64,000 nucleotides of DNA, from positions 2,356,001 through 2,420,000 of the forward strand of contig NZ_JAHOOZ010000001.1 in NCBI RefSeq assembly GCF_019075875.1. Direction: 5' to 3'. Both the position numbers and the translations under genes were made by a program. Origin of the DNA: Novosphingobium sp. G106 (GTDB lineage Bacteria; Pseudomonadota; Alphaproteobacteria; Sphingomonadales; Sphingomonadaceae). Numbering within the stretch: the stretch's first letter is position 1; every line of letters begins with the position of its first letter. Of the stretch, positions 1 through 64,000 are shown in pieces. The notes below the pieces were generated by a model. The model was not told the DNA's origin. It ran no database searches and saw nothing but the letters and a program-made list of their open reading frames with translations.

Positions 1-172
1 CGGGATCGAGCAGGACCTGTTTGGCTCCCGCACGCGTGGTCACCAGATAGGTCTGTCGGCCACTTTCGTTCGGGCGGTCGATCGGCGACACGGGACGGGT
101 CGCGCGCAAGCTGCGCCACATCGCGTGGGGCTGCTCGGGATCGAAATGTTGGAGAGCCATCTCCTCGGCCAT
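1..172 (-). CDS. Cytochrome P450, N-terminal part (cut by window edge)
   Basis: Only the first 57 codons lie in the window; the gene runs off the left edge. The N-terminus begins MAEEMALQHFDPEQ and carries WRSLRATRPVSP followed by VTTRAGAKQVLLDP. This matches the start of soluble bacterial P450s, where an 'LR..DPV' segment precedes the first strand 'VTRYADV..VL.DP'. The I-helix and heme-Cys regions are outside the window, so activity cannot be judged. ATG at 172 is assumed; an in-frame ATG at 160 is also possible. It is divergent from the carboxymuconolactone decarboxylase-like gene and sits beside a cluster with two more P450s, which supports the family call. Confidence 0.6.
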   Translation of the reverse strand, partial: MAEEMALQHFDPEQPHAMWRSLRATRPVSPIDRPNESGRQTYLVTTRAGAKQVLLDP

Positions 173-242
173 CTATCCCCTCCCATGCGATAGCCTTGGC
201 TTCGCGCCTATGACCGTCAGTTTCCGATCCCGGCCGGCTTAC

Positions 243-353
243 GTCCAATGCATTTTAAGATGCGCCGTCATGAGGATTGCGTCTGACCATTTCGGATCGT
301 GAAAGCCTCCTATTCCCTGAACTCATGTCGAACCCTGCAAGAATGCATTGGAC
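243..353. repeat. Perfect 12-bp inverted repeat in a divergent promoter region
   Basis: GTCCAATGCATT at 243-254 is exactly inverted as AATGCATTGGAC at 342-353, 87 bp apart. Each arm contains the palindrome ATGCAT. The pair lies between the divergent P450 fragment and the gene at 404. Two oppositely oriented copies flanking divergent promoters suggest operator half-sites for a local regulator, but that role is inferred. Confidence 0.45.
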
Positions 354-403
354 ACGGAAGCGGCGGGATCACACGAACGCATTTGCAAAGAGAGGAGGCC
401 GAA

Positions 404-1210
404 ATGAGCAAGTTCAGCCCTCAAGACCGGGCTGACACCGGCGCTCGGACCGCAGCGGCATTGCAGGGCCCCGTCCCGGCCGAGCCGCGTACACCGGTCG
501 AAGCGGCCTGGCGCGACTTCGTCTACGCCGAGGTCTGGACGCGGCCAGGCCTCGACAGGCGTTCGCGCTTCATCATCGCGATCTGCGGAGCGGCCGTCGC
601 GCCGGGACCCGACCGCATCCTCGACGCCTATGTGCGGGGTGCGCTCGCAACCGGAGAATTGAATGTCTCGGAACTGCGCGAGATCGCCCTGCACCTGTCA
701 GGCTATGCCGGCTTTTCGCAGGCCGCGCGGCTCGATGACGCGATCACGCGCATCGTGGCCGACCTGGGCGAGGAAGAGCCCGACCTTGAGCCGCTCCGCG
801 GCGAGAGCTGGACGACTGAAACGCGTCAGGCCGAAAACGACGAAAGCTTCCGCAAAGTGATGACCACTGCCGGTCCGGGACACATCAGCGCGTTCTACGA
901 GGCCGGCGTGATGAACTACTGCTTCGGCGAACTGTGGGCCCGGCCGGGGCTCGACCAACGCAGCCGCAGGCTGGTAACGCTGGTCGCCGCCGCCGATTCC
1001 CAAGCGCCGAGCGCCGTGCTGTCCCATACCTATTCGGCCATGGCGAGCGGCGACTTCACCAAGGAGGAGATGCTCGAATTCGTCGAGCAGTTCGCCGTTC
1101 ACGGCGGTCACACGCGCGGATCGACGATGCAGGCACTGGTCTTGCAGATGGCGGACCGGATCGAGAAGGGTGGGTCCTTCACTATGAGCGTCAAGGACGG
1201 GCGCGGCTGA
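404..1210 (+). CDS. Carboxymuconolactone decarboxylase (CMD/AhpD) family protein, two-domain
   Basis: A 268-residue protein with two consecutive CMD-like repeats. Each starts with an 'EVWTRPGLDRRSR' or 'ELWARPGLDQRSR' segment, then a hydrophobic helix, then a 'G..T..EL.E...H...Y.G' type helix (roughly residues 30-115 and 165-255). The AhpD redox CxxC pair is absent, so it resembles the decarboxylase or uncharacterised CMD side of the family rather than a peroxidase reductant. ATG 404 is chosen because AGAGGAGG lies just upstream; an in-frame extension to 299 lacks such a site. It belongs to the neighbouring oxidative catabolic cluster. The substrate is unknown, and gamma-carboxymuconolactone activity should not be assumed. 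Confidence 0.78.
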   Translation: MSKFSPQDRADTGARTAAALQGPVPAEPRTPVEAAWRDFVYAEVWTRPGLDRRSRFIIAICGAAVAPGPDRILDAYVRGALATGELNVSELREIALHLSGYAGFSQAARLDDAITRIVADLGEEEPDLEPLRGESWTTETRQAENDESFRKVMTTAGPGHISAFYEAGVMNYCFGELWARPGLDQRSRRLVTLVAAADSQAPSAVLSHTYSAMASGDFTKEEMLEFVEQFAVHGGHTRGSTMQALVLQMADRIEKGGSFTMSVKDGRG

Positions 1211-1232
1211 AACGCTGGCAGGCGACGCGCGC

Positions 1233-2831
1233 TCAAGCCCTCGACAGTTCAAATCCCTCGTAGCCAGCCTTAGTGATCTTATCGCACGTGCTACGATAAA
1301 ACCCTACGCCACCAAGGTAAGGCATGAACTTCCGCGGCTTGCCGGGAACGTTGGCGCCCAGATACCACGAATCTGCCCGCGGATAGAGCGTGCCCAAAGC
1401 TACGCTCTGGACATGTTCCACCCACTCGCGCTCATAGATGCGATCGGCCTCGATGGAAGCTATCTCCCGGTCCCTGAGATAGATCATGCAATCCGCGATC
1501 CAGTCGACATGCTGTTCGATTGACTTGACCATGGCGCTGAGCGGACCGGGACTACCTGGACCTGTCACGAAGAACAGGTTGGGAAAGCCGGTCGAGGCAA
1601 GACCGAGATAGGTTTCCGGCCCGTCTGCCCATTTCTCGCGCAGCGTGACGCCGCCGCGGCCGGTGATGTCGATCCGCGCGGCGGCACCGGTGAGCGCGTC
1701 GAAGCCGGTCGCGAAGATTACTGCGTCGAAGGCGAGCTCGCCCTCGCTGGTCTCGATCCCCGCCGGCGTCATGCGCTGGATCGGCGTCTCGCGCAGATCG
1801 ACCAGGCGGACATGATCGCGGTTGAACATCTCGTAATAGCCGCGGCCAAGGCAGGGTCTTTTGGTCGCGAAAGGATAGCTGCGCGGGGTTAGCTTCTCGG
1901 CCACCGCCGGATCGTTGACGATCTCTCGGATCTTGCCGCGGACGAATTCGGAGACCGCCTCGTTGGCCGCCTCGTCGGTGAGGATGTCCGAATAGGTCAG
2001 GCGCAACGCGAAAAGGTGGCTGTTCTCCCAGGCGTTGCGGAAGGTCTCGGCGCGTTCCTCGGCGCTGACCGATAAGGCCGATTGGGTGGGCAAGTCGTAG
2101 GGGATGCCCTGACGCGAATGGCGCGATTTCTCGTGACGCGCGGGCGAAGTCCGGCGAAATTCGTTCATTGCCGCGGCGTCGAGCGCATAGTTGATCATCG
2201 GCGCGGTGTAGTTCGGGGTGCGCTGGAAGACCGTCAACTGAGACACTGCATCGACGATCGCGGTCGAGGTCTGCACCCCTGACGAGCCGGTGCCGATCAC
2301 CGCAACGCGCTGGCCGGAGAAGTCGACGCCTTCCTGCGGCCAGTTGCCGGTATGGTAGCAGGCACCGCGGAAGCTCTCGATCCCGTCGATCTCGGGCGGC
2401 TTCGGCACCGAGATCGCACCGCCCGCAAGGATGAAGAAGCGCCCTTCGATCCGCTCGCCGCTGTCAAGGCTGACGTCCCAAAGATTGCGCGCCTCATCGA
2501 AGGCCGCAGCGGTAACCCGCGTCTCGAAACGGATTTCCCGACGCAGGTCGAACCGGTCGGCGACATAGTTGAGATAGCGCAGCAGTTCTGGCTGCGAGGG
2601 ATAGCGTTCGGACCAGTCCCATTCCTCTTCGAGTTCGCGCGAGAAGGAATAGCAATAGTCGAAGCTTTCGACGTCGCAGCGCGCGCCGGGATAGGCGTTC
2701 CAGTACCAGGTGCCGCCTACGCTCGGCGCCGCTTCGACCACGCAGACCGAAAAGCCCGCGTCACGCAGTCGTTTGATCAGGTAGAGCCCGGAAAAGCCGG
2801 CGCCGACGACAACCGCATCGTAGATGGCCAT
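1233..2831 (-). CDS. FAD-dependent monooxygenase, Baeyer-Villiger type
   Basis: A 532-residue flavoprotein. The N-terminal FAD-binding Rossmann motif is GAGFSG (about residues 11-16), followed by the BVMO-typical GGTWYWNAYPGARCD. The Baeyer-Villiger fingerprint FxGxxxHTxxWP is present as FRGACYHTGNWP near residue 130, and a second Rossmann motif GTGSSG (NADPH) lies near residue 180. Length and motifs match cyclohexanone/cyclopentanone monooxygenase-like enzymes, which use NADPH and O2 to convert ketones to esters or lactones. It is the last gene of a three-gene minus-strand operon, starting 4 bp after the dioxygenase stop with no obvious Shine-Dalgarno, which suggests translational coupling. 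The substrate is not identifiable. Confidence 0.88.
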   Translation of the reverse strand: MAIYDAVVVGAGFSGLYLIKRLRDAGFSVCVVEAAPSVGGTWYWNAYPGARCDVESFDYCYSFSRELEEEWDWSERYPSQPELLRYLNYVADRFDLRREIRFETRVTAAAFDEARNLWDVSLDSGERIEGRFFILAGGAISVPKPPEIDGIESFRGACYHTGNWPQEGVDFSGQRVAVIGTGSSGVQTSTAIVDAVSQLTVFQRTPNYTAPMINYALDAAAMNEFRRTSPARHEKSRHSRQGIPYDLPTQSALSVSAEERAETFRNAWENSHLFALRLTYSDILTDEAANEAVSEFVRGKIREIVNDPAVAEKLTPRSYPFATKRPCLGRGYYEMFNRDHVRLVDLRETPIQRMTPAGIETSEGELAFDAVIFATGFDALTGAAARIDITGRGGVTLREKWADGPETYLGLASTGFPNLFFVTGPGSPGPLSAMVKSIEQHVDWIADCMIYLRDREIASIEADRIYEREWVEHVQSVALGTLYPRADSWYLGANVPGKPRKFMPYLGGVGFYRSTCDKITKAGYEGFELSRA

Positions 2832-2835
2832 GGCT

Positions 2836-3674
2836 TCAGGCCGGAACCTTGCTCGGCGCCCGGATCGGCTCCTCGCCCGCCAGCTTGACCCGGTGCAGTT
2901 CGCGGCCGCAGGTTAGGTCGAACGGCACGACGCGGTGCATTGTGCCGGTGTTATCCCAGATCAGCACGTCGCCGACCTGCCACTCGTGGCGGTAGACATA
3001 TTCGGGCCGCTCGGCGAGGTTCAGCAGCTTGCGGATCAGCGCGTCGCTCTCGTCCTTGGGGAGCCCCGGAATCGTGCGGATGGTTTCGCCCAGCAGCAGC
3101 GACTTGCGGCCGGTGCGGTGATGCCAGACCAGCGGATGGGTCGTCGCGGGGATCGCGCCCTCGCCCCAGAGCGAAAGCTGCCAGTCGGTCGGGTTCGGGA
3201 AGGCCTTGCGCTGGATGGTCTCCTGCGAGTGGACGCCCTGCAGCGTATCGAGGAAGTCGCGCTCATCCTCGGGAAGATCGTCGTAGATCGCGTAGGTATT
3301 GGCGAATTCGGTCTGGCCGCCTTCGGGCGCGACCGTCCGCGCGCGAAGGACCGAGGCGAGCGCCGGGTATTCCATGTAGGTGTCGTCGAAATGGAAGAAG
3401 TAGGTGCCTTCCGTGTACTCGGCGAAGATCGGGCTTTTCGTCTTGTCCGAAGAGACCTTGGTGATGTCGGTGCCATGCTCGTTGCGCGGCGTGCCGAGCG
3501 TCTTGGCGAACTGGAGCTGTTCCTCGTCGCTCAGGTCGTAGCCGCGGAACAACAGAACGCCGCGTTGTTCGAGCAGCGCCCGAATGTCGCCGGCGATCGA
3601 ACCGTCGAGCAAGGTCTCGCGGTCCGTACGGACCTGGGTGCCGATGGCCGGTGTCAGGTCAACCGTGCTGAAAG

Positions 3675-3678
<4 letters not shown>
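2836..3678 (-). CDS. TauD/TfdA-family 2-oxoglutarate-dependent dioxygenase
   Basis: A 280-residue protein of the usual TauD length. The Fe(II)-binding HxD motif is FHFDD (His96, Asp98). The distal histidine is in DNTGTMHR, and the 2-oxoglutarate-binding arginine is probably in ELHRVKLAG near the C-terminus. Family members couple 2-oxoglutarate decarboxylation to substrate hydroxylation, often with C-S, C-O or C-N cleavage. Its ATG overlaps the stop of the upstream BVMO as ATGA, and the next BVMO follows after 4 bp, so three oxygenases are co-translated. ATG 3678 is chosen because upstream in-frame sequence belongs to the other reading frame of the BVMO. The substrate is unknown, and taurine use is not implied. 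Confidence 0.88.
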
Positions 3679-5516
<1,838 letters not shown>

Positions 5517-5559
5517 CTCACCGGGTCCGGGTTTTTGATTTAGGCGAACACGTTGTCAT

Positions 5560-5581
5560 ATTGGACGACACGATGTCCATT
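5560..5581. promoter_or_regulatory. Candidate operator palindrome between divergent operons
   Basis: ATTGGAC, 8 bp, then GTCCATT: an inverted repeat matching at 6 of 7 positions, located between the divergent BVMO and EthD genes. The core TTGGAC/GTCCA also occurs in the inverted repeat arms at 243-254 and 342-353 (CATTGGAC). Shared sequence in two divergent control regions of one cluster suggests a common repressor, for example the TetR protein at 8284. This is inferred. Confidence 0.35.
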
Positions 5582-5638
5582 AAATTCTTGCATCGCGACG
5601 CCGCCCGGATCATTGTCCGCAGCGGGAGAGACATCGTC

Positions 5639-6058
5639 ATGTTCAAGGTCATCTGGCTGTTGAAGCGCAAGCCGGGCATCACGCTCGACCAGTTCCGCGA
5701 TCACTATGAAAACAGCCACGCGGTGCTCGGCCAGACCCATTTCGGCCATCTGCTGCTGTCCTATACGCGCAACTACAACGTGCGGGTGGACTTGCCCGAG
5801 AATGCCGATCCGATCGCCCGCGCCATCGCGTCGAAGCAGTCGGACCATGACTGCGTGACCGAATGGGTTCTGCGCGACGACCAGGCTCTGACCGAGGTCT
5901 TCGAGCTGCTGTTCGACCCGGTCATCGGCAAGCTGTTCCATGACGACGAGGAGCATTTCCTCGACCGCGATTCCGTGCGTCTCGTCGTCTGCGACGTGCA
6001 TGCCAACCGGCCCGGCGACGGGAAAGAGGCAACCGCCCAACTTCAGGATAAACAATGA
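5639..6058 (+). CDS. EthD-domain (dimeric alpha-beta barrel) protein
   Basis: A 139-residue protein starting MFKVIWLLKRKPG, then 'LDQFRDHYENSHAVLG', the typical opening of EthD-like ferredoxin-fold proteins. These small dimeric proteins often accompany P450 or ring-degrading gene sets and may bind, isomerise or cyclise pathway intermediates; activity cannot be assigned. ATG 5639 has GGGAGAG upstream, while a longer in-frame start at 5561 overlaps the candidate operator. The stop overlaps the next ATG as ATGA, so it is co-translated with the SnoaL-like gene. Confidence 0.75.
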   Translation: MFKVIWLLKRKPGITLDQFRDHYENSHAVLGQTHFGHLLLSYTRNYNVRVDLPENADPIARAIASKQSDHDCVTEWVLRDDQALTEVFELLFDPVIGKLFHDDEEHFLDRDSVRLVVCDVHANRPGDGKEATAQLQDKQ

Positions 6059-6439
6059 CAGGCAATCCCAACCTCGCCATCCAGGAACGGTTCGTCACCG
6101 CCGTGTTCGCCGGTGACGCGGAAACGATCAGAGCGCTATGCGCCCCCCGAGTTCGAACTGAACGAAGGTTCGGGCCTGCCCTTCGCCGGTACCTACCGCG
6201 GCGCCGACGGCTTCCTCGAATTTCTTGGGCTCTTCAACGACACCTTCGACATCGAGCAGATGGCGCCCGTCAGGACCTTCATCACCGATGATCCCGACTG
6301 GCTGATCGGCGAACTGAACCTGCGCGCGACGCTGCGCGAGGGCGGCGAGCTGTTCGAAACTTCGCTGCTCGAGATGTGGCAATTCAAGAACGGCCAGGTG
6401 GTCAGCATCAAGCCGCACTATTTCAACGCCGTCCGATAG
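6055..6439 (+). pseudogene. SnoaL-like (NTF2-fold) protein, frameshifted at a C6 run
   Basis: Translation from ATG 6055 gives MTGNPNLAIQERFVTAVFAG...ALCAP, a normal SnoaL-like beginning, then loses sense. The rest of the family pattern (EFELNEGSGLPFAGTYRG ... GQVVSIKPHYFNAV) continues in the +1 frame to the stop at 6439. The break is in six Cs at 6143-6148. With five Cs the protein would be an uninterrupted 127 residues, the usual SnoaL-like size. Such proteins act as small isomerases, cyclases or hydrolases in polyketide and ring-degradation pathways. It overlaps the EthD stop (ATGA). It is either a consensus error or a real frameshift. Confidence 0.75.
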
Positions 6440-6458
6440 AGGCGGGTGGGAGAGAACG

Positions 6459-7340
6459 ATGCCGGACTATGTCGAACGCACAGCCTACTACGCAGAGGCA
6501 CCCCTGGCCCTGGTCATCGGCTGCGGCGGCCTGGGCACCTCGATCGCTCGCGCGCTCGGCCGGCGCCACGCCTTGCTGATTGTCGATCTCGACGGTGGAC
6601 GGTTGGCTCAGACCGTCGCGACGCTGACTCACGACGGCTATACCGTCGCGGGACACCGGTGCGACATCACCGATCCCGCACAGACGAAGGCGCTCGGTGA
6701 GGTGCTCGCCAAAAGCCCCGGCATTCGCGCCCTGGCCCATGTAGCGGCAGTCGGCATGTCGATCGGCGACTGGCGCAAGATGATGGCGGTCGATCTCGTC
6801 GGCGCGCATCTGGTTGCCGAAGCGGCTGGCCCGCACATGGTGAGCGGCGGCGCGGCGGTCTTCATCTCGTCGCTGGCGAGCTACCTGCCGGCACGCGATG
6901 CGAAGCTCGAAGCGCTTCTGGCCGAACCGCAACGACAAGGTTTCCTCACGGCCCTCGCTGACCTCCACGGCAAGGAGCCCGATTTCGACTGGACCTACAA
7001 CTACGCCAAGCTCGGCGTGAACATGCTGGCCGAGCGACTGGCGGTCGAATGGGGGCCGCGGCAGGTGCGCGCCGTCTCGCTGTCCCCGGGCATGATCGAT
7101 TCGCCGATGGCGCGTGCCGAGGGCCCTACCCTGCCCAGCCACGACGGTACCGAAACCCGCGTCTCGCGCGGCGACAAGGCGCGCGAGATCCCGCTCGGCC
7201 GGCAAGGCTCGATGATCGAGATCACCAATGTCGTGGACTTCCTCGTCTCCGATGGGGCGAGCTTCCTCAACGGCATCGACATCCCGGTCGACGGCGGCCA
7301 CCGCGCGGCCTGGCGGGCCAAGGGCGTGATCGACCGGTGA
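6459..7340 (+). CDS. Short-chain dehydrogenase/reductase (SDR)
   Basis: A 293-residue SDR. The nucleotide-binding turn is GCGGLGTS (about residues 21-28), a variant of TGxxxGxG. The active-site serine lies in FISSLAS, the catalytic Tyr and Lys are in YNYAK, and a typical SPGMIDSPM segment follows. It would interconvert an alcohol and a ketone with NAD(P). GGGAGAG precedes ATG 6459. The stop overlaps the GTG of the hydrolase gene. In context it may supply the ketone for the Baeyer-Villiger enzymes, but this is inferred from the gene set. Confidence 0.85.
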   Translation: MPDYVERTAYYAEAPLALVIGCGGLGTSIARALGRRHALLIVDLDGGRLAQTVATLTHDGYTVAGHRCDITDPAQTKALGEVLAKSPGIRALAHVAAVGMSIGDWRKMMAVDLVGAHLVAEAAGPHMVSGGAAVFISSLASYLPARDAKLEALLAEPQRQGFLTALADLHGKEPDFDWTYNYAKLGVNMLAERLAVEWGPRQVRAVSLSPGMIDSPMARAEGPTLPSHDGTETRVSRGDKAREIPLGRQGSMIEITNVVDFLVSDGASFLNGIDIPVDGGHRAAWRAKGVIDR

Positions 7341-8287
7341 GCGACGGTTTCCAACCCGAGGGGCCGCTGGACCCGGTCGCCGCGCAGATCGCCGCCTTCT
7401 TCGCCGCCGATCCGGGCTGGCAGGAGATGACCTCCCGCCCAATCGCCGAAACCCGTGCCGCGATCCGCGCGGCGACGCCCGTCACCGGCCAGCCCGAGAT
7501 GGAGTGCGTCGAGGATTTCCGCATTCCGGTGTCTGGCGGCGAAATCGGTTTGCGCCTCTATCGTCCGGGACCGCACCCATCGGCCATCATCGTCTGGGCA
7601 CACGGCGGGGGCTTCGCGCTCGGCAGCATTGCCGAAATCGACAACTTCGCCCGCGTACTGGCCAAGGAAAGTGGCTGTGCAGTCGCCTCGGTCGAGTACC
7701 GGCTCGCGCCGGAACATCCGTTCCCGACCGCCGTGAACGACCTGTTGCGCGCCGCGAGTTGGGTCTGCGATCGGGTCGTCGCCCTGGCCGGCGATAAAGT
7801 GCCGATCATCCTCGGCGGCGACAGTGCGGGGGCGAACCTGGCCACGGTCGTGACCCGCAAACTGCACGAGACCACAGCCTGCAAGATAGCCGGCAATGTT
7901 CTGGCCTATCCCAATACCGATACCCCCGAAACACCGTCGCTCCGCCGGTTCGAAGCACCTTTCCTCGGCCTTCGAGAAATCGAGTTTTTCCTCGGCCTCT
8001 ATGTCCCCGATACCTCGCTGCATCGGCATCCCGATTTCGCGCCGCTGTATGCGCCCGGCCTCGAACTGTTGCCGCCGACGCTGATCATCACAGCCGAGCA
8101 CGACCTCCTCACGGAACAAGCCGAGGCTTACGGGCAAGTCCTGGCGGCGCGCGGCGTGCGGGTATCGATCATCCGCCATCCGGGCATGATCCACGGCTTC
8201 GTGACGATGGACGCTTTCTTTGCCGGTGCAGCCGGACTAGCGATGCGGCAGATCAGCCACTTCGTCCGAGGTCTCGGCAATCCATGA
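7337..8287 (+). CDS. Alpha/beta hydrolase, HSL (hormone-sensitive lipase/acetyl esterase) family
   Basis: A 316-residue esterase-like protein. The oxyanion motif HGGGF is followed about 70 residues later by the nucleophile elbow GDSAGA, then an acid in AEHDLL and a catalytic His in MIHGF, which completes the triad of family IV esterases. The start is taken as GTG 7337, overlapping the SDR stop as GTGA; upstream in-frame codons lie inside the SDR gene. Beside two Baeyer-Villiger enzymes it could open lactones or cleave esters, an inference. Its stop overlaps the TetR start (ATGA). Confidence 0.87.
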   Translation: MSDGFQPEGPLDPVAAQIAAFFAADPGWQEMTSRPIAETRAAIRAATPVTGQPEMECVEDFRIPVSGGEIGLRLYRPGPHPSAIIVWAHGGGFALGSIAEIDNFARVLAKESGCAVASVEYRLAPEHPFPTAVNDLLRAASWVCDRVVALAGDKVPIILGGDSAGANLATVVTRKLHETTACKIAGNVLAYPNTDTPETPSLRRFEAPFLGLREIEFFLGLYVPDTSLHRHPDFAPLYAPGLELLPPTLIITAEHDLLTEQAEAYGQVLAARGVRVSIIRHPGMIHGFVTMDAFFAGAAGLAMRQISHFVRGLGNP

Positions 8288-8934
8288 GCGAACGCCGCGA
8301 CCGGGCACCGTCGGTCAAATACCAGACCCCGCTGCGCGAGGCCCAGCGGGACCTGACCCGTAGCCGGATCGTCAATGCCGCGCGCAACCTCTTCTACGAT
8401 CAGCACTTCGACACGGCGACAATGGACGAGATCGCCGTGGCCGCCGGTCTGCGGCGATCGACCTTGTATCTCCACTACAAGGACAAGTCCGAGATCCTGC
8501 TGGAAGTCATCACCGAGTATGGCGCCAAAGCGAAGAACATGCTGGCAACCATGCCAGGGCCAGATCCCACCCTGGCGCAGATGGAAAGCTGGGTCCGCAA
8601 GGTCGCGCGGTTCATTGCCAAGGAGCGGGTTCCCCTATCGATCATCGTCGAGGTTCGCCGCAAGCACGCCCATGCCGCGACGCTCGATGTCCTGACCAAC
8701 GAACTTCTCGACAGCATGGGCGCGAACAACGCGCCATTCCGCGATATCGGCAATGCCAAGGCCGATGCGGCGCGACGAGCTCGCGCGCTGATGTTGCTCC
8801 AGGAACTGACCTACGCGTGCGAAATCCACCTCGAAGACACCTCGGATGCCTGCGGGCGGGAGCTGCTGCTCGTCGCAGCCAAGGATCTGCATACGTTTCT
8901 GATTACCAGCAAGCGCACTGCCGCCGCATCATAG
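8284..8934 (+). CDS. TetR/AcrR family transcriptional regulator
   Basis: A 216-residue regulator. Residues about 20-75 form the TetR DNA-binding domain: 'RSRIVNAARNLFYDQHFDTATMDEIA' with the recognition helix AAGLRRSTLYLHYKDKSEIL. The C-terminal helical ligand-binding domain is unique to each protein and gives no hint of inducer. It is the last gene of the EthD-SnoaL-SDR-hydrolase-TetR operon, coupled by ATGA to the hydrolase. It is a reasonable candidate to bind the palindromes at 5560-5581 and 243-353. It is convergent with the P450 gene, leaving 12 bp between stops. Confidence 0.88.
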   Translation: MSERRDRAPSVKYQTPLREAQRDLTRSRIVNAARNLFYDQHFDTATMDEIAVAAGLRRSTLYLHYKDKSEILLEVITEYGAKAKNMLATMPGPDPTLAQMESWVRKVARFIAKERVPLSIIVEVRRKHAHAATLDVLTNELLDSMGANNAPFRDIGNAKADAARRARALMLLQELTYACEIHLEDTSDACGRELLLVAAKDLHTFLITSKRTAAAS

Positions 8935-8946
8935 TGTGGCGCCGGC

Positions 8947-10155
8947 CTATTGCTCGAATTCGATAGGCAAGGTCCGGATGCCCCAGGCGCCTGCGCGAAA
9001 AGGCCTCCAGGTAACCTCACCCGCAAGGCGCGGACGAGCGAGCCGCTGGGCGACGAGGTGCAGTCCTTCCTCCATTTGCGCCATGGCGAGATACTGGCCG
9101 AGGCAGATGTGCGTGCCGCGCCCGAAGGCGAGGTGGCGTGGCTGCTGCTCTCGATCGGGATCGAATACCATGGGATCGCGATAGGCGGCGGGATCGCGGC
9201 CGGACAGCGCGATGGCAAAGCAAATGTAGGTGCCCTTGGGGAAGCGGATGCCTTCGTACTCGACGTCCTCGAACAGCGTCCGGCTGGGCGAGACGACCGA
9301 GGTATGGCGCAGCGATTCCTGGATCACGCGGCGGCAGTATTCGGGCTCGCGGGCACAGCGTTCGAGCAGGTTGGGACGATCGAGCAGCGCGTACATCGTC
9401 AGGGTCAGCTCGTTCTTCGAAGTGTCGAAGCCGGCGAGTAGCAGCGTGATAAGGAGATCGCGCAACTCGTCGGCGTCGAGCCGTCCGACCTCCTTCGCCT
9501 CGATCAGCGCATCGAGCAGCAGGTCGTCCTCACGCGGCCCGCTGGCCTCGCGCTCGGCGATGAGATCGGCGGCGAAGCGGCGCAGCAGGTCGTAGGCCCT
9601 GGCGATGTCCAGGAAGATACCGCGATCCATCGTCATGCAGGCCATCTGCAGGTCCAGCGCATCGCGGATCTCGCGCACCGGGCCGGAATCGACCCCGAGC
9701 AGGCCGCACATCACCGTGATCGGGAAGTAGGAGGCGAAATCGGCAAAGTCGAAGGCGCCGCGCGGTGCCCATTCGTCGAGCAGTTCGCCGATCACCTGGC
9801 GCATCAGCGGCCGCGTGCGGTTGGCGTGGCGCGGGGTGAATGCCGCGGCAACGCTGGCACGCAGGCGGTCGTGGCGCGGCCCTGAATTGGTCGCGATCTG
9901 GTCGCGCATGAAGCGGCCCCAATCGGTCTCTTCGGCGCCGTAGTATTCGACGAGGCCCGAGAAGTGCGGCCCCATCCTGTCGTCGCGGTAGAGCAGTTCG
10001 CGCGTCGCCTCGAGCCCGTGAACGACGTAGCCCTTGCTGAATTTCGCCAGCCACGGATGCCGCACCCGCGCCGGCTCGAGAAAACGCATCGGATCGGCGG
10101 AAAATTCCGCGCTTTCGATCGGCAGTTCGGGCAGATCGAGATCGGAAACCAGCAT
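8947..10155 (-). CDS. Cytochrome P450
   Basis: A soluble bacterial P450 of about 402 residues if read from ATG 10155 (MLVSDLDLPELP). The I-helix oxygen-activation motif is LLLAGFDTSKNE, the K-helix ExxR is ESLR, and the heme-binding loop is FGRGTHICLG with the thiolate Cys. It would hydroxylate an organic substrate using an external ferredoxin system, none of which is encoded nearby. As written, the open frame continues upstream to 10704 through the SnoaL-like gene. That fusion disappears if one base is removed from the G6 run at 10196-10201: the SnoaL gene then stops 2 bp before this ATG. Confidence 0.88.
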   Translation of the reverse strand: MLVSDLDLPELPIESAEFSADPMRFLEPARVRHPWLAKFSKGYVVHGLEATRELLYRDDRMGPHFSGLVEYYGAEETDWGRFMRDQIATNSGPRHDRLRASVAAAFTPRHANRTRPLMRQVIGELLDEWAPRGAFDFADFASYFPITVMCGLLGVDSGPVREIRDALDLQMACMTMDRGIFLDIARAYDLLRRFAADLIAEREASGPREDDLLLDALIEAKEVGRLDADELRDLLITLLLAGFDTSKNELTLTMYALLDRPNLLERCAREPEYCRRVIQESLRHTSVVSPSRTLFEDVEYEGIRFPKGTYICFAIALSGRDPAAYRDPMVFDPDREQQPRHLAFGRGTHICLGQYLAMAQMEEGLHLVAQRLARPRLAGEVTWRPFRAGAWGIRTLPIEFEQ

Positions 10156-10157
10156 CG

Positions 10158-10704
10158 CTAGATCGACGCGAACAGCGCGTAGCTGCGGTCGCCGGCCCCC
10201 CGCCTCACCCTTCATCGTCACCGTCGTGCCCATCGGCCCCGGCTTGATCCCGCCGCCGTCGTCGTATTCGCGGTACCATTCGAACAGGATTGTCTTCTCG
10301 ATGATGCGCCATTCGTCATCGCGCTTCTCGAAGCGGTCGAGATAGCGGCCGCAGATGATCAGGTCGCCGGGCGGCACCTCGCCGCGGCCGTCGCCGTGGG
10401 CGACGTGGTAGCCGTAGAAGCACGATTCCGAGGCCGCGCGGTCGCCGTCGATGCGGATCACGCTGTTGGTGATCAGGTGCATCATCCGGTCCCAGTTCTT
10501 CAGGCCCGCGGGCACCGAGAAGCCGATGAAGTCCGCGGGCGGGCCCGAGAACAGCTCGCCGACGATCCGCGCGTCTGGCCAGAACACCTCGCCCAGCAAT
10601 TCGGCGTCGCCGCGGTCGATACCCCGGCTGTAGAGGTACATACAGTCGGTGATTGCCTGCCGGTCGGCCGCCTCGGCGCGAAACTTGGCTACTTTCTCGA
10701 TCAT
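10158..10704 (-). pseudogene. SnoaL-like protein, joined to the P450 by a likely homopolymer indel
   Basis: The N-terminal part of the long frame (MIEKVAKFRAEAADRQAITD...) has the SnoaL-like pattern 'I.DCMYLYSRGIDRGD..LL...FWPDA' and ends near DDGGGIKPGPMG. In the written frame it runs into the P450. Dropping one C from the plus-strand run 10196-10201 gives the C-terminus GDRSYALFASI and a TAG at 10158-10160. This is a natural end and makes a protein of about 181 residues. Such proteins are small NTF2-fold enzymes or binding proteins in catabolic clusters. The pair would be a two-gene operon divergent from the AraC-type regulator. Confidence 0.72.
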
Positions 10705-10867
10705 TCCGTCCCCCGAACTGGCTTTACGCCTAGCATATTAGTGAGCGTGCCGGGGGCAAGGGTCCAGGGTCTCGACCGGGTGCGACAGCGCGTGAACAAT
10801 TGCCGCCACCCCGCCGAAGCGGATAGCATCGCGAATCAAACGAACGAAAAGAACGGGACGAGGGACC

Positions 10868-11938
10868 ATGGCCGCCGCGAGCAGCTATTTCTTCAAGATC
10901 GACGGCCCGCTGCTGGCGCCGCCGCCGCACGGCACGATGAAAGCCTGCGGCTTCGTCGAGGGCGTCGGCAACCTCGTCGGCCGTCATGGCGGGCGGCTGG
11001 AGCCGGTGATCGAGCGCCACGGCATCGACCCGCTCGCCGCGCACGACCCCGACTATGCGATCCGCTGCACCAGCGCCGCCGCGATCCTCGACGATTGCAG
11101 CCGCGCCTTCGACGACCCGCTGTTCGGCCTGCGGCTCGGCGAAAGCCTGCAGCCGGAGGTCTATGGCGCGCTCACCTCCTATGCCCGCGTCGCGCCCGAC
11201 ATGCGCCAGGCGATCAGGGTCCTGCTCGAATTCATGCCGGTGATCTACTGCCCCGGCGCCGACGTGGAATTCGTCGCCGGCAGGGAGACCGCCGAATTTC
11301 GCTGGCGGTCCAATGCCGATTTTGCCTGCGACGAGCAGGCCAACTATCTCGGTCAGTCGCAGGTGCTGCGTTTTCTCCAGGGGCTCGCCGGACCCGGCTT
11401 CCGGCCGAGCGCGGTCGCAGTCACCTCGCAGCCTTCGCGCCGCGACATCGAGGTGATGGAGCGTTTCTTCGGGTGCAAGGTCCGCGGCGGCGCCGCGGCC
11501 AACCTGATCGCCTTCCCCGCGGCCCTGCTCGACGCACGCAACACCGCGGCCAATCCCATCCTCTTCGGCCTGCTCGGCAGCTATTTCGACCAGGTCCGCC
11601 GTTCGGCCGAAGGGAGCTTCATCGACGAGGTCCGTGCTTTCGCCCGGGCAACGCTCGCCACCGGCCACTGCACGATCGAGCGCTGCGCGGTGAAGCTCGA
11701 AGCCTCTGCGCGGACGATCCAACGGCGGCTGATCGAGCAGGGAATGCGCTTCTCCGAGATCGTCGAGGAGGAGCGGATCGAGGCGGCCAAGCGCGCGCTC
11801 GGCGCGACCGGCCATTCGCTCGCCGACATCGCACTGGGCCTCGGCTATTCCGACCAGAGCAGCTTCGGCCGGGCCTTCAAGCGCTGGACCGGAGCGACGC
11901 CGCAGGCCTTTCGTGCCGCCCCGTCCCGTTTTGTATAG
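10868..11938 (+). CDS. AraC-family transcriptional regulator (Arabinose_bd-type N-terminus)
   Basis: A 356-residue regulator. Residues about 35-220 match the PF12625-like sensor domain of OruR/ArgR-type AraC proteins (start 'GRLEPVIERHGIDP', later 'RRDIEVMERFFGCKVRGG'). Residues about 250-345 form the double helix-turn-helix: 'RTIQRRLIEQGMRFSEIVEEER' region and GYSDQSSFGRAFKRWTGATP. GACGAGGG precedes ATG 10868. It is divergent from SnoaL/P450 and upstream of the P450-TIM-SDR-VOC operon, so it probably activates one or both. The inducer is unknown. Confidence 0.9.
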   Translation: MAAASSYFFKIDGPLLAPPPHGTMKACGFVEGVGNLVGRHGGRLEPVIERHGIDPLAAHDPDYAIRCTSAAAILDDCSRAFDDPLFGLRLGESLQPEVYGALTSYARVAPDMRQAIRVLLEFMPVIYCPGADVEFVAGRETAEFRWRSNADFACDEQANYLGQSQVLRFLQGLAGPGFRPSAVAVTSQPSRRDIEVMERFFGCKVRGGAAANLIAFPAALLDARNTAANPILFGLLGSYFDQVRRSAEGSFIDEVRAFARATLATGHCTIERCAVKLEASARTIQRRLIEQGMRFSEIVEEERIEAAKRALGATGHSLADIALGLGYSDQSSFGRAFKRWTGATPQAFRAAPSRFV

Positions 11939-12006
11939 CCCCTGTCGCGAACGGAAGAGACCTCCGGCGCGCGCCGGGCGATCCCTCGCCACGATGGGAG
12001 GGACCG

Positions 12007-13281
12007 ATGGACGCTGCTGACGCAATCGCGCTCGAGGATGCGACGCTCGCCGACGAGGCCGTGCTGCAGAACCCGTTCCCCTTCTATGCCCGCATGCGCG
12101 AAGAGGATCCGGTCCACTACGACAAGACGCTCCATGCCTGGCTGGTCGCGCGCTACGCCGACGTGCGCACGGTGCTGCTCGATGCCGATACCTTCTCCAT
12201 GGAGCGCGGCTGGAGCACCAACTATGCGCACGGCTTCCTCGAAGAATTCGTGGAGATCCTGGAGCGTGATGGCGGCGGCTTCTTTCCCGACGTGATCATG
12301 ACCGACCCGCCGCGGCATACCCGCGTGCGCAAGCTGATGGAGCAGGCCTTCACCGCGCACCGGGTCAAGGCGCTCGAAGCCGCGATCACCGAGCGTGTCG
12401 TGCGCTTCCTCGATGCCCTGCCGCCAGCGGGCACCATCGACGGAATCAACGATCTCGCGCTGCCGCTGACGATCGACATCCTCGCCGAGCAGCTCGGCAT
12501 TCCGCATGAATACCAGACCAAGATCGAACGCTGGACCCTCGCTTTGTCCGCCCAGGTCGGGCGCATGCAGAACCGCGAGGAAATGCAGCAGAACGCCGCC
12601 GACATCTGCGAAATGCAGCAATATATCATCGCGATGATCGAAGAACGGCGGCAGGCACCGGGCAACGACCTCGTCTCCGATCTCGTCCACGCGCGCAATC
12701 CGAGCGAGGACCGTCCGGTGCTCGATTTCGCCGAGCTGGTCGCCTGCACCCGCGCGCTGATCGGCGGTGGCAGCGAGACCACGGCCAACGGCATCGCCGG
12801 GCTGTTGCTGATGATCGCGACGCGTCCCGATGCGGCGGCGCGTCTGTTCGCGGATCTGGAAGACAGCCGCACGGTCAACCGCTTCGTCGAGGAGGCGCTG
12901 CGCCTGTTACCGCCGCCGCGCGCGCTCTCGCGGGTGGCGACGCGCGATACCGAGCTCGGCGGCGTGGCGATCCCGGAGAACGGCCAGGTCCTGATCATGT
13001 TCGCTTCGGCCAACCGCGACCAGCGCCAGTTCCCCGAACCCGAGGCGTTCGACATCGACCGGCCCAACCTGATCGGCCACGTTACCTTCGGTGCGGGCAT
13101 CCACCGCTGCGTCGGGCTGGCGCTGGCGCGGATGGAGATGGCGGTGGTCGCGCGCGAGGTGTCGCGGCATCTCGACATCGGCCTCGCGGTTCCGCTCGAG
13201 GACATCGCCTACATCCCCTCCACGTCCAACCATTCGATGCAGCGCCTGCCACTGACCTACCGGAAAAGGGAAGCCGCATGA
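12007..13281 (+). CDS. Cytochrome P450
   Basis: A 424-residue P450. The N-terminus 'DEAVLQNPFPFYARMREEDPV' is typical of soluble bacterial CYPs. The I-helix motif is LIGGGSETT, with Glu in place of the more usual Asp of the acid-alcohol pair. ExxR is EEALR, and the heme loop is FGAGIHRCVG with the Cys ligand. ATG 12007 follows GGGAGGG at the ideal distance. It is the first gene of a tight operon: its stop overlaps the TIM-barrel gene (ATGA), followed by an SDR and a VOC protein. The reaction is probably substrate hydroxylation, and electron-transfer partners are not in the window. Confidence 0.9.
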   Translation: MDAADAIALEDATLADEAVLQNPFPFYARMREEDPVHYDKTLHAWLVARYADVRTVLLDADTFSMERGWSTNYAHGFLEEFVEILERDGGGFFPDVIMTDPPRHTRVRKLMEQAFTAHRVKALEAAITERVVRFLDALPPAGTIDGINDLALPLTIDILAEQLGIPHEYQTKIERWTLALSAQVGRMQNREEMQQNAADICEMQQYIIAMIEERRQAPGNDLVSDLVHARNPSEDRPVLDFAELVACTRALIGGGSETTANGIAGLLLMIATRPDAAARLFADLEDSRTVNRFVEEALRLLPPPRALSRVATRDTELGGVAIPENGQVLIMFASANRDQRQFPEPEAFDIDRPNLIGHVTFGAGIHRCVGLALARMEMAVVAREVSRHLDIGLAVPLEDIAYIPSTSNHSMQRLPLTYRKREAA

Positions 13282-14114
13282 CCCGGCAGATCATCCTCCA
13301 CCAGCTGTGCGCCACGGGCGTCGACCCGGCCGACTTCGTCCGCATCGCGGCGGACAACGACTGCCGGAACGTCACCATGTTCGCCAACAACGGCAACAGC
13401 ACCCTGCCCAATTCGAACACCGGACTCAGCTATCCGACGACGATCACGGCCGAGTCCAAGGCGGAGGTGCGGCGCGCGCTGGCCGATGGCGGGGTCGCGC
13501 TCGACGGCGTCGAGTTCTTCCCGATCACCGCCGAAGTGGACTTCGAGCTCTACAAACCCGCAGTCGCGCTGGGGGCCGAACTCGGCGCAAGGCGCGCCGT
13601 CGGCCACGTCTTCATCCTCGACGATGCGCTGGTGGTCGATCGGCTCGGCGAATTCTGCGATCTCGCCGAAAGTTTCGGCCTGAAATTCACCTCAGAGTTC
13701 TGCCCGATGACGGCCGGCAATCCGTCGCTGGCGCGGGCAAAGTGGCTCATCGACCAAGTGGGGCGCGAGAGCTTCGCCATCGGCGTCGACATGCTCCATG
13801 CCGTCCGCAGCGGCGTGACGGCGGCGGACCTCGCCGCGCTCGACCCGCGCTATTTCGGCATCGTCCAGATCTGCGACCACATCGGCACGCACCAGTCCGG
13901 CGATTACATCAAGGAAGTGCACAACCGCGAGGTTCCGGGACAGGGCGGCCTGCCGCTCCACGAGCTGCTGAACGCCGTGCCCGCGACGATGGCGATCGAG
14001 GCGGAAGTGCCCGCCGCGCATCGCCGCGCCGCCGGCGTCACCGCGGCCGAGCATGTGCGCGACGTGCTGGCCGGGACACGCGCCGTGGTCGCCGGCCTGA
14101 CGCCGAGACGCTAG
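13278..14114 (+). CDS. Sugar phosphate isomerase/epimerase-like TIM-barrel protein (AP endonuclease 2 superfamily)
   Basis: A 278-residue protein with the xylose isomerase-like TIM-barrel pattern. Likely metal-binding residues sit in strand ends such as FTSEFCP, 'GVDMLHAVRSG', 'IVQICDHIG' and the C-terminal MAIEAEVPA. Members include sugar epimerases, myo-inosose dehydratases and enzymes of secondary catabolism, so the exact reaction is unknown. It starts at ATG 13278 inside the P450 stop (ATGA) and is followed 10 bp later by an SDR, indicating a role in the same pathway. A non-sugar substrate is likely in this setting. Confidence 0.72.
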   Translation: MTRQIILHQLCATGVDPADFVRIAADNDCRNVTMFANNGNSTLPNSNTGLSYPTTITAESKAEVRRALADGGVALDGVEFFPITAEVDFELYKPAVALGAELGARRAVGHVFILDDALVVDRLGEFCDLAESFGLKFTSEFCPMTAGNPSLARAKWLIDQVGRESFAIGVDMLHAVRSGVTAADLAALDPRYFGIVQICDHIGTHQSGDYIKEVHNREVPGQGGLPLHELLNAVPATMAIEAEVPAAHRRAAGVTAAEHVRDVLAGTRAVVAGLTPRR

Positions 14115-14124
14115 GAGAAGCGGC

Positions 14125-14973
14125 ATGGCGAACGAACTGGCAGGCAAGGTGGCGGTGATCACCGGCGGGGCGACCGGGATCGGCCGCGGCATCGTCGAGC
14201 TCTTCGCCGAGGAAGGCGCGCGCATCGTAGTCGGCGATGTCGACGAGGCGGCGGGCACCGCGCTCGCCGCAGAGCTTGGCGACAGGGTCCGCTTCCAGCG
14301 TACCGACGTGGCCGAACGCGAACAGGTGGGGGCTCTGGTCGACCGCGCCATTTCCGAGTTCGGGGGGCTTCACGCGATGGTCAACAACGCGGCGATCTCG
14401 GGCCGGTTCGTCAACCGCTTCCTCGACGACGATCTCGCCGACTTCGACCGCGTCATGCACGTCGACGTCGCGGGCACGATGTACGGCACCCAGTTCGCCG
14501 CGCGGCACATGCGCGAGAACGGCGGCGGTTCGATCGTCAACCTCAGTTCGATCGCATCGCTCAATCCCGGCTTCGCGATCGCGATCTACCGGGCGGCGAA
14601 GGCGGGCATCAACAATTTCACCCGGTCGATGGCGATCGACCTCGGCGAGTACGGCATCCGCGTCAACGCCATCGCGCCAGGGGCGGTGCCGACGAAGATG
14701 GGCAGCTTCGCCGATCCCGCGCTGCCGCCCGAGCAGTCGGCCGAACTGGAACGCCAGCTCGACACGGCCTGGCTCGCCAGCCAGCCGATCAAGCGCCGCG
14801 GGGCTCCGCGCGACATCGCCAACGCCGCGCTGTTCTTCGCCAGCGACCGCTCGACCTATGTCACGGGCCAGGTCCTCGGCGTCGACGGCGGCGGCACGGC
14901 GGGCGAGATGACCAACCGCAATGCGATGATGACAAGCATCCGAGACGCGTTCTACCGTGACTTGAAAGGCTGA
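14125..14973 (+). CDS. Short-chain dehydrogenase/reductase (classical SDR)
   Basis: A 282-residue classical SDR. The cofactor motif is GGATGIGRG, with an acidic residue after strand 2 in VVGDVDE suggesting NAD preference. NNAAISG, the catalytic serine in NLSSIAS, YRAAK and the C-terminal TGQVLGVDGG are all present. It would oxidise an alcohol produced by the upstream P450, an inference from order. AGGAG lies before ATG 14125. The C-terminus is about 25 residues longer than the minimal family. Confidence 0.9.
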   Translation: MANELAGKVAVITGGATGIGRGIVELFAEEGARIVVGDVDEAAGTALAAELGDRVRFQRTDVAEREQVGALVDRAISEFGGLHAMVNNAAISGRFVNRFLDDDLADFDRVMHVDVAGTMYGTQFAARHMRENGGGSIVNLSSIASLNPGFAIAIYRAAKAGINNFTRSMAIDLGEYGIRVNAIAPGAVPTKMGSFADPALPPEQSAELERQLDTAWLASQPIKRRGAPRDIANAALFFASDRSTYVTGQVLGVDGGGTAGEMTNRNAMMTSIRDAFYRDLKG

Positions 14974-14985
14974 AGGGACGCACCG

Positions 14986-15510
14986 ATGGTCTATCTGCCG
15001 AGCCGCAACTACATGCAGATCGCCTGGGTCGTGCCCGATCTCCACGCCGCGATCGAGCACTGGGCGCGGCAGGCCGGCGTCGGGCCGTTCTTCTACTTCG
15101 ACGATGTCGTCTACGAAAACGCGATCTATCGCGGCGAGCCCTGGCAGCCGGTGAAGTTCCACGCCGCAATCGCGCAGGCCGGGGCGATGCAGATCGAATT
15201 GATCGAGCAACTCGAGGAAGGCCCCTCGATGTTCCGTGAACTGGTGCCGCCGGGCCAGAGCCGGCTCCACCACATGTCGACTTATACCGACGACTTCGAG
15301 AGCGACCTCGCGCACTACCGCAAGAGCGGCGCGGAGATCGTATTCAGCGGCCTGATGAAGGGCGCGCCGGTCTGCTGGCTCGACACCACCGCCACGCTCG
15401 GCTTTCTAACCGAGCTTATCACCGCCAATCCGATCAAGGAGCAGGTCTTCGCGATCTTCAAGGAGGCCGCGGCGAACTGGGACGGTGATGATCCTATCAG
15501 GCGGCTTTGA
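14986..15510 (+). CDS. VOC/glyoxalase-superfamily protein
   Basis: A 174-residue protein with two beta-alpha-beta-beta-beta modules. The first starts MQIAWVVPDLHAAIEHWARQAGVGPFF and carries IELIEQ. The second starts LHHMSTYTDDFESDLAHYRKSGAE and ends LGFLTELI. This is the vicinal oxygen chelate fold, with probable metal ligands His (LHHM) and the Glu of IELIEQ and LTELI. Related proteins are methylmalonyl-CoA epimerases, glyoxalases and extradiol enzymes; which one is not resolvable. GAAGGGA precedes ATG 14986. It is the last gene of the P450-TIM-SDR-VOC operon. Confidence 0.78.
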   Translation: MVYLPSRNYMQIAWVVPDLHAAIEHWARQAGVGPFFYFDDVVYENAIYRGEPWQPVKFHAAIAQAGAMQIELIEQLEEGPSMFRELVPPGQSRLHHMSTYTDDFESDLAHYRKSGAEIVFSGLMKGAPVCWLDTTATLGFLTELITANPIKEQVFAIFKEAAANWDGDDPIRRL

Positions 15511-15726
15511 GAGCCGGATCGATCGGACGAATACAAAACCGCAACAACCCGCTCTTGCCCGACCGACTTTGTCGGCGCTACTTGAATTTGGGTACGGCGA
15601 GCGCCGCTCTTCCGGCACGAACGCACCGGCGAAAACGCTGGAAAGCCTGTTGCTCAAACAACCTGCTGAAAATCGAAACTTTTCAGCGACAATCGGCCTC
15701 CTTTTCCCCTCTTGTGGCCTGCTGAC

Positions 15727-15752
15727 GGAACCGAAGCATTCGATGAGCGTAT
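15727..15752 (+). promoter_or_regulatory. Candidate EcfG-type (general stress) promoter of the kai operon
   Basis: GGAAC at 15727-15731, 16 bp, then CGTATT at 15748. The alphaproteobacterial EcfG consensus is GGAAC, 16-17 bp, CGTT; here the -10 matches 3 of 4. It lies about 50 bp before the first gene of the kai operon. Pattern match only. Confidence 0.4.
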
Positions 15753-15800
15753 TACGAATGTAAATACGGGGCTTTGGGAATCCAAAAAAAGCGAGGCTGA

Positions 15801-15998
15801 ATGCGCAAGCCTGTGACTTTCAGGTTCGATCGCGAGTTGCTTGAGCGCGCGCGTCAGCACGCGAATGCCGACAATCGCACCCTCACCAACTACGTCGAAA
15901 CCGCGATTATTCGCGCACTCGAACATTTCGAGGCCACTGCGCACGAAAGCCGCGTCGCGGAAGGCTGCAATGGAAACAGCATGGGGAGAAACCATTAA
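15801..15998 (+). CDS. Small ribbon-helix-helix (CopG/Arc-like) protein
   Basis: A 65-residue protein. KPVTFRFDRELLERARQHA then 'NRTLTNYVETAIIRALEHFE' reads as the beta strand, helix A, turn and helix B of a ribbon-helix-helix DNA-binding dimer. The last 20 residues are polar and unlike the family. GCGAGG lies before ATG 15801. The TAA is followed immediately by the GTG of kaiC, so the two are co-transcribed and probably co-translated. RHH proteins usually repress their own promoter. It could be a toxin-antitoxin-type antitoxin, but no toxin is adjacent. The link to Kai is by position only. Confidence 0.65.
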   Translation: MRKPVTFRFDRELLERARQHANADNRTLTNYVETAIIRALEHFEATAHESRVAEGCNGNSMGRNH

Positions 15999-17699
15999 GT
16001 GACTATCGTTGACGTTCCCGAGAGCGCTTCCGGCGCATTGCTGAAGTCGCCGACGGGCATCAAGGGCCTGGATGATCTCACGCTGGGCGGTCTGCCCAGC
16101 GGACGGCCATCGCTTCTGTGCGGCGCAGCCGGCTGCGGCAAGACGCTTTTCGCCATGACCTTCCTCGTGAACGGCGCGACGCGCTACGGCGAGAATGGCG
16201 TATTCGTCAGCTTCGAGGAGCGATCGGACGATCTGGTCGACAATGTCGCCTCGCTCGGGTTCGATGTCGGCGAGCTGGTCGAAGAAGGGCGCATCGCCAT
16301 CGACTATGTCCGGATTGAGCCTGCCGAGATCGAAGTCAGCGGCGAATATGACCTCGAAGCGCTCTTCGTTCGGCTTGGCTACGCGATCGACAAGATCGGC
16401 GCAAAGCGGGTCGTGCTCGACACGCTGGAAGCGCTGTTTTCCGGTCTCACCGATCAGGCGGTTCTGCGCGCCGAACTCAGGCGGCTTTTCGCCTGGATCA
16501 AGGACAAGGGCGTCACCGCCATCATAACCGCGGAGCGCGGCGAGGGTCAGCTTACCCGCTACGGCATCGAAGAGTATGTGTCGGATTGCGTCATCCTGCT
16601 CGACAACCGGGTGCTCGACCAGGTCACCACGCGGCGGCTGCGCGTCGTCAAATACCGCGGCTCGGCCCACGGCACGAACGAGTATCCGTTCCTCATCGAC
16701 GATCGCGGCATCAGCGTCATGCCGATCACCTCGGCGAGCCTCGAGCACCAGACCTCTTCGGAAGTGGTTCCCACGGGTATCGCCGGCCTCGACAAGATGT
16801 TCGGGATCGGTGGCTTCTTCCGCGGATCGAGCGTGCTGATTTCCGGTCTGGCGGGGACCGGCAAGTCGACCTTCAGCGCCGCCTTCGCCAACGCCGTCTG
16901 TTCGCGCGGCGAGAAGTGCCTCTACTTCGCCTTCGAGGAATCCCCGGCGCAGATCGTTCGCAACATGCGCTCGGCCGGGATCGATCTGCAGCGCCATGTC
17001 GATCAAGGATTGCTGCGTTTCGAGGCCGCACGCCCCAGCCTTTTCGGTCTCGAAATGCATCTCGCGCGGATGAACCGCGACATCGAGGAATTCGCCCCCA
17101 GCGCCATCATCGTCGATCCGATCTCCGCATTTCGGGGGGTACCATCGGAAATCCACGCGACCATGCTTAGGCTCGTCGATATTTGCAAGAAGCACGGTGT
17201 AACGGCGGTGCTGACCAGCCTGTCGCTTGCGGCCGATCATGTCTCGGAAGCTGACCGCAGCGTATCCTCGCTGATGGACAGCTGGATTTCGCTGACCGAT
17301 GTCGAGGCCAATGGCGAGCGCAACCGCGTGATGTATGTCCTCAAGTCGCGGGGCATGAAGCATTCGAACCAGATCCGCGAATATCTGCTGACCGACAACG
17401 GGATCACGCTCATCGAACCCTACATTGGCCCGAATGGCGTGCTTACGGGGGCCGCTCGACTGGCGCAGGAAGGGTTCGAGCGGGCAGAAGAGCTCGAGCG
17501 CCAGCAATTGCTGAATCAACGCCGGCGCGCTCGCGACCGCAAGCGCGAGACGGTCAAGCGGCAGATTGCCGAACTTCAGGCCTCGCTGGATGCTGAAGAA
17601 GAGGAGGCTGACCTCGGGTTCAGCCAGGATGATGAACGCGAAGGCTTCATCCAGTCCAACCGCAGCGCCATGGCTGCCAAACGAGGAGTGGGCCAGTGA
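15999..17699 (+). CDS. kaiC: KaiC-family circadian clock-like ATPase/kinase
   Basis: A 566-residue double RecA-like protein. The CI domain has Walker A GAAGCGKT (42-49), catalytic Glu73-Glu74 in SFEERSD and Walker [14 protein letters not shown] has Walker A GLAGTGKS (283-290), Glu313-Glu314 in FAFEESP and Walker [10 protein letters not shown]. The autophosphorylation segment aligns as SVSSLMDS, placing Ser423-Ser424 where cyanobacterial KaiC has Ser431-Thr432. A charged coiled-coil-like tail follows (about 485-545, rich in R, E and Q). It starts with GTG 15999, abutting the RHH stop, and its stop overlaps kaiB (GTGA). KaiC hexamers hydrolyse ATP and autophosphorylate. Without KaiA here, an hourglass or stress-timer role is more likely than a full oscillator. 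Confidence 0.92.
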
Positions 17700-18025
17700 G
17701 CGAGGACGTCGAGACCTCAAGCGATGTGGCCATTCCCGGGCACTACAATTTGCGCCTTTATGTCGCCGGGCAAACGCCCAAATCATTAAGCGCGATCGCC
17801 AATCTGAAGTCGATCTGCGAGGAGCACCTCGCGGGACGCTATACGGTCGAGGTCATCGATCTCATCGAGAGTCCACAACTGGCGGCCGGCGACCAGATTC
17901 TGGCCGTTCCCACCCTCGTGCGCCGCCTGCCGCCGCCGATAAAGCGCGTCATCGGCAACCTGTCCGACACCGAGCGGGTCCTGGTGGGTCTCGACATCGT
18001 GCCTATCGAGGGGACCGAGACATGA
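17696..18025 (+). CDS. kaiB: KaiB-family protein, copy 1
   Basis: A 109-residue thioredoxin-like fold protein. [20 protein letters not shown], '[16 protein letters not shown]' and [20 protein letters not shown] are the KaiB signature, with an N-terminal extension of about 15 residues. KaiB binds KaiC during its phosphorylation cycle. It starts with GTG 17696 inside the kaiC stop and overlaps the second kaiB by ATGA. It is about 40-45% identical by eye to the next gene, suggesting an old tandem duplication with specialised roles. Confidence 0.9.
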
Positions 18026-18342
18026 GCTGGCCAGCTCCGTCGGAAACCGGGCGCTATGTCCTGCGGCTGTTCGTCACCGGCACCACGAGCCGTTCGCAGC
18101 GCGCCATCGCCAACATGCGGAGGATCTGCGAACAGGAACTGGCCGGCAAATACGATCTCGAAATCATCGACGTCTATGAAAAGCCGGAGGCAACCCGCGA
18201 ACTCCAAGTGGTCGCGACGCCGACCTTGGTCAAAGTGCTTCCCGAGCCTCTCCGCCGGATCATTGGTGACCTCTCGGACAAGGAAAAGGTCCTCGCGGGT
18301 CTCAATCTAGCGCCGAGCTCAGCCGGTACGAGTAAGCCCTAG
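18022..18342 (+). CDS. kaiB: KaiB-family protein, copy 2
   Basis: A 106-residue KaiB paralogue. [20 protein letters not shown], '[21 protein letters not shown]' and [20 protein letters not shown] are present. It keeps the lysine-, arginine- and proline-rich C-terminal strand pattern of KaiB. ATG 18022 overlaps the stop of copy 1. The histidine kinase starts 2 bp after its stop. Two adjacent kaiB genes with one kaiC allow competing KaiB partners, for example one for KaiC and one for the kinase. That is inference. Confidence 0.9.
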
Positions 18343-18344
18343 CC

Positions 18345-19991
18345 GTGACGGCCGCGGACCAGAGCACCCGGATCGCGGAGCTCGAAGGCCTTCTCCAAGA
18401 GGCCAACGAAACGCTCGACGCGATCCGTAACGGCGAAGTCGACGCCATCGTCGTGGGCGGTTCCGCAGGCCAGTTTGTCTACACCCTGGAGAACGCCGAC
18501 CGCCCCTACCGCGTTCTCGTCGAGCAGATGAAAGAGGGTGCCGTCACGCTCAATGAAGACTGCATCATACTCTATGCGAACCGCAGTTTCAGCGAGTTGG
18601 TCGACCAACCGAGTGGGCGCCTGATCGGCTCCTGCCTTTACGATCATGTGGTCGACCCCGCGCCGCTCGAAGCCATACTGACAGGCGAACAACCGGAAAC
18701 CACCGAAGTGACGCTCATCGGAGCCGACGAGCGGCTTACGCCGGCCAACATGTCGATCGTCGAGCTACAGGTGGAAGCCGGTGCACCGCGCATGTTCTGC
18801 AGCATCGTCACCGATCTGACCGAGATGCGCCGCGCGGAAGATACGCTTCGCCAGGTCCAAAAGATGGACGCGGTCGGGCAGCTCACGGGCGGCGTCGCAC
18901 ACGATTTCAACAACCTCCTGATGGCGATCTCGAGCAGCCTGGAAATGCTGGAGAAGCGGATTCCACACGACCCGCAGACCAGCCGCCTCATCGAGAATGC
19001 GAAGCAGGGCACCCGGCGCGGCGCGGCGCTGACCCAGCGGATGCTCGCGTTCGCGCGCCGGCAGGATCTCAAGGCCGAGCGCGTCGATCTCGCCGCGTTG
19101 ATCCAGGGAATGACCGAGCTCGTGCAACGGACCTTGGGCCCGACATGGCCTCTCGAGCTGGAATTCGCGGACCCTCTGCCGCCCGTGCTTGCCGACGCCA
19201 ATCAGCTCGAGATGGCTCTGCTCAACCTGGCCGTGAACGCGCGCGATGCCATGCCCGACGGTGGCCCGATCCGAGTATCCGCGGAACGGGTGGTCGTGGC
19301 CGCCGACCAGATCGAAGCACTGGCTCCCGGAACCTTTATTTGCCTTGGCGTGATCGACGAAGGCGAAGGCATGGACGCCGACACCCTGGCGCGCGCGACC
19401 GAGCCGTTCTTCACGACGAAGGGTGTGGGCAAAGGCACTGGCCTCGGCCTGTCGATGGTTCACGGCTTGGCAAAGCAACTCGGCGGGACATTCGTCCTGC
19501 AAAGCTCCCCGACAGCCGGCACTACTGCGCGTCTTTGGCTTCCCGCGGCCAACAGTATCGACGCCGAATATTCCGAGAGCGTCACGAAACAGACTACGCC
19601 CATCGATTCTCGACCACTGAAGATACTCGCGGTCGATGACGACTTTCTTATTCGGATGAATATAGCCGACATGCTCCAGGATATGGGGCACACCGTCTTC
19701 GAAGCAGGCTCCGCTGAAGAAGCTTTGGAGACCTTGCAGCTCCAACCAGATGTCGAGCTCCTGATCACCGATCAGGCGATGCCGAACATGACCGGTACCG
19801 AATTGATCCAGCGCGTGACCAACGATCGCCCCAGCCTCCCGATCATCCTTGCGACGGGATATGGAGAACTTCCGACGAATTCGCCGAGGGAGATAGTCAA
19901 ACTCGGCAAGCCGTTCAGTGAGGAAGACCTGGCCGCGGCGATAGCGCGTGCCTTGGCTTCTTCGATGCTCGCGCAGGAACGAGCGGGCTAG
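18345..19991 (+). CDS. Hybrid sensor histidine kinase with PAS and C-terminal receiver
   Basis: A 548-residue cytoplasmic kinase with no membrane segments. An N-terminal coiled segment (RIAELEGLLQEANETLDAI) is followed by a PAS domain (about 50-165). The dimerisation/phosphoacceptor helix has His186 in GGVAHDFNN, and the NtrB-like ATPase has N-box NLAVNARDAMPDGG, GEGMD and GTGLGLSMV. The receiver (about 425-540) has Asp476 in LLITDQAMP and Lys in KLGKPFS. GTG 18345 lies 2 bp after kaiB copy 2, so it belongs to the kai operon and is the likely output or input kinase, as SasA-type kinases are in cyanobacteria. It lacks the KaiB-like sensor of SasA. Confidence 0.88.
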   Translation: MTAADQSTRIAELEGLLQEANETLDAIRNGEVDAIVVGGSAGQFVYTLENADRPYRVLVEQMKEGAVTLNEDCIILYANRSFSELVDQPSGRLIGSCLYDHVVDPAPLEAILTGEQPETTEVTLIGADERLTPANMSIVELQVEAGAPRMFCSIVTDLTEMRRAEDTLRQVQKMDAVGQLTGGVAHDFNNLLMAISSSLEMLEKRIPHDPQTSRLIENAKQGTRRGAALTQRMLAFARRQDLKAERVDLAALIQGMTELVQRTLGPTWPLELEFADPLPPVLADANQLEMALLNLAVNARDAMPDGGPIRVSAERVVVAADQIEALAPGTFICLGVIDEGEGMDADTLARATEPFFTTKGVGKGTGLGLSMVHGLAKQLGGTFVLQSSPTAGTTARLWLPAANSIDAEYSESVTKQTTPIDSRPLKILAVDDDFLIRMNIADMLQDMGHTVFEAGSAEEALETLQLQPDVELLITDQAMPNMTGTELIQRVTNDRPSLPIILATGYGELPTNSPREIVKLGKPFSEEDLAAAIARALASSMLAQERAG

Positions 19992-20089
19992 TCGCTCGCG
20001 ATTTTTCCCGAGTAGCTATGCGGCCATGAACGAATGGCGGGTTTCCGGATGGCCCGCACGAAATCTTCGGCACTCTCCACGATCGCCTC

Positions 20090-20509
20090 CTAGGCCAAGA
20101 ATTCCTCCACGCTCGACACGAAGCGCGCCCAGGCGGGTTCGGTCGGCATGAGCAGATGATTGCGGCTCTCCAGCACGACGAACTGCGCGTTGCGGATCGT
20201 CGAGGCCATCGTGCGACCGGCCGAGAACGGCGCTACCGCGTCGTCGCGGGCATGCAGTACCAGCGTCGGCACCGAAACTTGCGCCATCACGTCGCGCACG
20301 TCGATGTCGGAGAATGCTTCGGACAGCCGTATCGCATTGGCCGGCGAAGTGGTCATGCGTTGCAACTCGTTGAACCAGTCCATCTCGACCTGGCTGGCTT
20401 CGGGGAAGAACAGGGTGGTGAAGACCTGACGGAAAGCCGGGTTGTTCTGGCCCCAGCCCGTCCGCATCAGCGTGTTCATCGCCTCGCGCCGCTCCTGCTC
20501 TCCTGGGAT
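20090..20509 (-). pseudogene. Alpha/beta hydrolase, C-terminal fragment only
   Basis: About 139 residues ending in EEFLA. They match the last third of a hydrolase family: 'RREAMNTLMRTGWGQNNPAF', the acid strand VPTLVLHARDDAVAPF, and the catalytic His in LESRNHLL. The nucleophile elbow and N-terminal two thirds are missing. At about 20509 homology stops, and plus-strand histidine-kinase sequence begins at once. In this family the hydrolase often follows an adenylate cyclase or winged-helix domain. It is interpreted as a deletion remnant, not a functional enzyme. Confidence 0.7.
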
Positions 20510-20514
20510 GTTCC

Positions 20515-20928
20515 GCCGCCGCCAGCGGGCCGCATACCGCGCAGCCGGTCCAGATCGAGCGCAAGCGAACCGCGTTCGACAAGCACGGCCTCGCGATCGG
20601 CGAAGGCCGCGGCGCGCGGGATAGAGTTCGAACACAGCCGGCCCGCGGGCCTTCCGGCAACGATCTTCACCGACCAGAAGCGGCTGCGCCAGATCCTGAT
20701 CAACCTCGTCTCGAACGCGATCAAATACACGCCCGCAGGCTCGGCCTCGCTGCACGTCCACTGGCGCAATCCCGTGGCCGAATTCATCGTCCAGGATACC
20801 GGCGTCGGCATCGATCCGACCAGCATCGACCGCATATTCGAGCCGTTCGAGCGGCTGGAGACCGTGCGCGGGCAATCCGGCGTCTGGCTCGGCCTCACCA
20901 TCACGCGAATGCTGGTCGACATCACTCT
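20515..20928 (+). pseudogene. Histidine kinase ATPase-domain remnant
   Basis: The plus strand encodes 'AAARGIEFEHSRPAG', then the N-box DQKRLRQILINLVSNAIKYTP, DTGVGIDPTSIDRIFEPFER and the end of the G2 region, LGLTITRMLVDI. The histidine region upstream is unreadable in one frame, with a suspected frameshift near 20600. The final strand after the G2 box is absent: the frame breaks at about 20925 into receiver-domain sequence. No start codon or ribosome site fits. It is a decayed hybrid kinase whose domains were joined by an internal deletion. Confidence 0.65.
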
Positions 20929-21230
20929 CCATACTGCGCGATTTCGTGGAAGGCGAAGGATATCTGTCGGAAGTCGCGGTCAATGGTGAGGAAGCCTTGC
21001 TGCTGCTGGGCGCAGTCTCGCCTGACATCATCCTGCTCGACGCCGTGATGCCGGGGCTCGATGGTTTCGAGACCTGCCGGCTGATCAAGGCCCGAGAGGG
21101 CGCCGCGCACATTCCCGTGATCTTCATGACCGGCCTTTCGGAGACCGAGCATGTCGTCCAGGGACTCGAAGCAGGCGGAGTCGACTATGTCACCAAGCCG
21201 CTGGCGCTCGATGCGCTGGTCGGCGAGCGC
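20929..21230 (+). pseudogene. Response-regulator receiver remnant
   Basis: It starts within LRDFVEGEGYLSEVAVNGEE and includes the phosphoacceptor Asp in IILLDAVMPGLDGF, the Thr region in VIFMTGLSE and the Lys in YVTKPLALD. The first strand with its acidic pair is missing, and the last helix breaks off at ALVGER, about 15 bp before the stop of the dienelactone hydrolase on the other strand. It was probably once the receiver of the adjacent kinase remnant. It is not expected to be functional. Confidence 0.6.
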
Positions 21231-21244
21231 CAACGGTCTGGCGA

Positions 21245-21958
21245 TCACCCCCGCAACATCGTCGTGAACAACGCCAAGGTGCCTGCCCAGCTCACAGCGT
21301 CGGCGATAGCGTCATAGGCGATACCGGGCATCCCGGCAGGCACATGAGGGTTGGTGAAGCTGTGCGCCACCTTGGCAAACTCGACGATATGGAACTCGGC
21401 CTCGGCGGCGCTCAGCTCATTGCGTAGCGCATCGATCGTATCGACGGGGGCATAGGGATCGGCAAGCCCGCAATAGGCGGCAATGACGGGCTTCACGTTA
21501 CCCTTTTTCGCCCTGTCATGCGTCGTCAGCGAGCCGTGATAGGATACTACCGCCTTCGCGTCCCGGCCGCTGCGCGCCAGTTCGAGCACGCAGGCCCCGC
21601 CCATGCAGAAGCCGAAAGCGCCGATCCGCGCGGGGTCAGCGTCAGGCAAAGCCGCGATTGCATCGAACCAGGTGACCACCCGTTCCCGGAAGAACTCGCC
21701 GTCTGCCGTGAGCTTCTCATAGGGTCTCAGATCGCCAGGCTGGATGCCGCGGGCGTCGAGCCCGAACATATCGGCGACTACTCCCAGATAGCCGAGTTTG
21801 GCCATCGCCTTGGCCTTGTCGCATTCGAACGGCGCGAGTCCCGCTCCGGAATGATAGATGATCACGGTCGGGAAGGGACCTTCGCCCTCCGGCCGGGCAA
21901 CATAACCCTCGAGGGCATGGCCTCCGTGGTTGAGGGGGATCGGTTGCAAACCTTCCAT
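21245..21958 (-). CDS. Dienelactone hydrolase family protein
   Basis: A 237-residue alpha/beta hydrolase. The nucleophile is Cys in GFCMGG, the acid lies in the CGLADPYAP region, and the catalytic His is in VAHSF. The Cys nucleophile is the hallmark of dienelactone hydrolases, which open lactone rings such as 4-carboxymethylene-but-2-en-4-olide. ATG 21958 is chosen because GAAGAGAGG precedes it; an in-frame extension to 22168 has no site. It is intact although it lies between gene remnants and an insertion sequence. Its substrate is unknown, and it may belong to the catabolic functions upstream. Confidence 0.85.
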   Translation of the reverse strand: MEGLQPIPLNHGGHALEGYVARPEGEGPFPTVIIYHSGAGLAPFECDKAKAMAKLGYLGVVADMFGLDARGIQPGDLRPYEKLTADGEFFRERVVTWFDAIAALPDADPARIGAFGFCMGGACVLELARSGRDAKAVVSYHGSLTTHDRAKKGNVKPVIAAYCGLADPYAPVDTIDALRNELSAAEAEFHIVEFAKVAHSFTNPHVPAGMPGIAYDAIADAVSWAGTLALFTTMLRG

Positions 21959-22169
21959 ATATTCCTCTCTTCTCGCGCCTTTCTCCAGCCGCCCCGGAAC
22001 CTGCGTTCGACACGGTTGGACACCGAGATAGCCCATCGGGCGAGCTGCGACGATCATGCCCCAGACTAAGTCAGCCGTCGAGAAACCTTGCGGATGACAC
22101 ACCCGCCAGCCTGTCTGTCTGCGTCCTTTGACCCTAAACGGACGCCGCCTTGATGGGCAACCAGTCACC

Positions 22170-22177
22170 TAGGTCAT
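22170..22177. repeat. Target-site duplication, left copy
   Basis: TAGGTCAT, identical to 23606-23613; borders the left end of the insertion sequence. Confidence 0.85.
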
Positions 22178-22202
22178 GATCGTGCCCCATGGCGTGGTGT
22201 AG
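22178..22202. repeat. Left terminal inverted repeat of the IS256-family element
   Basis: Begins GATCGTGCCCC and ends TGGTGTAG. It matches the reverse complement of 23581-23605 at 19 of 25 positions. Confidence 0.85.
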
Positions 22203-22246
22203 GATCGCGGGCGTGGCCACGTCGATCTCCGGCTAAGCCGGATTGA

Positions 22247-23464
22247 TCAGGCTGCCATGCTTGGCAACGTGATGATGGCATTGTCGCTCAATCCCGCGAC
22301 GCTCTCAAGGCTCATGTAGCGGCAGCGCTGGACCGCCCATTCGTCGTTCTGTTCCAGGAGGATAGCGCCGACGAGGCGGGTTATCGCTTCATCGTTGGGG
22401 AAGATTCCGACGACATCGGTCCGCCGCTTGATCTCACCGTTGAGGCGTTCGATGGGGTTGTTGCTGTGAAGCTTGGTGCGATGCTGCGGCGGGAAGGTCA
22501 TGTAGGCCAGGACGTCCTCTTCGGCGCTGTCCATCAAGGCAGAGAGCTTGGGGACCGAGGGACGAAGCTGGTCTGCAACTGAGCGCCATTGAAGCTTTGC
22601 GGCCTCAGGTGTCTCCTGCGCAAAGGCCGTGGCGATGAACGCCGATACGACCCGGCGCCCGCTCTTTCCGGCATGCGCCAGGGCATTGCGCATGAAGTGG
22701 ACGCGGCAGCGCTGCCAGGTTGCGCTGAACACCTTGGCAATGGACGCCTTGATGCCCTCATGGGCATCGGAGATCACGAGCTTCACGCCGCGCAGGCCTC
22801 GGCGAGCCAGGCTACGCAGGAAGTCGGTCCAGAAGGTCTCGGCTTCGGAATGGCCGATCGCCATGCCGAGCACTTCGCGGCGACCGTCACTGTTGACGCC
22901 GACGGCGATGATGACGGCGACCGACACAATCCGGCCTGCTCGCCGGACCTTGATGTAAGTCGCATCCATCCAGACGTATGGCCAATCGCCCTCGATGGGC
23001 CGCTCGAGGAAGGCTTTCACGCGCCCGTCGATTTCTCCGCAGAGCCGGCTTACCTGGCTCTTCGAGATGCCGCTCATGCCCATGGCCTTGACAAGATCAT
23101 CGACCGATCGCGTCGAGATTCCCTGGATGTACGCTTCCTGGATGACAGCGGTCAGCGCCTTCTCGGCCATCCGCCGGGGTTCCAGAAATCCGGGGAAGTA
23201 ACTGCCTTTGCGCAGCTTGGGGATGCGCAGCTCGACCGTGCCCGCCCGGGTCTCCCAGTCGCGATCCCGGTAGCCATTGCGCTGGGCCAGGCGCTCGACG
23301 TCCTTCTCGCCGTAAGCGGCCCCGGTCAGGCCGCCGACCTCCATCTCCATTAGTCGCCGCGCGGCAAAGCCGATCATATCGCGCAGAAAATCCGCATCCG
23401 GGCTCTTTCCCACCAGCGCCTGCAGGTCCATCATGTCTTCGGTCATCGGAACGTCCTCGTTCAA
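22247..23464 (-). CDS. IS256 family transposase
   Basis: A 405-residue mutator-type transposase. The DDE triad is visible as Asp in VWMDATYIK, Asp in VISDAHEG and Glu in [13 protein letters not shown]. The family's '[16 protein letters not shown]' segment follows the Glu. Full length, with no internal stop. ATG 23464 is taken; a nearby in-frame ATG 15 bp inside (MTEDMM) is an alternative. It catalyses movement of the surrounding 1428-bp element by cut or copy transposition through the 25-bp ends. Confidence 0.95.
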
Positions 23465-23580
23465 GTTGAGTGTTGCAACCCAACCTTATCCGAAGATCTC
23501 CGATGACCACCCGCGAACCTGACCGGCCGCTACAGCGCTATATGGAAAGCGCGCGTCCGGTCAGCTTCGCTACCCTCGAG

Positions 23581-23605
23581 CTACACCACCATCCGGGGCA
23601 CGACC
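23581..23605. repeat. Right terminal inverted repeat of the IS256-family element
   Basis: CTACACCACC...GGGGCACGACC. It pairs with 22178-22202, with six mismatches in the middle. Confidence 0.85.
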
Positions 23606-23613
23606 TAGGTCAT
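23606..23613. repeat. Target-site duplication, right copy
   Basis: TAGGTCAT, identical to 22170-22177. Confidence 0.85.
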
Positions 23614-23736
23614 TGGTGATATGACGAATATTTTCCTCCAGGCCCGAGAAAATCTGCAAGAAGCAGTTGGCATTTTTGGTAGCGGAACAATGCTCCTATC
23701 AGCCGACTGCGGAGCAATTCCCCAAATCTTCAAAAT

Positions 23737-24468
23737 TCAATTGTCACGATATCGCGCCAGGGTTTCAGCAATAGCCAGCAGCACTTCGGGGCGGCATTGA
23801 ACCATCAGGTGGCTGCCCGGCACTTCGATTGCACGGGCGTGAGGATCACGACAGATCGATCCGTTCACGAAGCCGTCGGTCCGACTCCAGATCGCCGTGG
23901 CCGGAACGGGTAGCGGCGCCGCGGCTTCGGCTGCACGCGCCTTGACCGAAGCATCGCTGATACGATCGCCGGTCAGCAGTTCGAACGCGCGCCATACGTT
24001 GGTGGCCGTCGGAGGCCCGGCATAGGGCGCGCTGACGGTAATGACTTCGCGAACCATGTCGGGGCAGCGATGCGCAATCAGCCGAGCCATAATTCCACCC
24101 AGGGACACACCGATCAGCGTTACCGCCTCGCCCGTATCCGAATGAATCGCAGCCACACGAGCGATCAGCCGCTCGGCCTCCGAACCGATCGCGCGCGTGC
24201 CGAGGTTTCGCCCGAGTTCCCAGCCGAACACGCGGTAGCCGAGGCGCTGAAGATAGCGCGCCATGACGAAATTCGAACGGTCGGCGTTCGCCAGGCCGGG
24301 CAACAGCAATATTGGCCGGCCATCGCCGCGCGAGGCGCGGGCCAGCGCCGGTTGTGCGAGCAGCAGCGACACGATCGTCCATGCCGCGCGCGGCGCCTCT
24401 GCAAGAAAGAGCAATTTGGACGGAGGAAGCGCGGAAATGGCGTTCACTGGGGATCCGTCATCGAGCAC
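23737..24468 (-). CDS. Alpha/beta hydrolase, lipase/esterase-like
   Basis: A 243-residue protein. GDGRPILLLPGLANADRSNF is the beta-strand and oxyanion region of lipases. The nucleophile elbow is GVSLGG, an acid lies in SRTDGFV, and a His is in GSHLMVQ. N-terminal LFLAEAPRAAWTIVSLLLA may be a membrane-associated helix. The start is GTG 24468, and a second GTG at 24444 is possible. It is monocistronic between the insertion sequence and the GGDEF-EAL gene. Probably a cytosolic or membrane-attached esterase; the substrate is unknown. Confidence 0.75.
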   Translation of the reverse strand: MLDDGSPVNAISALPPSKLLFLAEAPRAAWTIVSLLLAQPALARASRGDGRPILLLPGLANADRSNFVMARYLQRLGYRVFGWELGRNLGTRAIGSEAERLIARVAAIHSDTGEAVTLIGVSLGGIMARLIAHRCPDMVREVITVSAPYAGPPTATNVWRAFELLTGDRISDASVKARAAEAAAPLPVPATAIWSRTDGFVNGSICRDPHARAIEVPGSHLMVQCRPEVLLAIAETLARYRDN

Positions 24469-24654
24469 CGGCTGGTTATGTGAGATAGAGATCGCTACCT
24501 ATCATAAATCCCTCGATGCCAAGGCTAAAACGGTATCGCGCCGGCGCGATCAACGAAAGATTGCCTTGGAGCCTTAAGAATATCCACGATCTTCCGTCCG
24601 CGAGAGCGCGCGGCATTTACGCGGCGCTAACCTGTCTCTCGGTACAAGCACGGC

Positions 24655-27017
24655 GTGACCCAGCAACAATCTGTAACCGCATCGCTTCCCAAGGAACTGC
24701 CCGTGCTGGCAGTACTCGGCCTGACCGATCCCAGCGACGGCGACTGGGCGCGTTTGCGCGGCCTGCAATATTCCTGCCTGCCGCGTGCCATGCTCTCGCG
24801 CCTCTGCGCCCAGGGCATGGCCGGTCTAGCGGCCTCGAGCCTGCTCGCGGGCCATATCCATATCGCTATTGTCATCGCCTGGCTCGCCGCGCTCGGCGGT
24901 TCGCTGTTTTACGGCACGCGAATCGACAACACGCTGGCCGACGCCGACCGTCGCCGCATGTCGAGCGAGGAGGTCAATCGCCAGACGATCGGCGCGATCA
25001 TCAATGCGCTGGTCTGGGTCGTGCCGATCGCCCTGTCCACTTTGTACGTCAATCCCGAGACCCAGCTCAAGCTGTGGACCGTGGTCGCCATGCTGATGAC
25101 TGCCTCCGCGATCCTGCTCCCGGGCGTGCCGATGGGCACACTGATGTTCACCGGCATCGTCGGCGGTGCGGCCGTGGGAAGCTTCCTCGTCACCGGGGCC
25201 TTCGACATGGCGCTGGTCGCCGGGGGCTTCGTCCTCACGGTATGCCTCGGCGCGATCGAGGGCGCGCGGCGCTTTCTTGAAACCAAGGTGGCCGAAGCCG
25301 GCATGGTCGAGAAGAGCGAGGTCGTATCGCTGTTGCTGCGTGAGTACGAGGAAGGCGAGGCCGACTGGCTCTGGCAGACCGACACTGCCCGCCGCGTGCG
25401 CGGGGTATCCCCCGCTTCGCCTATGCGCTGGGGGTCGATCCCGCGGACATCGACGGCCAGCCCTTCATCCAACTGATCGCCGGTCCCGCCTGGGACACCG
25501 GCCAGTTCCCTTCGAGCCTCCACGACCTCGCCGAGCGGCTGAAGCGCCGTGAGAGCTTCTCCAACCTGCTGGTCCGCGTGACGATCGGCGGGCAGCAGCG
25601 CTGGTGGGAACTCTCTGGCACGCCCAGGCTAGACGATCACGGCAATTTCGACGGCTTCCGCGGCGTCGGCTCCGACGTCACCGAACAGCGCGAAAGCTCG
25701 GACAAGATCGCCTATCTGGCGCGCTATGACACGCTGACCGGCCTCCCCAACCGCCTGATGCTCAACGAGGCGCTGGCCGATGCGCTGGCCTATGCCGAAA
25801 AGTGGCGCACGCGCTGCGCCTTCCTGATGATCGACCTCGATCGCTTCAAGGCGGTCAACGACACGCTCGGGCATCTGGTCGGCGACCAGCTCCTCGCCAA
25901 GGTTTCCGACCGGCTGCAGGAAGAGCTGACCGACAACGAGGTCTGCGGACGTCTCGGCGGCGACGAGTTCGCCATCGTCATCCGCGACGCCTCGGACCTG
26001 GCGCGCATCGAGCAAGTCGCCGAGCGCGTCATCGAGCGGCTCTCGGCGCCCTACGAAGTCGATCACCACACGCTCTATGTCGGCGCTTCGATCGGCTCGG
26101 CACTCGGCCCGCGCGACGGCAACACGGTCGAAACGCTGATGCGCAACGCCGACCTCGCGCTCTATCGCTCGAAGGATTCCGGCGGCAACGCGCACTGCAC
26201 CTACGAGCCTTCGCTCCACGCCCATGCCGAGGAGCGCCGCAAGCTCGAATTCTCGCTGCGCCGCGCGCTCGACCGCAACGAATTCGTCCTCCACTACCAG
26301 CCGGTGGTCGATGCCGAGAGCGAGCGGATCCTGAGCTTCGAGGCGCTGGTGCGCTGGAACAGCCCGGAACACGGCTTCGTCAGCCCGGGCAAGTTCATCC
26401 CGCTGGCCGAGGACACGCGGCTCATCGTGCCGATCGGCGAATGGGTGCTGCGCGAAGCCTGCCGCGAGGCAATCAAGTGGCCTGGCGACACCAAGGTCGC
26501 GGTCAACGTCTCGGGCGAGCAACTGCTCGACACCAATTTCGTCGCCAGCGTGGTCGGCGCGCTGTCGAGCAGCGGCCTGCCCGCGCACCGGCTCGAAGTG
26601 GAAGTGACCGAAAGCATCTTCCTGCGCGACGCGACCATGGCGCGCACGGCGCTGGAAAAGGTCATGGCGCTGGGCTGCGGCGTCGCGCTCGATGATTTCG
26701 GCACCGGCTATTCGTCACTCGGCTACCTTCGCCGGCTGCGCTTCTCGACGATCAAGGTCGACCGCAGCTTCGTCCAGGGCGCGGCGACGGGCAATCCGGA
26801 AAGCCTTGCGATCATCCGCGCCGTCGTCGCCATGGCCGACAGCCTCGAGATGTCGACCACGGCCGAGGGTGTCGAGAACGAGGCCGAGCTCGAGATCGTT
26901 CGCAAGCTCGGCTGCCGCAAGATCCAGGGCTTCTACTTCGGCCGGCCGATGCCCGCCGACGAGGCCAGCGGCCTGTTCCGCCAGTGGGACGTGATGCGCA
27001 GCGATTCGGCGGCCTGA
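24655..27017 (+). pseudogene. Membrane-anchored PAS-GGDEF-EAL cyclic-di-GMP protein, frameshifted
   Basis: The first frame encodes about five hydrophobic segments (residues 55-210: GMAGLAASSLLAG, IINALVWVVPIAL, VVAMLMTASAILLPG and others), then a PAS start WLWQTDTARRVRG. At the C5 run 25409-25413 the frame is lost. With six Cs it continues VSPRFAYALGVDPADIDGQP into the long downstream frame. That frame has GGDEF (RLGGDEFAIV) and EAL (FEALVRWNSPEHGF), including DDFGTGYSSL. The protein would be about 787 residues with both cyclase- and phosphodiesterase-type motifs. GTG 24655 has no clear ribosome site, so the start is uncertain. Probably a consensus deletion rather than true loss. Confidence 0.8.
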
Positions 27018-27025
27018 AACAGGCC

Positions 27026-28012
27026 TCAGCGTTTTCCGGCAACGACCCCCTCGGCGGTTAGGCCGTTCTGGAACAGGCTCCAGACATAAGCGAACTCGCC
27101 GGCCTGGGGGCCGAAGAACGAGCCGGTGAAGCCTGCGTTCCCGGGTCCACTGGTCGTGAGTGTGCCGGCAAATATGTTGCGGTTGATCACGGTGGGCGAA
27201 CTGTTGCCGATAGTCCCGCTACCGCTGAACGTGCCGAAACTCCGGTTGCCGGCGCCGCCGACGGGAACGCCGGACAGGGCCAGCGTGGTCTGGACGGTAT
27301 TGGCGGCGAAATCGGCCGAAAAGGTCGCTGAGGACGGTGCCAGGTCGTAGGCGGTGCCATTGGTCGTATCGGTCGCAAGACCGATCACGGAGGTCGAGTA
27401 GCTGGCCGTGCCGGTCGTCGGTACGTCGCTGGAGATCGTCGGCACCCCGCCCGCGATGAAGGTCAGACGCGCCCGCCCGCCGAGCGAGGGATCGCGCGTC
27501 GTCATCCAGCTGCCGACGCGGACATAAGAGAGATCAACCCCACCCGGGGACGGCGCCGTCTGCCGCAGCCGGTCGGTGACGGCACCGCCAGCGTTTTTCT
27601 CGAGGACGACGGTCTTGGGATCGCCGCTGGCGACGAGATCGGCCTGAGTGAACGTCGCGGCCGTGCCGTAACCTTCGACGGAATAGCTATCGGTATTGGC
27701 GAAATACTTGAGCACTACGGTGCTGCTGTTGGTGCCGGCACCAAAGGGATATCCGCTCATGCCGTCCTGCACGGGCACGCCCTGGCTGTTGTAGGTCACG
27801 CTGGCGCTGGCGGTGACGAATGTCTGGTTGCCCGTCAGATCCTGGATGCGCGTGTAGCTCGCGGCCGGCGTAGGCGTAGGTGTCGGTGATGGCGTCGGTG
27901 AAGGCGTCGGTGAAGGAGTCGGACTTCCGGTTGAGGCGACGCCGCCCCCGCCACCGCAAGCCGCCAACGGCAAAAGCACAGCCACCACCGTGGCAATCCG
28001 GATAGCCCCCAT
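27026..28012 (-). CDS. Lipoprotein with Ser-Pro-Thr linker and transferrin-binding-protein-like C-terminal barrel
   Basis: A 328-residue protein. The signal peptide ends in lipobox LAAC (Cys about residue 19) and is followed by GGGGG and about 26 residues of SPTP/TPTP repeats. The body is Gly/Ser/Thr-rich beta sequence. The end FTGSFFGPQAGEFAYVWSL matches the TbpB/Slam-lipoprotein beta-barrel signature 'G.F.G..A.E'. It is probably an outer-membrane lipoprotein. A larger paralogue lies at 46651. The function is unknown, and iron binding should not be assumed. It is convergent with the GGDEF-EAL gene. Confidence 0.75.
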   Translation of the reverse strand: MGAIRIATVVAVLLPLAACGGGGGVASTGSPTPSPTPSPTPSPTPTPTPAASYTRIQDLTGNQTFVTASASVTYNSQGVPVQDGMSGYPFGAGTNSSTVVLKYFANTDSYSVEGYGTAATFTQADLVASGDPKTVVLEKNAGGAVTDRLRQTAPSPGGVDLSYVRVGSWMTTRDPSLGGRARLTFIAGGVPTISSDVPTTGTASYSTSVIGLATDTTNGTAYDLAPSSATFSADFAANTVQTTLALSGVPVGGAGNRSFGTFSGSGTIGNSSPTVINRNIFAGTLTTSGPGNAGFTGSFFGPQAGEFAYVWSLFQNGLTAEGVVAGKR

Positions 28013-28076
28013 AGATCCCCCCTGTCGCGATCCCCCGATCGCGTAACGGGATAGCTAGGGAATTATGCGGCTACGA

Positions 28077-28463
28077 TCAACGTGGTGCGGCTTTTGGCGG
28101 GCTGGCTGCCGGAGCCGCGGCCCGGCCGAGTGTCGTTAGGGTCTGCTGGGCACGGGCTAGCCGGCCAGCGCAGGCGGTCATTTCCGGGCCCGCGGTCTTC
28201 GGATCGATCGTACTGGCCTGGCTGCGCATCGCGGCTTCGAGCGCTGCCGGCGCCATCCGGCCATCGAGCCGCCCGACATAGAAGATCAGCGTCTGCGCCG
28301 CGACCTGCTTTGCCTGCTCGTTGTTCGCCGACTTGGCGAAAGCATTGCTCAGCAGCAGGCAGCGCACGTCCGACGGCGGATTCCCGGCGGGCGGGTTGGC
28401 AGCCGAAGCGGGGAACGCCGAAGCGGCCAGAAGAAGGCCCAAGGCAAGCTTGCTGATTTTCAT
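28077..28463 (-). CDS. Hypothetical secreted/periplasmic protein
   Basis: A 128-residue protein. The Sec signal peptide MKISKLALGLLLAASAFPASA has a clear AxA cleavage site. The mature part is Ala- and Gln-rich helix with two cysteines (RCLLL and TACAG) that may form a disulfide, and ends in an Ala/Pro tail. The in-frame start at 28493 would put a non-hydrophobic stretch first, so ATG 28463 is preferred. No family is recognised with certainty; similar small Ala-rich periplasmic proteins are common in sphingomonads. Confidence 0.6.
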   Translation of the reverse strand: MKISKLALGLLLAASAFPASAANPPAGNPPSDVRCLLLSNAFAKSANNEQAKQVAAQTLIFYVGRLDGRMAPAALEAAMRSQASTIDPKTAGPEMTACAGRLARAQQTLTTLGRAAAPAASPPKAAPR

Positions 28464-28561
28464 ATCGATTCCAGAAGTCGTGCAGAGACTCATGGAACTA
28501 GGCCATCGCGCCGCCGCTTGCTACCGGCACTTTCCCGCCCTGCGACCGGGCGTGCCGCGCC

Positions 28562-29239
28562 TCAGGCGCCGACCATGCCCCGGATCGCACTTTCAAATAG
28601 CGCGCGGCCGTCGGTGCCGCCCTGGGCGCGCTCGATCATGCGCTCGGGATGCGGCATCATGCCCAGCACGTTGCCCGCCGCGTTGAGCACGCCGGCGATC
28701 TGGCGGGCCGAGCCGTTGACTTCCTCGGCATAGCGGAAAGCCACGCGGCCCTCGCCTTCCAGCCGGTCGAGCGTCGCGTCGTCGGCGAAGTAGTTGCCGT
28801 CGTGATGCGCCACCGGGATGACGATGCGCTGGTCTTTCGTATAGCCGCCGGTGAACAGCGTCTGCGTGTTCTCGACCTTCAGCGCCACCTCACGGCAAAC
28901 GAAGCGGATTCCTGCATTGCGCATCAGCGCGCCGGGCAGGAGGCCCGCCTCGGTCAGCACCTGGAAGCCGTTGCAGACGCCGAGCACTGGCACGCCGCGC
29001 CCGGCCGCCGCAATTACCGCCTGCATGATCGGGCTGCGCGCCGCCATGGCGCCCGAGCGCAGGTAGTCGCCGTAGGAGAAACCGCCGGGCAGCGCGATGA
29101 AATCCAGCCGTTCGGGCAACTCGGCATCGCCGTGCCAGACGCGGAAGACGTCCTCGCCCGAAACCTCTTCGAGCGCCACCGCCATGTCGCGGTCGCAGTT
29201 CGAGCCCGGGAACGTGATGACGGCGCTACGGAAGCTCAT
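28562..29239 (-). CDS. purQ: Phosphoribosylformylglycinamidine synthase subunit PurQ (glutaminase)
   Basis: A 225-residue class-I glutamine amidotransferase. FPGSNCDRD at the N-terminus, [14 protein letters not shown], the catalytic Cys in GVCNGFQVL, and His/Glu in MMPHPERM. It supplies ammonia for step 4 of purine synthesis within the PurLQS complex. ATG 29239 overlaps the purS stop (ATGA). purL is not in the window. Full length and canonical. Confidence 0.96.
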
Positions 29240-29472
29240 GCAGCGATCCTTTCGACGCGGTAGTTTTCGATCACCATGTTGGCGAGGAGCTTCTGGCACA
29301 TCTCGTCGAGCGCGGCGTCGGTGACGCTCTCGTCGACTTCGAGCTCGATCAGCCGGCCCGCGCGCACGTCATGGACGCCCGAAAAGCCCAGCCCTTCCAG
29401 CGAATGCTGGATCGCTCGGCCCTGCGGGTCGAGCACGCCGTTCTTGAGGCTGACATAGACGCGGACTTTCAT
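29236..29472 (-). CDS. purS: Phosphoribosylformylglycinamidine synthase subunit PurS
   Basis: A 78-residue PurS. It opens [20 protein letters not shown] and continues [20 protein letters not shown], the standard family pattern. It dimerises and links PurL with PurQ in formylglycinamide ribonucleotide amidation. ATG 29472 matches the family N-terminus; a start 15 bp upstream would add MKGPA. Translationally coupled to purQ. Confidence 0.95.
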
Positions 29473-29643
29473 CGCAGGGCCTTTCACGGGGTCGGAAGCG
29501 GAAGATTCGTCCGCGAGCCTATGGCCCCGGAGCGTCGCCGGGGCAAGCCGCGCGCGCCGCTATAGCCCCCGGATTGTCATTGAAAGCGCCCGTCCCGCGT
29601 GCCATCGCAGAACCTTACTGACATCGAGAGCGGAGCCTGCGCC

Positions 29644-30555
29644 ATGACCATCTCCTTCCAGGATCGCGTCGCCATCGTCACCGGCGCGGGCGGCGGGCTT
29701 GGCAAGGCCTATGCGCTCGAACTGGCACGACGCGGCGCGAAGGTCGTGGTCAACGATCTCGGCAGCGCGCGCGACGGCACCGGCCATTCGGACGCCGCGC
29801 TCCAGGTGGTCGAAGAGATCAAGGCGGCGGGCGGCGAGGCCATGTCGAACGGCGGCAGCGTCGCCGAATACGAGCAGATGGTCGAGATGGTTGCCAAGGC
29901 CAGGGAGGCCTGGGGCGGTGTGCATATCCTGATCAACAACGCCGGCATCATGCGCGACAAGACCTTCGCCAAGATGGAACCGGCCGATTTCGAGCTGGTG
30001 CTGCGCGTCCACTTGCTCGGCGCGGCCTTCGCTACCAAGGCCTGCTGGGAGACGATGCGCGAGCAGAACTACGGCCGCGTACTGATGGTCACCTCGTCGA
30101 CCGGGCTCGGCGGCAACTTCGGCCAGTCGAACTACGGCGCGGCCAAGCTCGGCCTCGTCGGCCTCGCCAAGACGCTCTACCTCGAAGGCGCCAAGTACAA
30201 CATCAAGGTCAACAGCCTCGCCCCGACCGCGGGCACTCGCATGACCGAGGATATCCTGCCCGAAGAGGCCTACAAGGCGTTCAGTCCCGAAAGCGTCGTC
30301 CCCGCCGCGCTCTACCTCGTGTCCGACGATGCCCCGACCAACACGATCGTCGGCGCCGGCGCGGGCGTCTACCAGAGCGCTTTCGTCACGTTGAGCCCCG
30401 GCGTGCTGCTGCCGCCCGATCAGCAGACTGTGGAAGGCTTCGCTGCCGCCTGGCCCCGTATCAGCGACCGCACCGGCGACGCTCCGATGAACACCGGCAC
30501 CGAGCAGGCCATGAGTGCCATGGGCCTGCTGATGGCCGCGATGAAGGCGAAGTAA
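29644..30555 (+). CDS. Short-chain dehydrogenase (peroxisomal multifunctional enzyme type-2-like)
   Basis: A 303-residue SDR. TGAGGGLGKAYA, VVVNDLGSARDG, NNAGIMRDKTF, the Ser in VTSSTGLGG, and YGAAKLG. These motifs, with VNDLG and the 'KVNSLAPTAGTRMTED' segment, match the 3-hydroxyacyl-CoA dehydrogenase part of MFE-2 proteins. A role in beta-oxidation or steroid side-chain handling is plausible. ATG 29644 is preferred over an in-frame start at 29599 because the family begins just before the cofactor motif. It is divergent from purS and convergent with the sulfatase. Confidence 0.87.
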   Translation: MTISFQDRVAIVTGAGGGLGKAYALELARRGAKVVVNDLGSARDGTGHSDAALQVVEEIKAAGGEAMSNGGSVAEYEQMVEMVAKAREAWGGVHILINNAGIMRDKTFAKMEPADFELVLRVHLLGAAFATKACWETMREQNYGRVLMVTSSTGLGGNFGQSNYGAAKLGLVGLAKTLYLEGAKYNIKVNSLAPTAGTRMTEDILPEEAYKAFSPESVVPAALYLVSDDAPTNTIVGAGAGVYQSAFVTLSPGVLLPPDQQTVEGFAAAWPRISDRTGDAPMNTGTEQAMSAMGLLMAAMKAK

Positions 30556-30570
30556 GGCGGCGCGAGGCGC

Positions 30571-32919
30571 CTACTCGGCTGGCTCCAGCACCTCCGACTT
30601 TGCAGTTGTCCCAGCCGCGGCCGGCTCGGGATGGAGATCGATCGTCACCTTCTCGATCTGGCCGGTGAACTTGAACGGCAACGGATAAGTGAAGTCGATC
30701 GGCGAACCCACGTCCATGCCGATATCGAGCCCTTCACCGAGCGAGAACTGGATCGGCACGGTCCGTTCCATCCGCCCCTCGGCGACCACCTTGCCGTCGG
30801 CCGAAAGCGCGATCCGGGCGCCCTTGCCCATGCCGCCGCCGTCATAGACGAGATCGACGACAAGCTCATGCTTGCCCGGCCCGAGCGCTTCGCTGGAGGC
30901 AAAGGTCGGCCGGTCGATCGAGAGGAAGTTGTAGACGAAGACCGGCTTGCCCTCGCGCAGATAGAGGCCGTAGCCGCCTTCGAGCCCGCCGTGGGTGACG
31001 ATCATGCCCTCGGCCTTGTCGTCGGGCACTTCGATATCGGCGGTGATTGTCCAGCTCTTGTTGAGCATCGGCAGGCAGGCCGCGTCTGGCAGCCCGATCA
31101 TGCCTTCGTGGTAGGTCGCGCTGGTGCGGTGGGCGACGAGACTCGGCCGACCCATCGCTTCGGCGTTGAAGCGGATCGTGCCGCGCCAATCGATGGGCAG
31201 GACGCTATATTTCGAGGCCTCCGCCCACCATAGATCCTGCAGTTCCCGAAGCTTGTCGGGATATTCGGCGGCAAGGTCGTGCGCCTGCGAAAAGTCCCCG
31301 TCGAGCTTGTAGAGCTCCCACGGCGCCTTGTCGGGATCCCAATTCTCGTCGCGATTGGGATCCCAGGGTACGAAGGAGGGCGATGATGCCATCCAGCCAT
31401 CGTGGTAAAGGCCGCGATTGCAGGCCAACTCGAAATACTGGGTGCGCCGTTTCGAGGGCGCCTCTGCTTCGTCGAGCGTAGAGGCGAAACTGACCCCCTC
31501 GATCGGCTTTTGAGGCACCCCGCCCAGCACGCTCGGCGCGGTGACGCCGCAGACCTCATACAGGGTCGGCACGATGTCGATCGTATGGATGAACTGGCTC
31601 CGCAGCCCGCCCGCGTCCTTGATCCGGTCGGGCCAGGAGATGATCATCGGGTTGCGCGTGCCGCCGAAATGACTGGCTACCTGCTTGGTCCACTGGAACG
31701 GCGTGTTCATCGCGTGGGCCCAGGCCGAGGGAAAGTGGTTGAAGTGCTTGGGCCCGCCGAGTTCGTCGATCGCCTTGATATTGTCCTGCCACTTCTCGGC
31801 GAAACCATTGAAGAACATGTTTTCGCAGAGTGAACCTTCGATACCGCCTTCGGCGCTCGAGCCGTTGTCGCCGGCGATGTAGATGATGATCGTGTTGTCG
31901 GCGTCGGGCAGTTGCTTCACGGCATCGACGATCCGGCCCATCGCGACATCGGCCTGGGCACCATAGCCGGCGAATACCTCCATCATCCGGGCATAGAGTC
32001 GCTGCTGGTCGGGGTTGAGACTGTCCCAGGCCGGAAGACCCTTCGAGCGGGTGGTCAAATCGGTTTCGGCGGGGACCACGCCCAGTTTCTTCTGACGCTC
32101 GATCGTCCGCTCGCGATAGGCGTCCCAGCCTTGGTCGAACTGGCCCTTGAACCTGTCGGCCCATTCGCTGGACGCGTGGTGTGGCGCGTGGGTGGCGCCG
32201 GGTGCGACATACAGGAAATAGGGCTTGTCCGGCGCGATACTCCTGACCTTGCGCAACCAGGTGATCGCCTTGTCGGCCAGGTCTTCGGTCAGATGGTAGT
32301 CGGGATCCTCGGATGCGGGGACGAGATCCCGATTCTCGAACAGAACTGGGTTCCAATGGTTCATGTCGCCGCCATTGAAGCCGTAGAAATAGTCGAAACC
32401 CAGACCATTGGCCCAGCGATCGAACGGCCCGGCTGCGCTGGTCTCCCAGGTCGGCGTATTGTGGTTCTTGCCGATCCAGGCGGTCATGTAGCCGTTCTGG
32501 CGAAGGACCTCGCCCACCGTCCCGCAATTGCGCGGCAGTACGCAGGTATATCCGTCATATCCGGTCGCGCATTCGGTGATGCCGGCGAACGAGGTCGAAT
32601 GGTGATTGCGCCCGGTGATCAGCGCGGCGCGCGTCGGGCTGCACAGCGCGGTCGTGTGGAAATAGTTGTAGCGCAGGCCCTCGCTGGCCAGCCGGTCCAT
32701 CGTCGGCGAAGGCACGCCGCCGCCGAAAGTGGAGAACTGGCCGAAGCCGACATCGTCGAGCAGGATCAGGAGGATATTGGGCGCGCCCTTGGGCGGCTGC
32801 ACCGGCTGCGGGAAGGTCGCGGGATCCGAATCCCGATAGGTGCGGCCCACCTCGCCGGTGAAATGGAAATCGGGACGCGGCAGGATATCGGGGGTGCCAC
32901 CGCCAGGTTCGCTCGACAT
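30571..32919 (-). CDS. Arylsulfatase (type I, formylglycine-dependent)
   Basis: A 782-residue sulfatase. The N-terminal metal site is in LLILLDDVGFGQFS. The maturation motif CxPxR is ALCSPTRAALITGR, whose Cys is converted to formylglycine. 'GKNHNTPTWE', 'APHHASSEW' and IYIAGDNGSSAEGG supply other active-site residues. The last 200 or so residues form a beta-rich C-terminal domain found in the large arylsulfatase group. No signal peptide is evident. ATG 32919 has GGAGG 6 bp upstream. Removes sulfate from organic sulfate esters; the substrate is unknown. No formylglycine-generating enzyme gene is in the window. Confidence 0.92.
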   Translation of the reverse strand: MSSEPGGGTPDILPRPDFHFTGEVGRTYRDSDPATFPQPVQPPKGAPNILLILLDDVGFGQFSTFGGGVPSPTMDRLASEGLRYNYFHTTALCSPTRAALITGRNHHSTSFAGITECATGYDGYTCVLPRNCGTVGEVLRQNGYMTAWIGKNHNTPTWETSAAGPFDRWANGLGFDYFYGFNGGDMNHWNPVLFENRDLVPASEDPDYHLTEDLADKAITWLRKVRSIAPDKPYFLYVAPGATHAPHHASSEWADRFKGQFDQGWDAYRERTIERQKKLGVVPAETDLTTRSKGLPAWDSLNPDQQRLYARMMEVFAGYGAQADVAMGRIVDAVKQLPDADNTIIIYIAGDNGSSAEGGIEGSLCENMFFNGFAEKWQDNIKAIDELGGPKHFNHFPSAWAHAMNTPFQWTKQVASHFGGTRNPMIISWPDRIKDAGGLRSQFIHTIDIVPTLYEVCGVTAPSVLGGVPQKPIEGVSFASTLDEAEAPSKRRTQYFELACNRGLYHDGWMASSPSFVPWDPNRDENWDPDKAPWELYKLDGDFSQAHDLAAEYPDKLRELQDLWWAEASKYSVLPIDWRGTIRFNAEAMGRPSLVAHRTSATYHEGMIGLPDAACLPMLNKSWTITADIEVPDDKAEGMIVTHGGLEGGYGLYLREGKPVFVYNFLSIDRPTFASSEALGPGKHELVVDLVYDGGGMGKGARIALSADGKVVAEGRMERTVPIQFSLGEGLDIGMDVGSPIDFTYPLPFKFTGQIEKVTIDLHPEPAAAGTTAKSEVLEPAE

Positions 32920-33070
32920 GGATTCGCCTCCGTTGGGAAGCGCCGAGTCTAGTTCCGCGACAAAGGGCCAGAACTGGGGCAAACCCGGAGATAGCCAAGG
33001 GGCCTTTGACTATGAAAGTATTTGCCCCGGTTCGCCGGGCCCGAGATGCTCGGCGGCCGCTCCGCGGCCA

Positions 33071-33096
33071 AACGAAAACGGGCGGAGCTTCCGCCC
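33071..33096 (-). terminator. Rho-independent terminator after the PEP-CTERM gene
   Basis: Minus strand: GGGCGGA, loop AGC, TCCGCCC, then GTTTTCGTTT. The perfect 7-bp GC stem with U-rich tail lies 29 bp after the stop codon at 33125. Confidence 0.7.
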
Positions 33097-33124
33097 CGCC
33101 CGCTCCCCCCGGTTGTCCGTGAAA

Positions 33125-33820
33125 CTAAGCGAAGTCGTAGCGCACCATCCGGCGCTGCCGGCGCATTGCGCCCCCGACAAGGCCGAACCCAACGATCATC
33201 ATCGCCCAGGTCACCGGCTCGGGCACTGAGGTCACCTTGAAGTTGAACCCCGTCACGTCGTTGTCTGCAACCATGCCCGGTCCGATCACGAAGCCGAAAC
33301 CCTGACCTTGCGCCAGGCTCAGCGTCTTGGTGAAGCTGGCGTTGTTCGGCACCGTATTCGGCGCGATTACAGGCGTCACCACGTTCCCCGGCGCTATCGC
33401 GAAAATGCCGACGCCGTTGGCGAGGCTGTCCAGCGCGGTGAAGCTCGCGGTGATGTTGTAGGTGCCCGTCGTCGGGGCGATGAAGTTCACGAGTACGCCC
33501 TTCTCGTCGGGCAGCGCGATCAGCATGTCGTTCGGCACCGTCACCGTGCCCGCAGGGAACGGCGCCAGGGTCGATTTGTAGAACGCGGCACCGCCGATGT
33601 TGCTGGAAAGCTGCAGACAGGTCAGGTTGAGCACGCAGTTCGAATTGTCATTGAACAGCGCCGCGCCGTTGGGCGGAGCCAGGCCGGTGAGGCCGAAATA
33701 GAGAAAATTGCCAGCGTTCTGCGTTCCGTTGAACGATGAGAAGGCATCATAGACCGTCGCGTGAGCCGGCACGGCAATAAACATACCCAAACATGCAAGA
33801 ATCGATCTGACCCGTTTCAC
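33125..33820 (-). CDS. PEP-CTERM (PEPxxWA) sorting-signal protein, secreted
   Basis: A 231-residue protein. Signal peptide MKRVRSILACLGMFIAVPAHA, then a beta-rich body with Asn/Thr/Gly-rich strands and two nearby Cys (NCVLNLTC). The C-terminal exosortase signal is VPEPVTWAMMIVGFGLVGG, with a hydrophobic helix and a basic tail AMRRQRR. PEPxxWAMM is the form found in sphingomonads. Exosortase (not in the window) would cut and export or anchor it, usually linked to exopolysaccharide or biofilm. The specific role is unknown. Confidence 0.88.
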   Translation of the reverse strand: MKRVRSILACLGMFIAVPAHATVYDAFSSFNGTQNAGNFLYFGLTGLAPPNGAALFNDNSNCVLNLTCLQLSSNIGGAAFYKSTLAPFPAGTVTVPNDMLIALPDEKGVLVNFIAPTTGTYNITASFTALDSLANGVGIFAIAPGNVVTPVIAPNTVPNNASFTKTLSLAQGQGFGFVIGPGMVADNDVTGFNFKVTSVPEPVTWAMMIVGFGLVGGAMRRQRRMVRYDFA

Positions 33821-33908
33821 GGCCGTTCCCCCCCGTTGAAATAGTGGTCAAATTTGCACACAGAAACGGCGACGACCCTAATCACAAATAGCCAACAAAT
33901 GTATCAGA

Positions 33909-33935
33909 ATGCCAGATAATGTCCCATTCTGGCAT
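33909..33935. repeat. Inverted repeat downstream of the DUF2794 gene
   Basis: ATGCCAGA, 11 bp, TCTGGCAT: a perfect 8-bp arm. It lies just past the DUF2794 stop and about 90 bp before the PEP-CTERM start. No U-tract follows on the minus strand, so it may be a weak terminator or an operator for the PEP-CTERM gene. Confidence 0.4.
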
Positions 33936-33953
33936 CGCCGGTCCGATCGGACC

Positions 33954-34319
33954 TCACTGGTCGTCCACCAGTTTGAGTAGCCGCCGCTCCAGCGGGAACA
34001 GCACGCCGGCCAGCTCGTGCCCGCGCTTGAGCACTTGCCCGGCCTCGCCGAACAAGGTCCACATGCCCTGCTTGCCACGCAGCGCCGGGCGCTTCTCGAT
34101 GCGCGCCTGCGGGCGTTCGGCGGCGCGGCGGAAGGCGCTGAAACTCGCCGCCTCGCGGGTGAAGTCCATCGCATAGTCACGCCACTCGCCGGCGGCGACG
34201 CCGCGGCCGTAGAGGTCGAGGATGCGCTGGAGTTCGAGCCGGTCGAAACCGACCTGGAGTTTCGGAAAGGCGAGTATGGTGGCGCTGGATCCGCTGATCG
34301 CCGCTCCGCCTGATGCCAT
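33954..34319 (-). CDS. DUF2794 family protein
   Basis: A 121-residue protein. 'VGFDRLELQRILDLYGRGVAAGEWRDYAMDF', then FRRAAERPQARIEKRP and KQGMWTLF...LKRGHELAGVL match the alphaproteobacterial DUF2794 family closely. Its role is unknown; it is a small cytosolic protein conserved across the class. It is 20 bp downstream of cysE on the same strand, so probably co-transcribed with it. Confidence 0.8.
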   Translation of the reverse strand: MASGGAAISGSSATILAFPKLQVGFDRLELQRILDLYGRGVAAGEWRDYAMDFTREAASFSAFRRAAERPQARIEKRPALRGKQGMWTLFGEAGQVLKRGHELAGVLFPLERRLLKLVDDQ

Positions 34320-34338
34320 ACCCCGTCAATCCCCTCTG

Positions 34339-35049
34339 TTAGCTTCTGGTCCGCTTGCGCGACACCGGCTCGGTCGGCGCGCCCTCGGCGCTGCGCTCCG
34401 AGATCAGCTCGTCGAGCTGTGCCTGGAGCAGCGCCAGCTTGGTCTCGAGCTCCTCGATCCGCTGCCCGCTGGGCTCGCAGGGCTCCTTGCAGGGCGTGCC
34501 GTAGGGCATGAAGTCCTTGGCCCAGGTCTCGACCTTGACCAGCGTCGAGCGCGCCTTGACGCCGACCATGGTCGCGCCTTCGGGCACATCGTCGGTGACC
34601 ACGGCATTGGCACCGATGCGCGCGCGCTGGCCAATGGTGATAGGCCCAAGGATCTGCGCGCCGGCGCCGACGATGACGTTGTCCTCAAGCGTCGGGTGAC
34701 GCTTGCCGCCCTTGCCGTTGGTCGGGTTGGTCCCACCCAGCGTAACGCAGGGATAGATCGTAACGTGGTCGCCGATCACCGCAGTCTCGCCGATCGTGAT
34801 GAAACCGTGCTCTAGGAACAGGTGCTTGCCGATCTTGGCGCCGGGATGGATCTCGAAACCGGTCAGGAAGCGCGAGAAATGCTGGATCGCGCGGGCGAAG
34901 AAGAACAGCCGGGCGTTGAACAGGCGGTGCGCGACGCGATGCCAGCCGACGGCCCAGAGGCCCGGGTAGAGCAGCACTTCCCAGCGCGAACGCGGCGCCG
35001 GATCGCGCGCGACGATGGAGTCCAGATAGGCGTTAAGTCTTGCAAACAT
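34339..35049 (-). CDS. cysE: Serine O-acetyltransferase
   Basis: A 236-residue protein with a left-handed beta-helix acyltransferase domain. GFEIHPGAKIGKHLFLEHG holds the catalytic His region, followed by hexapeptide repeats (VIGDHVTIYPCVTLGGT, RHPTLEDNVIVGAGAQILG, IGQRARIGANAVV). It transfers acetyl from acetyl-CoA to serine for cysteine synthesis. ATG 35049 (MFARLNAYLDS) is chosen as the usual N-terminus; ATG 35070 is in frame. An extra charged, coiled-coil-like tail of about 40 residues follows the barrel. Paired with the DUF2794 gene. Confidence 0.92.
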   Translation of the reverse strand: MFARLNAYLDSIVARDPAPRSRWEVLLYPGLWAVGWHRVAHRLFNARLFFFARAIQHFSRFLTGFEIHPGAKIGKHLFLEHGFITIGETAVIGDHVTIYPCVTLGGTNPTNGKGGKRHPTLEDNVIVGAGAQILGPITIGQRARIGANAVVTDDVPEGATMVGVKARSTLVKVETWAKDFMPYGTPCKEPCEPSGQRIEELETKLALLQAQLDELISERSAEGAPTEPVSRKRTRS

Positions 35050-35097
35050 GGCCCTGTTTTGTCCCATCATTCGCCCGTCAAAGCAAGCCGGCCGGCG

Positions 35098-35700
35098 CTA
35101 ACCGCCTTTCATCCCCGAGATTTCGTCCAGCGCATCGCGCCAGATCGCCATCGTCGGCGCCTGCTTGCGTTCCAGGCTCAGCCGATCGATCGCGCCGACC
35201 AGCCGTTCGACGGCGATGTGGCTACGCTCGGTGCGCGGTACAAGATAGGCGGCCGCGCTTTCGTCGAGCACCAGCCCACGCTGCTCGGCATGGAGCGCGA
35301 TCAGGTCTGCCAGCATGGCGTCGTCAGGCGCGCCGATCTCTAGCCGCAGCGCCGCGCCGAGCCGCGAGCCGAGGTCCGGCAAGGTCACGCGCCAGTCGGA
35401 TTGATTGCTGACCAGGAGCAGCGGCCTGCCGCTCTCCTGCGCGCGGTTCCAGCGGTGAAACAGCTCGGTCTCGTCGGCCGTCTCGGCATCGTCAACCACG
35501 TCGCCAGCGCCCTGCTCGGCGAACCAGCGCGCGAGCAGCGATTTGCCGGCGCGCGGCGGCCCCAGCAGGATCGCGGTGCGGTAGGGCCAGTCGCCGGTGC
35601 GCGCGAAAGCATCGAGCACAGCCGCGTTGGCATTGCCCACGACGATCCGCGATGGGCCCGCGCCCGATCCGGCCGCGAGCGGAAGTGCGATCTGCGACAT
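35098..35700 (-). CDS. hdaA: HdaA/DnaA-related regulatory ATPase
   Basis: A 200-residue protein homologous to the DnaA AAA+ domain but without the DNA-binding domain. P-loop GPPRAGKS, a Walker B-like VVDDAE, sensor region LLLVSNQ and arginine-rich C-terminal helices. HdaA stimulates ATP hydrolysis by DnaA on the replisome clamp, which prevents re-initiation. The N-terminal MSQIALPL is a clamp-binding motif of the QxxLPL type. It lies 13 bp downstream of the DUF2066-like gene, the same order seen near hda in other proteobacteria. Confidence 0.88.
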   Translation of the reverse strand: MSQIALPLAAGSGAGPSRIVVGNANAAVLDAFARTGDWPYRTAILLGPPRAGKSLLARWFAEQGAGDVVDDAETADETELFHRWNRAQESGRPLLLVSNQSDWRVTLPDLGSRLGAALRLEIGAPDDAMLADLIALHAEQRGLVLDESAAAYLVPRTERSHIAVERLVGAIDRLSLERKQAPTMAIWRDALDEISGMKGG

Positions 35701-35713
35701 GATGTCGTTCGCC

Positions 35714-37012
35714 TTAGCGCCTTATGCTCAGGACGTTGCTGCCGACGGACACCTGCCAGCCGCGCGAGCGCAGCGCCGCGGCCAGCTCTTCGAGGCTGCC
35801 GCTGGCCGTGACGCGCATCACGGAGGTGCCGCCGATCGCGATCGAACTGGTCGCCGCGGCCTGGACGCCCGCCGTGCCGCGCACCGAGCTGACCGCCGCG
35901 TCGACCGCAGCGGCGTCGGGCGAAGCGAACTGGACTGTGAAAGTCGAGACCTTGGCCACCGCGCTCGGGCTGGCGCTGGGCGAAGCGCCCGGCGTCAGAG
36001 GCGTATCCAGAGGGCCAGCCTCAGGCGCTTCTTTGGCCGCCTGCGCCTGGAGCGCCTGCAAGGCCGCATAGAACGCGCTCTGGTCGGCGTTGAGCGTTGG
36101 ATCCGGCCGTAGCAGACCCTGATAGAGCGCGCCGGCGTAGATCTGGTCCATCCTGATCAGGGCCTGGTTGAGCATGGCCGGTACGCCGCGATCGTCTTTG
36201 GCCGTCAGGGTGAAGCTGTCGAGATAGGTGTTGTCCGGCCCATAGCGGGCGGTGAAAGTGCCCTTGACTGGGCCGCCGGGCCATTCCCGCTCAAGCCGGG
36301 CGATCGGGATGAGCACGTCCGAAGCGCCGAACTGGTCGAGCAGCGTGCGCCACCACAGGCGGCTGCGGCGGCTGGCCTGCCCGGCATTGAGAACCAGCGA
36401 TTCGCCGCCGGCGCCCACGGGCCGCACGTAGTCGATCGGGCTCGCTGCGGTCTGGAAATTGGCCCAGGCGCGCTGCCAGGGGCCGCGCACCTCGAAGACC
36501 TGGCTGGCGCCGCCCGAATCGAGGATCGGCAGCAGCAGCATCGGCGCCGAGCGTGAGACCGGCATGCCTTCCTGCGCGCTGCTGATCATGCCGCCGGCCT
36601 TGGCCCGGTCGAACAGCACGCCGAGCCGGGCGATGTAGCGGTGTGGGCCGATCTGCTCGCGCTCGATGACGACCGCAGACACCATGGCGTCGATCTGCTC
36701 GTCGCTCATCTTGGGGCCGCCGATCTGCTCCCAGGCCTTGCGCTGGGCTTCCTTCCAGCCCGTCTCGCGCGCTTCCTGCGGATCCTTGCCGGTCACGTTG
36801 ATCTCGATCCCGCGCACTTCGATGTCGGTCGAGCTCGCCAGCGGGGCGATGCCACGCTCACCCTCGATCTGCGCGATCAGCCGGTCGGGACCGACGATCG
36901 CAAGCGCCAGAGTGAGCGCCGCGGACAGCCCGATGACGAGCTGACCGACGGGACCGGGGCGGTAGGACCGCAGGCGCTGGGCCGAAAGTGTGGGGAGGGT
37001 CAATGGATGCAT
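35714..37012 (-). CDS. DUF2066-like membrane-anchored protein
   Basis: A 432-residue protein. One N-terminal membrane helix (QLVIGLSAALTLALAIVG) is followed by a DUF2066-type body with 'IEINVTGKDPQEARETGWKEAQRKAW' and LLLPILDSGG. A Pro/Ser/Ala linker leads to a C-terminal ferredoxin-like module (about 345-432) ending SVGSNVLSIRR. The position between purM (divergent) and hdaA is conserved for DUF2066 genes in many proteobacteria. Probably periplasmic. The terminal module resembles an HMA-type fold without the metal CxxC, so metal binding is unlikely. Confidence 0.6.
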   Translation of the reverse strand: MHPLTLPTLSAQRLRSYRPGPVGQLVIGLSAALTLALAIVGPDRLIAQIEGERGIAPLASSTDIEVRGIEINVTGKDPQEARETGWKEAQRKAWEQIGGPKMSDEQIDAMVSAVVIEREQIGPHRYIARLGVLFDRAKAGGMISSAQEGMPVSRSAPMLLLPILDSGGASQVFEVRGPWQRAWANFQTAASPIDYVRPVGAGGESLVLNAGQASRRSRLWWRTLLDQFGASDVLIPIARLEREWPGGPVKGTFTARYGPDNTYLDSFTLTAKDDRGVPAMLNQALIRMDQIYAGALYQGLLRPDPTLNADQSAFYAALQALQAQAAKEAPEAGPLDTPLTPGASPSASPSAVAKVSTFTVQFASPDAAAVDAAVSSVRGTAGVQAAATSSIAIGGTSVMRVTASGSLEELAAALRSRGWQVSVGSNVLSIRR

Positions 37013-37081
37013 CGGTGAAACCGGGGGCCTTTTGCCCAAATGGCCATGGAAATCCAAGCAAGATGTTTGTAGGCGCGACCA

Positions 37082-38188
37082 ATGGTGAACAGCACGCACA
37101 ACCAGGAACCCTATACCTACGCCAAATCGGGCGTTTCGATCGACGCGGGCAATGCGCTCGTGAAGGCCATCGCCCCGCTCGCCAAATCGACCGCGCGCCC
37201 GGGTGCCGATGCCGAGCTGGGCGGCTTCGGCGGCTTCTTCGATCCGCGCGCGGCGGGCTACAAGGACCCGCTGCTGGTCGCGGCGAACGACGGCGTCGGC
37301 ACCAAGGTGAAGCTCGCGATCGATCATGACCGGCACGACGGCATCGGCATCGATCTTGTCGCCATGTGCGTCAACGACCTGATCGTCCAGGGCGCCGAGC
37401 CACTGTTCTTCCTCGACTACTTCGCCTCGGGCAAGCTCGACAGCGCGGTCGCGACCCGCGTCGTCGCCTCGATCGCCGAGGGCTGCCGCCAGGCCGGCTG
37501 CGCGCTGATCGGCGGCGAGACCGCCGAGATGCCGGGCATGTATGCCGCGGGCGACTATGACCTCGCTGGCTTCTGCGTCGGCGCTGTCGAGCGCGGCGAG
37601 CAGCTTACCGGCGACAAGGTCGCCGCCGAGGACCAGCTGATCGGCCTCGCCTCGTCAGGCGTCCATTCGAACGGTTACTCGCTGGTCCGCCGCCTCGCCG
37701 CCGACAAGGGCTGGAAGCTCGACCGCCCTGCCCTGTTCGATTCGGACAAGCTGCTGATCGACCACCTGATCGAGCCGACGCGGATCTACGTGAAGAGCCT
37801 GCTGCCGCTGATCCGCGGCGGGAAGATCAAGGCGCTCGCCCACATCACGGGCGGCGGCCTGCTCGAGAACATCCCGCGCGTGCTGCCCGAGGGGCTCCAC
37901 GCCGAGGTCTTCGCCGACCTCTGGGAACAGCCGCGGCTGATGGCCTTCCTCCAGGCGCAGGGCAACATCGAAGCCGGCGAGATGGCGCGCACGTTCAACT
38001 GCGGCATCGGCATGGTGCTGGTCGTGGCTCCCGAAGACGTCGAAAGCGTGATGAAGAACCTCGCCGCCGCCGGCGAGACAGCCCACAGCATCGGCAAGAT
38101 TTCCGCCGGCCAGCGCGGCTGCACGGTCATCGGCACCGCCGAAGCCTGGAGCGGCCGCGAGCCATGGAGCGCCACGCACAATGCCTGA
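37082..38188 (+). CDS. purM: Phosphoribosylformylglycinamidine cyclo-ligase (AIR synthetase)
   Basis: A 368-residue PurM. '[17 protein letters not shown]', [42 protein letters not shown] and GIGMVLVV match the family from end to end. It catalyses ATP-dependent ring closure, step 5 of purine synthesis. ATG 37082 gives the usual N-terminus. Its stop overlaps purN by 8 bp, so the two are co-translated. Divergent from the DUF2066-like gene across 69 bp that must hold both promoters. Confidence 0.97.
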
Positions 38189-39146
38189 GCGGGCCCCTGC
38201 CCGTTCAAAAGTCGCCGCGCTCATCTCGGGCAGCGGCACCAACATGGCCGCGTTGCTCTATGCCAGCCGCGCCGAGGACTGCCCCTACGAGATCGTCCTC
38301 GTTGCCAGCAACAATCCAGCAGCGGGCGGGATAAGGCTCGCGGAGGCCGAAGGCGTCGCGACTTTCGTCCTGCCGCACAAGGGCATGGACCGGGCCGACC
38401 ACGACGCCGCGATGCACGAGGCGATTCGCGCGAGCGGCGCCGAATATGTCGCGCTCGCCGGCTACATGCGCATCCTGACGAGCGAGTTCGTCGCCAAGTG
38501 GGAGGGCAGGATGCTCAACATCCATCCCTCGCTGCTGCCCAAGTACAAGGGCCTGCACACGCACGAGCAGGCGATCGCCAATGGCGACAGCCACGGCGGC
38601 GTCAGCATCCACCTCGTCACCGCCGAGCTCGATGATGGCCCGGTACTCGGCCAGACGCCCGTGGCGATCGTGCCGGGCGACACCGCCGAAACGCTCGCCG
38701 CGCGCGTACTTATCGCCGAGCACCAGCTCTATTCACGGATGCTGGCCAAGCTGGTGACTCAGGCGAGCGATCCCGAGCATCTCGTCACGCGCGTTCGCAC
38801 ACGGGCGATCGAACTGCCCGAAGTCGACGAGGTCACCTCCCACGGCATGCCCTGCTTCGGCATCGTGAACGGCAAGAAGTTCGCCTATATCAGCCGCGAC
38901 CACCACGGCGACGGCAAGACCGCGCTGCTGGTCAAGATCAGCGGGCTCGACGAGCAGGCGATGCTGATCGAGCAGGACGCGGATCGCTACTATCGTCCCG
39001 CCTATTTCGGCGACGGCTGGATCGGCATCCGCCTCGATCTCGGCGATACCGATTGGGATGCGGTGTCCGACTGGCTGGCGCGTAGCTGGCGCTCGGTCGC
39101 ACCGAAGCGGCTGACATCCCTGATGGACGCGGCCGACGCGTTCTAG
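38181..39146 (+). CDS. purN: Phosphoribosylglycinamide formyltransferase fused to a MmcQ/YjbR-like domain
   Basis: A 321-residue protein. Residues 1-195 are Pur[12 protein letters not shown], the folate-site region [13 protein letters not shown], the catalytic Asn-His in [12 protein letters not shown], and [17 protein letters not shown]. Residues about 200-321 are a separate MmcQ/YjbR-like (CyaY-like fold) domain: '[27 protein letters not shown]', then [11 protein letters not shown] and '[18 protein letters not shown]'. The joint shows no frameshift sign. PurN makes formylglycinamide ribonucleotide; the added domain is of unknown role and may be structural. Co-translated with purM. Confidence 0.9.
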
Positions 39147-39161
39147 CAACGAGGAGGCTCG

Positions 39162-39719
39162 ATGGCCGCGACCATTAACATCCTCGGCATTGCGGGCAGC
39201 CTGCGGAAGGATTCGCTCAACCGCTCGCTGCTACGTGCGGCTGTCGAACTCGCGCCCGAAGGCATGGCGATCACTACCTTCGATCTGCTCGAAGTCCCGC
39301 TCTACAATGGCGATGTCGAGGCGGACGGCGATCCCGAAGGCGTCGCGCGGTTCAAGCAGGCGATCCGCGAGGCCGACGGCGTGCTGATGGTCACGCCCGA
39401 ATACAACCACGGCGTGCCCGGCGTAATGAAGAACGCCGTCGACTGGGCCTCGCGCCCGCCACGCACGGCCGCGCTCACGGGCAAGCCGGTGGCACTGATG
39501 GGCGCTTCGCCCGGGATCACCGGCACCGCGCGCGGGCAGAGCCAGTTGCGCCAGGCCTTCGAGTTCACCAACAGTTACTGCATGCCCCAGCCCGAAGTGC
39601 TGGTGTTCAGCGCACTCGACAAGTTCGATGCGAGCGGCAATCTCACCGACGAGAGGACGCGCGGAAATGTCACGAAGTTCCTCGTGGCCTTCGAGGCCTG
39701 GGTGCGGCGGTTCGTCTAG
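39162..39719 (+). CDS. NADPH-dependent FMN reductase
   Basis: A 185-residue flavodoxin-like protein. The FMN phosphate loop is GIAGSLRKDSLNRSL. TPEYNHGVPGVMKNAVDW is the family signature, then KPVALMGASPG. It reduces FMN, quinones or chromate-like acceptors with NAD(P)H. GAGGAGG lies before ATG 39162. It is 15 bp after purN and could be part of that operon. Its stop overlaps the stop of the DUF5996 gene on the other strand. Confidence 0.9.
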   Translation: MAATINILGIAGSLRKDSLNRSLLRAAVELAPEGMAITTFDLLEVPLYNGDVEADGDPEGVARFKQAIREADGVLMVTPEYNHGVPGVMKNAVDWASRPPRTAALTGKPVALMGASPGITGTARGQSQLRQAFEFTNSYCMPQPEVLVFSALDKFDASGNLTDERTRGNVTKFLVAFEAWVRRFV

Positions 39720-40648
39720 CCGACCTGGCGCGGCACGCCGGGAACGCCCAGCCCGCATTCGAGCGCATCGCGGTCCCACTGCGCCGCATCGGCCGCCGCC
39801 GCATAGGTCGCCTGCAGGAAATCGAGCAGCAATCGGTCGGGATCGGCAGCGCTCCGTACCGCTTCGTAGGGCAGCACGAATTCGCCCAGCGCTTGGTCGA
39901 ATGAAGCGCCCGCCGGGACCGGCGCGGTACGAAAACCGGACGGCTCGGGATAGGCGTAGGAATAAAACGCCGCCTCAGGATAGGAATCGCTGCCGGGCCA
40001 GAACCCGGCGCTGCTGACCTCATGCGAATAGGCCTCGCGCGTCACCCGGTCGGGCAGGCCCGGCACGCCGCCCGGATGGAGCGGGGCCGGCCGGCCCGAG
40101 AAGCGTGTCACAGCGAGGTCGAAGCTGCCCCAGAACAGGTGGACCGGGCTGACCTTGCCGAGGAAGCTCGTACGGAACAGACTGAACACGCGGCTCGCCT
40201 GGACCAGCGCCAGCCAGAACCGGTGCGCCGCTTCGCCGTCGTAGCTGGCATGGGTCTCGTCGATGTCGAAGGCGATCGGGTCGGGAACTTCGTTGGGCAA
40301 GCGCACGATGCGCACCGCGACGCCCAGCTTGGCCAGCGCCTCCATGACCTCGGCATAGAAAGTCGCCACGGTCATCGGCCGCAATGCGACGGCCTCCATC
40401 CCGCCGGCGCTGCCCCGCACGAACAGCCAGTGGTCGACGAAATCGAACTCGATGTCGATCGCCTGATCGCCCGCGGGGATCGTCGATGTGCCGAGCCCGC
40501 GCGCGGTGACGTAGAGCGGCACCTGCCAACCGTGGTTGCACCAGGGCGTCAGCGCCAAGCGGATCTTGCCGACGATCTGGGTCCAAAGCTGCAGCGTCAG
40601 CGCCGTATCGCGCCAGCCGGCATAGTCGAGAACGGGCCATTGCGGCAT
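39716..40648 (-). CDS. DUF5996 family protein
   Basis: A 310-residue protein starting WPVLDYAGWRDTALTLQLWT, then 'VGKIRLALTPWCNHGWQVPLYV' and IDIEFDFVDHWLFV. Mid-protein 'HLFWGSFDLAVTRFSGRPAP' and FYSYAYPEPSG are strongly conserved in DUF5996. The biochemical role is unknown. No signal peptide or membrane segment. The start at 40648 follows GGAGATCGCG. The pattern of Trp and His in a compact fold would suit a small-molecule enzyme, which is speculation. Confidence 0.78.
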   Translation of the reverse strand: MPQWPVLDYAGWRDTALTLQLWTQIVGKIRLALTPWCNHGWQVPLYVTARGLGTSTIPAGDQAIDIEFDFVDHWLFVRGSAGGMEAVALRPMTVATFYAEVMEALAKLGVAVRIVRLPNEVPDPIAFDIDETHASYDGEAAHRFWLALVQASRVFSLFRTSFLGKVSPVHLFWGSFDLAVTRFSGRPAPLHPGGVPGLPDRVTREAYSHEVSSAGFWPGSDSYPEAAFYSYAYPEPSGFRTAPVPAGASFDQALGEFVLPYEAVRSAADPDRLLLDFLQATYAAAADAAQWDRDALECGLGVPGVPRQVG

Positions 40649-40668
40649 CGCGCGATCTCCTCGAGTCG

Positions 40669-41130
40669 TCAGCGCGTCCGGCGTTCGTAGTCCAGTACCA
40701 TGGCGCGCAGCGCCGAAGCATCGTGACGGGCGTTGTGCGGGACTTCGGCCGGTTCGCCGGGGCCCATGATATTGGGATCGACCAGCTCGAAGCGCAAGCT
40801 GCGGATCGGCAGCATCCGTCCCGGTCCGACCACAAGTAGTCGCGCTGCGTGGGCGATGTCCTCGGGCCAGTCGGCGACCAGCAGCGGTGCGGGATCGTCC
40901 GTCAGGTATTCAGCGAAGCGATGCGCCATTTCGACGCGGTCGATCGGCTTGGTGCCAAGCACCGGCAGCACATGCTCGGTGACCCATTCGGTCGGCTCCG
41001 GGCACGTCAGCGCTTCATAGAACGGAGCCTGGCGCTCGTCCTCGGGCACGAGGGCCAGCGAGATCAGCTCGCCGCCGAATCCGTTGTATTCGGCGTCGAG
41101 GAAATAGCGCACTCGCCCTGCCCGACTCAA
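40669..41130 (-). CDS. DEDDh-type 3'-5' exonuclease-like protein
   Basis: A 153-residue protein. The exonuclease acidic residues appear as YFLDAEYNG (Asp12, Glu14) and VADWPEDIAH, and the ExoIII motif HxAxxDA as HNARHDASALR. This is the compact form of the RNase T/oligoribonuclease-like fold. The start is TTG 41130, overlapping the upstream stop (TTGA); a GTG six codons inside is an alternative. Likely acts on short RNA or DNA, but the substrate is inferred from motifs only. Co-translated with the small protein upstream. Confidence 0.7.
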   Translation of the reverse strand: MSRAGRVRYFLDAEYNGFGGELISLALVPEDERQAPFYEALTCPEPTEWVTEHVLPVLGTKPIDRVEMAHRFAEYLTDDPAPLLVADWPEDIAHAARLLVVGPGRMLPIRSLRFELVDPNIMGPGEPAEVPHNARHDASALRAMVLDYERRTR

Positions 41131-41372
41131 ATCTCCGCGTAGTCGACGACTGGCCGGTCTTCGCGCGTGCCGCGATAGCGCTGGGTGGGATCGTTGGGAT
41201 CGCCGGCGATGATCACGTGGTCATCGTGCACTTCGAGCAGCGTGCCGACGAAGGGAAAGCCCTCGAGACTGCCGGTCACGCGATAGCTGACCGTGTCGCC
41301 CGCCTTGAACGTCTCGGGCTTGAAGTTGAATTCGAACGGGCAGTTCTCGCCCGTTTCGCCCATGCCTTGCAT
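41127..41372 (-). CDS. Small hypothetical protein
   Basis: An 81-residue acidic protein. 'GDTVSYRVTGSLEGFPFVGTLLEVHDDHVII' has the alternating pattern of a small beta-barrel (SH3- or KOW-like). The end is TREDRPVVDYAEI. No family is recognised. A start at M4 (MGETGENCP) is also possible. The stop overlaps the TTG start of the exonuclease-like gene, so the two are linked. It could be a partner or adaptor for the nuclease, a guess from position. Confidence 0.55.
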   Translation of the reverse strand: MQGMGETGENCPFEFNFKPETFKAGDTVSYRVTGSLEGFPFVGTLLEVHDDHVIIAGDPNDPTQRYRGTREDRPVVDYAEI

Positions 41373-41430
41373 CGCGTGTTCTCCTTTGCAGCCAAGATAG
41401 GCTGCGAGCCAGGCTGGATCAAATGCAAAA

Positions 41431-41454
41431 GGCCGCCGGATCGCTCCGGCGGCC
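41431..41454 (-). terminator. Rho-independent terminator of ndk
   Basis: A perfect 10-bp stem (GGCCGCCGGA / TCCGGCGGCC) with a 4-base loop. On the minus strand it is followed by TTTTGCATTTG, 27 bp after the ndk stop. Confidence 0.85.
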
Positions 41455-41480
41455 TCTCGAAACGCGTCAGATCCGGACGA

Positions 41481-41903
41481 TCAGCCGACGATTTCTTCGG
41501 GCTTGAAGAAATAGGCGATCTCGATCGCGGCGTTCTCTTCGCTGTCCGAACCGTGGACCGAGTTGGCTTCGATCGACTCGGCGAAAGTCGCGCGGATCGT
41601 GCCTTCGGCGGCATCCTTGGGGTTGGTCGCGCCCATGATGTCACGGTTGCGCTTCACCGCGTCCTCGCCTTCGAGCACCTGCACGACGACCGGACCCGAG
41701 ACCATGAAGCTGACGAGCTCGCCGAAGAAGGGACGCTCCTTGTGGACGGCATAGAAGCCCTCCGCCTGCGCCTGGCTCATCTGGATGCGCTTCGAGGCGA
41801 CGACGCGCAGGCCGGCTTCCTCGAGCTTCGCCGTGACGGCACCGGTCAGGTTGCGGCGCGTGGCGTCGGGCTTGATGATCGAAAAGGTGCGGGTCACCGC
41901 CAT
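41481..41903 (-). CDS. ndk: Nucleoside diphosphate kinase
   Basis: A 140-residue protein with the classical [12 protein letters not shown] start, '[27 protein letters not shown]', and the phosphohistidine in NSVHGSD. It transfers gamma-phosphate from ATP to other nucleoside diphosphates. Full length. It follows the pepA-holC-small-gene operon and has its own terminator just downstream. Confidence 0.97.
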
Positions 41904-41953
41904 GATAGGGTTCCTTGCGAAAGTATGCTTGTTCTTGGAAAGTGGCCGCGCCC

Positions 41954-42243
41954 CTAGCCGGGAAAATGCTGCGCCGCAAGATCGCGCTCAGATTCTGCAG
42001 CGCCTCGCGCCAGACAGCTTCGACCCAGGCGAAATCACGGCGCGCGGCATCGAAAGCGGCGTCCTCGTTCGCAAAGGCATCCGAACGATAGATTTTCCGC
42101 CAGTAGACCTTCTGCAGGCCCTCGAATTCGAGCGGTTCGATCCGGCTCAAGATATTGAAGCGGACCAGCCCCGCGTCATCGCGGAGGAAGCTGATGACCC
42201 GGTCGCGGTCGGGATGCATGAAATCCGCGGTGGGCTCGGTCAC
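41954..42243 (-). pseudogene. Small conserved-looking protein, probable frameshift near its 3' end
   Basis: GTG 42243 overlaps the holC stop (GTGA). The protein starts TEPTADFMHPDRDRVISFLR and is helical, acidic and soluble (FEGLQKVYWRKIYRSDAFAN, '[18 protein letters not shown]'). As written the frame runs on to 41641, overlapping ndk by 263 bp in another frame, which is implausible. Adding one base near 41983 would give the ending DLAAQHFPG and a TAG at 41954-41956, leaving 50 bp before ndk and a protein of about 96 residues. No function is recognised. The break is less certain than the others in this window. Confidence 0.5.
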
Positions 42244-42674
42244 GGCCCCTCGACCCACTTGCTGCCCTGCTGTTTCCAGAACTTGCGCTCCACGCCGCCG
42301 CGCTTGCCGAGCATGACCCAGCACTCGCGCGCATCCTGGAGCGTGTCGTCGCCGAAGATGTAGAAGGTGCGCTCGAAAGCGGGGGCGCTATCCCGCCACA
42401 CGCCGTCCGCGATCGCGACGAAGCGCGCGCCGTTGGCCGGCACCATCTCGCCCGCGAGCAGGATCGGCTGGCGCGCCTCGTGCTCGCCCGAAAAGCCGTG
42501 CGCGAGGAACGAGTCGGCTATGCGGCCCCAGAGCCCGTTGCTGATGCGCCCGAGTTGGTCCTGGTCTTCCGAAACGACCAGCAGCCGCTCGCCCGCCTTC
42601 AACGTATTGCGCGCGATGAGCGGCAGCACGGCTTCGGCGGGATCACGGCTCAGCTGGTAGAAGTCTACTCTCAC
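42240..42674 (-). CDS. holC: DNA polymerase III subunit chi
   Basis: A 144-residue protein starting RVDFYQLSRDPAEAVLPLIA, then KAGERLLVVSED and 'GRISNGLWGRIADSFLAHG', then PILLAGE. This is the HolC family, which links the clamp loader to single-strand binding protein. The start is GTG 42674, overlapping the pepA stop (GTGA), the common pepA-holC arrangement. The C-terminus GSKWVEGP is typical. Its stop overlaps the next gene. Confidence 0.93.
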   Translation of the reverse strand: MRVDFYQLSRDPAEAVLPLIARNTLKAGERLLVVSEDQDQLGRISNGLWGRIADSFLAHGFSGEHEARQPILLAGEMVPANGARFVAIADGVWRDSAPAFERTFYIFGDDTLQDARECWVMLGKRGGVERKFWKQQGSKWVEGP

Positions 42675-44134
42675 CCTTCCAGGCTATCCCGAACATAGCG
42701 GTCGAGCAGGCGCACGCCGAAGCCGGTCGCGCCCTTCTCCCAGGTCGCGCCCGGCTTGTCGGCCCAGACCGTGCCCGCGATGTCGAGATGCGCCCAGGGC
42801 GTGCCCTTGTCGATGAACCGCGCGAGGAACTGCGCCGCGGTGATCGACCCGCCGAAGCGCGCGCCGGTATTCTTCATGTCGGCGATCGGGCTGTCGATCA
42901 TCTTGTCGTAGTTGGGGCCCATCGGCAGCCGCCAGAGCTGGTCGCCCGATGCCTTGCCCGCCGCCGTGAGCTTGCCGGCGAGATCGTCGTCGTTCGAGAA
43001 CAGGCCGGCATATTCGCTCGCGAGCGTGGCGATGATCGCACCGGTCAGCGTGGCGAGGTCGACGACCGCCTTTGGCGCATATTCGCGCTGCACCCAGGTC
43101 AGCGCGTCGCAGAGCACGAGGCGCCCTTCGGCGTCGGTGTTGATCACTTCGATCGTCTGCCCCGACAGCGAAGTGACGACGTCGCCCGGCCGCTGCGCCT
43201 TGGCATCAGGCATGTTCTCGACGAGGCCGCAGACGCCAATGACATTGGCCTTGGCCTGGCGCAGCGCAAGGGCCAGCATCGTCCCGGCGACGGCGCCCGC
43301 GCCGCCCATGTCCCACTTCATGTCTTCCATGCCGGCCGCGGGCTTGATCGAGATGCCGCCGGTGTCGAAAGTCACGCCCTTGCCGACGAAGGCCACGGGC
43401 TTTTCGCCGATCGGGCCATTGTTCCATTCGATCGCCAGCAGCCGCGCCGGCCGGTCCGAGCCCTGCGCCACGCCGAGCAGCGCGCCCATGCCGAGCTCGC
43501 GCATCGCCGTGTCGTCGAGCACGCGCAGCGTCAGGCCGGTGCCGGCCATGCGTTCCTGGCAGCGGATGACGAAGCTCTCGGGATAGATCACGTTGGCCGG
43601 CTCGGTGACGAGCTGGCGGGTAAATTCGATGCCCTCGGCCACCGCCGCCTCGCGCTCCCAGGCGTCAGCAGCGCCGGTGGGCGCGCCGACAACCGCGATC
43701 GACTTCAAGGACGGCTTCTGCTCGTCGGTCAGCTTGGTGCGGTAGGCATCGTGCCGCCAGGCCCGCAGCCGGGCGCCGAGCAGCAGGCCGGCAATCTCGT
43801 CGTTCGACAGACCGCTTCCCGCCAGATCGAACGTAAGCCCCGGCTCGCCCGAGGTCAGAAAGCGCGCAACCACGCCCGCGCCCGCGCGTTCCACCGCGGA
43901 CATGCGATCATCGGCGGTGGGGCTACCGATACCGGCGAGCACGACGCGGACCAGTCCGCCCGCGCGCTCGACGAAGCCCTCGAAAATTTGTCCGGCCTTG
44001 CCCGAAAAACGGGTCGCGCGCGCGCCCTCGGCCAGCACCGGCTCGAGCTCCGCCGGAATCGCATCCTGGTTGACGGGACGGACGACGAGGCGGGTAGAGG
44101 GCGTGGCGGACGCATCAAGGAACTGGATTTGCAT
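42671..44134 (-). CDS. pepA: Leucyl aminopeptidase (M17)
   Basis: A 487-residue M17 peptidase. The metal and catalytic signature NTDAEGRLVL is intact, with FVGKGVTFDTGGISIKP, MKWDMGGAGAV and the C-terminal WAHLDIAGTVW. It removes N-terminal residues from peptides using two metal ions, in a cytosolic hexamer. ATG 44134 matches the family N-terminus MQIQFLDAS; upstream in-frame sequence lies inside the divergent lptD region. Operon pepA-holC-small gene. Confidence 0.95.
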   Translation of the reverse strand: MQIQFLDASATPSTRLVVRPVNQDAIPAELEPVLAEGARATRFSGKAGQIFEGFVERAGGLVRVVLAGIGSPTADDRMSAVERAGAGVVARFLTSGEPGLTFDLAGSGLSNDEIAGLLLGARLRAWRHDAYRTKLTDEQKPSLKSIAVVGAPTGAADAWEREAAVAEGIEFTRQLVTEPANVIYPESFVIRCQERMAGTGLTLRVLDDTAMRELGMGALLGVAQGSDRPARLLAIEWNNGPIGEKPVAFVGKGVTFDTGGISIKPAAGMEDMKWDMGGAGAVAGTMLALALRQAKANVIGVCGLVENMPDAKAQRPGDVVTSLSGQTIEVINTDAEGRLVLCDALTWVQREYAPKAVVDLATLTGAIIATLASEYAGLFSNDDDLAGKLTAAGKASGDQLWRLPMGPNYDKMIDSPIADMKNTGARFGGSITAAQFLARFIDKGTPWAHLDIAGTVWADKPGATWEKGATGFGVRLLDRYVRDSLEG

Positions 44135-44219
44135 GAAAACTCCTCGGTTGGGCCGAATAACGGCTCTCCCGTTGCAAGGGCGGATTGCAGTTAAGCACGG
44201 GCGGTGCGATAGGCAAGCC

Positions 44220-46523
44220 ATGCTCCCTGCCCCGCGGCCCAAGCTGCAAGCCCCACTTATCCGCTTGCGCCCCTGGCATCTGCTGGCGGTCGTCGTCGCC
44301 TTCTCGTCTCTGGTCGACCCCATCCGTGCCGACGCCCAGGACGCTGCCGTCGCAACCGAAACGACACCCCAGCCCGCTGCACCCGAAGCTGCCAGCACCC
44401 CTGCTCCCGCCTCGGTAGAAGGCCCGATCGCCTTCGAGGCCGACGAAGTCGAATACGACGACAACAACCAGACGGTGACCGCCAAGGGCGCAGTCGTTCT
44501 CCGCCGCGAGGACCAGTCGGTCCGTGCCGACACGGTCACCTGGAACCGCGATACCGGCCAGATCGTCGCTACCGGCAACATCCGCATGGTCGATGCCGAC
44601 GGCAACCAGATCTTCACGGATCGGGTAGAACTGACCGACGAACTCAAGACCGGCGCGATGGAGAACCTGCTGCTCGCGCTGCGCGAAGGCGGCCGGCTCG
44701 CGGCGACATCGGGTAAGCGCATCGCCAACGGCGACGTCGTCCTGACCCACGCATCCTACACTGCCTGCGAGGTCGAGGACGAAACCGGCTGTCCCAAGCA
44801 GCCGACCTGGCGGATCACCGCGGCGCAGGTCGTCTATCAGCAGGACAAGAAGAGCGTCCGTTTCAGGGGCGCCCGGCTCGAGCTGTTCGGCATCCGCCTG
44901 ATGCCGCTGCCGGGCCTCGTCGTCGCTACCGACGGCCGCGCGATTTCGGGCCCGCTGATTCCCGACCTGCGCCTTTCGGCCTCGAACGGCGTCGAGATCA
45001 GCGAGTCCTGGTACCAGCGGCTGTCCGACAACCGCGACATCACCGCCACCGCCTATGTCTATACCAAGGCGCCGCCGATGCTCTCGGCGCAGTACCGCGC
45101 GCTGACCGACAAGGGCGCCTACCAGATTACCGGCTATGCCACGAAGAGCAGCCTGATCTCGGTGTCCGGCCAGCCTTCCAACGGCAGCTCGAACGAGTTC
45201 CGCGGCTATATCTACGCCAACGGCAAGCTCCAGCTCTCGCCCACCTGGAGCATCACCGCCTCGATCCGCCGCGCGACCGACCGCACTTTCCTGCGCCGCT
45301 ACGACATCAGCCGCGACGACCGCCTGCGCTCGATGATCGACATCGAGCGGATAGACGACGATTCCTATTTCTCACTCGCCGGCTGGGCGACGCAGACGCT
45401 GCGCTCGGGCGAGGATCAGGGACAGGTGCCGCTCGCCCTGCCCGTGCTCGACTATCGCCGGCGCCTGGCCGACCCGCTACTGGGCGGCCGCATCCAGCTG
45501 CAGATCAACAGCCTCGGCATTTCGCGGACCGACGGTCAGGACACGCAACGCGCCTTCGCTTCGGCGCAGTGGGATCTCACCAAGATCACATCGATGGGCC
45601 AGCAAGTCACTTTCACCGCGCTGGTACGCGGCGATGTCTATCACTCGGATGACAACGACCTCACCCCGACGCTGATCTACCGTGGCTTGCCCGGTTGGCA
45701 ATCGCGCGGCGTCGCCACCGCCGCGGTAGATATCAAATGGCCACTGGTCGGCCAGGTCTTCGGCGGCTCGCAGGTACTGACGCCACGATTCCAGATCGTC
45801 GCTACCCCCTCGGTCAAGAATCTCGCCGTGCCCAACGAAGACTCGCGCGCGGTCGACCTTGAGGATTCCAACCTCTTCGCACTGAACCGCTTCCCCGGCT
45901 ACGACCGGGTCGAGGACGGCGTGCGCTTCACCTACGGGCTCGACTGGCAGTTCGAGGCGCCACGCTGGAAGATCAAGACGACGATCGGCCAGTCCTACCG
46001 CCTGACCAACGAGCCGCAGCTGCTGCCCGACGGCACCGGCCTGTCCAGCAGAACTTCGGACATCGTCGGCCGCGCCGAGGTATATTACCGCGGCTTTCTG
46101 AAGTTCACCGAGCGGTTCCGGCTGGACAAGGACAGCTTCGCCGTCCGCCGCAACGAGTTCGATGCGACGATCGGCGACAACAAAACCTATGCCGAGATCG
46201 GCTATGTCCGCCTGAACCGCGACATCCTCTCGATCGAAGATCTCCAGGACCGCGAGGAGTTGCGCTTCGCGGGCCGCATCGCCTTCAAGAAATATTGGTC
46301 GCTGTTCGGCTCGACCGTCATCAACCTGACCGACCGCCAGGAAGACCCGACCAACCTTTCGGACGGCTTCCAGCCGCTGCGCACCCGCCTCGGCGTCGCC
46401 TACCAGGACGATTGCCTCGAACTGTCCTTCACCTGGCGCCGCGACTACGTCGCCACCGGCGATGCGCGCAAGGGCAACACCTTCCAGCTCTACTTCGCCT
46501 TCCGGAATATCGGGGTGCGTTGA
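44220..46523 (+). CDS. lptD: LPS assembly protein LptD
   Basis: A 767-residue outer-membrane protein. Signal peptide to about residue 40 (HLLAVVVAFSSLVDPIRADAQ), then a Pro/Ala linker. The periplasmic beta-jellyroll (OstA) domain is 'FEADEVEYDDNNQTVTAKG' and 'RADTVTWNRDTGQIVATGNI'. The large C-terminal beta-barrel is LptD_C, ending in FQLYFAFRNIGVR. A conserved Cys pair (TACEVEDETGC) may form the disulfide. With LptE it inserts lipopolysaccharide into the outer leaflet. ATG 44220 is chosen by signal peptide. Divergent from pepA. It sits upstream of surA-pdxA-rsmA, the usual order, with a lipoprotein gene inserted between. Confidence 0.93.
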   Translation: MLPAPRPKLQAPLIRLRPWHLLAVVVAFSSLVDPIRADAQDAAVATETTPQPAAPEAASTPAPASVEGPIAFEADEVEYDDNNQTVTAKGAVVLRREDQSVRADTVTWNRDTGQIVATGNIRMVDADGNQIFTDRVELTDELKTGAMENLLLALREGGRLAATSGKRIANGDVVLTHASYTACEVEDETGCPKQPTWRITAAQVVYQQDKKSVRFRGARLELFGIRLMPLPGLVVATDGRAISGPLIPDLRLSASNGVEISESWYQRLSDNRDITATAYVYTKAPPMLSAQYRALTDKGAYQITGYATKSSLISVSGQPSNGSSNEFRGYIYANGKLQLSPTWSITASIRRATDRTFLRRYDISRDDRLRSMIDIERIDDDSYFSLAGWATQTLRSGEDQGQVPLALPVLDYRRRLADPLLGGRIQLQINSLGISRTDGQDTQRAFASAQWDLTKITSMGQQVTFTALVRGDVYHSDDNDLTPTLIYRGLPGWQSRGVATAAVDIKWPLVGQVFGGSQVLTPRFQIVATPSVKNLAVPNEDSRAVDLEDSNLFALNRFPGYDRVEDGVRFTYGLDWQFEAPRWKIKTTIGQSYRLTNEPQLLPDGTGLSSRTSDIVGRAEVYYRGFLKFTERFRLDKDSFAVRRNEFDATIGDNKTYAEIGYVRLNRDILSIEDLQDREELRFAGRIAFKKYWSLFGSTVINLTDRQEDPTNLSDGFQPLRTRLGVAYQDDCLELSFTWRRDYVATGDARKGNTFQLYFAFRNIGVR

Positions 46524-46650
46524 AGCTCGAGCCTGTTCACGAAAAAACATCCAACCTGGTTTGTTCTCTGCCTTCGCAAGGCTCGCTATCTAATTGACGC
46601 CTGAGTATTTTCCGGTCCAATTTCTCCCGTACCAATCGCGGGGGAAACGG

Positions 46651-48411
46651 ATGCGCTTTGTCAGGGAAATCCTACTCGCCGCCGTTTGCGGCACGCTCAC
46701 GGCCTGTGGTGGGGGAGGCGACGGCGGCGGCAGTGTGAATAGCACGCCTACGCCGGTTCCGACGCCGACGCCGACGATATCCAATCTTCAGAATGACCAA
46801 ACTTTTGCTGCGTCGGGAGCAGTGACCAATGTCGCCCTGTCACTGCCCGACGGTATGGTACAGTCGACCGGTGCGAAAGGTGAGCCTATCTCGATCACCT
46901 ACAATGCCGCCGGTAAGAGCTATACCGTCCAAGCTGCGGGCGGCAGCCAGGCCTTCCTGCAGACCGATGCGCGGTCGCAACGCTTCGCTGGCGAGACCGT
47001 CTATTCCAAAGGCGGCGACACGCTGACACTGGTCACCACGCCTTACTTCGGCGACGGCACCAGCAATCGCTACGTCGGCATGGGCTACTGGCAGCACAAT
47101 ACCGTCAGCGGATCGACTCAGCAAACCGACTTCAGAACGTTCACTTTTGGTTTCGACACGCCGGCGGCTACGCTACCGCGAACGGGCTCCGCGCATTGGC
47201 TGACGGATGTATTGGGCCTGCTGACGACGCCAGGAAAGGAACTTCGGGTCGTTCAGGGGAACGCCGACTTCGATGTCGATTTCGCCGCAAGCGCATTCCG
47301 CCTCCAGGGTTATCTCAATGAGAACCAAGTCGTCTCGACCGGCGGAACCTCTGGCGCCTTGGCGATCCAGTCGGGAGGACTGCTTTCCGCCGGAACGGGC
47401 TTCAATGGGCCATTGAGCTATCAGAGTAGCAACGGGATTCTACATGGCACATTGAACGGTCAGTTCTACGGGCCCAGTGCGGACGAGATAGGCGCCAGCT
47501 TCACCGCCCAAGACAACGGCGCGGCAATCAGCGGTGCCTTGACCGGACAACGCTCGACCCGTGCCAGCACAAGCGATGGCATCAAGAACCTCACGTTGAC
47601 GGGGCCCGTAACCAATGAACTCCTCCGCGGTCCATCTGCCGAGATGTATGCAACCGATGACGACGCCCTGTCCGGATTTCAGCAGATAGCCGCAACGGTT
47701 TCCGCCGTCAGCGTCAATCTCACGGCCAACGGAGTCAGTTCGGTCGGTTTCAACTATCAATACAACATCAATCCGCAGGATATCGTGGCGGATGGGAGGA
47801 CGAATTTCACCACCTACAAGTCCACCGTGGCTGGTTCTCCCGTCACCGTGTCACTTTATAAGGTTGGGGCTGCAAACCAGGAACTGGCGCTTACCTATAC
47901 CAGTTTCGTGAGTTGGATCTGGCCGCGCGGGCCAGGCAACTCGACATTACCTGGAGACACTTTTGACGCGAACTTCGCGACCTACGGCATTAGAACGCCG
48001 CGCGATCTTCTGACCAACCGGACCGGCACAGCAACCTACGATGGCGTCCTCTATGGAAGGGGTGCTTCGCTAGCCGGAACGATCTACGACTTGACGGGCA
48101 AGTCCCGTTTCGACGTGGATTTCTCAGCCGCTCAATACACGGGCTCGCTGGACATCAACGGAACCACACAATCGGGCAATCAGACTGCCATCGGGCATTT
48201 CACATTCGGCGCAGCGATGGGTTTCGGCGAAATGGCCGAAGCGGACATCGCGGGACCATCTGTGAATTCTGCACGGCCCCACGTCATCCAGCCGCTGTTT
48301 TATGGGCCGAGCGGGCAGGAGATCGGCGCCCATTTCAGATTTGAACTGAATCAGACCGGCACTCCGGAAAGCCTGGCATTGGCCGGTGCTGCGGTAGCCA
48401 AGGCGCGATAA
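46651..48411 (+). CDS. Large lipoprotein with two transferrin-binding-protein-like domains
   Basis: A 586-residue protein. Signal peptide with lipobox LTAC, then GGGGDGGG and a PTPVPTPTPT linker. Two similar halves follow, each Thr/Ser/Gly-rich beta sequence ending in a TbpB-type motif: LNGQFYGPSADEIGASF (about residue 275) and PLFYGPSGQEIGAHF near the C-terminus. GGGGAA precedes ATG 46651; an upstream TTG in frame would bury the signal peptide. It is a doubled paralogue of the protein at 27026. It interrupts the usual lptD-surA spacing. The function is unknown. Confidence 0.75.
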   Translation: MRFVREILLAAVCGTLTACGGGGDGGGSVNSTPTPVPTPTPTISNLQNDQTFAASGAVTNVALSLPDGMVQSTGAKGEPISITYNAAGKSYTVQAAGGSQAFLQTDARSQRFAGETVYSKGGDTLTLVTTPYFGDGTSNRYVGMGYWQHNTVSGSTQQTDFRTFTFGFDTPAATLPRTGSAHWLTDVLGLLTTPGKELRVVQGNADFDVDFAASAFRLQGYLNENQVVSTGGTSGALAIQSGGLLSAGTGFNGPLSYQSSNGILHGTLNGQFYGPSADEIGASFTAQDNGAAISGALTGQRSTRASTSDGIKNLTLTGPVTNELLRGPSAEMYATDDDALSGFQQIAATVSAVSVNLTANGVSSVGFNYQYNINPQDIVADGRTNFTTYKSTVAGSPVTVSLYKVGAANQELALTYTSFVSWIWPRGPGNSTLPGDTFDANFATYGIRTPRDLLTNRTGTATYDGVLYGRGASLAGTIYDLTGKSRFDVDFSAAQYTGSLDINGTTQSGNQTAIGHFTFGAAMGFGEMAEADIAGPSVNSARPHVIQPLFYGPSGQEIGAHFRFELNQTGTPESLALAGAAVAKAR

Positions 48412-48616
48412 AGGGCCGACGGCGCGTTCTGCCCTCTCCATCAGGTCGAGGGGGAGAAGCGCACGCCGCCCATTGTCCCTCGCCGCCAAACAGCCTATCC
48501 GGCTCGCTCAGTATTGGTTAAGCCGGCCCCCGGCAGGGCTCCGGCTGCGGCGGGACGGCTTTCGCGCTCCGCGGGATGGGATCAACGACACGGTGGACAC
48601 GACTATTCGCAGGACC

Positions 48617-50014
48617 ATGAAGAACGGCGCGTTCAGGAAGATCGGTTTGGTTGCCCTCGGGCTTGCCGCCCTCGGCACCGGCATTGCCGCCACGGCGCAA
48701 TCCATCGAAGCGGGCAATCCCGAGACCGGCCCCGCAGCCGAGTCCGAAGGCCCCGCACCTTCCGACTCCCAGGGCACGATCTCCATCCCCGACAACGTCG
48801 TGCTGTTCGGCAAGAACGATCCCAACGTCCGGCGCGCGACCGCGCTGGTCAACGGCGACATCATCACCGGCACCGACGTCGATCAGCGGCTGGCGCTGAT
48901 CCTGGCGGCCAACGACAACAAGGTCAGCCCTGAGGAGAAGGACCGCCTGCGCCTGCAGGTGCTGCGCAACTTGATCGACGAGACGCTGCAGATCCAGGAA
49001 GCCAAGGCTTCGGACATCACGATCGACGATGCCGAGGTCGACTCGACCTATGCCCGCGTCGCGCAGCAGAACTTCAACCAGAACCAGGCGGCGATGGACG
49101 CCTATCTCGCGCGGATCGGCTCGTCGCCGGCCTCGCTCAAGCGGCAGATCCGCGGCGAGCTTTCCTGGCAGCGCCTGCTGCGCCGCAACGTCCAGCCCTT
49201 CATCAACGTCGCGGACGAAGAAGTGAAGGAAATGATGGAGCGCCTCAACGCCGCCAAGGGCACCGAGGAATACCGGCTCGGCGAGATCTACCTGGCGGCG
49301 ACGCCTGAGGCCAAGCAGCAGGTCTTCGAGAACGGCAAGCGCATCGTCGACCAGCTCAAGCAGGGCGGCAGCTTCGTCGCCTATGCCCGGCAATATTCGC
49401 AGGCCTCGACTGCGGCGGTCGGCGGCGACCTCGGCTGGATCCGCCTGGCCCAGCTGCCCACCGAACTGGCCAATGCCGCGCAGGGTCTACAGCCCGGCCA
49501 GCTCGTCGGCCCGGTCGAGATTCCCGGCGGCTTCTCGATCGTCTACCTGATCGACAAACGCCAGGTGATGATGGCCGATCCGCGCGACGCCGTGCTGGCA
49601 CTCAAGCAGGTGTCGATCAATTTCCCGGCCGGGACCACCCAGGCCGACGCGACCAAGAAGGCCGGCGAGTTCGCCTCGGCGATGAAGGCGGCGCACGGTT
49701 GCGGCGCCGTGGACGGCGTCGCCCACCAGCTCGGCGCGCAGGTCGTCGCCAACGACCAGATCCGCGCGCGCGACCTGCCGGGGCCGCTGCAGGACTCGGT
49801 GCTGCGCATGTCGATCGGCGAGACCTCGCCGCCGTTCGGCTCGATCGCCGACGGCGTGCGCGTGCTGATGCTCTGCGGCCGCGACGATCCCAAGGCCGAC
49901 AGCGGCCCCAGCTTCGACCAGCTGATGGCGCAGATGGAAGACGACCGCGTCAACAAGCGCGCGCAGATGTACCTGCGCGACCTCCGCCGCGACGCGATCA
50001 TCGAATACAACTGA
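48617..50014 (+). CDS. surA: SurA-type periplasmic chaperone/peptidyl-prolyl isomerase
   Basis: A 465-residue protein. Signal peptide KIGLVALGLAALGTGIAATA, a SurA N-terminal domain (RATALVNGDIITGTDVDQR, 'DRLRLQVLRNLIDETLQIQEA'), then a parvulin domain near residues 215-315 (YRLGEIYL, FVAYARQYSQ, GGDLGWIRLAQLP). A second, degenerate parvulin-like part follows. It helps fold outer-membrane proteins, including LptD. ATG 48617 has AGGA upstream; the in-frame extension to 48473 is not signal-like. It is followed 10 bp later by pdxA. Confidence 0.92.
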   Translation: MKNGAFRKIGLVALGLAALGTGIAATAQSIEAGNPETGPAAESEGPAPSDSQGTISIPDNVVLFGKNDPNVRRATALVNGDIITGTDVDQRLALILAANDNKVSPEEKDRLRLQVLRNLIDETLQIQEAKASDITIDDAEVDSTYARVAQQNFNQNQAAMDAYLARIGSSPASLKRQIRGELSWQRLLRRNVQPFINVADEEVKEMMERLNAAKGTEEYRLGEIYLAATPEAKQQVFENGKRIVDQLKQGGSFVAYARQYSQASTAAVGGDLGWIRLAQLPTELANAAQGLQPGQLVGPVEIPGGFSIVYLIDKRQVMMADPRDAVLALKQVSINFPAGTTQADATKKAGEFASAMKAAHGCGAVDGVAHQLGAQVVANDQIRARDLPGPLQDSVLRMSIGETSPPFGSIADGVRVLMLCGRDDPKADSGPSFDQLMAQMEDDRVNKRAQMYLRDLRRDAIIEYN

Positions 50015-50024
50015 TGAGGCAAGC

Positions 50025-51026
50025 ATGACGGCAGCGCTCGCCGTCTCGTTGGGCGACCCGGCAGGTGTCGGGCCAGAACTGTTGGCCGAAGCCTGGGCGC
50101 GCCGCGGCGAGGAAGGGCTGACACCGTTCTTCGCGGTCGGCGGAGCGAGCCTGCTCGCAGCGGCAGCCGCACAACGCGGGATCGCGGTGCCCGTCCAGCG
50201 CATCGCCGATCCGGGCGAGGCGACGGCGGTCTTCCCGCTCGCCCTGCCCGTGCTCGGCGATCTTGACGGCCCCTATCGCCCCGGAGAGCCCGACCGCGAT
50301 GGCGCCATGCTTGCCCTCGCCTCGCTGACCGAAGCGGCTAGGTTGACGGTAGCGGGAGAAGCCAGCGGCATCGTCACCGGCCCGATCGCCAAGTCGCGCC
50401 TCGCCGAAGTCGGCTTCGTCCATCCGGGCCAGACCGAGTTCGTCGCGAAGGCCGCGGGGGTCGCTCCCGAAGACGCGGTGATGATGCTTGCGGGGCCGAG
50501 TCTGCGCACCGTGCCGCTCACCGTGCACATGGCGCTCGCGGACGTGCCCAAAGCGCTCACCGTAGAGCTGATCCAGCGCCGTTGCAGCATTGTTGCGGCA
50601 GCACTGCGACGCGATTTCGGGCTATCGACGCCCCGCCTCGCGCTGGCCGCGCTCAACCCCCATGCCGGCGAGGACGGCCGCTTCGGCGACGAGGAATCGC
50701 GGATCATCGCGCCTGCAATTGCCGCGCTCCGGGCCGCGGGAATAGCCGTCACCGGCCCCCATCCTGCCGATGCGATGTTCGCGCCCCATGCCCGCGGCGA
50801 CTATGACGTCGCGCTCTGCATGTACCACGATCAGGCGCTCATCCCCTTGAAAGCGCTCGATTTCGACAATGGCGTCAACGTCACGCTCGGGCTGCCGGTG
50901 ATCCGCACCTCGCCCGACCATGGCACCGCCTTCGCCATCGCCGGCCAGCGCAGGGCCAACCCCGGCGCGACCATCGCCGCGCTGCGTATGGCCGGCGAAT
51001 GCGCCGCCCGCCGCGCCGCCGAATGA
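50025..51026 (+). CDS. pdxA: 4-hydroxythreonine-4-phosphate dehydrogenase
   Basis: A 333-residue protein. AVSLGDPAGVGPEL at the N-terminus, GIVTGPIAKSRL, FVHPGQTEFVA, NPHAGEDGRFGDEE and YHDQALIPLKALDF. These provide the metal-binding His residues and the NAD site of PdxA. Makes the C3 precursor of pyridoxal phosphate. GATGAGG precedes ATG 50025. Its stop overlaps the rsmA start (ATGA), the conserved surA-pdxA-rsmA order. Confidence 0.96.
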   Translation: MTAALAVSLGDPAGVGPELLAEAWARRGEEGLTPFFAVGGASLLAAAAAQRGIAVPVQRIADPGEATAVFPLALPVLGDLDGPYRPGEPDRDGAMLALASLTEAARLTVAGEASGIVTGPIAKSRLAEVGFVHPGQTEFVAKAAGVAPEDAVMMLAGPSLRTVPLTVHMALADVPKALTVELIQRRCSIVAAALRRDFGLSTPRLALAALNPHAGEDGRFGDEESRIIAPAIAALRAAGIAVTGPHPADAMFAPHARGDYDVALCMYHDQALIPLKALDFDNGVNVTLGLPVIRTSPDHGTAFAIAGQRRANPGATIAALRMAGECAARRAAE

Positions 51027-51839
51027 GCGAGCTTCCCCCCCTTACGAGAGGTGATCGCGCGCCATGGCCTCCAGGCCTCGAAAGCGCTCGGCCAGAACTT
51101 CCTGCTCGACGAGCAACTGCTCGACCGGATCGCGAAGATACCCGGCAGTCTCAAGGACAAGGCCGTGCTTGAAGTCGGGCCCGGCCCCGGTGGCCTGACC
51201 CGCGCGCTGCTCCGCGCCGGCGCCCGCGTCACCGCGATCGAGATGGACCGTCGCTGCCTCCCCGCGCTCGCCGAACTCGAGGCGGCTTTCCCCGGCAAGC
51301 TTCGGGTGATCGAGGGCGACGCGATGAAGATCGACCCGGCGACGCTGTTCGACGAGCCTTACGCGATCGTCGCCAATCTGCCCTACAACGTTGGCACCGC
51401 GCTGTTCGTCGGCTGGCTCTCGGGCCAGCAATGGCCACCGCAATGGTCTTCGCTGACGCTGATGTTCCAACAGGAAGTCGCTCAGCGGATCGTCGCCACG
51501 CCCGATTCCTCCGCCTATGGCCGACTTGCGGTGCTGGCGCAGTGGCGGAACGAGGCCAAGCTCGCGCTGAAAGTCCACCGGAGCGCTTTCACCCCGCCAC
51601 CCAAGGTCATGTCGGCGATAATCCACGTCACGCCGGGGATAATGCCCGAAAACGTCTCGGCGCGGACGCTCGAACGCGTTACGGAAGCGGCCTTCGGCCA
51701 AAGGCGGAAGATGCTGCGGCAGAGCCTCAAGGGTCTGCCGGGAGCATCGGCGGCGCTGGACCGGCTCGGCATCGATCCCCAGCGCCGCGCCGAGACGCTC
51801 AGCGTCGCAGAATTCGTCAGCCTGGCTCGCGAATTGTAG
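51023..51839 (+). pseudogene. rsmA: 16S rRNA dimethyladenosine transferase RsmA (KsgA), frameshifted near the start
   Basis: ATG 51023 overlaps the pdxA stop and begins MSELPP, but the seven Cs at 51035-51041 put the rest out of frame. With six Cs it reads [20 protein letters not shown], the normal RsmA N-terminus. The remainder is intact: [26 protein letters not shown] (SAM site), [11 protein letters not shown] (catalytic NLPY) and [12 protein letters not shown]. It dimethylates two adjacent adenines near the 3' end of 16S rRNA. A GTG at 51051 could give a slightly shortened but almost complete protein, so function may survive even if the extra C is real. Confidence 0.88.
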
Positions 51840-51896
51840 AGTATGAGGGAACGCCGCCCACAGCTAGGCGTTTCCGATCGAATTAGGAGATACCGG

Positions 51897-52091
51897 ATGA
51901 AGCTGCTGCGTTGGACCCTCGCCGGGGCCTCGGCCTACGTCATCTACAAGTACACGATCGGCAAGAAGGCCCAGGGCGAAGAAGTCTTCGTCTCGCCCGA
52001 GGAAGACGGCGCCGGCGGTCTCTCGCCCGAGCGCGAAAGCGCCGCGCCGCCGAAGCGGACGCGGGCGCGGAAGAGCAAGATCGTCGGGTAA
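51897..52091 (+). CDS. Small membrane-associated hypothetical protein
   Basis: A 64-residue protein. One N-terminal hydrophobic segment (LLRWTLAGASAYVIYKYTIG) is followed by an acidic, then basic tail (PKRTRARKSKIVG). TTAGGAG lies upstream of ATG 51897. No family is recognised. Convergent with the malate synthase gene, with a hairpin between them. Confidence 0.6.
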   Translation: MKLLRWTLAGASAYVIYKYTIGKKAQGEEVFVSPEEDGAGGLSPERESAAPPKRTRARKSKIVG

Positions 52092-52096
52092 GACTT

Positions 52097-52120
52097 GAGC
52101 CCCCGTGCAAAGCGGGGGTC
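52097..52120 (+). terminator. Hairpin between convergent genes
   Basis: CCCCCG, 7 bases, CGGGGG, flanked by GAG and CTC that can extend the stem. It lies just after the small gene's stop. No strong U-tract follows on either strand, so its efficiency is doubtful. Confidence 0.5.
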
Positions 52121-52179
52121 TCATGCGTAACTGCTTTATGACCGCCTGAGGTCCCCGCCTGCGCGGAGACGCAGCCGGC

Positions 52180-54290
52180 TTAAGCCAACTGCGCCTTCTT
52201 CTTCTGCCGCCAGGCGTGGAGCAGCGGCTCGGTATAGCCGTTGGGCTGCTCGACACCCTTGAACACCAGATCGCAGGCCGCCTGGAAGGCCAGGCTCGTG
52301 TCCCAGTTGCCCGCCATCGGCTCGTAGGCCGCATCGCCGGCGTTCTGCGCATCGACCTTGGCCGCCATGCGCCGCAGCGAGTCCAGGACCTGATCCTTGC
52401 TGCAGACGCCGTGGAGCAGCCAGTTGGCCATGTGCTGCGACGAGATGCGCAAGGTCGCACGGTCTTCCATCAGGCCGATGTCGTTGATGTCGGGCACCTT
52501 CGAGCAGCCGACGCCCGCGTCGATCCAGCGCACGACGTAGCCGAGCAGGCCCTGCGCGTTGTTGTCGAGTTCCTCGCGGACTTCCTGCTCGGACCAGTTC
52601 GCACCGGCCGCGAGCGGGATCGTCAGCAGGTCGTCGAGGCCCGGAACCGGCTGGCCGGCGATCTGCTGCTGGACGTCGAACACGTCGACCTCGTGGTAGT
52701 GCATCGCGTGCAGTGTCGCCGCAGTCGGCGACGGCACCCAGGCGGTGTTCGCACCGGTCTTCGGATGGCCGATCTTCTCGACCATCATCGCGGCCATGCG
52801 ATCGGGCGCCGCCCACATCCCCTTGCCGATCTGAGCCCGCCCCGAAAGACCGTGCTTCAAGCCAATGGCAACGTTGCGCTTTTCATAGCAGGCGATCCAC
52901 TTCGAGCCCTTGATGTCGGCCTTGCGGATCATCGGCCCGGCGCGCATCGAAGTGTGGATCTCGTCGCCCGTGCGGTCGAGGAAGCCGGTGTTGATGAAGA
53001 CGATGCGGTCCTTCACTGCGTGGATGCAGGCGGCGAGATTGGCGCTGGTGCGGCGCTCCTCGTCCATCACACCGACCTTGACCGTGTGGGGCTTCAGTTC
53101 AAGCAGATCCTCAACCGCATCGAACAGGTCGTTGGTAAAGGCTGCCTCTTCTGGCCCGTGCATCTTCGGCTTGACGATATGGATCGAACCAGCGCGGCTG
53201 TTGCCGTACTTGCCGAGCCCGGCGACGTCCTGCGCGCTGATCGCGCTGGTGATCACCGCGTCCATGATACCTTCGGGGATCTCGCTGCCATCGGCCAGCA
53301 GGATCGCCGGGTTGGTCATCAGATGGCCGACGTTGCGCACGAACAGCAGCGCGCGGCCCGGCAGCGTGAACTTGGCGCCGTCGAGGCCGGTCCACTCGCG
53401 GTCGGGCTCCAGCGCGCGGGTCAGGCTCTTGCCGCCCTTTTCGAAGGTGTCGGTCAGGTCGCCGCGGATCACGCCCAGCCAATTGCGATAGGCGACAAGC
53501 TTGTCCTCGGCATCGACCGCCGCGATCGATCCTCGAGGTCGACGATCGTGGTCAGCGCGGATTCGAGGACGATGTCGGCGATCCCGGCCTGGTCGGTCGC
53601 GCCCACCGGATGCGAGCGATCGAGCACCAGTTCGATGTGCAGACCGTTGTGCTGGAGCAGCAGGCCACCTTGCTTGCGACCGACGAGCTGGCTCGGATGT
53701 TCGAGCGGCGGATCACCCGCACCGTCCCAGCTCGACCAGGATCCCGAGGCCAACGGCACAGCGCGGTCGAGGAAGGCGCGGCCCGCGCGGATCACGGCAT
53801 TGCCGCGCTCCGCGTCATAGCCGCCGGGCTTGGCAGGCGGGGCATCGAGCGCGTCAGTGCCGTAATATGCGTCGTAAAGGCTGCCCCAGCGGGCATTGGC
53901 GGCGTTGAGCAGGAAACGTGCGTTGAGCACGGGCACGACCAGCTGCGGCCCGCCCATCAGAGCGATCTCCTCGTCGACGTTCTGAGTCGTGACGGTGAAA
54001 TCGTCGGGCTCGGGCACGAGATAGCCGATCTCGCCGAGGAAGGTGCGGTATTCGGCCGGATCGATCGGCTTGCCCGCCCGAGCCGTATGCCAGGCGTCGA
54101 TCTCCGCCTGGAGCGCGTCGCGCTTGGCCAGCAGCGCGCGGTTCTTCGGCGCCATATCCGCGAGCAGCGCGGCGAAGCCGCGCCAGAAGGTGTCGGAATC
54201 CTTTTCGAGCGGCGCCAGCACCTCTCCGTCGATAAACCGCGCCAGCTGTGCGTCGACCTGAAGCCCCGCACGATCGATCCTGTCCGTCAT
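52180..54290 (-). pseudogene. glcB: Malate synthase G, frameshifted mid-gene
   Basis: Two adjoining frames together encode malate synthase G. The first, from ATG 54290, runs to TTIVDLED (about residue 254). The second resumes [20 protein letters not shown] and ends [10 protein letters not shown] at 52180. Adding one base near 53529 gives the missing link [20 protein letters not shown] and a protein of about 703 residues, close to the family's 720. Later motifs such as [15 protein letters not shown] and [18 protein letters not shown] are intact. It condenses glyoxylate and acetyl-CoA to malate, the second step of the glyoxylate shunt. No isocitrate lyase gene is near. Probably a consensus error. 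Confidence 0.9.
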
Positions 54291-54552
54291 TTATCTCACC
54301 ATCCTTGGGCCGCCTCTGCAATGAGCGCAGAGACGGCGGAATCTGCCTAAATCCCTGGGGAAGGAACAGGCGCGCCTATGGCCCAAGCCCCAGCGCTTGG
54401 CAACAGAGCCCGGACGCTGGGGTTTCGAAGCTGGCGAAAGGGTTAGCGAGTCGGAAACATTTACACTTAGCGGCGGCTTAACCATGGGCTTGCGCGGATT
54501 TCCGCGGCTGGCATGATGGTTGCTACCTCAGGCCCTACAAGAAGAGGTCGAA

Positions 54553-54804
54553 ATGCTCGAGAAGATTGCCAGGCTGTTCAAGATCAAGACGCGTGCCGAG
54601 GCGTTCCTGATCATCTATGCCCTGGCGACGGGCGCGGCCCAGCGCGGCTCGGTCTATCTCCAGCAATATCCGGGTTTCGGCGGCAAGCTATTGTTCCTCG
54701 CCTGTACCGGCGCGGTGTTCATGGCCGGCGGCAAAATCCTCGACTGCCTGCGCTATGAGCGCGAACGCGCCGAGACGGCGGCGTTGCAGGCCAGCGAGGC
54801 CTGA
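54553..54804 (+). CDS. Small membrane protein, unknown function
   Basis: An 83-residue protein. KIARLFKIKTRAEAFLIIYALATGAAQRG, then a second hydrophobic segment FGGKLLFLACTGAVFMAGG, suggests two membrane helices. A charged C-terminus (RYERERAETAAL) follows. AAGAGG precedes ATG 54553. Similar short proteins are found in sphingomonads, without assigned function. Divergent from glcB, convergent with the asparaginase-domain gene. Confidence 0.65.
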   Translation: MLEKIARLFKIKTRAEAFLIIYALATGAAQRGSVYLQQYPGFGGKLLFLACTGAVFMAGGKILDCLRYERERAETAALQASEA

Positions 54805-54807
54805 AGC

Positions 54808-55311
54808 TCAGCTGTCGGTCGCGACGAATTTGCCCTGCGCGCGATCCTTGACCACGCGATCGGCGCGGAAGACCGAGCCATTCATCGCGATATAGACGCC
54901 CGGCTCGGCCAGTTGCACGGCGCCGAAAGCCATGCCGAGGTTGAAGCTGGCATCGCTTTCGCTGAACCGCGCCGGGGCCAGGGCGCCGACGAGCACGATC
55001 ACCTTGCCCGTCACGTCGGCCAGCGCTTTCGCGGTCTCGGTCATCGTGTCGGTGCCATGGGTGATGACCACATGTGCCTCGGGCGCCGCGGTCACGGCGA
55101 GGCGGATCACGGCACGGTCGACGTCGGTGAGTTCGAGGCTGTCCTTGCGGGTCACTTCCTCGACCCGGAAGGGGTGCCGGACGCGGCCGATCTCGAGCAG
55201 CCGCGCGACGACCGTCTCGCCGACCCGATAGTCGGAAAGCGCGTCGAAATAGATCTTGTCGATGGTTCCGCCTGTGGTGAGCAGCAGGATCGGGGTGTCG
55301 CTGGAAAGCAT
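54808..55311 (-). CDS. Short asparaginase-domain protein (N-terminal domain only)
   Basis: A 167-residue protein. PILLLTTGGTIDKIYFD contains the first catalytic Thr motif of L-asparaginases, and VVITHGTDTMTETA the second (Thr-Asp). Then 'VIVLVGALAPARFSESDASFN'. Classical enzymes have about 330 residues with a C-terminal domain for dimer and active-site closure; that domain is absent here, and the protein ends FVATDS. It is a known short COG0252 form rather than a truncation, since it has a clean stop. GAGG precedes ATG 55311; ATG 55329 is in frame. The activity is uncertain. Confidence 0.75.
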   Translation of the reverse strand: MLSSDTPILLLTTGGTIDKIYFDALSDYRVGETVVARLLEIGRVRHPFRVEEVTRKDSLELTDVDRAVIRLAVTAAPEAHVVITHGTDTMTETAKALADVTGKVIVLVGALAPARFSESDASFNLGMAFGAVQLAEPGVYIAMNGSVFRADRVVKDRAQGKFVATDS

Positions 55312-55341
55312 GGCACCTCGCAATGTCATCGAAGCGGGAAA

Positions 55342-55440
55342 GTGGGGTGGTTCTGTTGCCCGGCCCACACGTTTGACGTTTGGGCGGACCGGGCGCCACC
55401 CTCGGAAAAAACGGTGGGGTGGTTCTGTTGCCCGGCCCAC
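55342..55440. repeat. Two identical 27-bp direct repeats, period 72 bp
   Basis: Copies at 55342-55368 and 55414-55440 share GTGGGGTGGTTCTGTTGCCC and the following seven bases. A diverged third copy (GTTCTGTTACCCGGTC) follows at about 55459. Each copy can fold through GTGGG/CCCAC. They lie between the asparaginase-domain gene and ssrA. The distal pair of stems probably ends ssrA transcription. Confidence 0.65.
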
Positions 55441-55443
55441 CCC
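55406..55443 (-). terminator. Terminator of ssrA
   Basis: Minus strand: GGGGTGG, 14-base loop, CCACCCC, ACCG, then TTTTTT. A perfect 7-bp GC stem and six Us, about 40 bp beyond the tmRNA coding piece. Confidence 0.7.
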
Positions 55444-55479
55444 AGGCCGCTGGTCTCCGTTCTGTTACCCGGTCGGTCC

Positions 55480-55756
55480 AACCGTGTTCTAACTTTGTAA
55501 CTTCAGGGCGTTAGCCCCTAGAATTACGCCGCGAGAGCAAGTGCTTCGTTGTCGTTGGCACTTATGAGTTTTGAGCCTTGAACGGGTTACTCAGCCCGGG
55601 CAAAAACAGCGTTTTTCAACACACGTCGATCCTAGTTCGGCCCCAACATTATCCCTGCGACAACAGGGAAAGTGGTGGAGCCGCCGGGTACCGCCCCCGG
55701 GTCCGCTGTGCCTATTGCACGCCGCAGTTTATCACCATAGCCGGTCGAAACCGGCA
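55480..55756 (-). ncRNA. ssrA: Transfer-messenger RNA, circularly permuted two-piece type
   Basis: Read on the minus strand. The acceptor piece comes first, ending in an encoded CCA (CTCCACCA at 55673-55680). A spacer of about 26 bp is removed in processing. The coding piece then starts GGGGCCGAACTAGGATCGACG near 55645, the usual tmRNA 5' end. The tag frame at 55559-55524 encodes ANDNEALALAA and a TAA stop, the alphaproteobacterial degradation tag. GGGGCC at the start of the coding piece pairs with GGCTCC before the CCA. It rescues stalled ribosomes with SmpB. Exact ends are estimates from a promoter at 55762-55789 and sequence after the tag. Confidence 0.93.
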
Positions 55757-55761
55757 GGACC

Positions 55762-55789
55762 CATATAGGCGCTCGGTCGTGAATGTGAA
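55762..55789 (-). promoter_or_regulatory. Candidate sigma-70 promoter of ssrA
   Basis: On the minus strand TTCACA (55789-55784) and TATATG (55767-55762) are separated by 16 bp, which would start transcription near 55755, just before the acceptor piece. Confidence 0.5.
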
Positions 55790-55818
55790 GTGAGCGCGTT
55801 ACCCGGTCAGGCCAAGGG

Positions 55819-56244
55819 TCAGGGACGCCGCTTCAACTCGTCGCGGATTTCAGCCAGCAATTCGACCTCGCTAGGGCCGGCCGGAGCGGCTGCGGGCGGC
55901 GGCATCATCTTGTTGGCCTGGCGCACGATCAGGAAGATGACGAAGGCCATGATCAGGAAATTGATGATCGCGGTGACGAACGAGCCATAGCCGAGCATGG
56001 CCACGCCGGCCTTCTTGAGATCGGCGTAGCTCTCCAGCGATCCCTTGTAGGTCGCCGGCACGTCGCCGAGGATGAGGAACTTGTTGGTGAAGTCCATGCC
56101 GCCCGTGACCTTGCCGATCACGGGCATGATGATGTCTTCGGTCAGCGAGGTGACGATCTTGCCGAAAGCCGCGCCGATGATGACGCCGACGGCCAGATCG
56201 AGGACATTGCCGCGTGCGATGAACGCCTTGAATTCACTGAGCAT
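55819..56244 (-). CDS. mscL: Large-conductance mechanosensitive channel
   Basis: A 141-residue MscL. The N-terminus EFKAFIARGNVLDLAVGVIIG is the pore-lining helix, followed by a periplasmic loop and the second helix 'GSFVTAIINFLIMAFVIFLIV'. A Pro/Ala linker leads to the C-terminal helix LLAEIRDELKRR. The pentameric channel opens under osmotic downshock. AGGAGGAG precedes ATG 56244. Single gene, upstream neighbour divergent. Confidence 0.96.
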   Translation of the reverse strand: MLSEFKAFIARGNVLDLAVGVIIGAAFGKIVTSLTEDIIMPVIGKVTGGMDFTNKFLILGDVPATYKGSLESYADLKKAGVAMLGYGSFVTAIINFLIMAFVIFLIVRQANKMMPPPAAAPAGPSEVELLAEIRDELKRRP

Positions 56245-56399
56245 ATGCGTCTCCTCCTGCCATTCATCCCGCGAACTTGATTGCCAGCAAACAGCGGGAC
56301 TGTCCACAAATGCACCCGCCGCTTGCGAAGCCCAAGTTCATCTCTACATTCCGCGACGATGCCCGGCGCTTTGTCCGGGTCGGTTGAGGAGCCGCCTGC

Positions 56400-57026
56400 A
56401 TGACCGCATCCAATGCACTTGGCCGTCTGGCCATGATCGGCCGTTTCGCCTTCGCCGCGCTTGCCGCAGCGAGCCTGGCCGCCTGCGGCATCAATTCGGT
56501 GCCGACCGCCCAGGAAAACGCCAAGGCCAAGTGGGCCGACGTCCAGGCGGCGTTCCAGGAACGCGCCAATCTCGTGCCGAACCTTGCCGCCGTGGCCAAG
56601 GGCGCGGCCGAGCAGGAGAAAGGCATCCTGACCGGCGTGGTCGAGGCGCGGGCCAAGGCGACCTCTATCCAGCTCAATGCAAACGATCTCACCGATCCGG
56701 CCAAGATGGCGCAATTCCAGGCAGCGCAGAACCAGCTTTCGGGCTCGCTGGCCGGTTTTGGCCGCCTGCTGGCCAATGTCGAGGCCTATCCCGAGCTCAA
56801 ATCGATCACCAACTATCAGATGCTGCAGAGCCAGCTCGAGGGCCAGGAGAACCGCATCCGCGTAGCGCTCCGCGACTACAACGAGGCGGTGCGCGACTAT
56901 AACACGCGCGTCCGCACCTTCCCCGAGATGATCGGCGCGACGATCCGCGGTGCCAAGGAAATGGTGCCCTATCAGGCTGCCACGCCGGGCGCCGAGGTTG
57001 CACCGAGCCTCGAAGGCAAGATGTAA
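56400..57026 (+). CDS. lemA: LemA family lipoprotein
   Basis: A 208-residue protein. The signal region ends in lipobox LAAC (Cys about residue 29), followed by GINSVPTAQENAKAKWADVQ. 'QERANLVPNLAAVAKG', FGRLLANVEAYPELKS and NRIRVALRDYNEAVRDYNTRV are the LemA helical bundle. The C-terminus is PSLEGKM. ATG 56400 or ATG 56433 may be used. It is the first gene of a LemA-TPM-TPM-TPM-Nudix operon, the standard pairing of LemA with TPM proteins, whose joint role is unclear. Confidence 0.9.
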   Translation: MTASNALGRLAMIGRFAFAALAAASLAACGINSVPTAQENAKAKWADVQAAFQERANLVPNLAAVAKGAAEQEKGILTGVVEARAKATSIQLNANDLTDPAKMAQFQAAQNQLSGSLAGFGRLLANVEAYPELKSITNYQMLQSQLEGQENRIRVALRDYNEAVRDYNTRVRTFPEMIGATIRGAKEMVPYQAATPGAEVAPSLEGKM

Positions 57027-57040
57027 GCACGGCTGCGACG

Positions 57041-57829
57041 ATGCAGCCAATGCGACATTTGCTGACCCTCTGGTTCGCGCTGCTGGTCGCACTGGCGGGC
57101 TTTGTCGCGCCCGCTCAGGCCGCGCCGACCTTCCCGCCGCTCACCGGGCGGGTGGTCGACGCCGCCAACATCCTCCCACCGGACGTCAAGACGCGGCTCG
57201 ACCAGAAGCTCGCCGGGCTGCAGACGCAGTCGGGCCGGCAGCTGGTCGTGGTCACCCTGCCCGACCTTCAGGGCTACGAGATCTCCGACTACGGCTACCA
57301 GCTCGGCCGCGCCTGGGGGATCGGCAGCAAGGACAAGAACGACGGCGCGCTGCTGATCATCGCGCCGAACGAGCGCAAGCTCAGGATCGAGGTCGGCTAC
57401 GGCCTCGAAGGCGTGCTGACCGACGGGCTTTCGTCGCTTATCATCAACCAGCAGATCGTGCCGAAGTTCAAGGCCGGCGACATGCCCGGCGGGATCGAGG
57501 CCGGGACCGACGCGATCATCCAGCAGCTCACCCTGCCCGCCGACCAGGCTCAGAAGATCGCCGCCGAAGCCAACCGGCAACCGGCGAAACAGCAGGGTGG
57601 CGGCTTTCCCTGGGTCTTCCTGATCTTCGTCTTCCTGTTCTTCATCCTGCCGATGCTGCGCGGCGGCGGCCGGCGCTACCGTAGCGGCGGCCTTGGCTCG
57701 GTGATCCTGTGGGATGCCCTCAACAGCTCGCGCGGCGGCGGCGGAGGCTGGGGTGGCGGAGGCGGTGGCGGCGGCTTTTCGGGAGGCGGCGGCAGCTTTG
57801 GCGGCGGCGGCTCCTCGGGATCCTGGTAG
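57041..57829 (+). CDS. TPM-domain membrane protein (YgcG-like), copy 1
   Basis: A 262-residue protein. Signal peptide LTLWFALLVALAGFVAPAQA, then the TPM domain (about 30-180) with 'GRVVDAANILPPDVKTRLDQKL', 'RQLVVVTLPDLQGYEISDYG', 'DGALLIIAPNERKLRIEVGYG' and EGVLTDG. A single membrane helix (WVFLIFVFLFFILP) is followed by a Gly-rich tail ending GGSSGSW. TPM proteins are named for thylakoid TLP18.3 and related acid phosphatases, but bacterial activity is unproven. It lies 14 bp after lemA. Confidence 0.88.
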   Translation: MQPMRHLLTLWFALLVALAGFVAPAQAAPTFPPLTGRVVDAANILPPDVKTRLDQKLAGLQTQSGRQLVVVTLPDLQGYEISDYGYQLGRAWGIGSKDKNDGALLIIAPNERKLRIEVGYGLEGVLTDGLSSLIINQQIVPKFKAGDMPGGIEAGTDAIIQQLTLPADQAQKIAAEANRQPAKQQGGGFPWVFLIFVFLFFILPMLRGGGRRYRSGGLGSVILWDALNSSRGGGGGWGGGGGGGGFSGGGGSFGGGGSSGSW

Positions 57830-57836
57830 CCCCGCG

Positions 57837-58622
57837 ATGCTTCGGGGGGTCATCCTCGTTCTGCTGGGCTGGCTGGCCCTCGCCGCGCCAGCCTTTGCTG
57901 CGGGGCCGACATTCCCCGCGATGAGCGGGCGCGTGGTCGATGCCGCCAATGTCATACCCGACGACATCGAAGGCATACTGACGATCAAGCTGGAGACCCT
58001 GGAGACGCAGTCGCGCCGCCAGCTGGTGATCGTGACCTTGCCCGACCTGCAGGGCTACGAGATCTCCGACTACGGCTACCAGCTCGGCCGCGCCTGGGGC
58101 GTCGGCAGCAAGGAGAAGAGCGACGGCGTCCTGCTGATCGTCGCGCCCAAGGAGCGCAAGGTCAGGATCGAAGTCGGTTACGGCCTCGAAGGCGTGCTGA
58201 CCGACGGATTCTCGTCGCTGATCATCAGCCAGGAGATCGTGCCGAAGTTCAAGAAGGGCGACATGCCTGGCGGCATCGAGGCCGGCGCCGATGCGATCAT
58301 CCACCAGCTCACCTTGCCCAAGGCCGAAGCGGAAGCGCTCGCCGCCCAGCCGCCGCCCAAGCAGGACAACAGCTTCGCGATCGCCGTGTTCGTCGCCTTG
58401 ATCCTGGGCTGCACCCTGTTCTTCCTGCTTATCCTTTGGCCCACGCGAATCCCCCGGCCCGGCAGCCGCAGCTATAACAGCGCCGCCGGCGCCGCACCGG
58501 TCACCGTCTGGAATACGAGCAGCAGTTCGAGCGACTGGAGCAGTAGTAGCAGCAGCAGTTCCGACAGCTTTTCGGGCGGCGGCGGCGATTTCGGTGGTGG
58601 CGGCGCCTCGGGCGATTGGTAG
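57837..58622 (+). CDS. TPM-domain membrane protein (YgcG-like), copy 2
   Basis: A 261-residue protein, a clear tandem duplicate of copy 1 (identical DLQGYEISDYGYQLGRAWG). Signal peptide GVILVLLGWLALAAPAFA, TPM domain, helix FVALILGCTLFFLLILWP, then a Ser-rich segment (WSSSSSSSS) and a Gly tail ending GASGDW. ATG 57837 lies 8 bp after the copy 1 stop. The Ser-rich stretch is the main difference from copy 1. Confidence 0.88.
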   Translation: MLRGVILVLLGWLALAAPAFAAGPTFPAMSGRVVDAANVIPDDIEGILTIKLETLETQSRRQLVIVTLPDLQGYEISDYGYQLGRAWGVGSKEKSDGVLLIVAPKERKVRIEVGYGLEGVLTDGFSSLIISQEIVPKFKKGDMPGGIEAGADAIIHQLTLPKAEAEALAAQPPPKQDNSFAIAVFVALILGCTLFFLLILWPTRIPRPGSRSYNSAAGAAPVTVWNTSSSSSDWSSSSSSSSDSFSGGGGDFGGGGASGDW

Positions 58623-58631
58623 GAGAGCAGC

Positions 58632-59315
58632 ATGGCATCGATCACTCCGATGAACGACAGCGACCGCGAGCGGGTCAGCGCCGCCGTGGCCGCGGCCGAA
58701 AGCCGGTCCGCCGGCGAGATCGTTACGATCATGGCGCAGCGCTCGGACGACTATGCCGACGTCGCGCTTGCCTGGGCGGCCTTCGTCGGCCTGCTGGCGC
58801 TGGCCGCGCTGATGATCGCGCCGGACTTCTACCTCGGCCTTTACGAGCGGCTCACCGGCGGCTGGGTGCACGAATGGACGCCGCGTCTGGTGTTCGGCGT
58901 CGCCTTGCTGGTGACCACGCTCAAGGTCGGGGGCACGTGGCTGATCCTGCTCTGGCGCCCTCTGCGCCTCTGGCTGACCCCCGGGCCTATCCGCCATCGC
59001 CGCGTGCGCGAGCGCGCTGTCAGCGCTTTCAAGATCGGCGCCGAGCGCCGCACGCACGGACGCACCGGCATCCTCATCTACCTCTCGCTCGCCGAGCACC
59101 GCGCCGAGATCGTCGCCGACGAGGCGATTGCCTCGAAAGTGGCACCTGAAGTCTGGGGTGACGCCATGGCGGCAATGCTGACCGAACTGAAGCAGGACCA
59201 TCTCGCTGACGGCCTCATCGCCGCAGTGGAGAAAGTCGGCACCGTGCTGGCCGAGCACTTCCCGCGCGCCGAGGACGACCAGAACGAACTACCGGACAGG
59301 CTGATCGAACTATGA
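58632..59315 (+). CDS. TPM-domain protein with two membrane helices, copy 3
   Basis: A 227-residue protein of different layout. An N-terminal part of the TPM-like domain (ERVSAAVAAAESRSAGEIVTI) is followed by two membrane helices (FVGLLALAALMIAPDFYLGL and VFGVALLVTTLKVGGTWLIL). The rest of the domain is 'AFKIGAERRTHGRTGILIYLSLAEH' and GDAMAAMLTELKQDHLADGL. No signal peptide. Its stop overlaps the Nudix start (ATGA). Confidence 0.8.
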   Translation: MASITPMNDSDRERVSAAVAAAESRSAGEIVTIMAQRSDDYADVALAWAAFVGLLALAALMIAPDFYLGLYERLTGGWVHEWTPRLVFGVALLVTTLKVGGTWLILLWRPLRLWLTPGPIRHRRVRERAVSAFKIGAERRTHGRTGILIYLSLAEHRAEIVADEAIASKVAPEVWGDAMAAMLTELKQDHLADGLIAAVEKVGTVLAEHFPRAEDDQNELPDRLIEL

Positions 59316-59860
59316 GTGATACCAACGAACCCGACGAAGTGGTGTGGCAGGGCAAATTCATCACTGCGCGCAAGAAGGGCAAGTGGGAATATGTCAGCCG
59401 CGCCCGCGGCATCCGCGCGGCGGTGATCCTGGCGATCGACGAAGACGAGGACGGCGACGAGTACGTCATCCTGGTCGAGCAGTTCCGCGTGCCCCTAGGG
59501 CGCCCGAGCATCGAACTGCCCGCGGGCCTTATCGGCGATCACGACGAGCACGAAGGCGAAGACGACTCGGTGGCCGCCGCCCGCGAGTTGGAGGAGGAGA
59601 CCGGCTACCACGCCGAGCGGATGGAGGAGATCGGCCAGTTCTATTCCTCGCCCGGCATGGTCAGCGAGAGCTTTACGTTGTTTCGCGCGCACGGCCTGAC
59701 CCAGGTCAGCGAAGGTGGCGGCGTGGAAGGCGAGAACATCACCGTCCACCGCGTCAATCTCGACCGCATCGAACGCGCGATCGCCGAATGGCGTGCGCAG
59801 GGCCGTGCGATCGACGTGCGGTTGCTGATGCTGCTGGGGCGGAGCTTGCTCGGACTGTAG
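59312..59860 (+). CDS. Nudix hydrolase (ADP-ribose pyrophosphatase-like)
   Basis: A 182-residue protein with the Nudix catalytic helix as E-x7-RELEEETGY. The upstream loop PSIELPAGLIG and downstream FYSSPGMVSE are typical of ADP-ribose and nucleoside-diphosphate-sugar pyrophosphatases. The spacing from the Nudix glycine to the first Glu is two residues longer than the strict consensus. Magnesium-dependent, cytosolic. Last gene of the lemA-TPM operon; probably housekeeping. Confidence 0.87.
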   Translation: MSDTNEPDEVVWQGKFITARKKGKWEYVSRARGIRAAVILAIDEDEDGDEYVILVEQFRVPLGRPSIELPAGLIGDHDEHEGEDDSVAAARELEEETGYHAERMEEIGQFYSSPGMVSESFTLFRAHGLTQVSEGGGVEGENITVHRVNLDRIERAIAEWRAQGRAIDVRLLMLLGRSLLGL

Positions 59861-59865
59861 CGCAA

Positions 59866-60091
59866 GGGCCTTCGACAAGCTCAGCCTGAACGGATGGCAC
59901 GTTAGAGCACTACCAACTTTCACTGAGCCCAATTCGTCATCCCGGACTTGATCCGGGATCCCGCTATTTTTTCAACCTTGCGTTTGCACGCAACAAGCGG
60001 GACCCCGGATCAAGTCCGGGGTGACGATGTCATTGAAAGGTGGTCACACTCTAGAAGCAAACCCCGCTCGGCCTGAGCTTATCGAAGGCCC
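59866..60091. repeat. Nested palindromic intergenic repeat
   Basis: Three inverted layers. The outer arms (59866-59887 and 60070-60091) carry CTTCGACAAGCTCAG and its inverse, and match closely. The middle arms (59936-59965 and 59996-60025) match at 28 of 30 positions around CCCGGACTTGATCCGGG. The inner arms are TTGCG (59978-59982) and CGCAA (59989-59993). It lies between convergent Nudix and 3-hydroxyisobutyrate dehydrogenase genes. It resembles REP/BIME-like repeats that are common in sphingomonads, and may end transcription from both sides. Confidence 0.75.
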
Positions 60092-60103
60092 GCGCGCCAA
60101 CCG

Positions 60104-60973
60104 TCACAGCGTCGTGAAGATGGCGCCGAAGTCCTTGCCGCCGTTGCCGGCTTCGTTGAACGCCTCGTAGATCGCGGTGGCGTGCTCGCCCATCGGCACG
60201 GTGGCGCCTGCTGCTTGGGCCCCGGCCATGGCGAGGCGCAGGTCCTTGAGCATCAGCGCCGAGGCGAAGCCGCCCTGGTAGCCGTTGTCCGCAGGGCTCG
60301 CGGCGCCGACGCCCGGCGCGGGCGTATAGTCGTTGAGCGACCAGTTATAGCCGGTCGACTTCGAGCTTATCTCGTAGAACTTCTGCATCGACAGGCCGGC
60401 CTTCTCGGCCAGGGCCAGTGCCTCGCAGGTGCCGATCATGTGGATCGCCAGCAGCATGTTGTTGCACATCTTGGCGACCTGGCCCGCGCCGAGCTCGCCG
60501 GCGTGGATCACCGCCTTGGCCATCGGTTCGAGCACCACCTGCGCCTTGGCGAAAGTCGCCTCGCTGCCGCCGACCATGAAAGTCAGCGTGCCGCCGTTGG
60601 CCGCGGCGATGCCGCCCGAGACTGGCGCATCGACCATCTCGTAACCCGCCGCCTTGGCCGCCTCGCCGACTTCGCGCGCGGTGGCAACGTCGATCGTCGA
60701 GCAGTCGAGGAACAGCGCTCCCTTGGGCGCCTGGCCGATCACGTCGGCGCTGTAGACGCTTTTCACGATCCCACCGTTGGGCAGCATCGAAACCACGGCA
60801 TCGACGCCCTGCACGGCATCGCGCACGGCCGTATAGACCGCGCAGCCGTTGCCCTTGGCCTTGTCGAGCGCCTCGGCGGCGAGGTCGAAAGCATGGACCT
60901 CGTGCCCAGCCTTGACCAGATTCACGGCCATGCCGCCGCCCATGTTGCCGAGGCCGATGAACGCGATTTTCAT
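60104..60973 (-). CDS. mmsB: 3-hydroxyisobutyrate dehydrogenase
   Basis: A 289-residue protein. Rossmann motif FIGLGNMGGGMAVNL, then DAPVSGGIAAA, the catalytic Lys in GAGQVAKMCNN, and 'GYQGGFASALMLKDLRLA'. It oxidises 3-hydroxyisobutyrate to methylmalonate semialdehyde in valine breakdown. ATG 60973 overlaps the upstream stop (ATGA). Last gene of the valine operon. Confidence 0.94.
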   Translation of the reverse strand: MKIAFIGLGNMGGGMAVNLVKAGHEVHAFDLAAEALDKAKGNGCAVYTAVRDAVQGVDAVVSMLPNGGIVKSVYSADVIGQAPKGALFLDCSTIDVATAREVGEAAKAAGYEMVDAPVSGGIAAANGGTLTFMVGGSEATFAKAQVVLEPMAKAVIHAGELGAGQVAKMCNNMLLAIHMIGTCEALALAEKAGLSMQKFYEISSKSTGYNWSLNDYTPAPGVGAASPADNGYQGGFASALMLKDLRLAMAGAQAAGATVPMGEHATAIYEAFNEAGNGGKDFGAIFTTL

Positions 60974-61380
60974 GTCAGTGCTTCTCCTGTCGCCATCCAG
61001 TGTCGCCCCTTCTCGGTGACGACGAAGGACGGCTCGAAATGACCCGTCGGTTCGAATGCCAGAATGCCGTCGCGCTCCAACCGGCTGATGGTCACCTTGT
61101 CCATCCACACGCGGTCCTTGTGCAGCCGCAGTCCGCCCGCTGGCAGAGGCCGACCGCCGGTGATGCGGCAGTAGGTTCGCAGATAGGCGAGGCTGCGCAG
61201 CGCATCGGCGCTGTCCGGCTCCGCGGCGTCGGCATGCCACCAGGCCAGTTTCTGGCTACCCGGCAGCTTCTGCTTCTCAGTCGTGAACGCGGGTGGTGTG
61301 GGCAGATCCACCCGCGCGAACTCTTCATCGAGGATCGCCAACGCCTCTCCCTTGCGCGGAAAGACCGGTGGCGCCGCCAC
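60970..61380 (-). CDS. Hypothetical protein in the valine operon
   Basis: A 136-residue soluble protein. It starts at GTG 61380, 3 bp after the enoyl-CoA hydratase stop, and its stop overlaps the mmsB start. Composition is mixed with several Trp (LAWWHAD, GRHWMA). The C-terminal half 'TISRLERDGILAFEPTGHF...FVVTEKGRHWM' has the look of a winged-helix, with a helix and two strands. No family was recognised. Position within the operon suggests a regulatory or accessory role in valine use. Confidence 0.55.
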   Translation of the reverse strand: MAAPPVFPRKGEALAILDEEFARVDLPTPPAFTTEKQKLPGSQKLAWWHADAAEPDSADALRSLAYLRTYCRITGGRPLPAGGLRLHKDRVWMDKVTISRLERDGILAFEPTGHFEPSFVVTEKGRHWMATGEALT

Positions 61381-61383
61381 GGC

Positions 61384-62166
61384 TTACTTGCCCTTCCACA
61401 CCGCCGGGCGCTTCTCGACGAAAGCCTTCATGCCTTCGGCCTTATCCTCGGTCGCGGCGAGAATGCCCCAGGTGCGGCGCTCGTAGAGCAGGCCCTGCTC
61501 GAGCGTCGTCTCGAAGGCGACGTTGACCATTTCCTTGTTCAGCAGCGCGGCGAGGCGCGGCATGCCGGCGATCTCCGCAGCGATAGCGACGACGGCATCG
61601 ACGAAGCCCTCGGCCGGAAGGATGCGCGCGACCAGGCCCGACTTCTCGGCCTCCACCGCGTCCATCATGCGGCCGGTGAGGCAGAGGTCCATCGCCTTGG
61701 CCTTGCCGATCGCGCGGGTCAGGCGCTGCGTGCCGCCCATGCCCGGCGCCACGCCCAGCTTGATCTCGGGCTGGCCGAACTTGGCCTTCTCGGAAGCGAT
61801 GATCATGTCGGCCATCATGGCGAGCTCGCAGCCGCCGCCCAGCGCAAAGCCGTTGACCGCGGCGATCCAGGGCTTGCGCACGACATTGGCGATGCCCTTC
61901 TGCCAGCCGTCGAAGAAGGCCTGCGAGAAGAACTCGGTGGCCGGCTTGTCGGCCATTTCGCTGATGTCGGCACCCGCGGCGAAAGCCTTTTCGCCCGCGC
62001 CGGTAAGCACGGCGGCACCCTGGCTGTCATCGGCCTCGAACTTCGCGAAAGCGTCGATCAGTTCCTTCATCACAGTGGAGCTCAGCGCGTTGAGCGCCTG
62101 CGGACGGTTGAGCTGAATCAGCGTGACGGCGCCGCGCTGTTCGACCAGGAGGGTTTCGTAGCTCAT
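61384..62166 (-). CDS. Enoyl-CoA hydratase
   Basis: A 260-residue crotonase. [13 protein letters not shown], the oxyanion segment [16 protein letters not shown], '[18 protein letters not shown]', and catalytic Glu residues in [16 protein letters not shown]. Adds water to enoyl-CoA, here probably methacrylyl-CoA. ATG 62166 overlaps the upstream stop (ATGA); a longer in-frame start at 62178 is less likely. Confidence 0.93.
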
Positions 62167-63221
62167 AGCGGTTTCCATTCCTTATCGGCCGGCAGCGGCG
62201 CGAAGATTGATTCGATAAGTTCATCGGTCACGCCTTCGGGCGTCGCCGGATCCCACTTCGGATCGTTGGTCTTGTCGACGATCACGGCGCGCACACCCTC
62301 GGCGAAGTCGGGCCGGGTCAGCACGCGTGCGGCGATACGGTATTCCATCGCCATGTTGTCGGCGAAATCGCCCAGCCTGGCGCTATCGGCGAGTTGGCGC
62401 AGCGCGACTTTGCAGGTCTGCGGGCTCTTGGTGTGCAGCGTAGCGAGCGTCTTTGCCGCCCATTCGCTGGGATCGGCTTCGAGGCTGGCAAGGATGTCCT
62501 CGTAGCGGTCCGAGGCGAAGTGCCTGGCGATCTCGCTGGCATGCGCCGCGATCTTTGCGTCGGGCGGGGTCACGGACAGCGCGGTGAGCGCGCCGGCGAT
62601 CTCGTGCCCGGCGACGATCCGCGCCTTGGCTTCCGCCAGCTGGTCGGCCGGCAGGTAGTGCGTCGCAAGGCCGGCCCAGACGCACTCCGAACCGTCGATC
62701 CGCGCGCCGGTAAGCGCCAGGTACTGGCCGAGGCGCCCCGGCAGGCGCGACAGGAACCAGCCGCCGCCGACGTCCGGGAACAGGCCGATCCCGGTCTCGG
62801 GCATGGCGAACCGGGTGTTCTCGGTCGCCACGCGGTACTTCGCGGGCTGCGAGATGCCGACGCCGCCGCCCATGGTGATGCCATCGACGAAAGCGACCAC
62901 CGGCTTGGGATAGGTGAACAGCAGGTGGTTGAGCTGGTATTCCTCGTAGAAGAACGCCAGCCCCGAGACGCCGTTGTCGGTCAGCGCCGAATTGCGCAGG
63001 AAGGCAATGTCGCCGCCGGCGCAGAAGCCCCTGCCCTCGCTGTGATCGATGATCACCGCCTTGACCGCGGCATCGTCCTTCCAGGCGAGCAGCGCGTCGG
63101 TCATGGCGTGGTCCATCGCCGCGGTCAGCGCGTGGATCGCCTTGGGCCGGTTAAGTGTGAGGAAGCCGACGCCACTCTCGCGGCGCGTGATGAGTTCGTC
63201 GGTCATGACATTACCGTTCAT
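62163..63221 (-). CDS. 3-hydroxyisobutyryl-CoA hydrolase
   Basis: A 352-residue crotonase-fold thioesterase. [27 protein letters not shown], '[25 protein letters not shown]', and the C-terminal extension [23 protein letters not shown], the family's specific marker. It frees 3-hydroxyisobutyrate from CoA. The start is 63221 (overlapping the acyl-CoA dehydrogenase stop) or 63206; neither has a strong ribosome site. Translationally coupled on both sides. Confidence 0.93.
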
Positions 63222-64000
63222 TGGCGAAGCAGATCGCGGCCGATGATCATGCGCATGACTTCGTTCGTCCCTTCGAGGATGCGGTGAACGCGCAGATCGC
63301 GCCAGAAGCGTTCGATCGGATAGTCCTTGAGATAGCCGTAGCCGCCAAACATCTGCAGCGCCTGGTCGACGATCTGCGAGCCGTTGTCGCTGGCAAGGCG
63401 CTTGGCCATGGCAGCGAAGCGGGTCTTGTCGGGCGCACCGGCGGTGACCTTGGCGGCGGCGAGGTAGAGCAATGCGCGGCTGGCCTCCAGGTCGGTCGCC
63501 ATGTCGGCCAGGGTAAACTGGGTGTTCTGGAAGTCGGCGATCGGCTGGCCGAACTGCTGGCGCTCCTTCACATAGGCGATCGCCTCGTCGAGGCAGCGCT
63601 GCGCGCCGCCGAGCGAGCAGGCACCGATGTTGAGGCGACCGCCGTCGAGGCCGGCCATGGCGAAGCGGAAGCCGTCGCCCTCGGCGCCGACGCGGTTCTC
63701 GACCGGGACCTTGACGTTGTCGAAATTGACCTGCGCGGTCGGCGAGCTATTCCAGCCGAGCTTCTTCTCGTTCGCGCCGAACGAAACGCCTTCCCAGTCC
63801 TTCTCGATGACCAGGCAGGAAATGCCCTTGGCACCGTTATCTCCGGTCCGGACCATCGTGACGTAGAAGTCGTTGACCCCACCGCCGGTGATGAACTGTT
63901 TCGAGCCGTTGACGACGTAATGGTCGCCTTCGAGCCGCGCGGTGGTGCGCAGGGCGGCGGCGTCGGAGCCCGAACTGGGTTCGGTCAGGCAGTAGGACCC
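63218..64000 (-). CDS. Acyl-CoA dehydrogenase, C-terminal part (cut by window edge)
   Basis: The last 260 codons are present; the start lies beyond 64000. SYCLTEPSSGSDAAALRTTA is the FAD and substrate loop, then FITGGGVNDFYVTMVRTG. The C-terminus ALQMFGGYGYLKDYPIERFW and 'LEGTNEVMRMIIGRDLL' contains the catalytic Glu in LEGTNE. In this operon it is most likely the isobutyryl-CoA dehydrogenase, the second step of valine breakdown. It is the upstream gene visible in the operon. Confidence 0.93.
   Translation of the reverse strand, partial: GSYCLTEPSSGSDAAALRTTARLEGDHYVVNGSKQFITGGGVNDFYVTMVRTGDNGAKGISCLVIEKDWEGVSFGANEKKLGWNSSPTAQVNFDNVKVPVENRVGAEGDGFRFAMAGLDGGRLNIGACSLGGAQRCLDEAIAYVKERQQFGQPIADFQNTQFTLADMATDLEASRALLYLAAAKVTAGAPDKTRFAAMAKRLASDNGSQIVDQALQMFGGYGYLKDYPIERFWRDLRVHRILEGTNEVMRMIIGRDLLRQ

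Follow-up and report, generated by a model that had tools for sequence, protein, structure and literature searches.

A KaiA-free kai operon of Novosphingobium sp. G106, headed by a putative DNA-binding gene and a conserved promoter-like element

Introduction

Several described Kai systems resemble the locus presented here. In Methylorubrum (Methylobacterium) extorquens AM1, the genes are arranged as kaiC1-kaiB2-kaiB1-kaiR1, the same gene order as ours and thus already in print, KaiC1 has two phospho-serines (S432 and S433), and the system plays a role in UV and temperature resistance (PMC8069551); this comparison is with the published description alone, the relevant sections of which do not state the domains of kaiR1. 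The Rhodopseudomonas palustris system likewise has no kaiA, has kaiC first and has a PAS kinase thought to be under the shared promoter, but it is described with one kaiB, and the sections concerned do not mention a ribbon-helix-helix (RHH) gene (PMC4794148). The hourglass of Rhodobacter (Cereibacter) sphaeroides shares with our locus a Ser-Ser KaiC with a C-terminal extension, a KaiB and the absence of KaiA (PMC10076222). It differs, according to the plasmid pB record, in having one KaiB, an HWE kinase and no RHH gene upstream.

What switches on Kai systems that lack KaiA, and what role such systems play in non-photosynthetic bacteria, is largely an open question. Another kind of known system is relevant at the head of the operon. 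RHH proteins act as dimers that place a beta-ribbon in the DNA and can recognise degenerate sites, and in autoregulated operons of the Arc, CopG and antitoxin type a small RHH gene comes first, with a repeat lying over the promoter. The partners in those operons are a toxin or a replication gene, whereas here the partner is a timer.

Results and Discussion

The window analysed in the present study, i.e., the whole stretch of 64,000 nucleotides from Novosphingobium sp. G106, had been described in an earlier note as carrying five coupled genes, and this description stands: all five ORFs exist and are closely joined on the forward strand. They encode a YlcI/YnfO-like putative DNA-binding protein of 65 aa, the RHH protein and candidate autorepressor (15801..15998, ATG start), KaiC (15999..17699, GTG start), KaiB1 (17696..18025), the divergent paralogue KaiB2 (18022..18342) and a hybrid histidine kinase of PAS-HisKA-HATPase-REC architecture (18345..19991, GTG start). 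The gap between the RHH gene and kaiC is 0 bp, kaiC/kaiB1 and kaiB1/kaiB2 each overlap by 4 bp, and 2 bp separate kaiB2 from the kinase gene. Position 15727, from which the earlier note had started the operon, lies outside the RHH gene and is the first base of a promoter-like GGAAC. When the ORFs of positions 9500-26000 were compared with five other kai loci (L009, L010, L011, L086 and L081), no conserved neighbours were found beyond the operon. The matches of flanking ORFs in those loci consisted of one SDR match at 29% and antisense frames of kaiC.

KaiC carries two KaiC ATPase domains (Pfam, E 1.2e-115 for the protein), and the sites claimed for it could all be located in the sequence: Walker A motifs starting at residues 42 and 283, Glu-Glu sites in both domains (FEER at 72, FEES at 312) and the phosphorylation-site serines at 423/424. 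Across the aligned KaiC rows the phosphosite pair is SS in 59 of 66 and ST in 7 of 66; in the published account consulted, the phosphosites of KaiC1 and KaiC3 are mostly Ser-Thr (PMC5520375). The best PDB matches (8dba, 8fwi and 8db3) are all R. sphaeroides KaiC (PMC10076222), with whose strain 2.4.1 protein the window KaiC shares 299 of 558 aligned residues; of the eight residues that make up the published allosteric network, six are retained (S413, S414, W419, Y436, L438 and R450). The dodecamer of the R. sphaeroides type is marked by a C-terminal coiled-coil extension, and in the PDB comparison the tail of the window protein can be aligned as far as residue 536. In the KaiC tree, from which pieces with fewer than 440 aligned residues were left out, the two proteins fall in a 13-row clade with support of 89/85, below the starred level. 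The genome searches for KaiC scored at most three candidates per genome. Judged by its Ser-Ser pair and its C-terminal tail, the protein is classed as KaiC2-type.

Both KaiB paralogues match Pfam KaiB (E 1.8e-25 for KaiB1 and 9.2e-28 for KaiB2) as well as solved KaiBs, R. sphaeroides 8fwj among them, and the kinase contains the Pfam domains PAS, HisKA, HATPase_c and Response_reg. No match to KaiA (PF07688) was found in the whole genome at E <= 0.001, a search that, among 14 control genomes, gave a match in Synechococcus elongatus only. A KaiABC circadian oscillator, which requires KaiA, is thereby rejected, and with kaiB present and kaiA absent, homology supports the earlier proposal of a KaiA-less KaiBC system of the hourglass or stress kind. 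A search for an output target of the timer found none.

The proposal that the system as a whole is undescribed could not be upheld. The order kaiC-kaiB-kaiB-kinase is widespread, occurring in 33 of 46 testable loci (six of the 52 loci had less than 2.6 kb after kaiC and were left out of the count, four of them still showing the full order), and kaiC-kaiB followed by a kinase has been published as well (PMC3164672). The four-gene order is found without an RHH gene in Rhodanobacter (L010, L011) and at L069, L070, L071, L096, L097 and L099, and kaiC-kaiB-kinase without RHH at L098 and L100-L104; because kai cores of both kinds occur without it, the RHH gene appears dispensable for the timer. The four-gene core is thus known already, and it is the operon head, the RHH gene with its promoter element, that looks new.

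The RHH label is weaker than those of the other genes, and better backed by the family than by the window protein itself. The YlcI/YnfO model recognises every one of the 17 family members at E <= 0.01, the best at 8e-8, with DUF6364 matching 14 and RHH_1 two of the 17, and the Pararhizobium member is annotated as YlcI/YnfO family; the window protein, however, stays below the curated cut-offs of YlcI/YnfO (23.7 vs 30 bits) and DUF6364 (19.4 vs 27.3 bits). An AlphaFold monomer (pLDDT 75, pTM 0.37) gave one long helix over residues 11-55 and no clear ribbon-helix-helix, and the RHH profile matched no PDB chain at E <= 1. Against its counterpart in L009, the gene shows dN 0.14, dS 1.10 and dN/dS of about 0.13 over codons 1-43, values that fit a protein subject to purifying selection. 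An antitoxin role was considered and rejected, with the RelB-like model reaching 19.3 of the 50 bits of its cut-off and the next gene being kaiC.

An RHH gene lies directly upstream of kaiC in four of the 74 kaiC loci with upstream DNA, namely in three sphingomonads (the window, L009 and L062) and on a Pararhizobium plasmid (L081); in L086, a longer copy of L062, the two genes overlap by 4 bp, and L061, L067 and L068 are duplicates of the window or L062. The plasmid locus, on Pararhizobium qamdonense p3 (NZ_CP119568.1), repeats the five-gene order in full, but its RHH protein is 33% identical to that of the window over the alignment, it has no GGAAC element, and it sits on a predicted conjugative plasmid. 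With at most 16 candidates scored per genome, the RHH profile matched in two of 397 genomes of the family (G000 and G325), both times adjoining kaiC, and in one of 385 genomes in the class-level search (G000 again), beside kaiC; in neither search was there a match in a genome lacking this kaiC. The sole other profile match among the kai loci, of 10.7 bits, lies far from kaiC in L012. The association of the RHH gene with kai is supported: an RHH gene unlinked to kai, which the earlier note had named as grounds for giving it up, did not turn up in close relatives. Four plasmid records hold RHH relatives at E <= 0.01, and the one examined, that of Pararhizobium, has kai; a protein database yielded 13 more relatives. 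A phage-borne origin was considered and dropped: one viral contig encodes a relative with 45% identity across residues 4-36, and by eye no kai gene was recognised in the stretch of it that was inspected. Distant RHH relatives away from kai thus seem to exist, and what is claimed here is linkage within the close family.

In front of the RHH gene in these three sphingomonads only lies a conserved bipartite element of 43 bp, CGGAACC-N15-CGTATTrCnAtyGTAmATACG (15726..15768, forward strand), in which an EcfG-like promoter and an inverted repeat overlap. The three loci are identical in 25 of the 43 columns, whereas the next best ungapped triple reached 15 and six shuffles gave maxima of 13-14. This element bears on the thought that the locus is an ordinary KaiBC-kinase stress module and the RHH gene an accidental passenger or decayed antitoxin without a part in the timer, for which the weak RelB-like similarity and the kai cores lacking the gene may be cited. 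Against it stand the element itself, the low dN/dS, the position of the gene, kept at four loci in two taxonomic orders, and kaiC in the place of a toxin, and we regard it as unlikely.

The GGAAC box (15727..15731, forward strand), a candidate EcfG-type -35 box, precedes CGTA (15748-15751) by 16 bp, a spacing identical at the three loci. Compared with the EcfG consensus GGAAC-N16-CGTT, box and spacing agree, but the -10 is CGTA, not CGTT, and CGTA is not among the alternative -10 boxes named for S. granuli in the sections consulted (PMC7083833). Upstream of kai, GGAAC-N15-18-CGT[TA] was found at four of seven sphingomonad loci vs none of 67 others (counting loci that have a KaiC N-terminus and at least 150 bp before it); L065, which has no RHH gene, shows a perfect GGAAC-N16-CGTT, and the motif is absent at sphingomonad loci L063, L064 and L066. 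The motif was found in sphingomonads only, and we rejected the idea that it marks KaiBC loci in general. Genes for NepR, an EcfG-like factor and PhyR are present elsewhere in the genome, and the 10 kb around them contain five sites of GGAAC-N15-18-CGTT vs two in the whole window.

Overlapping the -10 position is the inverted repeat CGTATT-N9-AATACG (15748..15768), the candidate RHH operator, whose last arm base is altered in one of the three sphingomonads. Its half-site CGTATT.C.A..G precedes all four RHH genes; the Pararhizobium locus retains the left half but not the right, and GGAAC is absent there. The pairing of repeat and RHH protein comes from co-occurrence alone, the -10 reads CGTA and further ECF sigmas are possible in the genome, so that the element might be read not by EcfG and the RHH protein but by some different factor, be it a second ECF sigma or a repressor of the host. 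The distribution of the half-site speaks against this, as among 71 other loci, searched on both strands, it matched seven times, three of them before RHH genes, and we hold such a reader to be rather unlikely.

The 21-bp site pattern has one exact match in 7.2 Mb, at this very operon; G000 and G325 have one exact site each, and in the two genomes there is no second site within two mismatches, which points to autoregulation. The remaining matches are three sites with three mismatches each, one before a cytochrome-like ORF, one inside an ORF and one between LysR-like and universal-stress-like ORFs, names given by reading of the ORFs rather than by profile. These ORFs have no evident kai link, and we judged the sites to be chance matches. 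The earlier note had seen in the RHH protein a transcriptional output, and one may imagine an arm that, controlled by KaiC/KaiB or the kinase, regulates a gene set, in keeping with the DNA-binding nature of RHH proteins and the place of the gene within the operon. The lack of a second close operator match in both genomes tells against it, while being no proof given how degenerate RHH sites can be, as do the whereabouts of the three weaker sites and the domain profile search, in which no receiver domain was found in the RHH protein. Such an output arm appears very unlikely to us.

On balance, from the observed genes, their coupling and orthology, the conserved element and the NepR, EcfG-like and PhyR genes, we lean towards a KaiA-free, KaiC2-type KaiBC hourglass that is induced by stress, autorepressed by the RHH protein and read out through the kinase. 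What we infer for its function, every binding, phosphorylation and regulatory step included, would run as follows. KaiC may autophosphorylate Ser423/Ser424 in the absence of KaiA, relying, like the R. sphaeroides protein, on its tail and an exposed A-loop, and would thereby sense the ATP/ADP state; a KaiB would bind phosphorylated KaiC, leading to hydrolysis and reset, and the PAS hybrid kinase may sense the KaiC/KaiB state and pass it to a phosphorelay partner. Transcription would start from the EcfG-type general-stress promoter at 15727-15751, and the RHH protein, the first product of the same mRNA, would bind across the -10/start region, on the repeat at 15748-15768, and repress transcription, the outcome being that stress is followed by a limited pulse of the timer proteins. 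In this way, the timer probably governs how much of itself is made, through the RHH protein at its own promoter. A closed loop with both a transcription-translation and a post-translational arm, in which KaiC (or KaiB) modulates the grip of the RHH protein on the operator and a stress-started, self-timed pulse or oscillation arises without KaiA, is a highly improbable extension.

For one lineage, a dedicated repressor and an EcfG-type promoter would be a concrete and readily tested answer to how such a timer is switched on, and the 43-bp element provides a handle for reporters. If true, the timer would belong to the general stress response of alphaproteobacteria and would limit its own dose.

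Operon structure and KaiC type

ORF reading and domain search confirmed the five-gene run and the domains described in the earlier note: a small putative ribbon-helix-helix (RHH) protein gene (15801-15998) is followed by genes for KaiC (15999-17699), KaiB1 (17696-18025), KaiB2 (18022-18342) and a hybrid kinase of the HisKA class (18345-19991), two of the junctions being 4-bp overlaps and the other two gaps of 0 and 2 bp. In the genome (7.23 Mb, 5 contigs) KaiB is matched twice at E <= 0.001, each time in this operon, and a profile search gave no KaiA match anywhere in it. A second two-domain KaiC-like ATPase is encoded at C1:4645348-4646724 (about 4.645 Mb on contig 1; records L004, L006 and L087), with no adjoining KaiB match in the genome search (E <= 0.001). 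Just 3' of the operon, the stretch 20156-21317 looks like a decayed hybrid kinase, judged from an HATPase_c piece (20156-20989) and a receiver domain (20946-21317) in different frames; a minus-strand ORF ending in a weak abhydrolase match overlaps both. A Mutator-family transposase gene (22247-23464, minus strand) lies 2.3 kb downstream of the operon.

The nearest PDB entries of the window KaiC are those of R. sphaeroides KaiC (8dba, 8fwi, 8db3), and its identity with the R. sphaeroides 2.4.1 protein is 299 residues out of 558 aligned. Ser423/Ser424 align with S413/S414 of that protein, and such a Ser-Ser pair is given as the mark of the KaiC2 group in the portion of PMC5520375 drawn on here. 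According to the available part of PMC10076222, R. sphaeroides KaiC forms a dodecamer via a C-terminal coiled coil and, without KaiA, acts as an hourglass that the ATP/ADP ratio drives; the tail of the window KaiC aligns with that tail up to residue 536, and 6 of 8 residues of the allosteric network published there are the same, V421 and V449 being Ser and Ile (position 421 is Leu in the R. sphaeroides 2.4.1 record itself).

Distribution of the core operon

Among the 46 of 52 species-genome loci with at least 2.6 kb after kaiC, the order kaiC-kaiB-kaiB-kinase was found in 33, kaiC-kaiB-kinase in 12, and kaiC-kaiB with no kinase detected in 1; in the KaiC tree, the carriers of this core come from Bacteroidota, Verrucomicrobiota and Pseudomonadota. 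Excerpts of earlier work already give kaiC1-kaiB2-kaiB1-kaiR1 for M. extorquens AM1 (PMC8069551) and note, in 2011, kaiC-kaiB with a kinase or GGDEF/EAL protein after it (PMC3164672). Because the order is widespread and has these published precedents, the four-gene core is of a known kind, and the proposal that the whole operon is an undescribed system is not supported.

Within Sphingomonadaceae, 6 of 397 genomes have a kaiC at E <= 1e-60; the 9 other genomes of the window's genus in this set gave no such match. The genus of G325 (the genome carrying locus L062) has kaiC at E <= 1e-120 in 2 of 10 genomes, with the RHH gene in L062 and without it in L064. A second sphingomonad architecture, kaiC-kaiB-HWE kinase (L063, L064 and L065; records L088, L089 and L085), is arranged as in R. 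sphaeroides; HWE/HisKA2 kinases are said, in the section consulted of PMC12148442, to coordinate the general stress response. The kinase encoded in the window belongs to the HisKA class. The compared relatives share no conserved neighbourhood at the operon flanks and one, from Pararhizobium, is on a plasmid predicted to be conjugative, which fits movement of the operon as a unit by transfer.

The RHH gene

Upstream DNA was available for 74 kaiC loci (57 + 7 + 9 and the window), and the RHH gene stands directly upstream of kaiC in 4: the window, L009 (a Novosphingobium MAG), L062 (another genus of the family) and L081 (the Pararhizobium plasmid). A profile built from 14 family members, scored on at most 16 candidates per genome at a cut-off of 1e-5 (which could miss relatives as divergent as that of L081), matched in at least 2 of 397 family genomes and at least 1 of 385 class genomes, the window's own genome being in both sets, and every match among those candidates adjoins kaiC. 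The protein database yielded 13 further relatives. The KaiC tree places all four RHH loci in a single clade of 7 rows (support 99/99), together with two Rhodanobacter loci and L071; these last three have the four-gene core and no RHH gene. This topology needs two changes, either an early acquisition followed by a loss or two separate acquisitions. The kaiC of L071 (1284-2946) is split between two frames (1284-1487 and 1501-2946), a frame break or an assembly error.

Between the window and L009, dN/dS of the RHH domain is about 0.13, a value that points to purifying selection; the tail is variable among relatives. The ribbon-helix-helix fold is putative: the window protein gave profile matches below the cut-off only, although the YlcI/YnfO model is matched by 17 of 17 family members at E <= 0.01, the AlphaFold monomer is a single long helix (pTM 0.37), and the RHH profile search matched no PDB chain. 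A viral contig (L095, 1607-1834) encodes an RHH-like protein that has the stretch LTNYVETAL in common and is 45% identical over residues 4-36.

Candidate promoter and operator

The DNA 5' of the RHH gene has one clear 43-bp stretch in common among the window (15726-15768), L009 and L062, in which CGGAACC is identical in 7 of 7 columns, the spacer in 2 of 15 and CGTATTrCnAtyGTAmATACG in 16 of 21. The total of 25 identical columns stands against 15 for the runner-up ungapped triple and maxima of 13-14 over six shuffles. The motif GGAAC-N16-CGTA differs solely in its last base from the Sphingopyxis consensus of EcfG, the alphaproteobacterial general-stress sigma factor (GGAAC-N16-CGTT, from an extract of PMC7083833), and the S. 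melonis motif is GGAAC-N17-20-GTT, with listed targets varying at the 3' end (PMC6599016, likewise an extract). NepR, EcfG-like and PhyR genes are present at C1:5.99 Mb, and since GGAAC-N15-18-CGTT occurs 5 times in the 10 kb around them versus 2 times in the 64-kb window, the consensus seems to hold in this genome. GGAAC-N15-18-CGT[TA] precedes kai in 4 of 7 sphingomonad loci (the window, L009, L062 and L065; absent in L063, L064 and L066) and in 0 of 67 others, the chance expectation summed over 57 loci being 0.5. In L065 a perfect consensus precedes a kaiC-kaiB-HWE kinase operon that lacks the RHH gene, which hints independently that kai is part of the stress regulon in this family.

The inverted repeat CGTATT-N9-AATACG, whose arms in L062 no longer pair at the innermost base, overlaps both the -10 position and the point where transcription is expected to start, and we infer it to be the candidate operator with which the RHH protein is paired. 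The 21-bp pattern, built from the window, L009 and L062, has one exact site each in the window's genome and in G325, both at kai and exact by construction; there is no further site at 0-2 mismatches in either genome, the remaining matches (2 and 1, respectively) all having 3 mismatches, and the reversed pattern gave 0 matches. The half-site CGTATT.C.A..G also lies 5' of the Pararhizobium RHH gene, and 3 of its 7 matches in 1.35 Mb (71 loci, both strands, window excluded) stand before RHH genes. The lack of a second operator site within 2 mismatches in these two genomes goes against the RHH protein as the transcriptional output that had been proposed and, together with the half-site distribution, fits a dedicated autorepressor better than an output regulator.

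By title, the open-licence literature co-mentions kaiC and ribbon-helix-helix in archaeal work only, and contains no kaiC work on a CopG/Arc/YlcI/HicB regulator of kai, no sphingomonad kai locus (Sphingomonas, Novosphingobium) and, among the matches listed, no RHH repressor of kai; none of the best matches listed joins kaiC, EcfG and the general stress response. The operon is a real, conserved variant of a known KaiBC timer, and its regulatory head is, within that literature, new and testable.
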